DNA of 36,433 nucleotides from a virus: IMG/VR virus record IMGVR_UViG_3300029319_000177, positions 1-36,433 of that record. One strand, given 5' to 3'. Each line of letters starts with the position of its first letter. The stretch's first letter is position 1. This document shows positions 1 through 36,433 of this stretch, one piece after another. The position numbers and the translations under genes were made by a program. The notes beneath the pieces are model-generated. The model had not been told where the DNA came from. It was given only the letters and a program-made list of their open reading frames with translations, and searched no databases.

Positions 1-13
1 CCTTCGGATGACC
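1..13. repeat. Left copy of 13-bp terminal direct repeat (candidate cohesive end)
   Basis: CCTTCGGATGACC opens the window and recurs at 36420-36432; the next base differs (C at 14, A at 36433). Joined at this repeat, the sequence lies between the structural-like gene at 60-809 and the terminase small subunit at 36337, where lambda-type phages carry cos. The 13 bp is close to the 12-nt lambda overhang. It could instead be an assembler overlap on a circular contig. Confidence 0.6.
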
Positions 14-59
14 CACATAGATATGCACAGAAAGAACCTAGTGATGCCAATAGGTTTGC

Positions 60-809
60 TTAAAATAAGCCTGTACGTAAATCAGCTTTACCTTTTTTAA
101 CTTCATTTCTAACGTTCTTAGCTAACTCATACCTTAAGTACTTACCAAAGTTTGTTTGTACATTTTTTTCAACAATAGATGTAGCAGGGAACTTAGAATC
201 ATAGGTTACTGTTGACCTTGCTATAAACAATGGTCTTAATACAAAATTACGTTCACGCTTATATACACCTGCTGGTCTATTACCACCTTTAGGTTTGCCA
301 ATAAATATATTATTACCAGTTCTATTACCTGTGCCTACGCTATTAAGCAACTTACCTATATTGCCTTTAGTAATGTTTCCATACTTATCACGCTTCATAT
401 AACCTGTTGGTACTAACTTTGCATTAGATGGCATATTAACAGCTTTAGGATGCCTTACAAATGCAGCATCATATTTAGCCCTTCTTATACCTCCTAATAT
501 ATTGCCTGTTAAATAACGTGTTTGGTTGTATGGTTTATCTTTAGGTAAAACAATAGTACGTAATGTACGTTTACTTGATCTTATTGCTCTAAAACCTTTT
601 TGTGTTTGTGGTTTTGGTCTATCTAAATAACGTCTTGATGAACCTGCTAATGCGTTTAATGCTGACTTTTGTTTACTACCTGCTACAAATTTAGATCCTT
701 GTACAGTTGTATTTAGTGCATTAGATACAGAATAAGCTAATTGTTTAGTGTGTTCATTAGTCCATTTAGCAGCTTGTGGTAATTCGCTTTTTATGTCTAA
801 TTTGATCAT
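60..809 (-). CDS. Putative phage structural (minor tail/neck-like) protein, 249 aa
   Basis: A basic protein with no signal peptide or membrane segment. Its plan resembles a family I associate with phage structural genes: an N-terminal helix with 'SNALNTT' near residue 30, a 'DRP' motif near residue 63 followed by basic residues, a 'YLTGNILGG' segment near residue 98, and 'DKYGNITKGNIGKLL' around residues 141-155. Homologues are often annotated as minor tail or neck proteins, but I recall the pattern only generally. Its ATG overlaps the stop of the upstream 104-aa gene by 4 nt. On the closed circle it is the last gene before the terminase genes, so it joins the early recombination operon to the late block. 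Function is inferred from pattern and position only. Confidence 0.5.
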   Translation of the reverse strand: MIKLDIKSELPQAAKWTNEHTKQLAYSVSNALNTTVQGSKFVAGSKQKSALNALAGSSRRYLDRPKPQTQKGFRAIRSSKRTLRTIVLPKDKPYNQTRYLTGNILGGIRRAKYDAAFVRHPKAVNMPSNAKLVPTGYMKRDKYGNITKGNIGKLLNSVGTGNRTGNNIFIGKPKGGNRPAGVYKRERNFVLRPLFIARSTVTYDSKFPATSIVEKNVQTNFGKYLRYELAKNVRNEVKKGKADLRTGLF

Positions 810-1120
810 TTTTTTAATAATTTTTCTAATTTTTGCTTTTCCTTCTGTAATTTTTTGTATTGTTGATATGTTTTTTGCAATTCTTCACCATATATTTCTA
901 AAGCAGCTTCACGTACATCATATGGAATTGTAATTGGAATAAATGGTACAGGATCAAAAATTAAATTTAAAATATCAATTACTGAAGCATAACAATCTTC
1001 TTCTTCGTAACGTTTCCAATAAACACTATAAAAAGGTACGTCAGTTTTTATTAAAGAAAATTCTTCATGCCTACATACAGATAAATGTAATTTAAATTTT
1101 GGTATATCTACTAATTTCAA
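806..1120 (-). CDS. Hypothetical protein, 104 aa, TTG start
   Basis: Not recognised. It starts with TTG at 1120, overlapping the SSB stop codon (TTGA arrangement), and its own TGA overlaps the ATG of the next gene by 4 nt, so it appears translationally coupled on both sides. No methionine occurs later in the protein, which favours the TTG start. The last 30 residues are rich in Lys, Glu and Gln and look like a short coiled coil; the middle is hydrophobic and contains 'DPVPFIPI'. It belongs to the ERF/SSB operon, so a recombination or replication accessory role is possible, but nothing in the sequence shows it. Confidence 0.6.
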   Translation of the reverse strand: MKLVDIPKFKLHLSVCRHEEFSLIKTDVPFYSVYWKRYEEEDCYASVIDILNLIFDPVPFIPITIPYDVREAALEIYGEELQKTYQQYKKLQKEKQKLEKLLKK

Positions 1121-1506
1121 AACGGTATAGAAGATGGTGAAGCATTAGTTTTAGTGTAACTATTTTTAGCTTGTTTATCAGGTAAATTAAATTTTTCTAC
1201 CTTAAATTCATATTTTTCTACCCATTTTGTACGTTCAACACCGTTATCATCTATATCATTTTTTAAAAACTTAGTTTTTTTAGCACTACCAGCAACAGTA
1301 ACTTGCAATCCTTTTTTATAGGCATTTAATATTGCTTCACCTCGTTTTGGGTATTCTAAATTTTGCCAAAATTCACAATCAATAAAAGATGTATCATCAT
1401 TGCCATGATTAACAGCAACAGTAAAAACAATTTTGTTTGTTCTATCGTTTATTTGAAAAAATTTAGCATCTTCAGTTAAACGACCACATAAATTAAAATT
1501 AAACAT
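1117..1506 (-). CDS. ssb: Single-stranded DNA-binding protein
   Basis: A 129-aa OB-fold SSB. The N-terminal strand 'NLCGRLTEDAKF', the 'FTVAVNH' strand around residues 28-34, 'FIDCEFWQN' at 41-49 and the 'LQVTVAGSAKKTKF' strand near 67-80 follow the bacterial/phage SSB pattern. It would coat single-stranded DNA during replication and present it to the ERF annealing protein encoded two genes upstream. The C-terminus is short and ends in Ile-Pro-Phe like bacterial SSB, but lacks the acidic run that normally precedes it. The start overlaps the end of the RHH-like gene by 8 nt. Confidence 0.88.
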   Translation of the reverse strand: MFNFNLCGRLTEDAKFFQINDRTNKIVFTVAVNHGNDDTSFIDCEFWQNLEYPKRGEAILNAYKKGLQVTVAGSAKKTKFLKNDIDDNGVERTKWVEKYEFKVEKFNLPDKQAKNSYTKTNASPSSIPF

Positions 1507-1696
1507 TGTTTTGCAGAGTAGGATGGGTTTGCAATAGGTGATTTACACCTGAATTTATACTTAAATTATTATCTGTGCAATATTTGTAAAAATTGACATA
1601 AATATCACCTTGTAATTTAGCACTAATCCTATAACGGTTTTTCCATTCTTGTATTGCTACTTCTTTAGGATCTCTAAATTCTTTTTTGCTTCGCAT
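1499..1696 (-). CDS. Ribbon-helix-helix-like small protein, 65 aa
   Basis: A small basic protein. After a charged N-terminal arm, residues 22-60 fit a CopG/Arc-type ribbon-helix-helix: a short strand 'RISAKLQG', a first helix over 'DIYVNFYKYCTDNN', a turn, then a second helix starting 'SINSGVNHLL'. Such proteins usually bind DNA as dimers, with the strand inserted in the major groove. It is encoded between ERF and SSB with a 1-nt overlap upstream and 8 nt downstream. It could be a regulator or a replication accessory factor, and is one candidate ligand for the GRGTCTACCC sites. The fold call is by eye. Confidence 0.6.
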   Translation of the reverse strand: MRSKKEFRDPKEVAIQEWKNRYRISAKLQGDIYVNFYKYCTDNNLSINSGVNHLLQTHPTLQNNV

Positions 1697-2361
1697 TACG
1701 CTACCTCCTTTTTGTTAATAATAGAAATAATGTATTCAATATGTTTTTGTTCTTGTATTGCATCTGACATTTTTGTTACTGCAAAATGATTTTTAAATTT
1801 ATCATTTATTTCATCAAATTTACTTCTATCATCATTAAATATTTTATTTAACTGCATAATCCATTCTTCTTTTTCCTGATCTGATAAAGCAGTATCTAAT
1901 TGTTTTCCATAATATTGCGTAGCTTCTTCTAACGCTTTATGTGTTTTATTTTCCTGTTGTTCATAAGCAAAACCAGCATCATCAACACCATGCCATAAAT
2001 TAAGCATACCTAAAGTTACATATCTTCTAAAATATGTTTTTGCACTACCGTATTCATATAAAGGATTTTGATTAACTCCTTTTGGTATAAATTTTCTGCT
2101 TGTAGGTAAACTTTCACCGCTTATATGATAAATAGTACTTGCTAAAACTTCTTTGCCATCAATAATTTCATCTGCATGATAAATATGTAAACCATTTTCA
2201 GCTAATTTAGGATTAACAACTGCACATATATAACCTAATTCTGCAAATTCAAATTCAAAACCCCTACCATTTTTTGTAGGAATTTTTGCAGTAGACATAG
2301 AAGTTAAAGGTGGTACTTCTTGCATAAATTTACATAATGCTGCTGTAATTTCTTTAGTCAT
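1696..2361 (-). CDS. erf: ERF-family single-strand annealing recombinase
   Basis: A 221-aa protein of the ERF superfamily (P22 Erf type), which anneals complementary single strands for phage recombination and circularisation. Supporting features are an N-terminal helix, then 'KNGRGFEFEFAELGYI' around residues 30-45, a strand-rich middle with 'SGESLPTS', and the family signature near 105-130: 'YGSAKTYFRRYVTLGMLNL' followed by Asp-Asp-Ala-Gly. The C-terminal third is charged and probably carries oligomer or SSB contacts. It overlaps the upstream 72-aa gene by 4 nt. With SSB on the same strand and a PD-(D/E)XK nuclease encoded divergently, it forms a nuclease/annealase/SSB recombination set. Confidence 0.9.
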   Translation of the reverse strand: MTKEITAALCKFMQEVPPLTSMSTAKIPTKNGRGFEFEFAELGYICAVVNPKLAENGLHIYHADEIIDGKEVLASTIYHISGESLPTSRKFIPKGVNQNPLYEYGSAKTYFRRYVTLGMLNLWHGVDDAGFAYEQQENKTHKALEEATQYYGKQLDTALSDQEKEEWIMQLNKIFNDDRSKFDEINDKFKNHFAVTKMSDAIQEQKHIEYIISIINKKEVA

Positions 2362-2576
2362 TTTACTATTGTCATTGGTTTACGTATAAAACGTTGTGCT
2401 TGATTAATTGCTGTTTGCCATTCACGTATATCAATATATTGACTACTGTTTAGTTTTGTAATGTCTAATGAATCTACTAAAAGATTAAAAGCAACTAAAG
2501 CAGCTTCAACTTGTACAGCAGCACCTTCATATATAGATAATGCTCTATCATATGTAGCGTAGTCATTTTGGTGCAT
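2358..2576 (-). CDS. Hypothetical protein, 72 aa, first gene of ERF operon
   Basis: Not recognised. Mostly helical, with no membrane segment or signal peptide. It starts with ATG at 2576, about 30 nt downstream of the operator-bearing promoter region at 2608-2633, and overlaps erf by 4 nt. No clear Shine-Dalgarno sequence precedes it. Confidence 0.65.
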   Translation of the reverse strand: MHQNDYATYDRALSIYEGAAVQVEAALVAFNLLVDSLDITKLNSSQYIDIREWQTAINQAQRFIRKPMTIVK

Positions 2577-2607
2577 AAAAAAGCAGTTTTTTAAATACTA
2601 CCAATTT

Positions 2608-2633
2608 TTTATAAAAGAGTCTACCCCTTACAA
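2608..2633 (-). promoter_or_regulatory. Operator site 1 with possible minus-strand promoter for ERF/SSB operon
   Basis: GAGTCTACCCC at 2617-2627 is one of four copies of the phage operator. Read on the minus strand, a -35-like TTGTAA (2633-2628) abuts the operator, and TATAAA follows at 2613-2608, but the spacing (14 bp) is short, so the promoter itself is less convincing than the other three. The operator overlaps the stop codon of the 47-aa gene. Confidence 0.55.
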
Positions 2634-2764
2634 TTACATTTAATTATTTTACGTTTTAAACGTTCATTATCTAATAAAGCATCAGCTAATAATTCTAAAG
2701 GGTCATTTATGGCATAAAGATCCCTGTTTTTTATAAATTCCTTTAATTCCTTTTTTGAAGTCAT
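2621..2764 (-). CDS. Small charged protein, 47 aa
   Basis: An open frame from ATG at 2764 to TAG at 2623-2621, preceded by a good ribosome-binding site (AGAGGTT, 3 nt before ATG) and by a near-consensus promoter at 2793-2821. The product is helical, Lys/Glu/Leu-rich at its N-terminus ('MTSKKELKEF'), and ends in a basic tail with two cysteines ('KCNCKG'). Its promoter lacks the shared operator, so it could be an immediate-early protein, possibly a regulator. No family is recognised. Confidence 0.65.
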   Translation of the reverse strand: MTSKKELKEFIKNRDLYAINDPLELLADALLDNERLKRKIIKCNCKG

Positions 2765-2792
2765 AATAACCTCTAGGTTAGGATTTACTTAC

Positions 2793-2821
2793 ATAATAAC
2801 TGTAAAATATTCAATTGTTAA
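2793..2821 (-). promoter_or_regulatory. Minus-strand sigma70-type promoter for the 47-aa gene
   Basis: Reading the minus strand: TTAACA, 17-bp spacer, TATTAT. It lies about 29 nt upstream of the ATG at 2764 and diverges from the plus promoter at 2854. It carries no GRGTCTACCC operator. Confidence 0.65.
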
Positions 2822-2853
2822 GTTTTTTAAAAATTTTGTATTAAAACATAAGG

Positions 2854-2882
2854 TTGACATTGCCAAAAAATAGCCCATATTA
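2854..2882 (+). promoter_or_regulatory. Plus-strand promoter for the RHH/nuclease operon
   Basis: A perfect -35 TTGACA at 2854-2859 is followed at 16 bp by CATATT or at 18 bp by TATTAG. It overlaps the first two of the three 22-bp-spaced repeats, so a protein bound there would be expected to affect transcription. Confidence 0.6.
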
Positions 2883-2919
2883 GGCCAATAAATAGCCATT
2901 AAATTACCAAAAAATGACC
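2862..2919 (+). repeat. Three 14-bp repeats at exact 22-bp spacing (iteron-like)
   Basis: GCCAAAAAATAGCC at 2862-2875, GCCAATAAATAGCC at 2884-2897 and ACCAAAAAATGACC at 2906-2919. Copies 1 and 2 match at 13 of 14 positions, copies 1 and 3 at 11 of 14. Start-to-start distance is 22 bp both times, about two helical turns. They run from the -10 region of the plus promoter into the start codon of the RHH-like gene. Autoregulatory operator or replication iterons are both possible. Confidence 0.7.
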
Positions 2920-3528
2920 AATTCCCGACCAACACTATCTGAAGATCTTATTTCTAAAGTGTTAGCTATTAAGCCTAGTTACCTTACAAATACAGGGTTT
3001 ATTAACTATTTGATTGAATTAGGTTATCAGACTAGGTTACAACAACAAAAAAATATGCAAGACTATATACATAATAAACCTAAAGAATTAACAAGAAATA
3101 TAGAACAACAAAAAGAAGAACTAAAAGAAAAAAATAAAAAAGAAAAACAAGAAGAAAAAGTTATACCTGAAGATTTAAATGAATATAGAAGTTTAATTAT
3201 TGACTATTGGAAAGGTAAAAAAGGTGCAAAAACAAAACAAGCGTGGAAAATGCAAATTACTGAATTTAGAAAATTTTTAACAAAATATGGCAAAGCAGTA
3301 TTAAAAGATCAATTAGAAGCTGCAATTTTAGATGGTACGTGGAAGTCAATTAAGGTAATAAATTATGAACAATACTATTTAAAAAATAATAAATTTAATA
3401 ATCCTGAACCTAATGCCCATCCAAATGTAAAAGTTTTTAAAGCTAGTGAAGCAAATTTACCGCCAACTTTAGCTGAACTAAAACTACAAAATGCAGATAA
3501 ATTTATGGCAAATAAAAATGGATTGTAA
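2914..3528 (+). CDS. Putative ribbon-helix-helix DNA-binding/replication protein, 204 aa
   Basis: Residues about 5-45 fit a ribbon-helix-helix unit: strand 'RPTLSEDL', helix 'ISKVLAIKP', then a helix 'TNTGFINYLIELGYQ'. A long Lys/Glu/Gln linker (about 45-85) looks like coiled coil. The C-terminal part (about 88-155) has a 'YWKGKKGAKTKQAW' stretch and 'LEAAILDGTWKSIKVINYEQY', a pattern I associate with uncharacterised cyanobacterial and cyanophage proteins. Its ATG lies inside the third of the three 22-bp-spaced repeats, so autoregulation is likely if it binds them. It could also act at an origin, since no other initiator is visible. It is first in an operon with the PD-(D/E)XK nuclease. Confidence 0.6.
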   Translation: MTNSRPTLSEDLISKVLAIKPSYLTNTGFINYLIELGYQTRLQQQKNMQDYIHNKPKELTRNIEQQKEELKEKNKKEKQEEKVIPEDLNEYRSLIIDYWKGKKGAKTKQAWKMQITEFRKFLTKYGKAVLKDQLEAAILDGTWKSIKVINYEQYYLKNNKFNNPEPNAHPNVKVFKASEANLPPTLAELKLQNADKFMANKNGL

Positions 3529-4141
3529 ACAAATAAAAAATTACTTAAAACAAGATCCATTTATTGAATTTTATAAAAATGGGCATAAATATTATGATCT
3601 TAAAAAAAAACATATTGTACCTAGATCTATAAGTGATATTAAAGGCAAATTAAATTTTACTAATAAACAATTAGAAGAAGGAATAAAACGTGGAAATATA
3701 GTACATGAAGCATGCCATTGTTATGTAGAAACAAAAGATGATACGTTAGCACTTACATATGCTGGTCAATATAAAAACTATGTAGAAAATTTTATTAACG
3801 CAAAATTTTGGGATGAATTTGAAGTAGTAGTTTCAGAATTTATGCTAATTGATAGAAAACATGATATTGCAGGTACATTAGATTTAATTTTAAGAAACAA
3901 AAAAACAGGTGCATTAGTGTTAGCAGATATAAAAACTGGTCATGCAAATAAGGCAAAAATACAATTAGGTGGTTATTTGTACATGCTAAAAAATGCTTAC
4001 CCATTAATAAATATTGATTATTGCCAAATAATTTTTGCTTATAAAGATGAATGTACTAGAAAACGATATGAAGCAATAGATTGTTTAGCAGAATATGAAG
4101 CAGAAAAAACAATGTATTTTAAAAATCAACTGCAATGGTAG
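3518..4141 (+). CDS. PD-(D/E)XK nuclease (RecB/Cas4-like exonuclease)
   Basis: With the ATG at 3518 the protein is 207 aa; a start at 3491 would add nine residues but overlap the upstream gene by 38 nt instead of 11. It carries the RecB-type nuclease series: Arg58-Gly59...His63 ('RGNIVH'), Glu107, Asp122 in 'GTLD', Asp137-x-Lys139 in 'ADIKT', and Gln149...Tyr153 in 'QLGGY'. Such phage enzymes resect double-stranded ends to make single strands for the annealing protein, here ERF. It is the second gene of the RHH operon and, like that gene, lies upstream of the first operator-controlled promoter. Confidence 0.85.
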   Translation: MDCKQIKNYLKQDPFIEFYKNGHKYYDLKKKHIVPRSISDIKGKLNFTNKQLEEGIKRGNIVHEACHCYVETKDDTLALTYAGQYKNYVENFINAKFWDEFEVVVSEFMLIDRKHDIAGTLDLILRNKKTGALVLADIKTGHANKAKIQLGGYLYMLKNAYPLINIDYCQIIFAYKDECTRKRYEAIDCLAEYEAEKTMYFKNQLQW

Positions 4142-4150
4142 TTACTAACC

Positions 4151-4179
4151 TTGCTTTTTAGTAGAGTCTACCCTATATT
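4151..4179 (+). promoter_or_regulatory. Plus-strand promoter with operator site 2 in its spacer
   Basis: TTGCTT (4151-4156), 17-bp spacer, TATATT (4174-4179). The spacer contains GAGTCTACCC at 4164-4173, directly abutting the -10; the slightly larger GTAGAGTCTAC is palindromic around its central base. Transcription would start about 15 nt before the ATG at 4201. Confidence 0.72.
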
Positions 4180-4200
4180 GCGTTTAGACCCTAAAAACTA

Positions 4201-4437
4201 ATGTTAAGACTACGTTCTTTAATTACACTACCTTTTAGAATGTTTTTTGGTTGTATGTACACAATTAGAGAATACATTTTATTAGAACTACAAAAACAAA
4301 AAATTATTAAACTTGAACCAGATGATGCTCTAGATGAATTAGATACATATATATGGTTACAAGCATTTGATGACCAAAAAATACTATCTACAACTGTAAA
4401 TTATTTAGAAAATTGCTATGCAAAAAGTGAATCCTGA
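4201..4437 (+). CDS. Hypothetical protein, 78 aa
   Basis: Not recognised. The N-terminal 30 residues are basic and hydrophobic ('SLITLPFRMFFGCMYTIREY') and could lie on or in a membrane; the remainder is acidic and helical. It is the first gene after the operator-controlled promoter at 4151-4179 and overlaps the next gene by 20 nt. Confidence 0.62.
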   Translation: MLRLRSLITLPFRMFFGCMYTIREYILLELQKQKIIKLEPDDALDELDTYIWLQAFDDQKILSTTVNYLENCYAKSES

Positions 4438-4753
4438 TCTTTCAAACGAAAAATTTTTAAATACACCAGATAACATTTTGGTGAATATAAGAAAACAACA
4501 AAAGATTATTTTAGAAGCTACTAAAATGATAAAAGGGTTAAAAGCAGAATTAGAAGCACATAAAGAAAATGGTGCAATAATGTCTAAATTTAGTAGTAAT
4601 GGTATTAGTGCTACTAGAACATATAAACCTAATTGGATTTATTCAGATGCCCTTACAGCAGAAATAAATTTATTAGAGCAAAGAAAAAATGCAGAACAAA
4701 ATGATGGTGTAGCAAAAATAGGTGTAAAAAATTATTATTGGTTAGTCAAATGA
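4418..4753 (+). CDS. Hypothetical protein, 111 aa
   Basis: Not recognised. The first half is predicted helical with a coiled-coil-like stretch ('QQKIILEATKMIKGLKAELE'), then a Ser/Gly/Thr-rich segment and a second charged helix. Its TGA overlaps the following ATG (ATGA). Confidence 0.6.
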   Translation: MQKVNPDLSNEKFLNTPDNILVNIRKQQKIILEATKMIKGLKAELEAHKENGAIMSKFSSNGISATRTYKPNWIYSDALTAEINLLEQRKNAEQNDGVAKIGVKNYYWLVK

Positions 4754-4899
4754 ATAAATTAGATCAAATTATAAATTTAAAAGATAAAATTGCTGCTAAT
4801 ACAGATAGATTCTATTTTGAAAATGATTATAGCCTAGATGAATACAATAAAAGGCATGATGAATTACATGCAGAATTAAAGGTGCTAGAAAATGAATGA
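4750..4899 (+). CDS. Small hypothetical protein, 49 aa
   Basis: An open frame from ATG at 4750 to TGA at 4897-4899, overlapping the upstream stop by 4 nt and the downstream ATG (4892) by 8 nt. It fills the gap between two neighbours with the same tight spacing as the rest of the operon, which is the main reason for calling it. The product is charged and helical ('MNKLDQIINLKDKI' at its start), with no membrane segment. Confidence 0.6.
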   Translation: MNKLDQIINLKDKIAANTDRFYFENDYSLDEYNKRHDELHAELKVLENE

Positions 4900-5335
4900 T
4901 GAAAAATTACAAAAACTTTTTGCTTTAGCATCTAATAATGCAAATTTAAATGAAGCTAGTGTTGCAGCTTTAAAATTTGTAAAAGCATTGCAAAAATCAG
5001 GTAAACCAATAAATATTAATTTTGGTGAATCTAAGTTATATACAGAACAACAAGTACGTAATGTAGCTGATAATGCGTATGATAAAGGTAAAAAATGGGG
5101 TTATGAAGAAGGATTTAATGAAGGCAAATTACAACAAAAAACAGCATATAATAACGGATTTAGTAATGGTTATAGTGTAGGCAAAAGTGAAGGTTATAAA
5201 CTTGGACTACAAAAAAATATTAACGACCAAAATATTAATAATAACAATAATATTGTGTATCATAATCAAACTGCTACAGCTACTATAAGAGTAGATTCAA
5301 ATAATACAGGTAGGATTACTTTTAATGGTAACTGA
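4892..5335 (+). CDS. GX3-repeat protein with DUF2786-like N-terminus, 147 aa
   Basis: Residues 4-36 ('KLQKLFALASNNANLNEASV' then 'AALKFVKAL') resemble the DUF2786 helical module, which is also seen at the start of the protein at 10306-11109. Residues 66-105 contain two runs of glycine every fourth residue: G66, G70, G74, G78, then G89, G93, G97, G101, G105, most with an aromatic or Lys next to them. This resembles the deca-GX3 pattern of Yae1-type eukaryotic proteins, where it forms a packed helix. The C-terminal third is Asn-rich and probably disordered. Function unknown. Confidence 0.65.
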   Translation: MNDEKLQKLFALASNNANLNEASVAALKFVKALQKSGKPININFGESKLYTEQQVRNVADNAYDKGKKWGYEEGFNEGKLQQKTAYNNGFSNGYSVGKSEGYKLGLQKNINDQNINNNNNIVYHNQTATATIRVDSNNTGRITFNGN

Positions 5336-5423
5336 AGAAAAAATTGCTAATGCAAAAAAAAGAATTAAAGAATTGCAAAAGTTAATTGATTATTGGTTAC
5401 AACAAAAAAATGGAAGAAATTAA
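5325..5423 (+). CDS. Micro-ORF, 32 aa
   Basis: ATG at 5325 overlaps the upstream stop by 11 nt, and the TAA at 5421-5423 overlaps the next gene by 14 nt. The product is a single amphipathic, Lys-rich helix ('KKRIKELQKLIDYWLQQK'). It is called because it bridges two coupled genes; it may be only a translational relay. Confidence 0.45.
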   Translation: MVTEEKIANAKKRIKELQKLIDYWLQQKNGRN

Positions 5424-6093
5424 TTTAATACCAGCTACATCTATACCACGTATAAACCCTATAAAGATACCTATAGAGCAATCAATACCTAATACGCAAC
5501 ATGTAACTAAAATATTGCCACCTACTCTTACAATGCCTTGTGTAACCCTTAGAAATGATGGTACGCAAAACAATCAATTATTTATAGATGATCCTACAAA
5601 CAATAGAACAATATGCCCTTTACCTTATTATGTGCCAATACAATACAACGCTAAAGAAATACAGTTAATTGAAGAAGCAAAACCACCAACTAATGTAGAT
5701 GCACTAGAAACAAATGTAGAAAATCCTGAAGTACCTGAAATACCTGAAGAAACAAAAATAGAATGTCCAGATCCAAAAAAAAATAATCCTAGAATTGGTG
5801 ATCTAAATAGTGCAGGTACAGAAAAAGTAACTGGTTTTAAATTAATAGAAGAAGAATGTGTAATTTTATGGACTCCTACAACACAAATTGAAAAATATTT
5901 GCCAAGCCTAAATACCGTATCTACCACATTTGCAATAACAATAGTAGCCACTACCGCAGCAACATTAACACCAATATTAAACAAAATATTAAAACCATTA
6001 TTTAAACAAATTATTAATAAGGTTAAAAAATTATTTGGTAAAAAAGGTACAAGATTTAAAGGTAAAAAACCTAGAAAATCAAAACTTACTTAA
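5410..6093 (+). CDS. Cyanophage-type conserved protein with C-terminal membrane segment, 227 aa
   Basis: The ATG at 5410 is used ('MEEINLIPATSIPRI'). Pro/Ile-rich N-terminus; then 'PCVTLRNDG' near residue 43 and 'IDDPTNNRTICP' near 59-70; an acidic Pro/Glu linker (about 95-125); a conserved-looking block 'NNPRIGDLNSAGTEKVTGF'; and a final hydrophobic segment (about 172-198) followed by a strongly basic tail of Lys and Arg. This order matches a protein I associate with marine T4-like and podo-like cyanophages, where its role is unknown. It may be membrane- or virion-associated. It meets the minus-strand gene at 6086 tail to tail, with 8 bp of shared coding sequence and no terminator between them. 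Confidence 0.62.
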   Translation: MEEINLIPATSIPRINPIKIPIEQSIPNTQHVTKILPPTLTMPCVTLRNDGTQNNQLFIDDPTNNRTICPLPYYVPIQYNAKEIQLIEEAKPPTNVDALETNVENPEVPEIPEETKIECPDPKKNNPRIGDLNSAGTEKVTGFKLIEEECVILWTPTTQIEKYLPSLNTVSTTFAITIVATTAATLTPILNKILKPLFKQIINKVKKLFGKKGTRFKGKKPRKSKLT

Positions 6094-6736
6094 GATTATG
6101 CGTATGGTTAATAGTAGGTGGTGTTACTAATTCTATATCCTCGCATAGTTTTGCCATAGGTGTATTAGCTTTAAACCTAAATCCATCAAGTAAATTTTGA
6201 TGACATGTTTTTGCCCTACTCATTTCAAAATTTAAACGTTTTGCAGCTAGTGATGCTTCATATAATTCATTTTGTTTTTTCATTGCAGCCCTACATTCTT
6301 TTAAAGCCTTTCTATCTAATGGAATACTAAATGTAGCTGTAATACCACCATTAATAGAAGTATTAGATTGTTTCATGCCAGTACGCACTTTTTCAAAATA
6401 TAATATTTCACCTCTATAACCTGTATCTACATCACCATCACCTGTAGGATCTCCGTCATCATCAAAATCACCTTCTATATCTCTATTGCTATATATAGGT
6501 CTATCCCAATATGGTTCATAAGGTGTTGAAAATCCATAAGTTGTAGAAACAAATGGAGAAATATTTAAAGTTGCACCTTGACATACAATAGTATTCATTT
6601 GGTACTGAAATTGCCTAGAAGGTACTACTTGTACAGCTTGATTTACAACACTTCCAGAACTATTGCTAGTTGTATTTACAGATGTAGCAAAAACAGGATT
6701 ATTAATAAATAACAATAAAAGTAAATATTTTTTCAT
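6086..6736 (-). CDS. Secreted protein of unknown function, 216 aa
   Basis: A clear Sec signal peptide (basic start 'MKKY', a Leu-rich core, cleavage expected after 'PVFA' near residue 17). The mature part has a region with 'CQGATLNISPFVSTTYGF', then an Asp/Gly-rich stretch near residues 90-107 ('GDFDDDGDPTGDGDVD') that could bind calcium, and a C-terminal charged helical region with further cysteines ('ALKECRAAMKKQNELYE', then 'TCHQNL'). Last gene of a four-gene minus-strand operon with two other secreted proteins. I associate similar proteins with marine cyanophages, role unknown. It overlaps the upstream gene by 4 nt. Confidence 0.7.
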   Translation of the reverse strand: MKKYLLLLLFINNPVFATSVNTTSNSSGSVVNQAVQVVPSRQFQYQMNTIVCQGATLNISPFVSTTYGFSTPYEPYWDRPIYSNRDIEGDFDDDGDPTGDGDVDTGYRGEILYFEKVRTGMKQSNTSINGGITATFSIPLDRKALKECRAAMKKQNELYEASLAAKRLNFEMSRAKTCHQNLLDGFRFKANTPMAKLCEDIELVTPPTINHTHNLK

Positions 6737-7161
6737 TGACTAAACGTACTTGTTGTATCAGTAATATTTTCAATTTGCGTAGTACGCATAATATGTGTGT
6801 AATTAGTTAAACCACCGCCTTCAAAAGTTTCGTAGTACATGAATGGCTGCCCTTCTTCTATGATCGAAAACGTAGGTTTAGTATCTAAATTAGGTGAAAC
6901 ATATGTAGTACCTGTACCTTGTACTGTTGTATCTACTTTAGTCCAACCACTAGGGTTAACAAAACCAGTATCACTTTCTACGTTTTCACCACCAACTGTA
7001 AGAGAATAACCTGTAGAGAAATCAAAACTTTTTATGTCCTCTACTGTGGTACTTTTAGTTTCACTACGTTGGTTTAAAACTCCTTGCTGAAAATTAGGAA
7101 TTACATTTTGAGCATAAACAGGAATATTAAATAAAGCTATTAGCAGAATTAGCTTTTGCAT
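6733..7161 (-). CDS. Secreted protein with 'LTVGG' motif, 142 aa
   Basis: Signal peptide at residues 1-17 (a hydrophobic core 'LILLIALFNIPVYA', cleavage before Gln). The mature part is Ser/Thr/Gly-rich and predicted beta-rich. 'YSLTVGGENVESDTGF' around residues 52-67 shares the 'LTVGG' core with the neighbouring 172-aa secreted protein, suggesting related folds or a shared assembly. There are no cysteines in the mature part. The gene lies 3 nt downstream of its upstream neighbour. Not assigned to a family. Confidence 0.68.
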   Translation of the reverse strand: MQKLILLIALFNIPVYAQNVIPNFQQGVLNQRSETKSTTVEDIKSFDFSTGYSLTVGGENVESDTGFVNPSGWTKVDTTVQGTGTTYVSPNLDTKPTFSIIEEGQPFMYYETFEGGGLTNYTHIMRTTQIENITDTTSTFSQ

Positions 7162-7164
7162 TTA

Positions 7165-7683
7165 TTAATCCACAATTAATGTAGTTGTTATTTGTCCGAG
7201 TGCTTCAGTATTTGCGCCACCTGCTGAAATTGTTAATTTTTGAGAATTAGTAACAGTACCAGCTAAATTGCCAACTGTACCACCTGCAATAGATACAACA
7301 TCATCAGAATAATTAGCAGCATCACCAGTAGTTACAGCACTATTTTGTATAGCATCCGCTTGATTAAAAGATTGACTAAAACTAAAATTATTTGCTGGTA
7401 CGTCTTGTGTAACAGTTAAATCTGGTGGCGTACCAACTCCTGAAGAAATTACTAAAGAACCAACACCATTAGCAACAGCATTATCACCAGAACCATGCGT
7501 TGTATCAACTCCAACACCGCTTACGCTATAGCTGCTACCTAAACGTGTAGAAGAAGTTGAAGCACCACCTACAGTTAATTTTACAGAACTAGAAATAGAA
7601 TGACTAAGATCGGCATTAACTCTAGAACAACTACCAAAAGGTGTAGTTATTAACAATAGTCCAAAAATTAAAAACTTTTTCAT
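7165..7683 (-). CDS. Secreted beta-rich protein with 'LTVGG' motif, 172 aa
   Basis: Signal peptide with core 'FLIFGLLLITTPFG'; the cysteine near residue 19 lies near the end of the core, so a lipoprotein is possible but the lipobox is poor. The mature protein is Ser/Thr/Val/Gly/Asn-rich with almost no charged clusters, typical of an extended beta structure, and includes 'SSSVKLTVGGAST' early on. Such composition occurs in secreted fibrils, adhesins and phage decoration proteins, but I recognise none here. Overlaps the upstream membrane-protein gene by 4 nt. Confidence 0.66.
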   Translation of the reverse strand: MKKFLIFGLLLITTPFGSCSRVNADLSHSISSSVKLTVGGASTSSTRLGSSYSVSGVGVDTTHGSGDNAVANGVGSLVISSGVGTPPDLTVTQDVPANNFSFSQSFNQADAIQNSAVTTGDAANYSDDVVSIAGGTVGNLAGTVTNSQKLTISAGGANTEALGQITTTLIVD

Positions 7684-7913
7684 TTAATACCTACCTTGTT
7701 GTTTTGATTTTCAACAGTTAATTTTTTTTGTGTGTTTTTGCCTTTAACCTGAACACCATAAGTACTAGCTATGTTACCAACAAGACCAGCAGCAAAAGTA
7801 TCAAGTCTTATGCGTTCCATGTACCCTAAAGTCATAACCGCTAAAGACCACCCAAGAATAATAAGCCTTATAAAATGCCCAAAATAATCAGGTTTTTCAT
7901 CTTGTTCTTCCAT
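7680..7913 (-). CDS. Small membrane protein, 77 aa; holin candidate
   Basis: The ATG at 7913 is preferred to an upstream TTG at 7964, giving 'MEEQDEKPDYFGHFIRL'. A charged N-terminus is followed by a hydrophobic segment ('LIILGWSLAVMTLGYM', about residues 16-31), a second weakly hydrophobic stretch 'FAAGLVGNIASTYGV', and a basic tail with Lys and Asn. This is first in the operon with three secreted proteins. Size and layout allow a holin or other lysis role, and no other lysis gene is evident. Similar short proteins occur in cyanophages without known function. The assignment is inference. Confidence 0.6.
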   Translation of the reverse strand: MEEQDEKPDYFGHFIRLIILGWSLAVMTLGYMERIRLDTFAAGLVGNIASTYGVQVKGKNTQKKLTVENQNNKVGIK

Positions 7914-7936
7914 AGATAGAAGGCAAATATACTTAT

Positions 7937-7964
7937 ATACTAAAGTAAATATTAATCTCTGCAA
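7937..7964 (-). promoter_or_regulatory. Possible minus-strand promoter for secreted-protein operon
   Basis: Minus strand: TTGCAG (7964-7959), 16-bp spacer, TAGTAT (7942-7937), about 24 nt before the ATG at 7913. Its -35 is identical to that of the promoter upstream of the terminase genes. No shared operator is present. Confidence 0.4.
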
Positions 7965-8579
7965 ATGATTAAAGCAATTAACAAAAGAAGTGAGTTCTTA
8001 TTCCCTACGCAATACGTAGCTGGTGAAATACCAGATTTTGACCAAATACAAGAAAAATTAATTGAATGGGTATATAAATATAAAGAAGAAAATAATGACA
8101 TTGCACGTATAAGTAATAAAGGTGGCTGGCAATCGCAAAAAAAAGACGTATATCAAGATGCTGGTTTTCAGCAATTTCACAACATAATTATCCCACTAAT
8201 TAGTGAATTATTAAGTGAATTTCAAATTACCTTACAAGCTGATTTGGTACAAATGTGGATAAACATTAATGGCAAAGGTGCATATAACGTAAGCCACCGC
8301 CACCCATTAGCAGATTTTAGTGGTGTTATATGGATTAAGCAAAGCCCAGAACAAGGTAGATTTATTTTTGATAATATGGATGTTGGTTATAGGGATTGTA
8401 GTAGCTTGTATTTTATGAATAGGGATTATTTAATAAAAAATAAAATGCTACCTGAATGGCATCCTGAATATAAAGACGGATCTATAATTATATTTCCAGC
8501 AATGTTTACGCATAGAGTAGAACAAAATGAAACAGATGAAGATAGAATTAGTTTATCTTTTAATATTAAGCTAAAGTAA
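7965..8579 (+). CDS. 2-oxoglutarate/Fe(II)-dependent oxygenase (marine phage type)
   Basis: A 204-aa double-stranded beta-helix oxygenase of the putative 2OG-Fe(II) family common in marine phages. Iron ligands fit 'HRHPLADFSG': His111 or His113 and Asp117, with distal His183 in 'FTHRVEQN'; Arg194 in 'DEDRISLSFN' fits the 2-oxoglutarate anchor. 'GAYNVSHRHP' and 'GSIIIFPAMFTHRV' match the family layout well. It uses O2 and 2-oxoglutarate to hydroxylate an unknown substrate (protein, nucleic acid or small molecule). It is transcribed divergently from the secreted-protein operon, with 51 bp between starts, and followed by a 53-aa gene. Confidence 0.85.
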   Translation: MIKAINKRSEFLFPTQYVAGEIPDFDQIQEKLIEWVYKYKEENNDIARISNKGGWQSQKKDVYQDAGFQQFHNIIIPLISELLSEFQITLQADLVQMWININGKGAYNVSHRHPLADFSGVIWIKQSPEQGRFIFDNMDVGYRDCSSLYFMNRDYLIKNKMLPEWHPEYKDGSIIIFPAMFTHRVEQNETDEDRISLSFNIKLK

Positions 8580-8598
8580 AAATACAATATAAAAACAA

Positions 8599-8760
8599 AT
8601 GGCATTACTACGCAAAGTATTTAGGTTTTTAATACGTAAAAATTTTTTTAAAGATGTATTAATATATGCCCTAAAAGAATTAGCAAAAATGACGGATAAT
8701 GGCCTAGATGATCAATTTGTAAGAGTAATTGAAGCTAGACTATACCCTAAAGGTAAGTAA
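8599..8760 (+). CDS. Small conserved-looking protein, 53 aa
   Basis: ATG at 8599 to TAA at 8758-8760. The N-terminal third is basic and hydrophobic ('MALLRKVFRFLIRKNFFKD'), followed by 'LIYALKELAKMTDNGLDDQ' and a charged C-terminus. I associate this arrangement with a short protein found in many marine cyanophages, function unknown. It lies 19 nt after the oxygenase gene and before two terminator hairpins, so it ends that transcription unit. Confidence 0.65.
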   Translation: MALLRKVFRFLIRKNFFKDVLIYALKELAKMTDNGLDDQFVRVIEARLYPKGK

Positions 8761-8835
8761 TTAGGTTGCAATATTAAATGCTTTAGTTAGCGTTTGTTTG
8801 GTTGCCTTGATGCAGAGCAATGGTCAACTAGCCTT

Positions 8836-8870
8836 AACCCCTGCATGTACCTAGTAGGGGTTTTGGTTTG
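8836..8870 (+). terminator. Plus-strand intrinsic terminator after the 53-aa gene
   Basis: AACCCCT (8836-8842) pairs with AGGGGTT (8856-8862) across a 13-nt loop, followed by TTGGTTTG, a moderate U-tract. The preceding 75 bases can form further weak stems (TAGTT with AACTA, TTGC with GCAA), so the trailer may be structured. Confidence 0.6.
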
Positions 8871-8872
8871 CC

Positions 8873-8899
8873 AAAAAAAAAGACCCTGTTAAAGGGTCT
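8873..8899 (-). terminator. Minus-strand intrinsic terminator after the 103-aa gene
   Basis: AGACCCT (8881-8887) and AGGGTCT (8893-8899) form a perfect 7-bp stem with a 5-nt loop. On the minus strand it is followed by nine U residues (8881-8873). It lies 11 bp after the stop of the gene at 8910-9221. Confidence 0.85.
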
Positions 8900-8909
8900 A
8901 GATATGTAT

Positions 8910-9221
8910 TTATTTTTTTGTGTAATCACCTCCTTTAGCAACCCATGTACAAAACTCTTCAGTAAATGAATAAAGATATTTACCTTTATCAAAAACATTC
9001 ATATCTTCATAACGCATTTCAACATATACAATTTCTTTTTTTAATAAACTGCTAAGTAATCCTTCAGCTACTTTGACATTAATACCAGCTTTTAAAAGAT
9101 CGTTAAAGTCAAAATAAACATAGGCTGGATCAATACCAACCCATTCACCCCATTTTGTTTGATCAACAGAAGCAACTGTTAGAAATTGTTGCTCTTTTTC
9201 TGTCATGTAGTATTTGTTCAT
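8910..9221 (-). CDS. Hypothetical protein, 103 aa
   Basis: Not recognised. A strong Shine-Dalgarno sequence (AAGGAGGG) precedes the ATG at 9221. The protein is acidic and aromatic, with 'WVGIDPAYVYFDFNDLL' and a predicted alpha/beta mix; no membrane segment. Second gene of a two-gene unit bounded by the promoter at 9454-9482 and the terminator at 8873-8899. Confidence 0.68.
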   Translation of the reverse strand: MNKYYMTEKEQQFLTVASVDQTKWGEWVGIDPAYVYFDFNDLLKAGINVKVAEGLLSSLLKKEIVYVEMRYEDMNVFDKGKYLYSFTEEFCTWVAKGGDYTKK

Positions 9222-9234
9222 TATTTTGCCCTCC

Positions 9235-9411
9235 TTATATTTTTTCTAGTTCGATCATTACAGCGTCAGCTACTTGTGCTGCTCTCCATGCTGCTAATGA
9301 TGAAAAACTCATTAACTTGTTTACTACGTCTTGCTTAGTAAATGTTTCACCTAGTATTGCTGCATCTATGATGCTGTTGCAAGTTTTGTCGATTGTCCAA
9401 AGTTTAGGCAT
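9235..9411 (-). CDS. Hypothetical protein, 58 aa
   Basis: ATG at 9411 is preferred ('MPKLWTIDKT'); a TTG at 9438 in the same frame would add nine residues. Neither has a clear Shine-Dalgarno sequence. A 10-codon open frame (9416-9448) begins at or near the predicted transcript start and ends 4 nt before this ATG, so translation may depend on reinitiation. The product is helical ('SLAAWRAAQVADAVMIELE'), family unknown. Confidence 0.58.
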   Translation of the reverse strand: MPKLWTIDKTCNSIIDAAILGETFTKQDVVNKLMSFSSLAAWRAAQVADAVMIELEKI

Positions 9412-9415
9412 TTGT

Positions 9416-9448
9416 TTAAAGTGATAGTGGGTATCCAACCCTGTTCAT
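9416..9448 (-). CDS. Possible leader peptide, 10 aa
   Basis: ATG at 9448 to TAA at 9418-9416, encoding MNRVGYPLSL. The -10 hexamer ends at 9454, so the transcript would start around 9446-9448, making this ORF leaderless or nearly so. It stops 4 nt before the ATG of the 58-aa gene. Confidence 0.3.
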   Translation of the reverse strand: MNRVGYPLSL

Positions 9449-9453
9449 TTACT

Positions 9454-9482
9454 ACTATAGGGTCTACCCCTAGATATGTCAA
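9454..9482 (-). promoter_or_regulatory. Strong minus-strand promoter with operator site 3 in its spacer
   Basis: Minus strand: TTGACA (9482-9477), 17-bp spacer, TATAGT (9459-9454). The operator GGGTCTACCCC (9460-9470 on the plus strand) directly abuts the -10, as at site 2. Drives the genes at 9235-9411 and 8910-9221. Confidence 0.8.
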
Positions 9483-9502
9483 CAATATTACTAATATTTA
9501 AC

Positions 9503-9606
9503 AAAAAAAGTAGTGGGATTTGGATTAACACTATCTGTTACCTTGTCTTGGTTATAACTTTCAAGTTAGATACGGGCAAAAAACTAACTATCAGGAATCC
9601 CACTAT
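9503..9606 (-). ncRNA. Putative branched structured RNA ending in a U-tract
   Basis: A perfect 10-bp inverted repeat, TAGTGGGATT (9511-9520) with AATCCCACTA (9596-9605), encloses 75 bases. On the minus strand the second arm is followed directly by CUUUUUUUG. Inside are further stems: GTTAG with CTAAC, AACTT with AAGTT, and GTT..ACC with GGT.AAC. This would be a multi-branched RNA closed by a terminator-like stem, at the 3' end of the operon 11109-9618. It may be only an elaborate terminator, or a small RNA processed from the transcript. No tRNA T-arm or known riboswitch core was recognised. Confidence 0.5.
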
Positions 9607-9617
9607 ATAAGTTTATA

Positions 9618-9938
9618 CTATCTGCATACCTCCTTAAAAAACCAAAAACTTTCTGAATTAAACCAATGTTCTGGTGGGTTAAAAAAAGAATACATATAAT
9701 CACCACAATCATCCCTAACACCATCAATTCTATAATTTATACCATTGTGCTTAATCCACATATTTGAATCTCTACTAAGCCAATTATTAATATCAACATC
9801 ATCCCAATAATCTGTTTTTAGTAGCTTATGAAATGCTTGATTGGCCTGTAAGGATAGATGTGCAACATTTATATGTGTTGTACTAAATCTATCCATTGAA
9901 TTGGTTATAAGGTTAACCAGTAGTTGTTTAGTGTTCAT
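9618..9938 (-). CDS. Hypothetical protein, 106 aa
   Basis: The ATG at 9938 is chosen: it overlaps the upstream stop (ATGA) and is preceded by AGGA; a TTG at 9971 is less likely. The protein is Trp/Asn/Asp-rich ('NNWLSRDSNMWIKHNGINY' near the middle, 'PPEHWFNSESFWFF' near the end) and looks globular. Family not recognised. Last gene before the structured RNA at 9503-9606. Confidence 0.62.
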   Translation of the reverse strand: MNTKQLLVNLITNSMDRFSTTHINVAHLSLQANQAFHKLLKTDYWDDVDINNWLSRDSNMWIKHNGINYRIDGVRDDCGDYMYSFFNPPEHWFNSESFWFFKEVCR

Positions 9939-10168
9939 TGTTCTTTTTCCTGTAAATAAAGTTCTGTCCAAATTTTTGGATCAATTAATTTATTAATGCG
10001 TTTGCATTGTTCAATAGTTAGTTCACCAAAAACTAAATCAAAAATGTCAGCTTCTTCACCTTGTTCGACCATTTTCCAAAATGCTTGTCTAGTTGTTTTA
10101 ACTGAAAAATTCCATGCTTCTGCTGTTTGTGTAGCTGAAATTTTATATGTTGGTTTTTTGTTGTTCAT
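9935..10168 (-). CDS. Hypothetical protein, 77 aa, possible DNA-binding
   Basis: The ATG at 10168 has GGAG 8 nt upstream and overlaps the TGA of the 45-aa gene. Residues from 'ISATQTAEAWNFSVKTTRQA' onward could be a helix-turn-helix: helix, turn, then a helix with 'TTRQAFWKMV'. The second half is acidic and ends with charged helices. If it binds DNA it is a third candidate for the regulator of the GRGTCTACCC sites. The helix-turn-helix reading is weak. Confidence 0.58.
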   Translation of the reverse strand: MNNKKPTYKISATQTAEAWNFSVKTTRQAFWKMVEQGEEADIFDLVFGELTIEQCKRINKLIDPKIWTELYLQEKEQ

Positions 10169-10302
10169 TGTTTTGACTCCAAATAAGTACATGCGTTTTC
10201 AATACCTGAATTACAATCGTTTACTGTCATATCATGTAAGGATTGTGAAAGGGATATATAAAATATCCCTGTTGCTGCAAATAGCATTAATATAGTTTGC
10301 AT
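10165..10302 (-). CDS. Small secreted or membrane-anchored protein, 45 aa, two cysteines
   Basis: ATG at 10302, 3 nt after the stop of the DUF2786 gene, to TGA at 10167-10165, which overlaps the next ATG (ATGA). The first 19 residues ('MQTILMLFAATGIFYISLS') are a signal peptide or membrane anchor; the rest is small and polar with Cys30 and Cys38, which could form a disulfide outside the cytoplasm. Called from the precise coupling on both sides and the clear protein character. Function unknown. Confidence 0.6.
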   Translation of the reverse strand: MQTILMLFAATGIFYISLSQSLHDMTVNDCNSGIENACTYLESKQ

Positions 10303-10305
10303 TGT

Positions 10306-11109
10306 TTAGTACCCTGCTATTTGTCTTTGACTATTGCCAGACATTTGTCTGCTAAGACCAACCTGACCACCAGCAGCACGACCAGCATCCGCACCAGTAC
10401 CGCCATTTGTATAGCCAGTACCACGACTTAAAGAAGGATGACGTTCAGCATAAAATTCTTCTACTTTTGCTAATTCTGCTTTATTAGCATTAATAACAGT
10501 TAATGCAGAAACATTAATAGTTTTATCTGCTAATTGTAGTTGCCTACCATTTTTTTGTTCTTCAGATTTCATTTTATTGAATCTGTTTCTAACCTCCCAT
10601 GCCCAGTTTTTTCTAAAACTGTTTCTATGTGCTGCACCTTCCAAAGCAACTTGAAATGGATCTTCTTGGCAATGTCTAGCCCACGCATCTTGTAATGCTT
10701 CTATCAAGTATGAAGAATAAATTTCTATTTCAATTTGTCTAGCTTTATTAGCTGAGATTTCTATTTGTCTGTGTCCAACATATTTACCACCTTCAGTAAT
10801 GTATGTTTTGTTGTCAGCTTTAAATGGTGTAAATACAATTTTACCGTTATAAAAATCTGCAACAGCAGAAACAATAATAGATACTGCTGGATCAATACGC
10901 TTGTAAGGTGTACCCCATCTAAAGGCAATAACTTCAATTTCTTCATCTAATACTGAAGTATCACCTATTTGCTGTTCTAATTGCTCAAGTGTTATACCTC
11001 TAGCTTTTAGTTGCTGTTCTAATTTTGCTTCAGCAGCTTTAGCTTCATTAGGATTAGTACTTGCTGTTAATGCAAGAATTTTTGAAAGAACGTTTAACGA
11101 TCTTGACAT
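10306..11109 (-). CDS. DUF2786 domain protein, 267 aa
   Basis: Residues 6-40 ('LSKILALTASTNPNEAKAAE' and following) match the DUF2786 pattern of a short helical hairpin with a conserved Asn-Glu-Ala. The middle (about 55-185) is an alpha/beta domain as in the DUF7168 region often paired with DUF2786, with 'YVGHRQIEISANKARQIEIE' and 'AHRNSFRKNWAWEVRNRF'. The tail is Gly/Ser-rich. The family is frequent in phages, molecular role unknown. GGGAG lies about 10 nt before the ATG; the promoter at 11145-11173 with operator site 4 drives it. Confidence 0.75.
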   Translation of the reverse strand: MSRSLNVLSKILALTASTNPNEAKAAEAKLEQQLKARGITLEQLEQQIGDTSVLDEEIEVIAFRWGTPYKRIDPAVSIIVSAVADFYNGKIVFTPFKADNKTYITEGGKYVGHRQIEISANKARQIEIEIYSSYLIEALQDAWARHCQEDPFQVALEGAAHRNSFRKNWAWEVRNRFNKMKSEEQKNGRQLQLADKTINVSALTVINANKAELAKVEEFYAERHPSLSRGTGYTNGGTGADAGRAAGGQVGLSRQMSGNSQRQIAGY

Positions 11110-11144
11110 GATAGTAAGTCTCCCGACTAAGGTTTACAATTAAA

Positions 11145-11173
11145 ATATTACTATAGGGTCTACCCCTTGTCAA
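11145..11173 (-). promoter_or_regulatory. Strong minus-strand promoter with operator site 4 in its spacer
   Basis: Minus strand: TTGACA (11173-11168), 17-bp spacer, TAATAT (11150-11145). The operator GGGTCTACCCC lies at 11156-11166. The flank CTATAGGGTCTACCCC is shared with site 3. It drives the operon 11109-9618. Confidence 0.8.
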
Positions 11174-11177
11174 CTAT

Positions 11178-11402
11178 TTAATTTATTAGCTCTAAACTAT
11201 GTTGTGCATTTTCGCTTCTTTTATTGTCATCCCATTGTATGTTGTAGTAATAATGCTTGCTACCTCTACTGTTTTCTTTTGTTTTTACACCATAAATTAC
11301 ACCAGTTCTTTTTTCCGTAATTTTTGTAGTGCCAAATATATTTTTACGTAAAACTTTATCGCCTATTTTAAATTTTTGTCCAATTAATTGATTTTTAGGC
11401 AT
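11178..11402 (-). CDS. Hypothetical SH3-like beta protein, 74 aa
   Basis: A small basic protein with 'KFKIGDKVLRK' near its start, 'RTGVIYGVKTKENS' in the middle and 'YYYNIQWDDNKR' later. This run of strands resembles small SH3-like barrels that bind nucleic acid or protein, but no family is certain. Its ATG overlaps the end of the 25-aa ORF by 8 nt. Confidence 0.6.
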   Translation of the reverse strand: MPKNQLIGQKFKIGDKVLRKNIFGTTKITEKRTGVIYGVKTKENSRGSKHYYYNIQWDDNKRSENAQHSLELIN

Positions 11403-11472
11403 GATTTATAAAATTTTTTAAAAAAATGTACAACAATACAACTAAACAAATCCAAACAACAAATGTAGTCAT
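11395..11472 (-). CDS. Single-pass membrane micropeptide, 25 aa
   Basis: ATG at 11472, 1 nt after the upstream stop (TAATATG), to TAA at 11397-11395, overlapping the next ATG by 8 nt. The product is almost entirely one hydrophobic helix ('TTFVVWICLVVLLYIFLKNF') with a short polar tail. Coupling on both sides and the clean membrane helix support a real gene. A lysis or membrane-accessory role is possible; nothing proves it. Confidence 0.5.
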   Translation of the reverse strand: MTTFVVWICLVVLLYIFLKNFINHA

Positions 11473-11473
11473 A

Positions 11474-11704
11474 TTAAAACCCTGCTCTAATTGGTTTTTT
11501 TATTGGTATTGGTTGTCCTGTAACTTTAGGAATACTAGGCATTACATCAGGTAACATTTTTTTTATTTCATCCATAACGTATTGTTTTGTTTTTTCTTGG
11601 TTTTCAGGATTAGTTATATAAAAATAAGAATACAAAACACCGCCTGACATAGTTAATGTCAATACTGCACTAATTACAGAAATACAATCTAAAAATTTAC
11701 GCAT
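11474..11704 (-). CDS. Membrane-anchored protein, 76 aa
   Basis: The ATG at 11704 ('MRKFLDCISV') is preferred; a start at 11728 would add eight Lys-rich residues. A single N-terminal membrane helix ('VISAVLTLTMSGGVLYSYFY') is followed by 'ITNPENQEKTKQYVMDEI' and a Pro-rich tail ('PKVTGQPIPIKKPIRAGF'). I associate this layout with small proteins of marine cyanophages and cyanobacteria. It overlaps the upstream gene by 8 nt. Confidence 0.62.
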   Translation of the reverse strand: MRKFLDCISVISAVLTLTMSGGVLYSYFYITNPENQEKTKQYVMDEIKKMLPDVMPSIPKVTGQPIPIKKPIRAGF

Positions 11705-11900
11705 CTGTTTTTTCTCCTTTTTCTTCAATTTCTTCTTTTTTTGGTAAAAATTCTTTTAATACTGCAATTTTTTCTTGACATGAAAAAGCTAATGTTTTTG
11801 CTTGTTCTAATGTAGATGCAGTTTTTTGCGCTAAATCAACGTAATAATCTTTTTCTTTTTGCAATGCTGCAATTTTGTCGTTAATTTCTTGTTCTGTCAT
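11697..11900 (-). CDS. Coiled-coil protein, 67 aa
   Basis: Nearly all helix: heptad-like Leu/Ile/Ala spacing through 'INDKIAALQKEKDYYVDLAQ' and on to residue 50, then a Lys/Glu tail. The ATG is at 11900, with no clear ribosome-binding site. It comes 75 bp after the last fibre gene with no convincing terminator between them, so it may be co-transcribed with the late block. Confidence 0.6.
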   Translation of the reverse strand: MTEQEINDKIAALQKEKDYYVDLAQKTASTLEQAKTLAFSCQEKIAVLKEFLPKKEEIEEKGEKTDA

Positions 11901-11975
11901 AAGTACCTATTATGATTTATTTTTTAATTATAGCTTTATATATTTAAATTACTAGCTTTTATAAAATTCACATAA

Positions 11976-14498
11976 TTATACTTTAGATTCCAACATAGTA
12001 ACTTTTGCAGATAATTCTTGTATTGCTTTTGTTAGTACAGCTACAACTTCATTAGTGTCTAAAGCATAAGCTCTAGCAAAACCTTTTTCATTTGGTGTAT
12101 TTGCTTTGTCTCCAAGATAATTAACACATTCTGGTATATGCTCCATAATTTCTTGTGCAATAAAACCAAGATTAATATTATCATCACCTTGTTTTTCTAA
12201 CTGTGAATTAATTAATTGGTATTTACGTGGTTTTAATTTATTTACAACGTCTAAACCATATGGGCAATCAACAATATCAGTTTTAGCTCTTCTATCGGAA
12301 GCGTTGTAATTACCACCATCAAGTAACATATTTGCAGAAAAATCAGAACCATTACCGCCACCTGTCCATGACGAGTGTGTTCTAGCTGTACCATGAAATC
12401 TAAAATAAGCACTATTATCAGTATTATTTGTACCGTCATTACAATCTCTAGTCATACTAAAACTAGGTTGATTTTCCCATTCTCTATCTATATTTATGCC
12501 AGCTTGTCCAAATTGAACACCACCTACATGATCTACTGAAAAAGCACGTTTACCGTTGGTACTATCATTAGCTCTATGATAAATACTAAAATGATCGTAA
12601 TTATTTCTACCATCATTTCTACCGCCATCAGTATTTAAAATTATTACACAACCACCTTTTGATTGAATTTTTCCCCAATAACCATCATTTTGATCACCAT
12701 AACCACTTGCATCAGGATAATTAGTTACACCAAATATTGTTGAAAAATCATTAGAATTTTGACCCCTTTCAAAATGTATTCCGTTTTGACTTAACGTACC
12801 ATTGTTATTGTGATAAACACCGCTACTGCCTGTAGCAAATTTTTTTGTACCGTTATTATATAATTCAACACCAGAATCTTGAAAAAACCTTGCTAAATGT
12901 TCGTTTTCAGCAGCATTTGTAAAACTTATTGAGTTACTTTTTAAAATTAATTCACCTGTGCCTTGTTCTGAAATGTAAGATCCGTTTCCGTTGTGATAAA
13001 TTTTTAAATCGTTTGAACTTCCAATTTGTAATCCAATGCTTCCATCAGGTATATGCATTGTTGTTGTTACATTTAAAGCACCTGTAACTTGTACGCCAGC
13101 ACTTGTAGTTTCAAACTTTTTATTACCTGAGTGATATATTTCTACAGATCCGTTAGGTATAAGATTTACACCATATTGACCACCTTTAGGTTGTATTTCT
13201 ACTTGCCCTGCTGAATTACCTCTTATTCTTAAAATTCCAGTTATTACATTATCAAGGTAAGAATTTGTACCATCATGATATATTTTTACATCCCCTGAGT
13301 TTCCAAGTTGTATCTGAGCATTATCTATAGCAACTAAGCCACCATGAAACTTAACATCATTAGTTCTAGTCTCTAGTCTTAAATTGCCATTATGATATAA
13401 TTCCGCAGCACCAGCAGATCTTGCAACTAGTCTATTATTTGAAGCACTACTATTAGCACCAGCATGAATATGAACATCACCATTATTAATTTGCCTAATG
13501 TGCAAGCCAGCACCATTTGATTCGATTTTATCTATGTTAGAAGCATGATAAATTTGTAGGTCATTACTATCACCGAATCCTATTTTTTTATTATCTGGTA
13601 TGTTTATAAAGTCTCTATGAACATAAAAAACTTTATCCCAAGAACTATTATTCCAATGATGAAACTGTAAATGATTATCACTTCCAGTAGGATTATCTGA
13701 TCCAGATGTCATTCCAATAGCAAAAGCATTTGAGTTAGCTCCTTGCCATTGAACATATTTACCAGCATCTAAACCTATTAAATGTCCATATAATTTAGTT
13801 CCATTTGTATAAGTCTCAAACTTTTTACTGTTGTTGTGATATAACTCTACTGCTCCGTTTTGAGTGAAAGTTGCATAGGTTTCATTATTAGAAGCATTTT
13901 TAAATACTAAAGAATCAGAATTAGTTGTTAAAACTTGTCCTCCAGTAACCGCTATAAAATTGTTAGTACTTCCATTATGATAAATTTTTAAATCTTCACC
14001 ATCTCCAGCAGAAAGTCTTTTACTATCTGGTACTTTTATGCCTAGCGGTGTGGTTTCAAAGGTTTTCGTGTTGTCGTAATAGAGTTCTACTGCTCCATCT
14101 TGAATGCAGTTAATAAATTGCTCGCCATTCTTACTGTCAATGTTTACATGATTACTTTGAATATATAAATTTCCTGTTCCAGTATCGTCAATATAACTGT
14201 GACTTCCATCATGAAATATCTCTAGATCATTACCAGTTCCAAACCTAGCTTTTACATTATCGTTAAAATCTACACCATTACTACCGCCAACTTGTGTTAT
14301 TGCATTAGTAGAAGCAGCAGTTATAAGTCCTTTTGCATTAATAGTTAAAGATAATGTTGCACTACTAGATCCATATGACCCTGCTGTAACTCCTGAATCA
14401 GCTAATTTACTGCCAGCTATGTTTGCAGCACTATGCAAATGGTTATTAGTAATAACGTTATTTTTAATACCAGAACCACTTACTTGTGTTTGTGTCAT
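11976..14498 (-). CDS. Tail fibre/spike with C-terminal S74 intramolecular chaperone, 840 aa
   Basis: Preceded by TTGGAGG. The N-terminus has fibre-type 'ITNNHLHSAANIAGSKLADS'. From about residue 85 to 590 a two-part unit recurs five times: a 'DLKIYHNGS'-type strand pair (variants DLEIFHDGS, DLQIYHASN, DVKIYHDGT, DLKIYHNGN) and a 'GAVELYHNN.K.FET' partner. The last 110 residues, starting 'ASDRRAKTDI' and including 'GFIAQEIMEH' and a final coiled coil, form a peptidase S74 domain, which trimerises the fibre and cuts itself off at the Ser of the Ser-Asp pair. Acts at host recognition. The repeats are typical of marine cyanophage fibres. Confidence 0.88.
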   Translation of the reverse strand: MTQTQVSGSGIKNNVITNNHLHSAANIAGSKLADSGVTAGSYGSSSATLSLTINAKGLITAASTNAITQVGGSNGVDFNDNVKARFGTGNDLEIFHDGSHSYIDDTGTGNLYIQSNHVNIDSKNGEQFINCIQDGAVELYYDNTKTFETTPLGIKVPDSKRLSAGDGEDLKIYHNGSTNNFIAVTGGQVLTTNSDSLVFKNASNNETYATFTQNGAVELYHNNSKKFETYTNGTKLYGHLIGLDAGKYVQWQGANSNAFAIGMTSGSDNPTGSDNHLQFHHWNNSSWDKVFYVHRDFINIPDNKKIGFGDSNDLQIYHASNIDKIESNGAGLHIRQINNGDVHIHAGANSSASNNRLVARSAGAAELYHNGNLRLETRTNDVKFHGGLVAIDNAQIQLGNSGDVKIYHDGTNSYLDNVITGILRIRGNSAGQVEIQPKGGQYGVNLIPNGSVEIYHSGNKKFETTSAGVQVTGALNVTTTMHIPDGSIGLQIGSSNDLKIYHNGNGSYISEQGTGELILKSNSISFTNAAENEHLARFFQDSGVELYNNGTKKFATGSSGVYHNNNGTLSQNGIHFERGQNSNDFSTIFGVTNYPDASGYGDQNDGYWGKIQSKGGCVIILNTDGGRNDGRNNYDHFSIYHRANDSTNGKRAFSVDHVGGVQFGQAGINIDREWENQPSFSMTRDCNDGTNNTDNSAYFRFHGTARTHSSWTGGGNGSDFSANMLLDGGNYNASDRRAKTDIVDCPYGLDVVNKLKPRKYQLINSQLEKQGDDNINLGFIAQEIMEHIPECVNYLGDKANTPNEKGFARAYALDTNEVVAVLTKAIQELSAKVTMLESKV

Positions 14499-14527
14499 TT
14501 ATTAAGCCTCCAATGCTTTTATTCTAC

Positions 14528-16714
14528 TTATGCCACTAACATAATGCTAAAAAAACTTGCAGTTTCAACTTTTGGTGTTCCAGATATAGCATGAAATTGA
14601 AGCCATAAGGTGTCGGTGTAGTCTGCATAAATTATACGAGTTCCTCCAACAGAAAAATTATTTGAACTATAATTGCTTGATTTTAGTTTTCTATCTAAGA
14701 AATATCTTGTACCATGATTATCCATAACATATAATTCAACATTATTACCACCAGCAGTATAGTCCGTTGGTATTACATGAGCCATAACTTGATAATACCC
14801 ATCTACAGGTGCAGTAAATTTGTAGGTGGTGTTATCGTAGCAACTTCCAATATTATAGGCTACAGATGGATATGGTAATGGGGATTGTGCAGAAAATGCT
14901 GTGTTATTTCCCCTTGCCTCAAACATTGCTTGACGAGGTTTTGTTATAAATCCACGCCTATTAATACGCATAGCCTCCTGACCACTTCCAGTTGTATTTG
15001 TATAAAAGACAATATCCCCTACAGCATCTTGACCTAAAGAAATAACACTTTCGCCAGAGTTAGATCCTGCTCTGTTAATTAGTTTTGTACCATAATCAGC
15101 ACCATTACCTTGTGCAGAATAAGTAGTAATTTTAAATACTTCACCAGCACCAGTTGGTGTTGTTGGATCGTTTGTATGTATCGCTAATCTACCAATTTCT
15201 GTGCCTTGACCAACATTTGCATTTGTACTTTTTATTCTTATTTCAGGTGTAGCAGATTCTACATGAAGTTCTGCTGCTGGACTTGTTGTACCTATCCCAA
15301 CCCGACCAGACGAATCTATGCGTATCCTTTCAACACCATTTGTATATGCTTGTAAAGCATTATCTCCATGAAGATATCGAACAGCACCTCTATATTCATC
15401 AGAACCAGAAGTTCCATCAGAAAAATAAAGACTACCATTATTTGAACTTCCAGAACGAATTGTAATTCCCGCATTACCAGAATCAGCAACAGTTAGATTA
15501 TCGCCAGCCGCATGACCTTCAGTAGTAGTTCCTAAAAGTAATCTTCCAGAAGAATCTATACGCATACGTTCTATTGGCGCACCACTAGAAGCATTACTAA
15601 AAAAGTGTATTTCTGATGCTGCGTTTGAAGCTGGTGCTATATATAAATCACTACCTGATGTGCTAACTATTTGTGATGCTGTTGTTGAGGATGCTAAACC
15701 ATCAGAATGTACATAGCCAATTCTAAATCTATCTCCATTATCTCCAATAGATATTTGTGAAGTTTGAAATTGTGAACCTCTTATAGTTAATTCATCAGAT
15801 GGACTTGTTGCACCTATACCTACTTTCCCATCTGCTGCTATTGTTAATCGTTCTGTAGCATTAGTTGCAAACCTTAATTTTTGATTTTCATAATTCCACA
15901 TTATACCTTGACCAACACCAGTAATACCGACTAATAAACCATCACTACCACTTGCTCCTGTATTACTGTTAGTAAATAAATGATAATTAACACCAGCAGA
16001 ATTTTCATGTTGATGTAAAAGCCTATTTGGATTTGCTGTGCCTATACCTATCTGTCCACCAGAATTTATTAAAAATCTATTTTCAGAGTTTGTCGAATCA
16101 TTTATTGCAAAATTTCCTGCATTTACTTTCATTTCAAAATCACTATTAGCATTTGAATCAACAAGACTTATTTTTGGTGCTGTATTTGTAACAGTTATAT
16201 CAGAGGTAAAAGAGGGATTAATCTTTGTTCCAGCTATTGCTGCATTAGACGCTACTTTTGCATTAGTTACTGTATTATCTGCTGGTTCTGATACTCCTAA
16301 ACTTTTAAATGTAAGTATAAAAAAATCTGTACCTGTTGCTGGTGCTGAAGCTAATATTATGTCATTTCCGTTAATACTAAAGCCTTCACTAGGTTGACCA
16401 TTACCTGCAACTGGTTTTTGTATCACACCTGCAATACTAACTAATAATTGTTGTGCTGATACAGATGGTGGTTGACTTAACGTAAATCTATAAGCAGATC
16501 CATTAAATGTTGCACTACCGCCACCAGTAGCACTACTAGAACTTAGTGTATTAATAATAATATCGCTACCACCACCAGCTATTTCTGCAACAGAACCACT
16601 ATCAGTTTTAGTAAATAATTTTCCTACATCAGTACGTATGCCAATTTCACCTACCTCAAGATCACTAGGACTAGGATCAGATGTACCCCTTTTATGTTTT
16701 ATTACGTTAGCCAT
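14528..16714 (-). CDS. Tail fibre with C1q-like C-terminus, 728 aa
   Basis: A strong AGGAGGTT precedes the ATG. The N-terminus 'MANVIKHKRGTSDPSPSDLE' with 'VGEIGIRTDVGKLF' is the standard attachment-type start of phage fibres. The shaft is full of 'RIDSSGRVGIGTTSPAAELH'-like repeats ('GKVGIGATSPSDELTIRG', 'RMRIDSSGRLLLGT'). The last 130 residues ('FEARGNNTAFSAQSPLPYPS' through 'TASFFSIMLVA', with 'YYQVMAHV') have the jelly-roll pattern of C1q/TNF-like domains, which trimerise and bind ligands. A likely receptor-binding fibre, acting beside the S74 fibre. Confidence 0.82.
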   Translation of the reverse strand: MANVIKHKRGTSDPSPSDLEVGEIGIRTDVGKLFTKTDSGSVAEIAGGGSDIIINTLSSSSATGGGSATFNGSAYRFTLSQPPSVSAQQLLVSIAGVIQKPVAGNGQPSEGFSINGNDIILASAPATGTDFFILTFKSLGVSEPADNTVTNAKVASNAAIAGTKINPSFTSDITVTNTAPKISLVDSNANSDFEMKVNAGNFAINDSTNSENRFLINSGGQIGIGTANPNRLLHQHENSAGVNYHLFTNSNTGASGSDGLLVGITGVGQGIMWNYENQKLRFATNATERLTIAADGKVGIGATSPSDELTIRGSQFQTSQISIGDNGDRFRIGYVHSDGLASSTTASQIVSTSGSDLYIAPASNAASEIHFFSNASSGAPIERMRIDSSGRLLLGTTTEGHAAGDNLTVADSGNAGITIRSGSSNNGSLYFSDGTSGSDEYRGAVRYLHGDNALQAYTNGVERIRIDSSGRVGIGTTSPAAELHVESATPEIRIKSTNANVGQGTEIGRLAIHTNDPTTPTGAGEVFKITTYSAQGNGADYGTKLINRAGSNSGESVISLGQDAVGDIVFYTNTTGSGQEAMRINRRGFITKPRQAMFEARGNNTAFSAQSPLPYPSVAYNIGSCYDNTTYKFTAPVDGYYQVMAHVIPTDYTAGGNNVELYVMDNHGTRYFLDRKLKSSNYSSNNFSVGGTRIIYADYTDTLWLQFHAISGTPKVETASFFSIMLVA

Positions 16715-16738
16715 AGCTATAACCTCCTATTAAAAAAA

Positions 16739-17902
16739 TTAGAAGCTACCGCCATCTATGGTTATACCGTCAAATGTTGTAAGGTTTTGTATAGAACCGC
16801 CTGTAATCGCAATGCTGTTAGCATTTTGTGTAGCTATAGATCCTAAACCTAAAGTTGTACGTGCAGCAGCAGCATTAGCATCATCTATAAGCGTTTTACC
16901 GTAGTTACTAAATCCTAAATTTGTTAACGCTTGTGTTGCTGAAGTTGCACCAGTACCACCGTCAGAAATAGCTAAAGTACCTGCTATTGCACTAGCAGAT
17001 AAATCTATTGCTAATTCTGTACTAGAAATAATTACACCGCTATTTGCTTTTAAATCTAATGAAATTTCATTACCAGATTTTTGTATGCCATCACCTGTAA
17101 TTACTTGACCAGCACCAGAAAATTGCGTAAACGTTAATGCGTTTGTACCTACTACTGCAACATCAGTTGTACAAACAAATCCATTATTTCCGTTAACTGT
17201 ACCTTTTTCAACAAATACAAAATTTCCAGCAGCGTTAGCACCTGTAGCCATATCACTAGCCCTAGATGGTGCGCCTGAAGCATTTACATTATAAATACCA
17301 TTAGCTGATCCACTTGTTTGGTCTTTAAGTAAAATTCTATCTCCTGTACTTAAAGTAACCCCATCAACAGTTTGACCATTTGCATATGCTGTACTAATTG
17401 CACCGTTACCAGTAGTAGCTACAACAACAGAATCTTTAACATCTAATGCTTGTGCAACAGAATCTACATATGCCTTAGAAGCTGCATCAGTATTAGCTGT
17501 ACATAATGCTAAATTTGTAACTTTTTGACTATTAACATCTACTGCTGCATTAGGTACGGTTAATTCATTTAATCTATTTGTTCTAACACCTGCATCAAAA
17601 TCAGATATACGTGTATGTGGAATTGAAGGAATATCTGCGGTTGCTAATAATCGCATTGAACTAGCACCAGCACCATTACTAGGTGCAGCTAATACAAAAT
17701 TTGCAGAATAACTTGTTTCTTTATCCCAAAATTTACCCTTACCACCAATAGGTATTACAGTTGTTGCACTTCCTCCTGACCCACCAGAACCCTTACCAAC
17801 CCATAAAACTTCATTACCTTCAGTTAATGATAATTCAGCATTTGCACAACTACTAACTGCTGTAGATCCTGTACTTCTTTTAATTCTGATTGTATTAGGC
17901 AT
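16739..17902 (-). CDS. Tail fibre protein, 387 aa
   Basis: The N-terminus 'MPNTIRIKRSTGSTAVSSCA' with 'NAELSLTEGNEVLWVG' is the usual start of cyanophage fibre subunits. Middle: 'CTANTDAASKAYVDSVAQ', followed by 'GDRILLKDQTSGSANGIYNV', a module widespread in phage fibres. C-terminal part: 'GGTGATSATQALTNLGF' repeats and an end in 'ITIDGGSF', similar to the 'LVDGGNF' end of the 77-aa gene upstream. Confidence 0.8.
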   Translation of the reverse strand: MPNTIRIKRSTGSTAVSSCANAELSLTEGNEVLWVGKGSGGSGGSATTVIPIGGKGKFWDKETSYSANFVLAAPSNGAGASSMRLLATADIPSIPHTRISDFDAGVRTNRLNELTVPNAAVDVNSQKVTNLALCTANTDAASKAYVDSVAQALDVKDSVVVATTGNGAISTAYANGQTVDGVTLSTGDRILLKDQTSGSANGIYNVNASGAPSRASDMATGANAAGNFVFVEKGTVNGNNGFVCTTDVAVVGTNALTFTQFSGAGQVITGDGIQKSGNEISLDLKANSGVIISSTELAIDLSASAIAGTLAISDGGTGATSATQALTNLGFSNYGKTLIDDANAAAARTTLGLGSIATQNANSIAITGGSIQNLTTFDGITIDGGSF

Positions 17903-17944
17903 TGTTTTAAATTAATAAAAAAATTGGTAAAAAACTAGAAATTT

Positions 17945-18178
17945 TCAAAAATTTCCGCCATCCACTAATGTTAATTTGGTGGTTGTTTGGTCAGCACGAT
18001 AAGTACCAGAAGCAGCATCATAATAAGGTATTGAACCGTCAGCTACATTAGTATCTATCATACTTTTATTTAAAGAACTAAAATTAGCTCCTTGTGTACC
18101 TTGAGTTTTAACAGTAATTACTCTAGTAACACCGTTAACTGTAACTGTGTTTTTTGGTTCAGTAACATTAACTGTCAT
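17945..18178 (-). CDS. Small fibre-associated protein, 77 aa
   Basis: Beta-rich, Thr/Val-rich start ('MTVNVTEPKNTVTVNGVTRV'), then 'SLNKSMIDTNVADGSIPYYD' typical of fibre connector sequence, ending 'LVDGGNF'. It overlaps the upstream 112-aa gene by 4 nt and precedes three large fibre genes, so a joint or adaptor role is likely. No family assigned. Confidence 0.62.
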   Translation of the reverse strand: MTVNVTEPKNTVTVNGVTRVITVKTQGTQGANFSSLNKSMIDTNVADGSIPYYDAASGTYRADQTTTKLTLVDGGNF

Positions 18179-18513
18179 GCTGAGTAGCCCTCCTTAGTAG
18201 TAATAGTACCGCCAATAACATAATAACTGGTTGTACCAATAGTTACTCTTAAATCATAGTAACTTAAATCAGGTAAAATGCTCGTTTGTGCATCTGTTAA
18301 AGACATATCAATAATTCCATTTTGTGCGTCAGATATAGTTACTGTCATATCAGCATATTTTTTTGTACGTTCATAATTCCATACCTGACATATAGGTGTA
18401 TAACCAGTTAAGTTATTAGGATTATTATTACCATCTGTATATGTAATTTGACGCTGCCAATCTTGCCTACGTTTTAATTCAAAATTTATTTCTCCTTCTA
18501 TTGGTGTAGACAT
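18175..18513 (-). CDS. Fibre/baseplate-associated beta protein, 112 aa
   Basis: Contains 'ELKRRQDWQRQITYTDGNNN', 'DLSYYDLRVTIGTTSYYVIG' and 'GGTITT', a pattern seen in Ig-like or BppU-type N-terminal domains of phage baseplate and fibre proteins. Position between the collar-domain fibre and the other fibre genes fits. Family call tentative. Confidence 0.6.
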   Translation of the reverse strand: MSTPIEGEINFELKRRQDWQRQITYTDGNNNPNNLTGYTPICQVWNYERTKKYADMTVTISDAQNGIIDMSLTDAQTSILPDLSYYDLRVTIGTTSYYVIGGTITTKEGYSA

Positions 18514-18563
18514 TTTTAGCTTTTTTTTTTAATTATAACGCTAACAGCAAAATAATAAATATC

Positions 18564-19706
18564 TTAAGTTTTAATTACGTACATCATTGCAATGTTTTGT
18601 GGTCTAGATTCATTACCACCATTATTATTAATAGTTAAACTAACACTACCTGACATTGATAAATTACCGCTTGTAGCAATAGCTTGGTTTGTATCGCCAT
18701 TAAAATTTGTTGCGTAACCAATTTGATAACCCTGACCAGAACCTAAAGTAATACCGACATTAGCTATTGATGGTTGTAATGATATTTTTCTAATACTATG
18801 ACCATGATTACCACCGCTAACAGATACAGAACCACCGCTATAACTATGGTTATGACTTAAATTTTGTGATGATTGTGAACTAGCAAATGATCTACCAGAA
18901 TCAACAGAACTTGTATTAGCCCAACCCCTGACAAATTGTCCACGTAAATCAGGTAATCTAAAATTACTACTAGCATTTGTACCCCAAGTTGTACCAATAA
19001 TTGCAAATAAACCAGCGTATGTTGTTCTGCTTATATATTGTCCAGCACATTCTAAATAACCACTAGGTACTGTTGTAGTTGCCATTACATGTACTGAACC
19101 TGTTGGTACACCTTGTACTGGTTGCCAGCTTAAATTTCCATTTCCATCACTTTCTAATTTATCGCCAGCATTACCGTCACTATTAGGCAATGTAAAAGTT
19201 AAATCAGATGATAAAGCTGGTGATTTTAGTGCTAAATAATTGTTATCTTGTGGATCTTTTAAACGTAATTCTTTACCAGCATTAACTGTTAAGCCATTAC
19301 TATTAACATTTAAACGTACAGCACCACCTGTAGTTATGCCAATATCATTAGCAGAAGATAAATAAAAACCTGTATCTGCATCATTTAATTGTATAGAAGG
19401 ACTACTAGCATTACCAGAAGGTACAGAAATATTGCCTGAAAAACTACCACCAGTATCAGGCATATGACCTAAATTAGTTTGTAATTTACCTAATTCAATA
19501 AAACCATTATTACTTGCGTTACGTATTCGCAAAGTATCAGGGTTAGTAGATTCGTCTACAAAAAATTGATGCGCCAGCGTTATAGGTGGTGTTGTAGAGC
19601 CACTATTATTAGTTGCATTAGCTCTAACATTTTCATTTATATCTGCTAAAACGTTAGCACCTGTATCATTTGGAATAGGAAAATTACCTGTTTGTACTTG
19701 TGCCAT
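18564..19706 (-). CDS. Tail fibre with phage tail collar domain, 380 aa
   Basis: The N-terminal half has fibre-shaft features ('INENVRANATNNSGSTTPPI', 'PSIQLNDADTGFYLSSANDI'). From about residue 200 it is a tail collar domain: 'VPSGYLECAGQYISRTTYAG', 'FRLPDLRGQFVRGWANTSSV', then a His/Ser-rich loop ('LSHNHSYSGG', 'GNHGHSIRKI') whose histidines may bind metal along the shaft as in T4-type fibres, and a final 'SRPQNIAMMYVIKT' that is diagnostic. It follows gpJ by only 4 bp. Confidence 0.87.
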   Translation of the reverse strand: MAQVQTGNFPIPNDTGANVLADINENVRANATNNSGSTTPPITLAHQFFVDESTNPDTLRIRNASNNGFIELGKLQTNLGHMPDTGGSFSGNISVPSGNASSPSIQLNDADTGFYLSSANDIGITTGGAVRLNVNSNGLTVNAGKELRLKDPQDNNYLALKSPALSSDLTFTLPNSDGNAGDKLESDGNGNLSWQPVQGVPTGSVHVMATTTVPSGYLECAGQYISRTTYAGLFAIIGTTWGTNASSNFRLPDLRGQFVRGWANTSSVDSGRSFASSQSSQNLSHNHSYSGGSVSVSGGNHGHSIRKISLQPSIANVGITLGSGQGYQIGYATNFNGDTNQAIATSGNLSMSGSVSLTINNNGGNESRPQNIAMMYVIKT

Positions 19707-19710
19707 TTAA

Positions 19711-22700
19711 TTAACCTTTACCATAACCTGTTGCTGTCCAAGAAAATAATCTAGCTTGTCTAACATTACTTTGATTGTAAATAGATACGCTAAAAGAATT
19801 TGCATTAGAACTACTAATATTATAATAGTCTCCACTATTTGTAGCACTAAAAGTAATACCAATAACAGGTGTAGCTGCAAATTTATTTGTAAAAGTTATT
19901 GTGTAATCAGATGTTGCAGAAGTTGTTGCAGTACCATTAATTGTTCTACGTGGCATATTGCTAGTAACTTGTAAATTTTGTACCGCTAATTGCGCTGTAT
20001 TGTCATTAGTTTCTAATTCTGCTTTTAATTCATATGCTCTAGCTTTAAATTCTGCATTGTTAAATGGTCTCCATGAAGTCCAAGTAGGTGAACTATTAGG
20101 ATTAGTTTGTGTTGTTCTTATATATAATTTTACATCTGTATTTAGTGGTGTATCACCAACAAAAGATGCAATAGCAGCAAAACCAGTAGTATTAGCAGCA
20201 GCGTTAGGATCAAAGTCTAAACCCATTTGATTAATTGTTATGGCATTAGGAAAAAATGATCTAATTTTAATTAGACTTTCTAATTGAATACTAAAAATAT
20301 CACCTAAATCTATTGGATTATTAGCAAATAAATATGTGCCATTTGTATGTAAAACTGAACCATTTGCAGCCATAACTAACTCACCACTTGTAACAACAAC
20401 ATTTGTTTTAGTACCAGTAAAATTACTTTCTTCAGTTTGCGTATTTATATTAACTAAATTATCTAGATCAGGTTTTGTAAATTCTACATATTTAGCATTA
20501 ACACTTGTTCTACCACCACTATCAACAAATTTTGCCAAATACGTACCTTGCTTTAAATCTGCATATGCTTCTTTAGCAGTACCAGTTAAATCACTATGTA
20601 TTGAAACTGCGTTAGCCCAAGTAACACCTGTTAAATCAGGGGAATGTTTTAACCTTACTAATCCTCCTACGACCACATCTAAGTCTGTACTTTGTGACCA
20701 TTGCAATCTTGCTAAACCATTAGTAGGTATCATTGTAAAATTTTCTATATCAGCAGGTGCAGCAGTTTTACCTGCTAGTGGTACTGTATGATTTGCAATA
20801 GTACTTCCTTTGTTTAAATAATTAACTGCTTGTATCTGCACTTGCAAAGTACCAGCCCTTAAAGCACCAAAATTACCACCTTGCCTTAGTGATATTGAAG
20901 GTGATGAAGTTGTAACAGTTGCCCAATTATCATTATCTACTCTATATGTAATTCTAAATTCTGTTACACGTTTCATATCATGTTGCCAACTTAAATCACA
21001 ACCTACAAAAACACCTTGACCATCACTATATAAAAATTCCTGATCCTCTATGTCTGTTACTGGTGATGGTGCAGCATCTAAATTACTAATACTTCTAACA
21101 GAAATTGGTTCACCATTATCTACTGCATTGTAAATAGAAGCATTATATTGCAAAGCAATGACAGAATATACACCATTTTCACCTTCACTAATTTCAACAA
21201 CTCTAAATTGTTGTGTTTGCACCTCTGAAGTTTGCATAATAAATACGCTTTGTGCTTGTGGTGCTTCAGAAAAAGGTGAACTTACAGTAACAGTTTTTGT
21301 ACTTACATTTATATTTTGTATCGGTTTTTTTTCTACTAAACCAGTTGATAATAAAATTGAAATTTCTGGTGTTTTTGTTAAATCTATAGAAATATTATCT
21401 AAATTATCAATTTTTATATTACTTGTAGTAGATCCTGTAGATATATAACCAGTATGTCTATAACCTGTTTTTAATTCATCAGCTATATCTATAACCATAT
21501 TTGGCCTTAAAACTATGCCACTATCAACTGCTACTGCAAAAGATACTGTATTAGTTAAAATTTGTTCACTTTTTAAAGTCCATAAACCAATTCTGTGAGC
21601 CTGACCTTGTGAATAACAGCCTATTGCTTTTATTTGCTTGTTAATAACACCATTTTTAGCAACAGCATCAACATCTTCTACATATTCAAATTCTGTTTCA
21701 CCTAATTTGTCATAACTAGAATAAGCAACTGTAGCTGTAGTATGTCTAGCTTTTTGTGATGTACCTGTATATTCAAAATTACCATCAACAACATTAGCAC
21801 TACCAAGAAGGTATTTAGATTCTTGTGGACTATCTTGCACTACTACAAGTGACCCTGCACCGTAGTAACTCATACCCCTAAATATTGCTGTTAATTCTTT
21901 TATAGTATCGTAAACAGCCTTACGTGTATTAATAACCATATTTAAAGCAAACCTAACTTCTAAGCCATTTTTATGATCACTAACTAATTGATTGCAATAT
22001 TGACTTATTGTATAAAAATCAAATTTATCTAAAGTTGCAGCGTCTAAACCTACACCATATCTAGTATTAATTAATAAATTATATAAATGCCAAGAAGGAT
22101 CACTATGCCATTGTGCAGCACCAAACGTACCATCCCAAACACCTGTATATGTAACTCTACCTAAATGTGTAGTTGTATCTACTTGTGCATTACTAGGTAA
22201 TTGTGTTTTTACTCCACGTATTAAAAATTTTCTATTTGGAATATTTGCAAATTGTCTACTATCAAACCTTAAAAAAACTAATGCACTATTTGGATAGCTT
22301 AATTTTTCATCAATAATTTCTGTTAAACCACTAAAAAATGTTTTACTTTCTTTTTTAGAATTTGGATCATCTGCGCTAACTCTTGATACTTCAATGTCTA
22401 CAGGAAATGCACCTGTTAATGAAAAAACATAATCACGCTGATAATTATTACTTGATTTACCTTTAATTTCATCTTGTTTAACAAGGTTATAACCACCGCC
22501 ATTATATTGCGCCCTAATTTTGATAGTTACTGCATGTCCTACAATATCACCGTCATCTTCTATTTGTCTTAAAGTTGGTATTGATATAGTTACTCTTACT
22601 TTACTAGCTGCTGTATTAGTAATTTGTTTAATAGTTACATTACCAAAAGTAAGTTGTACTGGTAATCCTATATTTGTACGTTCTATTTCGTTAGCAGTTA

Positions 22701-22965
22701 ATGATGATATATATGGTTGACTTTGCGTACCATTTCTAGTTTCTACCTGATAACCTTCAAAATTATTATTACCGTTAGCGTCTTGAACTGGTGTGCCATC
22801 TAAAAAAATACTTTTAAAACCATCATCTAAACCTTGTATTTCACCTTCAGAAACAAGATCCACGACATTTGCCATCTGGATGCTTTGTAATGAATCATCA
22901 GCTTCTACAGGTGTTTTATTACCACCTCCTTTACTACCACCTCCTGAACCTCGTATTACTGTCAT
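19711..22965 (-). CDS. J: Tail tip attachment protein (gpJ-like), 1084 aa
   Basis: Lambda gpJ family: 'MTVIRGSGGGSKGGGNKTPV' start, then 'DSLQSIQMANVVDLVSEGEI' and 'GLDDGFKSIFLDGTPV', the typical opening; 'RPNMVIDIADELKTGYRHTG' and later fibronectin-type regions ('LDAAPSPVTDIEDQ', 'GLARLQWSQSTDLDV'). The last 80 residues ('RRTINGTATTSATSDYTITF', 'FAATPVIGITFSATN') look like an H-type lectin fold and probably contact the receptor. gpJ forms the tail tip and carries adsorption specificity in lambda. It overlaps the gpI stop by 1 nt. Confidence 0.9.
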   Translation of the reverse strand: MTVIRGSGGGSKGGGNKTPVEADDSLQSIQMANVVDLVSEGEIQGLDDGFKSIFLDGTPVQDANGNNNFEGYQVETRNGTQSQPYISSLTANEIERTNIGLPVQLTFGNVTIKQITNTAASKVRVTISIPTLRQIEDDGDIVGHAVTIKIRAQYNGGGYNLVKQDEIKGKSSNNYQRDYVFSLTGAFPVDIEVSRVSADDPNSKKESKTFFSGLTEIIDEKLSYPNSALVFLRFDSRQFANIPNRKFLIRGVKTQLPSNAQVDTTTHLGRVTYTGVWDGTFGAAQWHSDPSWHLYNLLINTRYGVGLDAATLDKFDFYTISQYCNQLVSDHKNGLEVRFALNMVINTRKAVYDTIKELTAIFRGMSYYGAGSLVVVQDSPQESKYLLGSANVVDGNFEYTGTSQKARHTTATVAYSSYDKLGETEFEYVEDVDAVAKNGVINKQIKAIGCYSQGQAHRIGLWTLKSEQILTNTVSFAVAVDSGIVLRPNMVIDIADELKTGYRHTGYISTGSTTSNIKIDNLDNISIDLTKTPEISILLSTGLVEKKPIQNINVSTKTVTVSSPFSEAPQAQSVFIMQTSEVQTQQFRVVEISEGENGVYSVIALQYNASIYNAVDNGEPISVRSISNLDAAPSPVTDIEDQEFLYSDGQGVFVGCDLSWQHDMKRVTEFRITYRVDNDNWATVTTSSPSISLRQGGNFGALRAGTLQVQIQAVNYLNKGSTIANHTVPLAGKTAAPADIENFTMIPTNGLARLQWSQSTDLDVVVGGLVRLKHSPDLTGVTWANAVSIHSDLTGTAKEAYADLKQGTYLAKFVDSGGRTSVNAKYVEFTKPDLDNLVNINTQTEESNFTGTKTNVVVTSGELVMAANGSVLHTNGTYLFANNPIDLGDIFSIQLESLIKIRSFFPNAITINQMGLDFDPNAAANTTGFAAIASFVGDTPLNTDVKLYIRTTQTNPNSSPTWTSWRPFNNAEFKARAYELKAELETNDNTAQLAVQNLQVTSNMPRRTINGTATTSATSDYTITFTNKFAATPVIGITFSATNSGDYYNISSSNANSFSVSIYNQSNVRQARLFSWTATGYGKG

Positions 22966-23576
22966 TAAACTACCTGATCTACGTCAAGACCTGAAGAAAT
23001 TATTGCGCTTCCGCAAAACGCACGACCCATAACAATAGGTATTGGTGTACCAACTTGATTTACATTATTTATACCACTAAATGAAAAATTTTGTAGTTGA
23101 TTTGCTTGTTCCATATTTGGAAATTCTGGTTGTGGTGATAACATTTCAACAACACCAGTTAAAGACATAATTAAACCAAATTTTTTTAAAGTACTGCCTA
23201 CTAATATTGGTGTACCGCCAAACGTACCTATAGCCCATGATGCAGGTACTAAAAAACCAGCACCTATAATTAATGCACCTGTTAATATTCGACCAAAACC
23301 ACGACCTGAACCAGTAATAACAGGTGTTATAGAAAAAACTTGTTTACTACTTAATGGTAAAACTAAATCTGTTATATTATCTTCACCAATTTCATCTTCA
23401 CCAATTTTTACTTTATAACTAATACCGTTTTGATCATTGTCTATTAACCATTTTTCTAAACCAGCAAAATTAGCACATAAAGCCTTAATTGCTTCACTTG
23501 CAGTACAAACATCAAAATAAAAAGTACCTTGATTTAAATACTTTTTTAATTCACCATAAACTTTAATTTTTTTCAT
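22965..23576 (-). CDS. I: Tail assembly protein (gpI-like), 203 aa
   Basis: Position between gpK and gpJ and architecture fit lambda gpI: a ubiquitin-like beta-grasp N-terminus ('IKVYGELKKYLNQGTFYFDV'), a Gly-rich membrane-like middle ('GRILTGALIIGAGFLVPASW'), and a C-terminus with 'NNVNQVGTPIPIVMGRAFCG'. It probably helps to assemble the tail tip and is not retained. It overlaps gpK by 14 nt. Confidence 0.82.
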   Translation of the reverse strand: MKKIKVYGELKKYLNQGTFYFDVCTASEAIKALCANFAGLEKWLIDNDQNGISYKVKIGEDEIGEDNITDLVLPLSSKQVFSITPVITGSGRGFGRILTGALIIGAGFLVPASWAIGTFGGTPILVGSTLKKFGLIMSLTGVVEMLSPQPEFPNMEQANQLQNFSFSGINNVNQVGTPIPIVMGRAFCGSAIISSGLDVDQVV

Positions 23577-24276
23577 GTTTTAGTATTTTTGCAGTATTTG
23601 TAATGTAATAACCTCCGTAGACATCCCTACTAGATAGTCTACCTTGTACATGATGTAATACCACATTGTCACCAATATAAATTCCAGCATGATTAGGTAC
23701 ATTACTTTCAATTTGCATAAGTATCACACAACCATATTCTATATCTTTTAAAGAAATTTCATAAAATCCTTCTTTTTTAAAATTATCTAAATACATATTT
23801 TCCCCTTTATCCCACCATTTGTCTTTTCTAAAATAATCGTTTAATTGTATTCCAAATTCTTTTTGGTAAAAATCTCTCACTAAGGTATAGCAATCTACAA
23901 CACCATGAAAAAAACTTCGCCCAACATAAGGTAATTCATAACCTGTTGGTTTACAGCTACCCCATAATTCTGTTTTTGGATTAACAATAAACCAATGTAA
24001 ACCAGATTTTTCGCATGCAACTAAATCTGCTGGACTAGGACTATGGTGCGTTTTTGGATGACTATGTATTAATGCAATTATTTCACCCTGTTTTTCTGCT
24101 TTTATGAATGAATCTGGATCTAGTACAAAATGTTCATCAGGTGTTTCTGCTAAATTATTGCATTTAAAATATCTTTCTTTACCTTTTACTATATGCACTA
24201 GACCTACACTTTCTTTAGGACTTTCATCTTTAGCATGCTGTAATGCTAAATTTTTTATATATTTACTTAATTTCAT
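23563..24276 (-). CDS. K: Tail tip peptidase with JAMM and NlpC/P60 domains (gpK-like), 237 aa
   Basis: Two catalytic modules. The JAMM/Mov34 part has Glu22 ('ESVGLV') and His71-x-His73-Pro with Ser81-x-x-Asp84, the full zinc-protease motif. The NlpC/P60 part has Cys129 in 'VVDCYTLVRDFY', His196 in 'NHAGIYIG', and His208/His209 as possible third residue. In lambda-like phages gpK acts at the tail tip; the NlpC/P60 domain may cut peptidoglycan during DNA entry. It is the only recognisable murein-hydrolase-like domain in the window. It overlaps gpL by 4 nt. Confidence 0.9.
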   Translation of the reverse strand: MKLSKYIKNLALQHAKDESPKESVGLVHIVKGKERYFKCNNLAETPDEHFVLDPDSFIKAEKQGEIIALIHSHPKTHHSPSPADLVACEKSGLHWFIVNPKTELWGSCKPTGYELPYVGRSFFHGVVDCYTLVRDFYQKEFGIQLNDYFRKDKWWDKGENMYLDNFKKEGFYEISLKDIEYGCVILMQIESNVPNHAGIYIGDNVVLHHVQGRLSSRDVYGGYYITNTAKILKHEKN

Positions 24277-25166
24277 TGTGTTTTACCAGCAGTAGGAAAT
24301 GAACCAAAAGGTAATACACCATTTTCGCCAAACCTTTTTTTACAACTAGATAACCTTTTACCGCATACATCAGCAGCTAAAGTATTTACAACATTGTCAT
24401 CTTTATCAAAATAATTACTACCTGTATAACTACATTCTGAACTTCTATATTGCCATTGACAGCAATTACCTAATAACTGCCTTTTCGGTATATATTCATT
24501 TGGTTTATCAACTACTGTTACTAATTCAAAAGATACTGTATTTTTATTTTCACTAGATTTTCTATCAACTTCAAAACTTTCTACAGGATATTGTGCATAA
24601 AAATCTGCTGTACTTTCACCATCTAAAAATTTTTTACATGTTTGTAATCTTTTAACTACTGCACCTCCTAAATCATTACCACTATTAAATAAATTAACGT
24701 CACGCAATAAAAAAGTCATTAGCTGATCAGTATTAGCAACAGTTAATGTAGGTCTAGCTAATGTGCCACTTGTAGATTTTTTAAACCCTGTTGCTTGTAT
24801 TGCCATACGCGTATAACTTTGCGTACCAAAAACAATGTTTCCTGTAATGTTTGCATTACATCCGTTATGCCATCTAATAATATTATTAGAATTATGCAAA
24901 GTACTATTTAAATGTAATTCAAATAATTCAATAATTGCACTAGGACTTAAAACAGATAAATCTGCATAAATACTACTAATAACTGTCCATACTGCTGTAT
25001 TGTCTGTAATTGTTTTACCTAAATGTCTAGGCCAATCTGGTTCACTAGATCCTGTTGTACCTGCTGTAGTACATTTAAAGAAAAAACCATTATATAAAGT
25101 ATTATTAGCTCTTTTTATAGCACCTAAAGCTACAGTATCATTAGCTGACCATGCTGCTACTGCCAT
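24273..25166 (-). CDS. L: Minor tail protein (gpL-like) with Fe-S cysteines and extra N-terminal domain, 297 aa
   Basis: The C-terminal region has the gpL cysteine set: Cys236 (or 235), Cys245, Cys268 and Cys275 in 'CCQWQYRSSECSY' and 'DVCGKRLSSCKKRFG', spaced 9, 23 and 7, which as I recall matches the iron-sulfur ligands of lambda gpL. The first 65 residues ('WSANDTVALGAIKRANNTLY' to 'WTVIS') are an addition relative to lambda gpL and resemble small carbohydrate-binding-like modules in other tail proteins. It sits at the tail tip with gpM and gpK and overlaps the gpM stop by 1 nt. Confidence 0.88.
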   Translation of the reverse strand: MAVAAWSANDTVALGAIKRANNTLYNGFFFKCTTAGTTGSSEPDWPRHLGKTITDNTAVWTVISSIYADLSVLSPSAIIELFELHLNSTLHNSNNIIRWHNGCNANITGNIVFGTQSYTRMAIQATGFKKSTSGTLARPTLTVANTDQLMTFLLRDVNLFNSGNDLGGAVVKRLQTCKKFLDGESTADFYAQYPVESFEVDRKSSENKNTVSFELVTVVDKPNEYIPKRQLLGNCCQWQYRSSECSYTGSNYFDKDDNVVNTLAADVCGKRLSSCKKRFGENGVLPFGSFPTAGKTQ

Positions 25167-25516
25167 TATGGTATTGCCACCTCTTCAAATACAACTTGTA
25201 TTGTAAAAACGTTTGCAGCTACAAATGTTTCACTCCACTCTTTACATAAATATTTTTTACTACTAGATTCATCAGGTGCAGTAAAATCAAATGGGTCTAC
25301 CCCTTTTCTAGCTTCTAAAAAATTTACTATTGTATTTTTTTCTGTAGTATTTTTATTTTGAAATTTAAAATTATATTTTTTTAAATCATTATTTAAGCCA
25401 TAACTAACTAATTTTTTATAGCCATCACCAAATTGTACTTCACGCGTAACAATGCTACTTTGTTTTGTAGAAGAAAAATCTGGACTTATATTAACTGAAG
25501 TATCCCAACTAGCCAT
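25166..25516 (-). CDS. M: Minor tail protein (gpM-like), 116 aa
   Basis: ATG at 25516 ('MASWDTSVN') is preferred to a GTG at 25534. Features of the gpM family: 'REVQFGDGYKKLVSYGLN' at residues 26-43, a helix with 'IVNFLEARKGVDPFDF', and a beta C-terminus ending 'VFEEVAIP'. It connects the tape measure/tail tube end to gpL. It overlaps the tape measure stop by 8 nt. Confidence 0.85.
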   Translation of the reverse strand: MASWDTSVNISPDFSSTKQSSIVTREVQFGDGYKKLVSYGLNNDLKKYNFKFQNKNTTEKNTIVNFLEARKGVDPFDFTAPDESSSKKYLCKEWSETFVAANVFTIQVVFEEVAIP

Positions 25517-27167
25517 ATAGTAAACCCCCTGCACGTTGTTGATTAATTATTTCTGATTGTACTGCTGCTGCTATTGCTTGTCCAAGTTGTTGTGATTTTT
25601 CGTTATCGCCTTCTACATTACTATTTTCAGCATTTACAGTTACGTTAACAACATTGCTACCACCGCCTTGACTAACAACACCTAAATTACCATCAGAACC
25701 ACGTTTTAAAGGCAATATAGCTTCAGCATTAGCACCTTCACCTGCAACAGCAATACCGCCATTAGCCATATATTTAAAATGTGGACTATTTATAACACCG
25801 CCTTTTGCATACTTACTTAAATGTTGCCCATTTTGTAAAACGTTACCTTTTGCACTAAATAAACCTTCAAACCAATTTCCTAATGGTTTTGTTATTGTTT
25901 GCTGTATTGCTATACGTGCAAATTCATTAATTATAGAATCAGCTAATTTTCTAAATTCAAACGTACCTTTAGTTACAAATTGCACTAATTGATCTTCTAA
26001 TTGTTTTATAGATTTAACTGCTACATCTGCCATTGCTTCACCAACAGTTTTTATAGAATCTGTAAATTCTTTCATTTTTGCTTGCATTTGTGTGCCAAAA
26101 CTTTTATCTAATTGTTCACCAAATTCATTTGCGCTGTTTGCGCCTTCTTTAAAATATGTACTAGGTGCATTTTCTCGACCTGTCCAAATATTATCAAATG
26201 TTTCCATATCTTTTTTAAACTGTGCATTTGTTTCATCTAAACCACCCATAAATGCTTCACCAGCACCACTAAAATTACCTTTTGATAATTCACCTAAACC
26301 TTTAACAATAGATTTAATAGTAGTTAATAAAAACCTAAAACCAGCAACTACTGTAAATATAGAACTTGTTATTATTTTTAAACCAACTTCTACACCTTGA
26401 AAAAAAGCTGTAAAATCTTGATCTGCATTAAATATATTACTAAACATTTTTAATAAATTATTTAAAGTTGGTAATAATGCGTCAACTAATTGTTTTCTAA
26501 ATCCATCAAATTTAATTTGTAATACCGCTATTTGATCATTAAAATATTCTGCGTTTTGTGCAAATTCATCTGAAACAGCATAATTAAATTCTGTTAATGC
26601 TGCGCTACCACCGTTAAGCATATTAATCATACTTGCACCACTTCTACCAAATATTTCCATAGCTAAAGCTGCTTTTGTTGCACCATCAGGCATATCTGCA
26701 AATCTATCTGCAATTTCACCTAATACTTGTTCATTACTCTTAAAACTGCCATCTGTATTACGTACAGTTAAACCTAAAGCATCAAAACTATCTTTATAAG
26801 TTGCAACACCTAAATCAGCTTCACGCATTGATTGACTTAACCGCCTTAAACCTTTATCTATAGTTGCTTGTTCTATACCTGCTAATTTACCAGCATTAAC
26901 ATATGCCTGTAATGTATTAGCAGCAATGCCAGTTTGATCAGACATTTTACCAAAAGCATCTGCACTATCTATTGCACCTTTTACAAATCTAGTAAATGCA
27001 CCAGCAGCTAATACACCAGCAAATATTTTTAAAGCACCATTTAAACCACCAACTGCAATTTTTAAATTTTTAACTTTACCTTGTACACCTTGCATTGAAT
27101 TGCCAAGACGTTTTATACCTTGTTCACCTACAGTTTTTGCTGCTATAACAACATCAAATTTAGCCAT
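25509..27167 (-). CDS. H: Tail tape measure protein, 552 aa
   Basis: Small for its family. N-terminus with 'QGVQGKVKNLKIAVGGLNGA' and 'SDQTGIAANTLQAYVNAG', typical of phage tape measures; a hydrophobic centre ('IITSSIFTVVAGFRFLLTTI'); and a C-terminal lambda-type region 'FRKLADSIINEFARIAIQQT' followed by 'ITKPLGNWFEGLF' and 'GGIAVAGEGANAEAILPLK'. At about 0.15 nm per residue it predicts a tail near 80 nm, shorter than lambda. Its start overlaps the end of the gpT frame by 8 nt. Confidence 0.9.
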   Translation of the reverse strand: MAKFDVVIAAKTVGEQGIKRLGNSMQGVQGKVKNLKIAVGGLNGALKIFAGVLAAGAFTRFVKGAIDSADAFGKMSDQTGIAANTLQAYVNAGKLAGIEQATIDKGLRRLSQSMREADLGVATYKDSFDALGLTVRNTDGSFKSNEQVLGEIADRFADMPDGATKAALAMEIFGRSGASMINMLNGGSAALTEFNYAVSDEFAQNAEYFNDQIAVLQIKFDGFRKQLVDALLPTLNNLLKMFSNIFNADQDFTAFFQGVEVGLKIITSSIFTVVAGFRFLLTTIKSIVKGLGELSKGNFSGAGEAFMGGLDETNAQFKKDMETFDNIWTGRENAPSTYFKEGANSANEFGEQLDKSFGTQMQAKMKEFTDSIKTVGEAMADVAVKSIKQLEDQLVQFVTKGTFEFRKLADSIINEFARIAIQQTITKPLGNWFEGLFSAKGNVLQNGQHLSKYAKGGVINSPHFKYMANGGIAVAGEGANAEAILPLKRGSDGNLGVVSQGGGSNVVNVTVNAENSNVEGDNEKSQQLGQAIAAAVQSEIINQQRAGGLLYG

Positions 27168-27845
27168 TATTTTTACCTTCTTGATTAATTAATTCTAATG
27201 CTTTAATTTCCATTATTTGTAATTTTTCAAATAAAGAAGGCAATTTATTATATGAATACATATTAGCAACTTGTATAACTGCTGCATAGTCTAAACCTGT
27301 TACACCACCAAAACCTGTTCTAAATTGTGTTTGTACACGTAAAAATAAACTTACTACATCTATATTTTCAGGTAATATAATAAAATCTTTTTTATTTAAT
27401 TTTTCTGGTAATTTTACACCAAATAATTCAGCAGCTTTTTCTAAATCTGTATTTTGTATTTTTTTACCAGAATTAAACCAATGTTCTACAGCATCTTCTA
27501 GTTTTTTCTCTGTAGCCCACCTGTATATGCTTCAGTAAATGCTTTAATAATATATGCAGCTAATCCAAATACATTTAATAATTTATTTAAATTAGATGTA
27601 GTAAATGGTAATTCATTGCCTTCTTTATCTTGCATACCAGACCATCCAACCATAATTTCACGTACTATATCTTCATTTTTTAAACCTTCTTCTTCTTGTA
27701 ATGTTTGTAGTTCGTCAAACCTATCCTGTGTTATACGTCTAAAAACACCATTAAAAACATGTGTTTCTCTTTTATTTTTATTTGGTATTGGTATTTTTAT
27801 TTTCCACTCAAAAGTATCATCAAGATCATCAATAATAAAAGCCAT
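27160..27845 (-). CDS. Tail assembly chaperone gpGT by -1 frameshift, 228 aa
   Basis: Translation from 27845 in the gpG frame slips -1 at A AAA AAC (27507-27501) and continues in an open frame of 113 codons to TAA at 27162-27160. The T frame has no usable start near its beginning, opens with 'LEDAVEHWF' after the slip, and runs into the tape measure start. This is the arrangement of lambda G/GT chaperones, which wrap the tape measure and recruit tail tube subunits. Confidence 0.88.
27498..27845 (-). CDS. G: Tail assembly chaperone gpG-like, 115 aa
   Basis: Follows the tail tube gene and precedes the tape measure. An acidic start 'MAFIIDDLDDTFEWKIKIPI', 'FRRITQDRFDELQ' and a C-terminal helical part ('LNVFGLAAYIIKAFTEAYTG') fit a phage tail assembly chaperone. 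The stop TAG (27500-27498) lies directly after the slippery heptamer. Confidence 0.85.
   Translation of the reverse strand: MAFIIDDLDDTFEWKIKIPIPNKNKRETHVFNGVFRRITQDRFDELQTLQEEEGLKNEDIVREIMVGWSGMQDKEGNELPFTTSNLNKLLNVFGLAAYIIKAFTEAYTGGLQRKN
27501..27507 (-). promoter_or_regulatory. A AAA AAC slippery heptamer for -1 frameshift
   Basis: In the gpG frame the codons read AGA AAA AAC TAG, so the heptamer is in the correct phase. After a -1 slip the next codon is CTA in the T frame. The stop immediately downstream would favour pausing. Confidence 0.9.
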
Positions 27846-27861
27846 AATTTTTTTAGCAGAG

Positions 27862-28797
27862 TTAATGAAATTTTAAACTCATTTCATCATTTCCGCTACT
27901 AGGTAATGCTCTATAGCCAATATTAAGCATTTGATAACCTTCATTATCATCTTGTGCAATATCTTGTAAATCTACATAAGGTGCTGTAAAAGTAATTTTA
28001 TTACCTGCACTTTGTCCATGTTGCCAAGTTAAATTACCAGTAGCACTACTGTTTACAATCGTATAATAGTTTTTTGTTCCTAATGGTACTGATTCAATAG
28101 TACAACTACCACTTGGTTTTCTATCTGTTATTCTTGTACTTTTTGTACCACTCATTAATTCAGAATAATATAGTGCATTATTATGATCATAAGTAAATGA
28201 CATTAGTGACCCTGCATAGCTATGTAATTGAAAATTAGTAGTATTGTCACTATTAGCTGCTATTGGTGCTAGTTGTGCATATGAAGGTGTTAATAAAGCT
28301 GTTACTGTTGGATCATTATATATACCAATAAATGACATATTTATCATTGGTATTTCTGAAGCAGTTAATGATATAGAAAATGTACCCCTAGCACCTGTTA
28401 ATTTGTGTAGTGATCCATCTATGTAGACACCAATAGTTAAACTATCTGCATCATCTAAAGTAGGATCTGGTGTATAGGTATTGCTTGTACTACTAACATC
28501 TGTACGTACTAGACCAACCCCCAATAATAATTCATCATAATCTGGACTTGTACCTGCGCTTCCACTAGGTGTTAATTCTAGCGCAAAACTTAATTCTACT
28601 TTTGTATTACTAGGAATAGTAGGAAAATTACCTGCAAATCCTCTAATATTTGTTCTTTCTTTTGGTTCTGTTGCAACAGGATTTAGTGAAACATCAGAAA
28701 CAAGTAAACAATTAGTACCAGCTAAAGTTACTGCCACTCCATAAGAAGATTCTTTTTTTGCTGCTAAAATTGTTTTTGAAGTGCGTAAAATAGCCAT
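27862..28797 (-). CDS. V: Major tail tube protein, 311 aa
   Basis: Located before gpG as in lambda-type phages. 'KTILAAKKESSYGVAVTLAG' and 'ELSFALELTPSGSAGTSPDY' match the phage tail tube family (tube_2 type), and 'GARGTFSISLTASEIPMINM' is a usual core strand pair. It polymerises into the tail tube. A long C-terminal half suggests an added surface domain. No Shine-Dalgarno sequence is apparent. Confidence 0.85.
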   Translation of the reverse strand: MAILRTSKTILAAKKESSYGVAVTLAGTNCLLVSDVSLNPVATEPKERTNIRGFAGNFPTIPSNTKVELSFALELTPSGSAGTSPDYDELLLGVGLVRTDVSSTSNTYTPDPTLDDADSLTIGVYIDGSLHKLTGARGTFSISLTASEIPMINMSFIGIYNDPTVTALLTPSYAQLAPIAANSDNTTNFQLHSYAGSLMSFTYDHNNALYYSELMSGTKSTRITDRKPSGSCTIESVPLGTKNYYTIVNSSATGNLTWQHGQSAGNKITFTAPYVDLQDIAQDDNEGYQMLNIGYRALPSSGNDEMSLKFH

Positions 28798-28852
28798 TTT
28801 TTTACAAACTTAATACATTGCTTATATTAACAATAGCAGTATTTTTGTCATA

Positions 28853-29281
28853 TTAAAGGGTTGCTAAATTAGTATTTGATGTTCTGTATTTTATTTGATA
28901 ATTTACTGTCACTATACCTGCTGGTTGGTCACTATCTACAGCTTCATTAGTAGTACCTGTAGGAATTATATTAGTAGCAACACCACCTAACGTTAAATCT
29001 GCCATTACTTTACTATGCAAACTTTCAACAACAGGATCAGCTACTTCATCTGGTTTATCACCTCTAACAATAACTGCTATAGATATATCTAATGTCCAAT
29101 CTAGTTTTGGTAATGAAGTTGTTTGTACAGGATTGTCAGAATCCCAAGTAACTAATAGTGAAGGTGTTTCTTCTCTAGTAAATGCAGTAACCCTAGATCT
29201 ATAAATACGTGTACCAACATTAGTAGTGCCAGCTAAAGCAGTTACAACAGCATCTAAAATAGTTTCTCTACGTGTAGTCAT
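28853..29281 (-). CDS. Tail terminator-like protein (gpU/gpZ-type), 142 aa
   Basis: 'RETILDAVVTALAGTTNVGT' N-terminal helix, then 'RIYRSRVTAFTREETPSLLV' strand, and 'LDISIAVIVRGDKPDEVAD' are characteristic of phage tail terminator/minor tail U proteins, which cap the tail tube before joining the head. Position between the FII-like gene and the tube protein fits; 4-nt overlap upstream. Confidence 0.78.
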   Translation of the reverse strand: MTTRRETILDAVVTALAGTTNVGTRIYRSRVTAFTREETPSLLVTWDSDNPVQTTSLPKLDWTLDISIAVIVRGDKPDEVADPVVESLHSKVMADLTLGGVATNIIPTGTTNEAVDSDQPAGIVTVNYQIKYRTSNTNLATL

Positions 29282-29562
29282 GTTTTTTGTAACGATACTT
29301 CTAAAATTAAAGCATCTATACCTTTTTGCACTTCTCTTACTGTGTAATTAACTTTTTCTATTTCTATTGCATCACCTGTTTTTAATTTTGGATATGCACT
29401 AGCTTTTAAATATATTAAATAATCTGTAAATAAAACCTGATCACCTAAAGCTACTGTTGTTGGTTGTTCAAATAAGCCTTTACCATATGTGCCATTAGCT
29501 AATACATTTACTGTTAAATCATCAGAGAATAAAGCGTCTAATGAATCAGTTGCTATTGACAT
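29278..29562 (-). CDS. Head-tail attachment protein (gpFII-like), 94 aa
   Basis: A short beta-barrel type sequence: 'DSLDALFSDDLTVNVLANGT', 'YLIYLKASAYPKLKTGDAIE' and 'VNYTVREVQKG' follow the FII/head-tail attachment pattern. Located just after the capsid gene and a 59-aa gene, as expected. It starts inside the last 17 nt of the upstream gene. Confidence 0.75.
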   Translation of the reverse strand: MSIATDSLDALFSDDLTVNVLANGTYGKGLFEQPTTVALGDQVLFTDYLIYLKASAYPKLKTGDAIEIEKVNYTVREVQKGIDALILEVSLQKT

Positions 29563-29725
29563 TTCTAGGTTTTTTTGTGCGTTTTGGTTTTGGTTTTTCT
29601 ACGTATGGTATTGCCCTATTAGCTGTAAATAATTCTTCAGCCATTTGACCATCAACATCAACAACATCTAATTGTTCAATGTGTACACCATTAATTTGTA
29701 ATGATTTTAAAACTTGTACTTTCAT
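29546..29725 (-). CDS. Small basic protein after the capsid gene, 59 aa
   Basis: ATG at 29725 ('MKVQVLKSLQINGVHIEQLD'), not the upstream TTG. Short beta region followed by a Lys/Pro/Arg-rich tail ('PKPKRTKKPRN'). Small proteins of this kind are common between capsid and head-tail genes; the basic tail might bind DNA or a capsid partner. It follows the terminator at 29734-29752. Confidence 0.65.
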   Translation of the reverse strand: MKVQVLKSLQINGVHIEQLDVVDVDGQMAEELFTANRAIPYVEKPKPKRTKKPRNVNSN

Positions 29726-29729
29726 AAAT

Positions 29730-29752
29730 AAAAAGGGGTGCAGAGTACCCCT
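29730..29752 (-). terminator. Intrinsic terminator/attenuator after the capsid gene
   Basis: AGGGGT (29734-29739) and ACCCCT (29747-29752) form a 6-bp GC-rich stem with a 7-nt loop; on the minus strand it is followed by UUUUAUUU. It lies 10 bp after the capsid stop, inside the late operon. Partial termination would give more capsid than tail mRNA. Confidence 0.7.
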
Positions 29753-29762
29753 AATAAACAAC

Positions 29763-31772
29763 TTATAAAGTTGTAGTTACGTCTTTAATAACACCAAATG
29801 ATACAGGGTTTCTTACTGCAACATCCATTGTCATTATTCCCCTGATTGAAGTTAGTGCTTTGCTAAAGTCATCAGAATCTTCACCTACAGTTATTTCAAG
29901 GCCACCCCATAGTCCAACTAGACATTGTGAAAAATCACCAAAAATAACAGCAGAACAATTACCAGAACTAGATCCTTTTGTAAGGGTTGATGGTAATTGC
30001 ATAGAATCAGCTATTGTATAACCATTAATGTTTGCTGGTGTAGCACCTCTACCACCAACAACAGAACCAATGTTATATAAATACTGACCAGCAGTATCTT
30101 TTAGCTTTTTAAGATCATTAACAACTTTACCGTTAGTTAAATAACCAGTAGTTGCAGGGTTAACAATACCGTTGTCAATAACAACGTTACCTTCTAGGTT
30201 AATTAGTGCATCTAATGTAATAGCACCACCGTTAGTACCCATAGCAACAGAATTAACTCCTGAAGTGTTAAGTATGCCTGTTGGTTGACCACTAGAACCA
30301 GAACCGTTAAGAATTGCAGAATCCATTGCAAGTTGTAGGTTAGTTGTCATATCTGACCTAATCAACTGTTCAATAGCTGGTAATCCTTGTAAAACTTGCT
30401 GCCTAGAATATTTTTCTAAACTTGCAACGTTTTTTGGTACCATTGTTACCTGTGAAAATGTGCTATTTCCAGCAGTTATAGCAGTAGTTTCAGTTGATAA
30501 CCAATATGTAGAACCTTTACCTGCACGTTTTGGTATAACTACATCACCTTGTAAATCATTAAGTGTTTGTACACCAGCACCTAAAGCTATAGATGTGTTG
30601 TATAAAAACTCAATAAAGTCTTGTGGTCTGTAGTCTTGTGGTACTAAAAATCCACCTACATTGTTTGTACTGGTAACGTAAGTTGCACGTTTCTGTGGTA
30701 CAAATGCGTCAAATGGTACTAAGAATGAATTGCTTGTAGTTCTTTTACCACCTTTTAATTCAACTTCTTGTGATACTTCACGTACTAAACCAGCTTCCCT
30801 AGATGACCAATCACCTGTTAAAGCAGCCCTAGCACCTGCAACTAAACTAATTTCTGATAATTCTTTTTCAGGAATATCAGCTTTTGTTTGTATGCTTTCT
30901 ACTGGTTGCATTTCAGCTTTGTCACAATAGATAGCCCTTGCATCATTAATAGTTGCTTTAGGATTATCAATAAGATTATTTAATGTTTCATCACCTAATT
31001 GCATTTTATTGCAAAAAGAAGTGATTTCTCTAATGCGTTTGCGTTCAGTAGATTGAGCATCATTACGTGCTTTTTCTAAGTCACGCACCACATCATTTGT
31101 TTCTGAGGTGCTAGTAGCCATAATTTTTTTTGAAATAGGATTTGACTGTGGTACGGAATTATCCGCAACAGCATTAGTACGCTGTTCTTCAAGAGTAGCA
31201 GAAGTAGCATATTCTTCCATAGTAACTTTATTTTCTTCTTTTTTGTTATCTTTTGTAGCTTCTTTTGACCTTCCTATTCCACTTTGAGAATAGTCAGCAG
31301 GAATCGTAACAATACTTATTTCTGCTGGCTGAAACTGGGTAACACGATAATATTCCTTAGAATCGTCAGAATCCTTTTTACGTTCTTCTTTTTCTGTTTC
31401 CATAACGCTATAACCTACACTTACATTTCTTAGTATTCCATCATTTATTAAACCTAAAATTTCTTCACCACGTTCATGTTTACCTAGTCTTACTGTTACA
31501 TAACCCCTTTTATTTTCTACCCAAGATTTTTCAACAACACCTAATACATCATCAGAATTATGATTATATAGCAATGGTGCAGATGCCATTAGTCTAGATT
31601 GATCAACAGATTCTTCAGTAAAATTTAGAATTTCATAGCCTAAATAACCTCTATTTACTGGTTCTTCAGAACCATAAGGAAATGTTAATGTACGTTTGTC
31701 TTTGTCAATTTTAAAATCAACTGTATTACTTCTATGCTGTATAGAAGATTCTAAATCACGTTGTTTCTTCAT
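29763..31772 (-). CDS. Fused prohead protease and HK97-fold major capsid protein, 669 aa
   Basis: Residues 1-165 are a prohead protease of the HK97/U35 type: 'RTLTFPYGSEEPVNRGYLGY', catalytic His71 in 'YNHNSDD', Ser118 in 'RNVSVGYSV', and 'PAEISIVTIPAD' near 149-160. Residues about 170-340 are charged and coiled-coil-like, as expected for a scaffold (delta) region. The remainder is an HK97 major capsid: 'VGGFLVPQDYRPQDFIEFLY', 'QQVLQGLPAIEQLI', 'GSGSSGQPTGILNT', and a final 'GIMTMDVAVRNPVSFGVIKD'. One polypeptide thus encodes protease, scaffold and shell. The start overlaps the portal stop by 17 nt. Confidence 0.93.
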   Translation of the reverse strand: MKKQRDLESSIQHRSNTVDFKIDKDKRTLTFPYGSEEPVNRGYLGYEILNFTEESVDQSRLMASAPLLYNHNSDDVLGVVEKSWVENKRGYVTVRLGKHERGEEILGLINDGILRNVSVGYSVMETEKEERKKDSDDSKEYYRVTQFQPAEISIVTIPADYSQSGIGRSKEATKDNKKEENKVTMEEYATSATLEEQRTNAVADNSVPQSNPISKKIMATSTSETNDVVRDLEKARNDAQSTERKRIREITSFCNKMQLGDETLNNLIDNPKATINDARAIYCDKAEMQPVESIQTKADIPEKELSEISLVAGARAALTGDWSSREAGLVREVSQEVELKGGKRTTSNSFLVPFDAFVPQKRATYVTSTNNVGGFLVPQDYRPQDFIEFLYNTSIALGAGVQTLNDLQGDVVIPKRAGKGSTYWLSTETTAITAGNSTFSQVTMVPKNVASLEKYSRQQVLQGLPAIEQLIRSDMTTNLQLAMDSAILNGSGSSGQPTGILNTSGVNSVAMGTNGGAITLDALINLEGNVVIDNGIVNPATTGYLTNGKVVNDLKKLKDTAGQYLYNIGSVVGGRGATPANINGYTIADSMQLPSTLTKGSSSGNCSAVIFGDFSQCLVGLWGGLEITVGEDSDDFSKALTSIRGIMTMDVAVRNPVSFGVIKDVTTTL

Positions 31773-33306
31773 TTTGTGGGTTAGTTTCAGTATTGCTTTC
31801 TTCTATATTACCTTGTTCATTAGTATTGTCAGGACTACTAGACATATTTACGTCAAAATTTAAACCTAATTGTTCAGCTAGTTCTACTTCATTTTTTCTA
31901 GCTGCCATAACTTCATGTATGTCATGTCCTTGTTCTGCAATAATTTGTGCTTGTGTTTTAAATCCAGCTTTTATAGCTTCTTTACATGCAGCAACTTCTT
32001 TTTGTGGATCTACCCATGACCAACCCCTAAACATCCAATGCACTTCTCTATATTTATCTGGATCTAATTCATAATTAGGTAAATCTAATACTTGAGCAGC
32101 TACAGCTAGTTCTAACCATACATCAAATAAAGGTTGAAAAAAATGATCTTTTAAATATGTTTGGATCATTCTGTAATGGTCACGATCTTCTAGCAAACTT
32201 AATCTGCTACTACTGTAGTTTGTCTTGCTAAAATCTCTACTAACAGATTCATATGATGTACCACAACCAGCAGCCAATGCTCTAAGCATTGCACTATTAA
32301 ATTGTTCAAAATTATCATTACTATTGCCAAGATCAGGTACAGTTATTGATTCATTAGCACCTAAATAATGAAATTGCCCTGCGGAAAAATCCATAACACG
32401 TTCATTATCCATTACATCATCACCTATTAAACCTTCAGGATCATTTGTACTAATAAAGCCCATTGTAGAACTTTGAATACGTTTACCTATAACTGTTGCT
32501 TCTTGATAACCTTGTAATTGGTGCATATCAGATAATGCTGAAGCTATCCAACTTATACCCCTTGTTTGACCTACTCTATCTCCAATACATAAATGGATAA
32601 CTTCACCAGCATCTATAAACATATGTCTTTTGCTTGTGTACTTATAAGCTAAAGGAAAATCGTCAGGATGTTCTGCTAAAAAAGCATATTTTTTTGCCCT
32701 TCCAAATTTATCTCTTAATATTCCCATTCTCCATTGTTCGTTTTTATTAGTTTTTTTATCTGTGTAATCGTCATCTAATTGATCAGCTTCTAATAATTCA
32801 ATAGCTAAAGGTATTCTTGATCTACCAAATGGTTTTTTTATAAGTCTTATAAATATTTCACCATCACTAAATAAAGTATTTATTATTTTGCGTTCAATAC
32901 TTGCTAAACAATCTATACCATTAGCAGAAAATGAATCGTATCTAGTCCATTTACTCCATGCTTTTTCTATAGATACATTTAGCTTGTCATTTTGTTTACC
33001 ATTTGTTCTTTTTATTTGTAATTGTGGTTTTGTACCTGTACCGCATACGTTTAACATCAAACTACGCATAGCCTGTTTAACATATACATTATTTCTAATC
33101 ATATCTCTAGCTTTATTTCTTACAGTTTTATTGTCAGATTGTATTGCCCTATCTGCACTACTACCGTTAACTTTCCAACTATAATTTAATCTGTCATATG
33201 CAGCAGCTTTATAACTGCTTCGTCTAGCTCTAGGCAATACTTTAGTTTCATGCCTGTTATTTAAAAAACCTTTGTATGCACCTTTAAATGCGTTAATAAA
33301 TCCCAT
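31756..33306 (-). CDS. B: Portal protein, lambda gpB family, 516 aa
   Basis: Lambda-type portal: 'SYKAAAYDRLNYSWKVNGSS' with 'DRAIQSDNKTVRNKARDMIR' and 'NNVYVKQAMRSLMLNVCGTG', then 'LEADQLDDDYTDK', 'GRAKKYAFLAEHP', 'EVIHLCIGDRVGQTRGISWI', and the 'RALAAGCGTSYESVSRDFSK' region near residue 345. It forms the dodecameric channel at the capsid vertex, docks terminase and the head-tail connector. The C-terminal tail is Asn/Glu-rich. Normal length for the family. Confidence 0.95.
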   Translation of the reverse strand: MGFINAFKGAYKGFLNNRHETKVLPRARRSSYKAAAYDRLNYSWKVNGSSADRAIQSDNKTVRNKARDMIRNNVYVKQAMRSLMLNVCGTGTKPQLQIKRTNGKQNDKLNVSIEKAWSKWTRYDSFSANGIDCLASIERKIINTLFSDGEIFIRLIKKPFGRSRIPLAIELLEADQLDDDYTDKKTNKNEQWRMGILRDKFGRAKKYAFLAEHPDDFPLAYKYTSKRHMFIDAGEVIHLCIGDRVGQTRGISWIASALSDMHQLQGYQEATVIGKRIQSSTMGFISTNDPEGLIGDDVMDNERVMDFSAGQFHYLGANESITVPDLGNSNDNFEQFNSAMLRALAAGCGTSYESVSRDFSKTNYSSSRLSLLEDRDHYRMIQTYLKDHFFQPLFDVWLELAVAAQVLDLPNYELDPDKYREVHWMFRGWSWVDPQKEVAACKEAIKAGFKTQAQIIAEQGHDIHEVMAARKNEVELAEQLGLNFDVNMSSSPDNTNEQGNIEESNTETNPQNEETT

Positions 33307-33317
33307 TGTTTCTACTC

Positions 33318-33887
33318 CTATTGTCTAACGCTAAGTTTTAAACCTGTACCTAAACCTTGTCTTAATTTATCTGCTTTTTCTTCACGTAAACAAATTGGAA
33401 TTAAGTCATGTAATCTTGTTCTTAATTTGTCCATATCTACCCTTTTATATGTTCTGTTGCCAATACTGTATTCTTGTGCGCCATCATTAAATTTACGTAA
33501 TGCAGCAATAATATTATCTCTATCTACTTGATTTGGTGATCTTGTATCTATTTTCCCTGCTGTACCTGTGTACTGTAATGATTGTTTTACAGTTATATAA
33601 CCAAAACCTAATCTATGTTTTTCAGATCCTTTAGATGCTATTGCTTCATATGTCCAATTACCTTCAGTAAATCCTTCACTTGCACTAGCAGCTATTGTTG
33701 ACTCAAAACCATTACCATATGCACTAGCTGTTACCGTATGTGCTTCTAAATCTGTACTTCTTAAATAATATGTAAGTGTCCAATCACTACTTGTTACTTG
33801 CTGATCAAAAGGTACTGTTGTTTCTTCATCCCTCCATTTTATTGTAGTGCCAGCAGCAATTACATTTGGTATGTTACTAACCCACAT
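33318..33887 (-). CDS. gpW-like head completion protein with extra N-terminal domain, 189 aa
   Basis: Between terminase and portal, where lambda encodes gpW (68 aa). The C-terminal part contains 'NIIAALRKFNDGAQEYSIGN' and 'RTYKRVDMDKLRTRLHDLIP', similar to the gpW/gpW-like helix-hairpin-helix pattern. The first 100 residues are beta-rich ('TTIKWRDEETTVPFDQQVTS', 'TEGNWTYEAIASKGSEKHRL') and Ig-like, an addition I have seen in marine phage proteins. Role probably in completing the packaged head; moderate certainty. Confidence 0.65.
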   Translation of the reverse strand: MWVSNIPNVIAAGTTIKWRDEETTVPFDQQVTSSDWTLTYYLRSTDLEAHTVTASAYGNGFESTIAASASEGFTEGNWTYEAIASKGSEKHRLGFGYITVKQSLQYTGTAGKIDTRSPNQVDRDNIIAALRKFNDGAQEYSIGNRTYKRVDMDKLRTRLHDLIPICLREEKADKLRQGLGTGLKLSVRQ

Positions 33888-33896
33888 AAAAAAACC

Positions 33897-35807
33897 TTAA
33901 TTCCAATTAAATACATCATACCCTGTTTTAGAAATATTGGTATTTTTTGCGTTTTTTTGCGTTTTTTTGCCATTTTTTGCGTTTTTTTCTAATTTTTTCT
34001 CTAAATATGCAAAAATTTTAGTTATCGGTATTTGTTTTAAAATAAAATGCCATGCTGCATACGCATATACACAACAATCTAATTTTTCTACACTTTGATT
34101 TCTTTTTTGTACATATCTATAAACCCTTCTTCTAGCATTATTTAATTTACTATCTTTATATTCACCTGTTAATTCTTTAAAATATTCTGCTGTTGTTTGT
34201 TTATGAAAATGAATACCTTTACCCATTTTTATTCGTGGAAATAGCTCGTCTTTTATAGTGTCACCACCTACAGAATAAACTTTAACAGCTTGTGCTGTTT
34301 TCATACCTCTAATACTTATATTTACGTTTGAACCAGTATTAATAACAGGTTGGTTTTGTAATGATGATCCTTTTATAGCAATAACACCTTTTCTTTTACG
34401 TAATCTGCAATAGTTATAGACGCTATGCGTTGCTAATCCACCAGAATCAACTGCCATTGCCTGTATTTTTAATTTACCGCCTAATGGATGGTCATATTCT
34501 GAATCTAAAATTATATCTAAACCTTGCCATACTTCTTGTTGTGTAGGATCACCATGTAATACAAAATGATCTATAAGCCATAATTCTTCTTTACCTTCTA
34601 CAACAGATTTACTTATACCAAATACACTACATTCCAATCTTTCATCTTTAGTGCCACCTCCACCCTGTACATCAACACCTGCAACTAAACATAAAACATC
34701 TTGTGGTATTTCTGAAGGCAAATAATCATCTAATTTATCAATTAATGAATCTACAGTAATACTTGTTTGATATGATTCATCAAAAGTTTCAGATAATCGT
34801 GTATTTATAAAACTACGTAATAAAGCAGGTGCTTCTTGTGCTGTTTCCCATTCTTCTACAATAGATGCCCAACTTAACCATCCTGAAGGACTATACAAGC
34901 CAGATAAATGAAAACCTGCTGTTTTACGTGTTAATGGTTTTGTAGCTTGCCATTTACCTTGTCTTAGCATTGTTGTTTTGTATGCTTCATTAAAACGTTC
35001 ACCACATAAAGCACATTCATATTCAACTGTTTCTGGTTGTTTTTCTTTCCATCTAAGTTGTGAAAATTTTAAAGATTGAAAACCACCACAACAAGGACTT
35101 TTTATTTGGTAGTAACGTTGATCAGACATATTAAACTCTTGTTCAATTCTGCAATGGTTTTTTTCAGTAGGTGTAGACGTTAATAATATTTTTCTATTTG
35201 CATAGTTTGTTGTACGTTTTTCTGCTAGTGAACAAGGATCACCTTCTTCTATTCCTGAAGTACTACTTACAGATTCTTGAAAACTACTAACTTCATCCAT
35301 AAATAAATAACGTATTGGTGCTGATCTTAAACCAACAGAACTATTACTACCTGTAAGCATCAATATGCCATTAGGAAATTCTTTCATAAACATACTATTG
35401 CTTTTATCTTTAGCTCTTTTTTTAGGTAATTTATTTTTTATACAAGGTGTTTCATCAAATGCTGGTTCTAACCTTTGTACTGTCAGTCTTTTAACCATAT
35501 CTAAACTAGGTGCTACGCATAATATTGAACTAGGTGCTACATCTATCCAATACATAAGTGCATTTATGCCCATTTCAGTTTTGCCTACTTGTGCAGCAAA
35601 CATTAATACAACACGTTCTACATTTGTTTCTTCTACGCTTAACAAATCCATTGGTTCTTTTAAATACGGTACTCTACTTGTTCTCCATGCTCCCGATTCA
35701 CTAGAAGCCCTTGTTGAAAGTACTCTATTAGCATCTGACCAATCACTAACAGTAATAGGTTTAGGTGGTTGTATTCCTTCTAAAAAACCTTTAACAAATG
35801 GATTCAT
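33897..35807 (-). CDS. terL: Terminase large subunit, lambda GpA family, 636 aa
   Basis: GpA-type packaging motor and nuclease. ATPase: Walker A 'AAQVGKTE' (71-78), Walker B 'YLFMDE' (167-172), coupling 'LLTSTPTE' near 208-215. A zinc ribbon with Cys239-Cys240 and Cys266-x-x-Cys269. Nuclease: Asp379 in 'GVDVQG' and 'MAVDSGGLATH' further on. GpA relatives normally cut at cos sites, in line with the terminal repeat. The C-terminus is odd: a Lys/Asn-rich tail encoded by six 10-bp tandem repeats. The ATG overlaps the terS stop (ATGA). Confidence 0.95.
   Translation of the reverse strand: MNPFVKGFLEGIQPPKPITVSDWSDANRVLSTRASSESGAWRTSRVPYLKEPMDLLSVEETNVERVVLMFAAQVGKTEMGINALMYWIDVAPSSILCVAPSLDMVKRLTVQRLEPAFDETPCIKNKLPKKRAKDKSNSMFMKEFPNGILMLTGSNSSVGLRSAPIRYLFMDEVSSFQESVSSTSGIEEGDPCSLAEKRTTNYANRKILLTSTPTEKNHCRIEQEFNMSDQRYYQIKSPCCGGFQSLKFSQLRWKEKQPETVEYECALCGERFNEAYKTTMLRQGKWQATKPLTRKTAGFHLSGLYSPSGWLSWASIVEEWETAQEAPALLRSFINTRLSETFDESYQTSITVDSLIDKLDDYLPSEIPQDVLCLVAGVDVQGGGGTKDERLECSVFGISKSVVEGKEELWLIDHFVLHGDPTQQEVWQGLDIILDSEYDHPLGGKLKIQAMAVDSGGLATHSVYNYCRLRKRKGVIAIKGSSLQNQPVINTGSNVNISIRGMKTAQAVKVYSVGGDTIKDELFPRIKMGKGIHFHKQTTAEYFKELTGEYKDSKLNNARRRVYRYVQKRNQSVEKLDCCVYAYAAWHFILKQIPITKIFAYLEKKLEKNAKNGKKTQKNAKNTNISKTGYDVFNWN
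33941..34000 (+). repeat. Six 10-bp tandem repeats with phased T/A tracts
   Basis: Six consecutive decamers: TATTTTTTGC, GTTTTTTTGC twice, CATTTTTTGC, GTTTTTTTCT, AATTTTTTCT. Each carries a run of six to seven T, in phase with the DNA helix. The array lies in the last codons of terL and encodes its Lys/Asn-rich tail. Confidence 0.9.
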
Positions 35808-36337
35808 GCAAATTGTTTAATACTAGAATTTATAGCTAATACAATTTCTTCTTTAAGTGTTTTACCAATAACAGCTTTATCAGTTTCAGCAGCAAATAAA
35901 CTACTTACTCTATCTGGTAACGTCATTAATTTGTCAGATAAACTTTTAGCTAATTCAAAACCTTTTTGTTCAGTTTCTTTAGCATCAACATATATACCTT
36001 CTTTTACTTTTACTTCTATTTCAGATAACGCTGCATCAAAGTGCATTTTTTTAGCTCTACTTACATTAAAATCTGGTATTTCTTGTATTGGTAATTTATC
36101 AACAGTATCTATAAGTTCTTTTTTTACTTCACGCATATCAATATTTTCATGTTTAATTATTTGTTTGTCATCAACAATGCCATCCCATGCTTTTAACGCT
36201 GCGTCTTTATCTAAATAATCTTTACCATTAACTGTTTTTACTATTGCACTTTTAAAAAGACCTTTTGCTTTTCTTTGTGATACTGCACTTTTGCTAACTT
36301 CCTTTAGTTTAGCTAAATCTACATATGTGATAAGCAT
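35804..36337 (-). CDS. terS: Terminase small subunit, Nu1-like, 177 aa
   Basis: N-terminal winged-helix/helix-turn-helix 'YVDLAKLKEVSKSAVSQRKA' (residues 5-24), as in lambda gpNu1, for recognising cos DNA; central long helices with Lys/Glu ('EIEVKVKEGIYVDAKETEQK'), and 'LPDRVSSLFAAETDKAVIGK' close to the end, a pattern common in Nu1-like small terminases that contact the large subunit. Placed directly upstream of terL. A promoter and AGTTAAG repeats lie just upstream (36346-36394), followed outward by the terminal repeat. Confidence 0.88.
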   Translation of the reverse strand: MLITYVDLAKLKEVSKSAVSQRKAKGLFKSAIVKTVNGKDYLDKDAALKAWDGIVDDKQIIKHENIDMREVKKELIDTVDKLPIQEIPDFNVSRAKKMHFDAALSEIEVKVKEGIYVDAKETEQKGFELAKSLSDKLMTLPDRVSSLFAAETDKAVIGKTLKEEIVLAINSSIKQFA

Positions 36338-36345
36338 TAGTAGTA

Positions 36346-36385
36346 AGTTAAGTTAATATGCTTCCATAATAGTTAAGTAGTTAAG
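36346..36385 (+). repeat. Four AGTTAA(G/T) repeats upstream of terS
   Basis: AGTTAAG at 36346-36352, 36371-36377 and 36379-36385, and AGTTAAT at 36351-36357. They lie between terS and the putative cos end, as cosB R sites do in lambda, and two fall in or beside the spacer of the terS promoter. Either role is possible. Confidence 0.55.
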
Positions 36386-36394
36386 CAACTGCAA
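36366..36394 (-). promoter_or_regulatory. Putative late promoter upstream of terS
   Basis: Minus strand: TTGCAG (36394-36389), 17-bp spacer, TATTAT (36371-36366), about 29 nt before the terS ATG. Lacks the GRGTCTACCC operator, but its spacer contains AGTTAAG repeats, so it may be under different control. Confidence 0.6.
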
Positions 36395-36419
36395 ACTTAC
36401 ACGCTAAAAAACTTTCGTG

Positions 36420-36432
36420 CCTTCGGATGACC
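36420..36432. repeat. Right copy of 13-bp terminal direct repeat
   Basis: CCTTCGGATGACC, identical to bases 1-13; one extra A follows at 36433. Joined, the 13 bp is flanked by GTG on one side and CAC on the other, a small element of the two-fold symmetry seen at cos nicking sites. Confidence 0.6.
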
Positions 36433-36433
36433 A

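Follow-up and report, generated by a model that had tools for sequence, protein, structure and literature searches.

The window analyzed here is the whole of IMG/VR virus record IMGVR_UViG_3300029319_000177 (36,433 bases), which encodes lambda-type packaging and tail genes and comes from a siphovirus of an uncultured marine lineage. Its terminase is nearest to those of Synechococcus phages S-CBS1 and S-CBS3 (~39% identity). The protein encoded at 6086-6736 has 425 phage matches, all named Synechococcus, Prochlorococcus, or cyanophage except for 1 environmental record and 10 labeled only "Marine." These names make a picocyanobacterium the likely host as judged from gene content, and the low G+C of the window (32%) would fit Prochlorococcus. 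The features that enter the analysis are the following.

1117-1506, minus strand: SSB (Pfam PF00436), in the same operon as ERF.
1499-1696, minus strand: 65-aa ribbon-helix-helix-like protein (cluster cl27), by inference the best candidate operator binder.
1696-2361, minus strand: ERF-family single-strand annealing protein (Pfam PF04404), the first conserved gene of the O1 operon.
2617-2627, minus strand: operator O1, GAGTCTACCCC on the plus strand, preceding the ERF operon; the window shows no clear promoter here.
2621-2764, minus strand: 47-aa protein; its counterpart in relatives is a 53-aa gene (cl22) that overlaps the ERF operator at its end.
2861-2910, plus strand: 5-bp boxes with 11-bp phasing in the 2914 gene's promoter, forming a distinct and presumably self-regulatory element.
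2914-3528, plus strand: 204-aa protein (cl7) with a variable ribbon-helix-helix-like N terminus, not favored as operator binder.
4151-4179, plus strand: promoter P2, with -35 TTGCTT (4151-4156), a 17-bp spacer, and -10 TATATT (4174-4179); operator O2, GAGTCTACCC (4164-4173), adjoins the -10.
4201-5335, plus strand: small-gene operon downstream of P2, including the conserved 111-aa gene cl8.
8910-9438, minus strand: accessory cassette downstream of P3, two genes, neither with relatives in the 18 genomes compared.
9454-9482, minus strand: promoter P3, with -35 TTGACA (9477-9482), a 17-bp spacer, and -10 TATAGT (9454-9459); operator O3 (9460-9470) adjoins the -10.
9618-11109, minus strand: operon downstream of P4, comprising a phrog_421 gene (10306-11109) and small genes.
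11145-11173, minus strand: promoter P4, with -35 TTGACA (11168-11173), a 17-bp spacer, and -10 TAATAT (11145-11150); operator O4 (11156-11166).

The motif GRGTCTACCC occurs in five exact copies, four intergenic (2617, 4164, 9460, and 11156) and one in a tail gene (25293). Read on the plus strand, the intergenic copies are GAGTCTACCC at 2617 and 4164 and GGGTCTACCC at 9460 and 11156. A first-pass annotation of this DNA had reported these four; all were recovered in place, and their excess over shuffled sequence is clear. Allowing up to one mismatch, there are 6 matches versus 0.65 expected, a count reached by 0/100 shuffles. The exact copy at 25293, absent from that annotation, falls within the tail gene at 25166-25516, is translated there as GVDP, and seems to be a coding coincidence; a one-mismatch copy at 32006 is also coding. 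The shortness of the motif and its exact coding copy are what could be said for a chance or compositional coincidence without function, a reading contradicted both by the shuffle tests and by the anchored conservation described below and thus exceedingly improbable.

Three of the intergenic copies lie in the 17-bp spacer of a promoter, as had been proposed for 4164, 9460, and 11156. The accompanying description of the hexamers as near-consensus was wrong for 4164, because the P2 -35 is weak, with three mismatches. P3 is the best promoter match in the window and the sole place where a perfect -35 is followed, across a 17-bp spacer, by a -10 with no more than one mismatch. P4, where the operator lies 2 bases past the -35, is among the 20 best-scoring promoter places, whose spacers make up 0.44% of positions. 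The sites at 4164 and 9460 both directly adjoin the -10, as the annotation had it. At 2617, the minus strand is without an acceptable 17-bp promoter, and the promoter hexamers there, judging from the sequence, have decayed. O1 shares bases with the stop codon of the 47-aa gene, and in relatives the ERF operator likewise overlaps the end of the 53-aa counterpart. This overlap of the ERF operator with coding sequence may account for part of its conservation. The suggestion of four controlled operons therefore stands for three promoters, the fourth site being an orthologous operator without a good promoter.

In relatives, the palindrome takes the form GGG(G)TATACCC and lies in orthologous promoter spacers. 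A scan for TTGACA-N1..9-GGGTATACCC yielded a contig set that had been selected by the motif itself, and conservation was for this reason tested at anchored loci chosen independently of the motif. Among the scan matches listed, those with a 1-base gap are nearly all in AT-rich contigs and have a -10 at exactly 17 bases. At the anchored loci, which are mutually related and so represent non-independent trials, the operator orthologous to O1 is present upstream of ERF in 41/41 contigs versus 2.8% in the shuffle null (loci found via a protein search with the 65-aa protein), the one orthologous to O4 in the promoter spacer upstream of the 267-aa gene at 21/24 loci versus 0.5% in shuffled sequence, and the one at the P2 position, between the exonuclease and cl8 genes, in promoter context and at the same position and register in 15/16 genomes. 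The 16th genome has the palindrome there and no recognized promoter. Within the P2 spacers of relatives, the seven preceding bases vary freely and GGGTATACCC is nearly constant. Across 18 related records, we counted 62 operator sites versus 4 for a reversed control motif. Further, a relative syntenic with the window (L064; ERF ~59% identity) has GGGTATACCC-like palindromes within 17-bp spacers at the orthologous places. An AccI-type site (GTMKAC) serving as a methylation switch was ruled out, as the ERF operators read GTAAAC and some promoters GTTAAC.

The pattern that would speak against such an operator, promoters retained in relatives with the motif lost, was found at only 3/24 anchored promoters. 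In L070, the 267-aa gene is 72 to 76% identical to that of the window and keeps a consensus-like promoter with the operator absent, and L073 likewise is without the operator; a promoter can therefore exist without the palindrome. In G009, the 267-aa gene is present, and the early module (cl7, cl27, ERF, and SSB) and the operator are both absent. The orthologous spacers of relatives strongly support the proposal that several operons share a single operator placed in their promoter spacers, and the motif is almost certainly, on this comparative evidence, a real and lineage-wide phage operator.

The relatives also reveal a constant header, consisting of promoter, operator, and then leader, that precedes highly variable small genes. 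The leader contains CCGRRAGG at 83/109 promoters. Grouping the 106 genes that come directly behind such promoters gave 39 families, of which 23 have a single member. An RNA element as the main function was ruled out: the palindrome is upstream of the predicted start, and there was no Rfam match.

Outside the lineage, TTGACAGGGGTATACCC gave only 11 scattered matches in one genome each of 84,980 host species, about chance level or below and none of them in cyanobacteria, suggesting that the operator's binder is probably phage-encoded. The phage might instead borrow a host circuit, with a host transcription factor binding the site: it is the host's polymerase that transcribes from phage promoters, and a cyanobacterial binder with other spacings is conceivable. 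The host scan and the lack of a literature match for the motif speak against this, and a host regulon was rejected as unlikely after the scan; we give such a factor very little weight. Isolate phages had no good match to either the promoter header or the 267-aa protein, no operator was found in S-CBS1 or S-CBS3 (nearest by terminase), and the collection searched held no cultured member of the lineage. The window-type pattern TTGACA-N1..9-GGGTAGACCC gave 63 matches over viral contigs, mostly coding or chance. The informative ones are in L028, which is identical to the window, and in L012/L024, where the cyanophage genes in common and a TTGACA-16-TATACT promoter with the motif are suggestive only. 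Literature searches on the motif and on cyanophage ribbon-helix-helix regulators returned no relevant match.

A spacer of 17 bp is the optimum for sigma70 promoters. The promoter spacers are constant at this length, and the palindrome begins 1, 3, or 7 bases past the -35. Its placement in several helical phases within fixed 17-bp spacers fits steric blocking and favors repression, and the sequence pattern makes it quite likely that the site is a repressor site. The first-pass annotation had left it open whether a bound factor would block or remodel promoter recognition; blocking is favored, and remodeling is less likely given the differing phases and the 17-bp spacers. MerR-type regulation involves an over-long spacer of 19 to 20 bp, and the spacers here are 17 bp.

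Alternatively, the factor acting at the site could be an activator or a Q-like antiterminator, and the regulon would be switched on, not off. Lambda Q binds its promoter between the -35 and the -10, a location like that of the palindrome; some promoters have a poor -35 (TTGCAT, TTTATA), and a conserved leader follows many of them, which would also suit such a factor. However, several promoters are near-consensus and should need no help, the differing helical phases relative to the -10 would be hard for a factor contacting polymerase in one geometry, and MerR-type untwisting, which acts on a long spacer, is excluded by the 17-bp length. Activators, antiterminators, and MerR-like proteins are all disfavored because each would need a fixed geometry, which steric blocking would not, and we consider switching on unlikely.

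The window and 15 relatives (16 records, several incomplete) yielded neither an integrase nor an HTH_3 gene, in agreement with the earlier remark that no CI/Cro-like repressor is visible; a CI/Cro-type lysogeny switch, with HTH_3 repressor and integrase, was likewise not seen in these records. Two proteins with a possible DNA-binding fold are present in both the window and the operator-bearing relatives, the 65-aa (cl27) and 204-aa (cl7) proteins. The 65-aa gene is located between ERF and SSB, so its own operon carries the operator. The protein and the operator occur together in every examined record whose contig covers its region, a co-occurrence confounded by shared ancestry and by the 41 ERF loci having been found via that protein. 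Among relatives, there is very little change in the predicted DNA-contact stretch (KNRxLVSSKL) or in the operator. The window differs in both, with KNRYRISAKL in the protein and a change of TATA to TAGA in the operator core, a co-change seen in one lineage only. The S/A residue before KL in cl27 has no clean covariation pattern with the operator core.

The ribbon-helix-helix assignment of the 65-aa protein is weak. Profile searches gave weak matches to SvtR and ParG, Foldseek returned CopG, StnY, and Arc among matches with E-values that are not significant, and there was no Pfam match to a ribbon-helix-helix family. Structure prediction gives both helices and models the expected strand as a low-confidence helix. 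Ribbon-helix-helix proteins have a G-X-S/T/N turn between the helices (PMC2812701), and this family has N-x-S or N-x-N where G-x-S is expected. Of the candidates named in the first-pass annotation, the comparison favors the 65-aa protein at 1499-1696, and as a reasoned guess it would be the operator binder, with somewhat better than even chances.

The repressor site might be bound instead by the 204-aa protein at 2914, through its N-terminal ribbon-helix-helix-like domain. This protein is present in 17/17 records covering its region, including the window, and the boxes of one type (ACCC) are similar to one half of the palindrome. Its N-terminal region, however, is of two types, with the same operator in both, and the boxes in its own promoter vary with the type, as expected of its real target: they read TACCC, TGTTC-like, or, in the window, GCC. 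Positions within the upstream stretch are 46, 57, and 68 for ACCC; 21, 32, 43, 54, 65, and 76 for the TGTTC-like boxes; and 33, 44, 55, and 66 in the window. Structure prediction for the 2914 protein gave a low-confidence helical model. The earlier proposal of this protein as the regulator is accordingly disfavored, and we regard its binding to the operator as improbable, slightly more so than activation at the site. The two other proposed regulators fare no better: tblastn found no match to the 77-aa protein at 9935 in the syntenic L064, and the 47-aa protein has no recognizable DNA-binding fold. Two regulators with two targets would be the simplest reading.

Returning to the 65-aa protein and repression, we propose that a small dimeric phage protein would bind the palindrome GGG(G)TNNACCC where it lies in the 17-bp spacers of promoters of the sigma70 type and block host RNA polymerase by steric exclusion. 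The promoters so controlled would be those of the ERF/SSB recombination operon, the conserved small-gene operon, the phrog_421 gene, and interchangeable accessory cassettes, and several early operons would be turned down together after an initial burst. The most likely binder would be the ribbon-helix-helix-like 65-aa protein, whose gene lies between those of ERF and SSB and whose own operon would be included, leading to negative feedback. We put the probability of this whole explanation (a dedicated phage operator, steric repression, and the 65-aa binder) at about 0.6; the operator, its position, and its conservation come from sequence, and we infer the rest. More tentatively, with the odds somewhat against it, the early phase might be run by two small regulators of separate specificity, together with a portable promoter-operator-leader header that takes interchangeable, probably anti-host, genes. 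The fixed regulator would act on the shared palindrome and the fast-diversifying one on its own 11-bp-phased boxes.

No description of the operator, the lineage, or the portable header was found in the literature searched, and early-gene control in siphovirus-type cyanophages is little described. The operator also marks early accessory genes at the sequence level; in archaeal viruses, such an approach led to anti-defense genes (PMC11065993). It provides a testable wiring diagram from sequence alone, with a named candidate regulator.

Systems in which a phage repressor has its operators in promoter spacers are already known. For P22 Arc, a small dimeric repressor, the operator lies in Pant between the -35 and the -10. 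Our proposal shares a small dimeric repressor with Arc/Mnt of P22, which are ribbon-helix-helix proteins, and the operator position with Arc, whereas Arc controls one accessory operon rather than several and its operator sequence differs. Arc and the 65-aa family can be aligned without gaps by eye; hhalign aligns only 18 columns, at 1.9% probability. Lambda Q-type antitermination combines a Q-binding element in the spacer with a Q protein and a promoter-proximal terminator, and the position in the spacer is the sole point of resemblance here. Aca repressors of anti-CRISPR operons act at an inverted repeat inside the core promoter and are small repressors from their own operon (PMC9410906). The palindrome in the core promoter and a candidate regulator encoded in the operon it would control are the same here, but the families in that report are helix-turn-helix proteins, HTH_3 was not found in our 16 records, and the site is also at recombination genes. 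Mycobacteriophage immunity repressors act at many sites across the genome, and their stoperators are asymmetric and also stop elongation (PMC9283540). Many sites per genome and, as proposed here, one repressor are shared with that system; our sites differ in being palindromic and in promoters. Finally, archaeal viruses have a nearly identical promoter region before unrelated small early genes, which one regulator is thought to shut down (PMC11065993). The constant promoter region before variable small genes is the same in both, but there the promoters are archaeal and the predicted regulator is a winged-helix protein (Aca8), whereas here the promoters are of the bacterial sigma70 type and carry the palindrome in their spacer.

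The promoter of the 2914 gene, which encodes a 204-aa protein with a variable ribbon-helix-helix-like N terminus, carries a series of short phased boxes.

2861-2910, 5-bp boxes with 11-bp phasing, promoter of the 2914 gene
7965-8579, 2OG-Fe(II) oxygenase gene (PF13759)

Across relatives, different N-terminal types of the 204-aa protein go with different box sequences in this promoter. The window and its identical copy both have the oxygenase gene, which all of the compared relatives lack. An IMG/VR contig (L028 and L067) matches window positions 4654-17021 with 100% identity over 12,368 bases, which gives the window sequence a second representative.

An operator-like palindrome, GGGTWWACCC, also occurs in the late region of related viral contigs.

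Late-region GGGTWWACCC in relatives:
L236/L235 (G003:9111)
G001:9117
G006:20476
G007:4262
G012:19935
G014:825

In G003 and G005, the late palindrome lies between the tail genes cl15 and cl14. No obvious sense promoter surrounds the late palindrome of the relatives, and in the window GGGTWWACCC is missing at the place matching their late-region site.

Two phages that share cyanophage genes cl1-cl4 and lack the early module (cl7, cl27, ERF, and SSB) carry GGGTAGACCC abutting the -10 of a TTGACA-16-TATACT promoter (L012:3675 and L024:9664); this motif may be either related to the operator or coincidental.

Many operator promoters of relatives (e.g., L133, L161, and L168) are followed, 3' of the -10, by a constant leader, GTACMMAACAACCGAGAGGTTTTCCAAATG, with a short GNRA-like stem (ACC-GAGA-GGT) covering the ribosome-binding site. 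Inspection by eye suggests that the leader of the window's minus-strand promoter P4 (11102-11130, minus strand) could form a small hairpin, AGTC-GGGA-GACT, apparently matching the style of the relatives' leaders.
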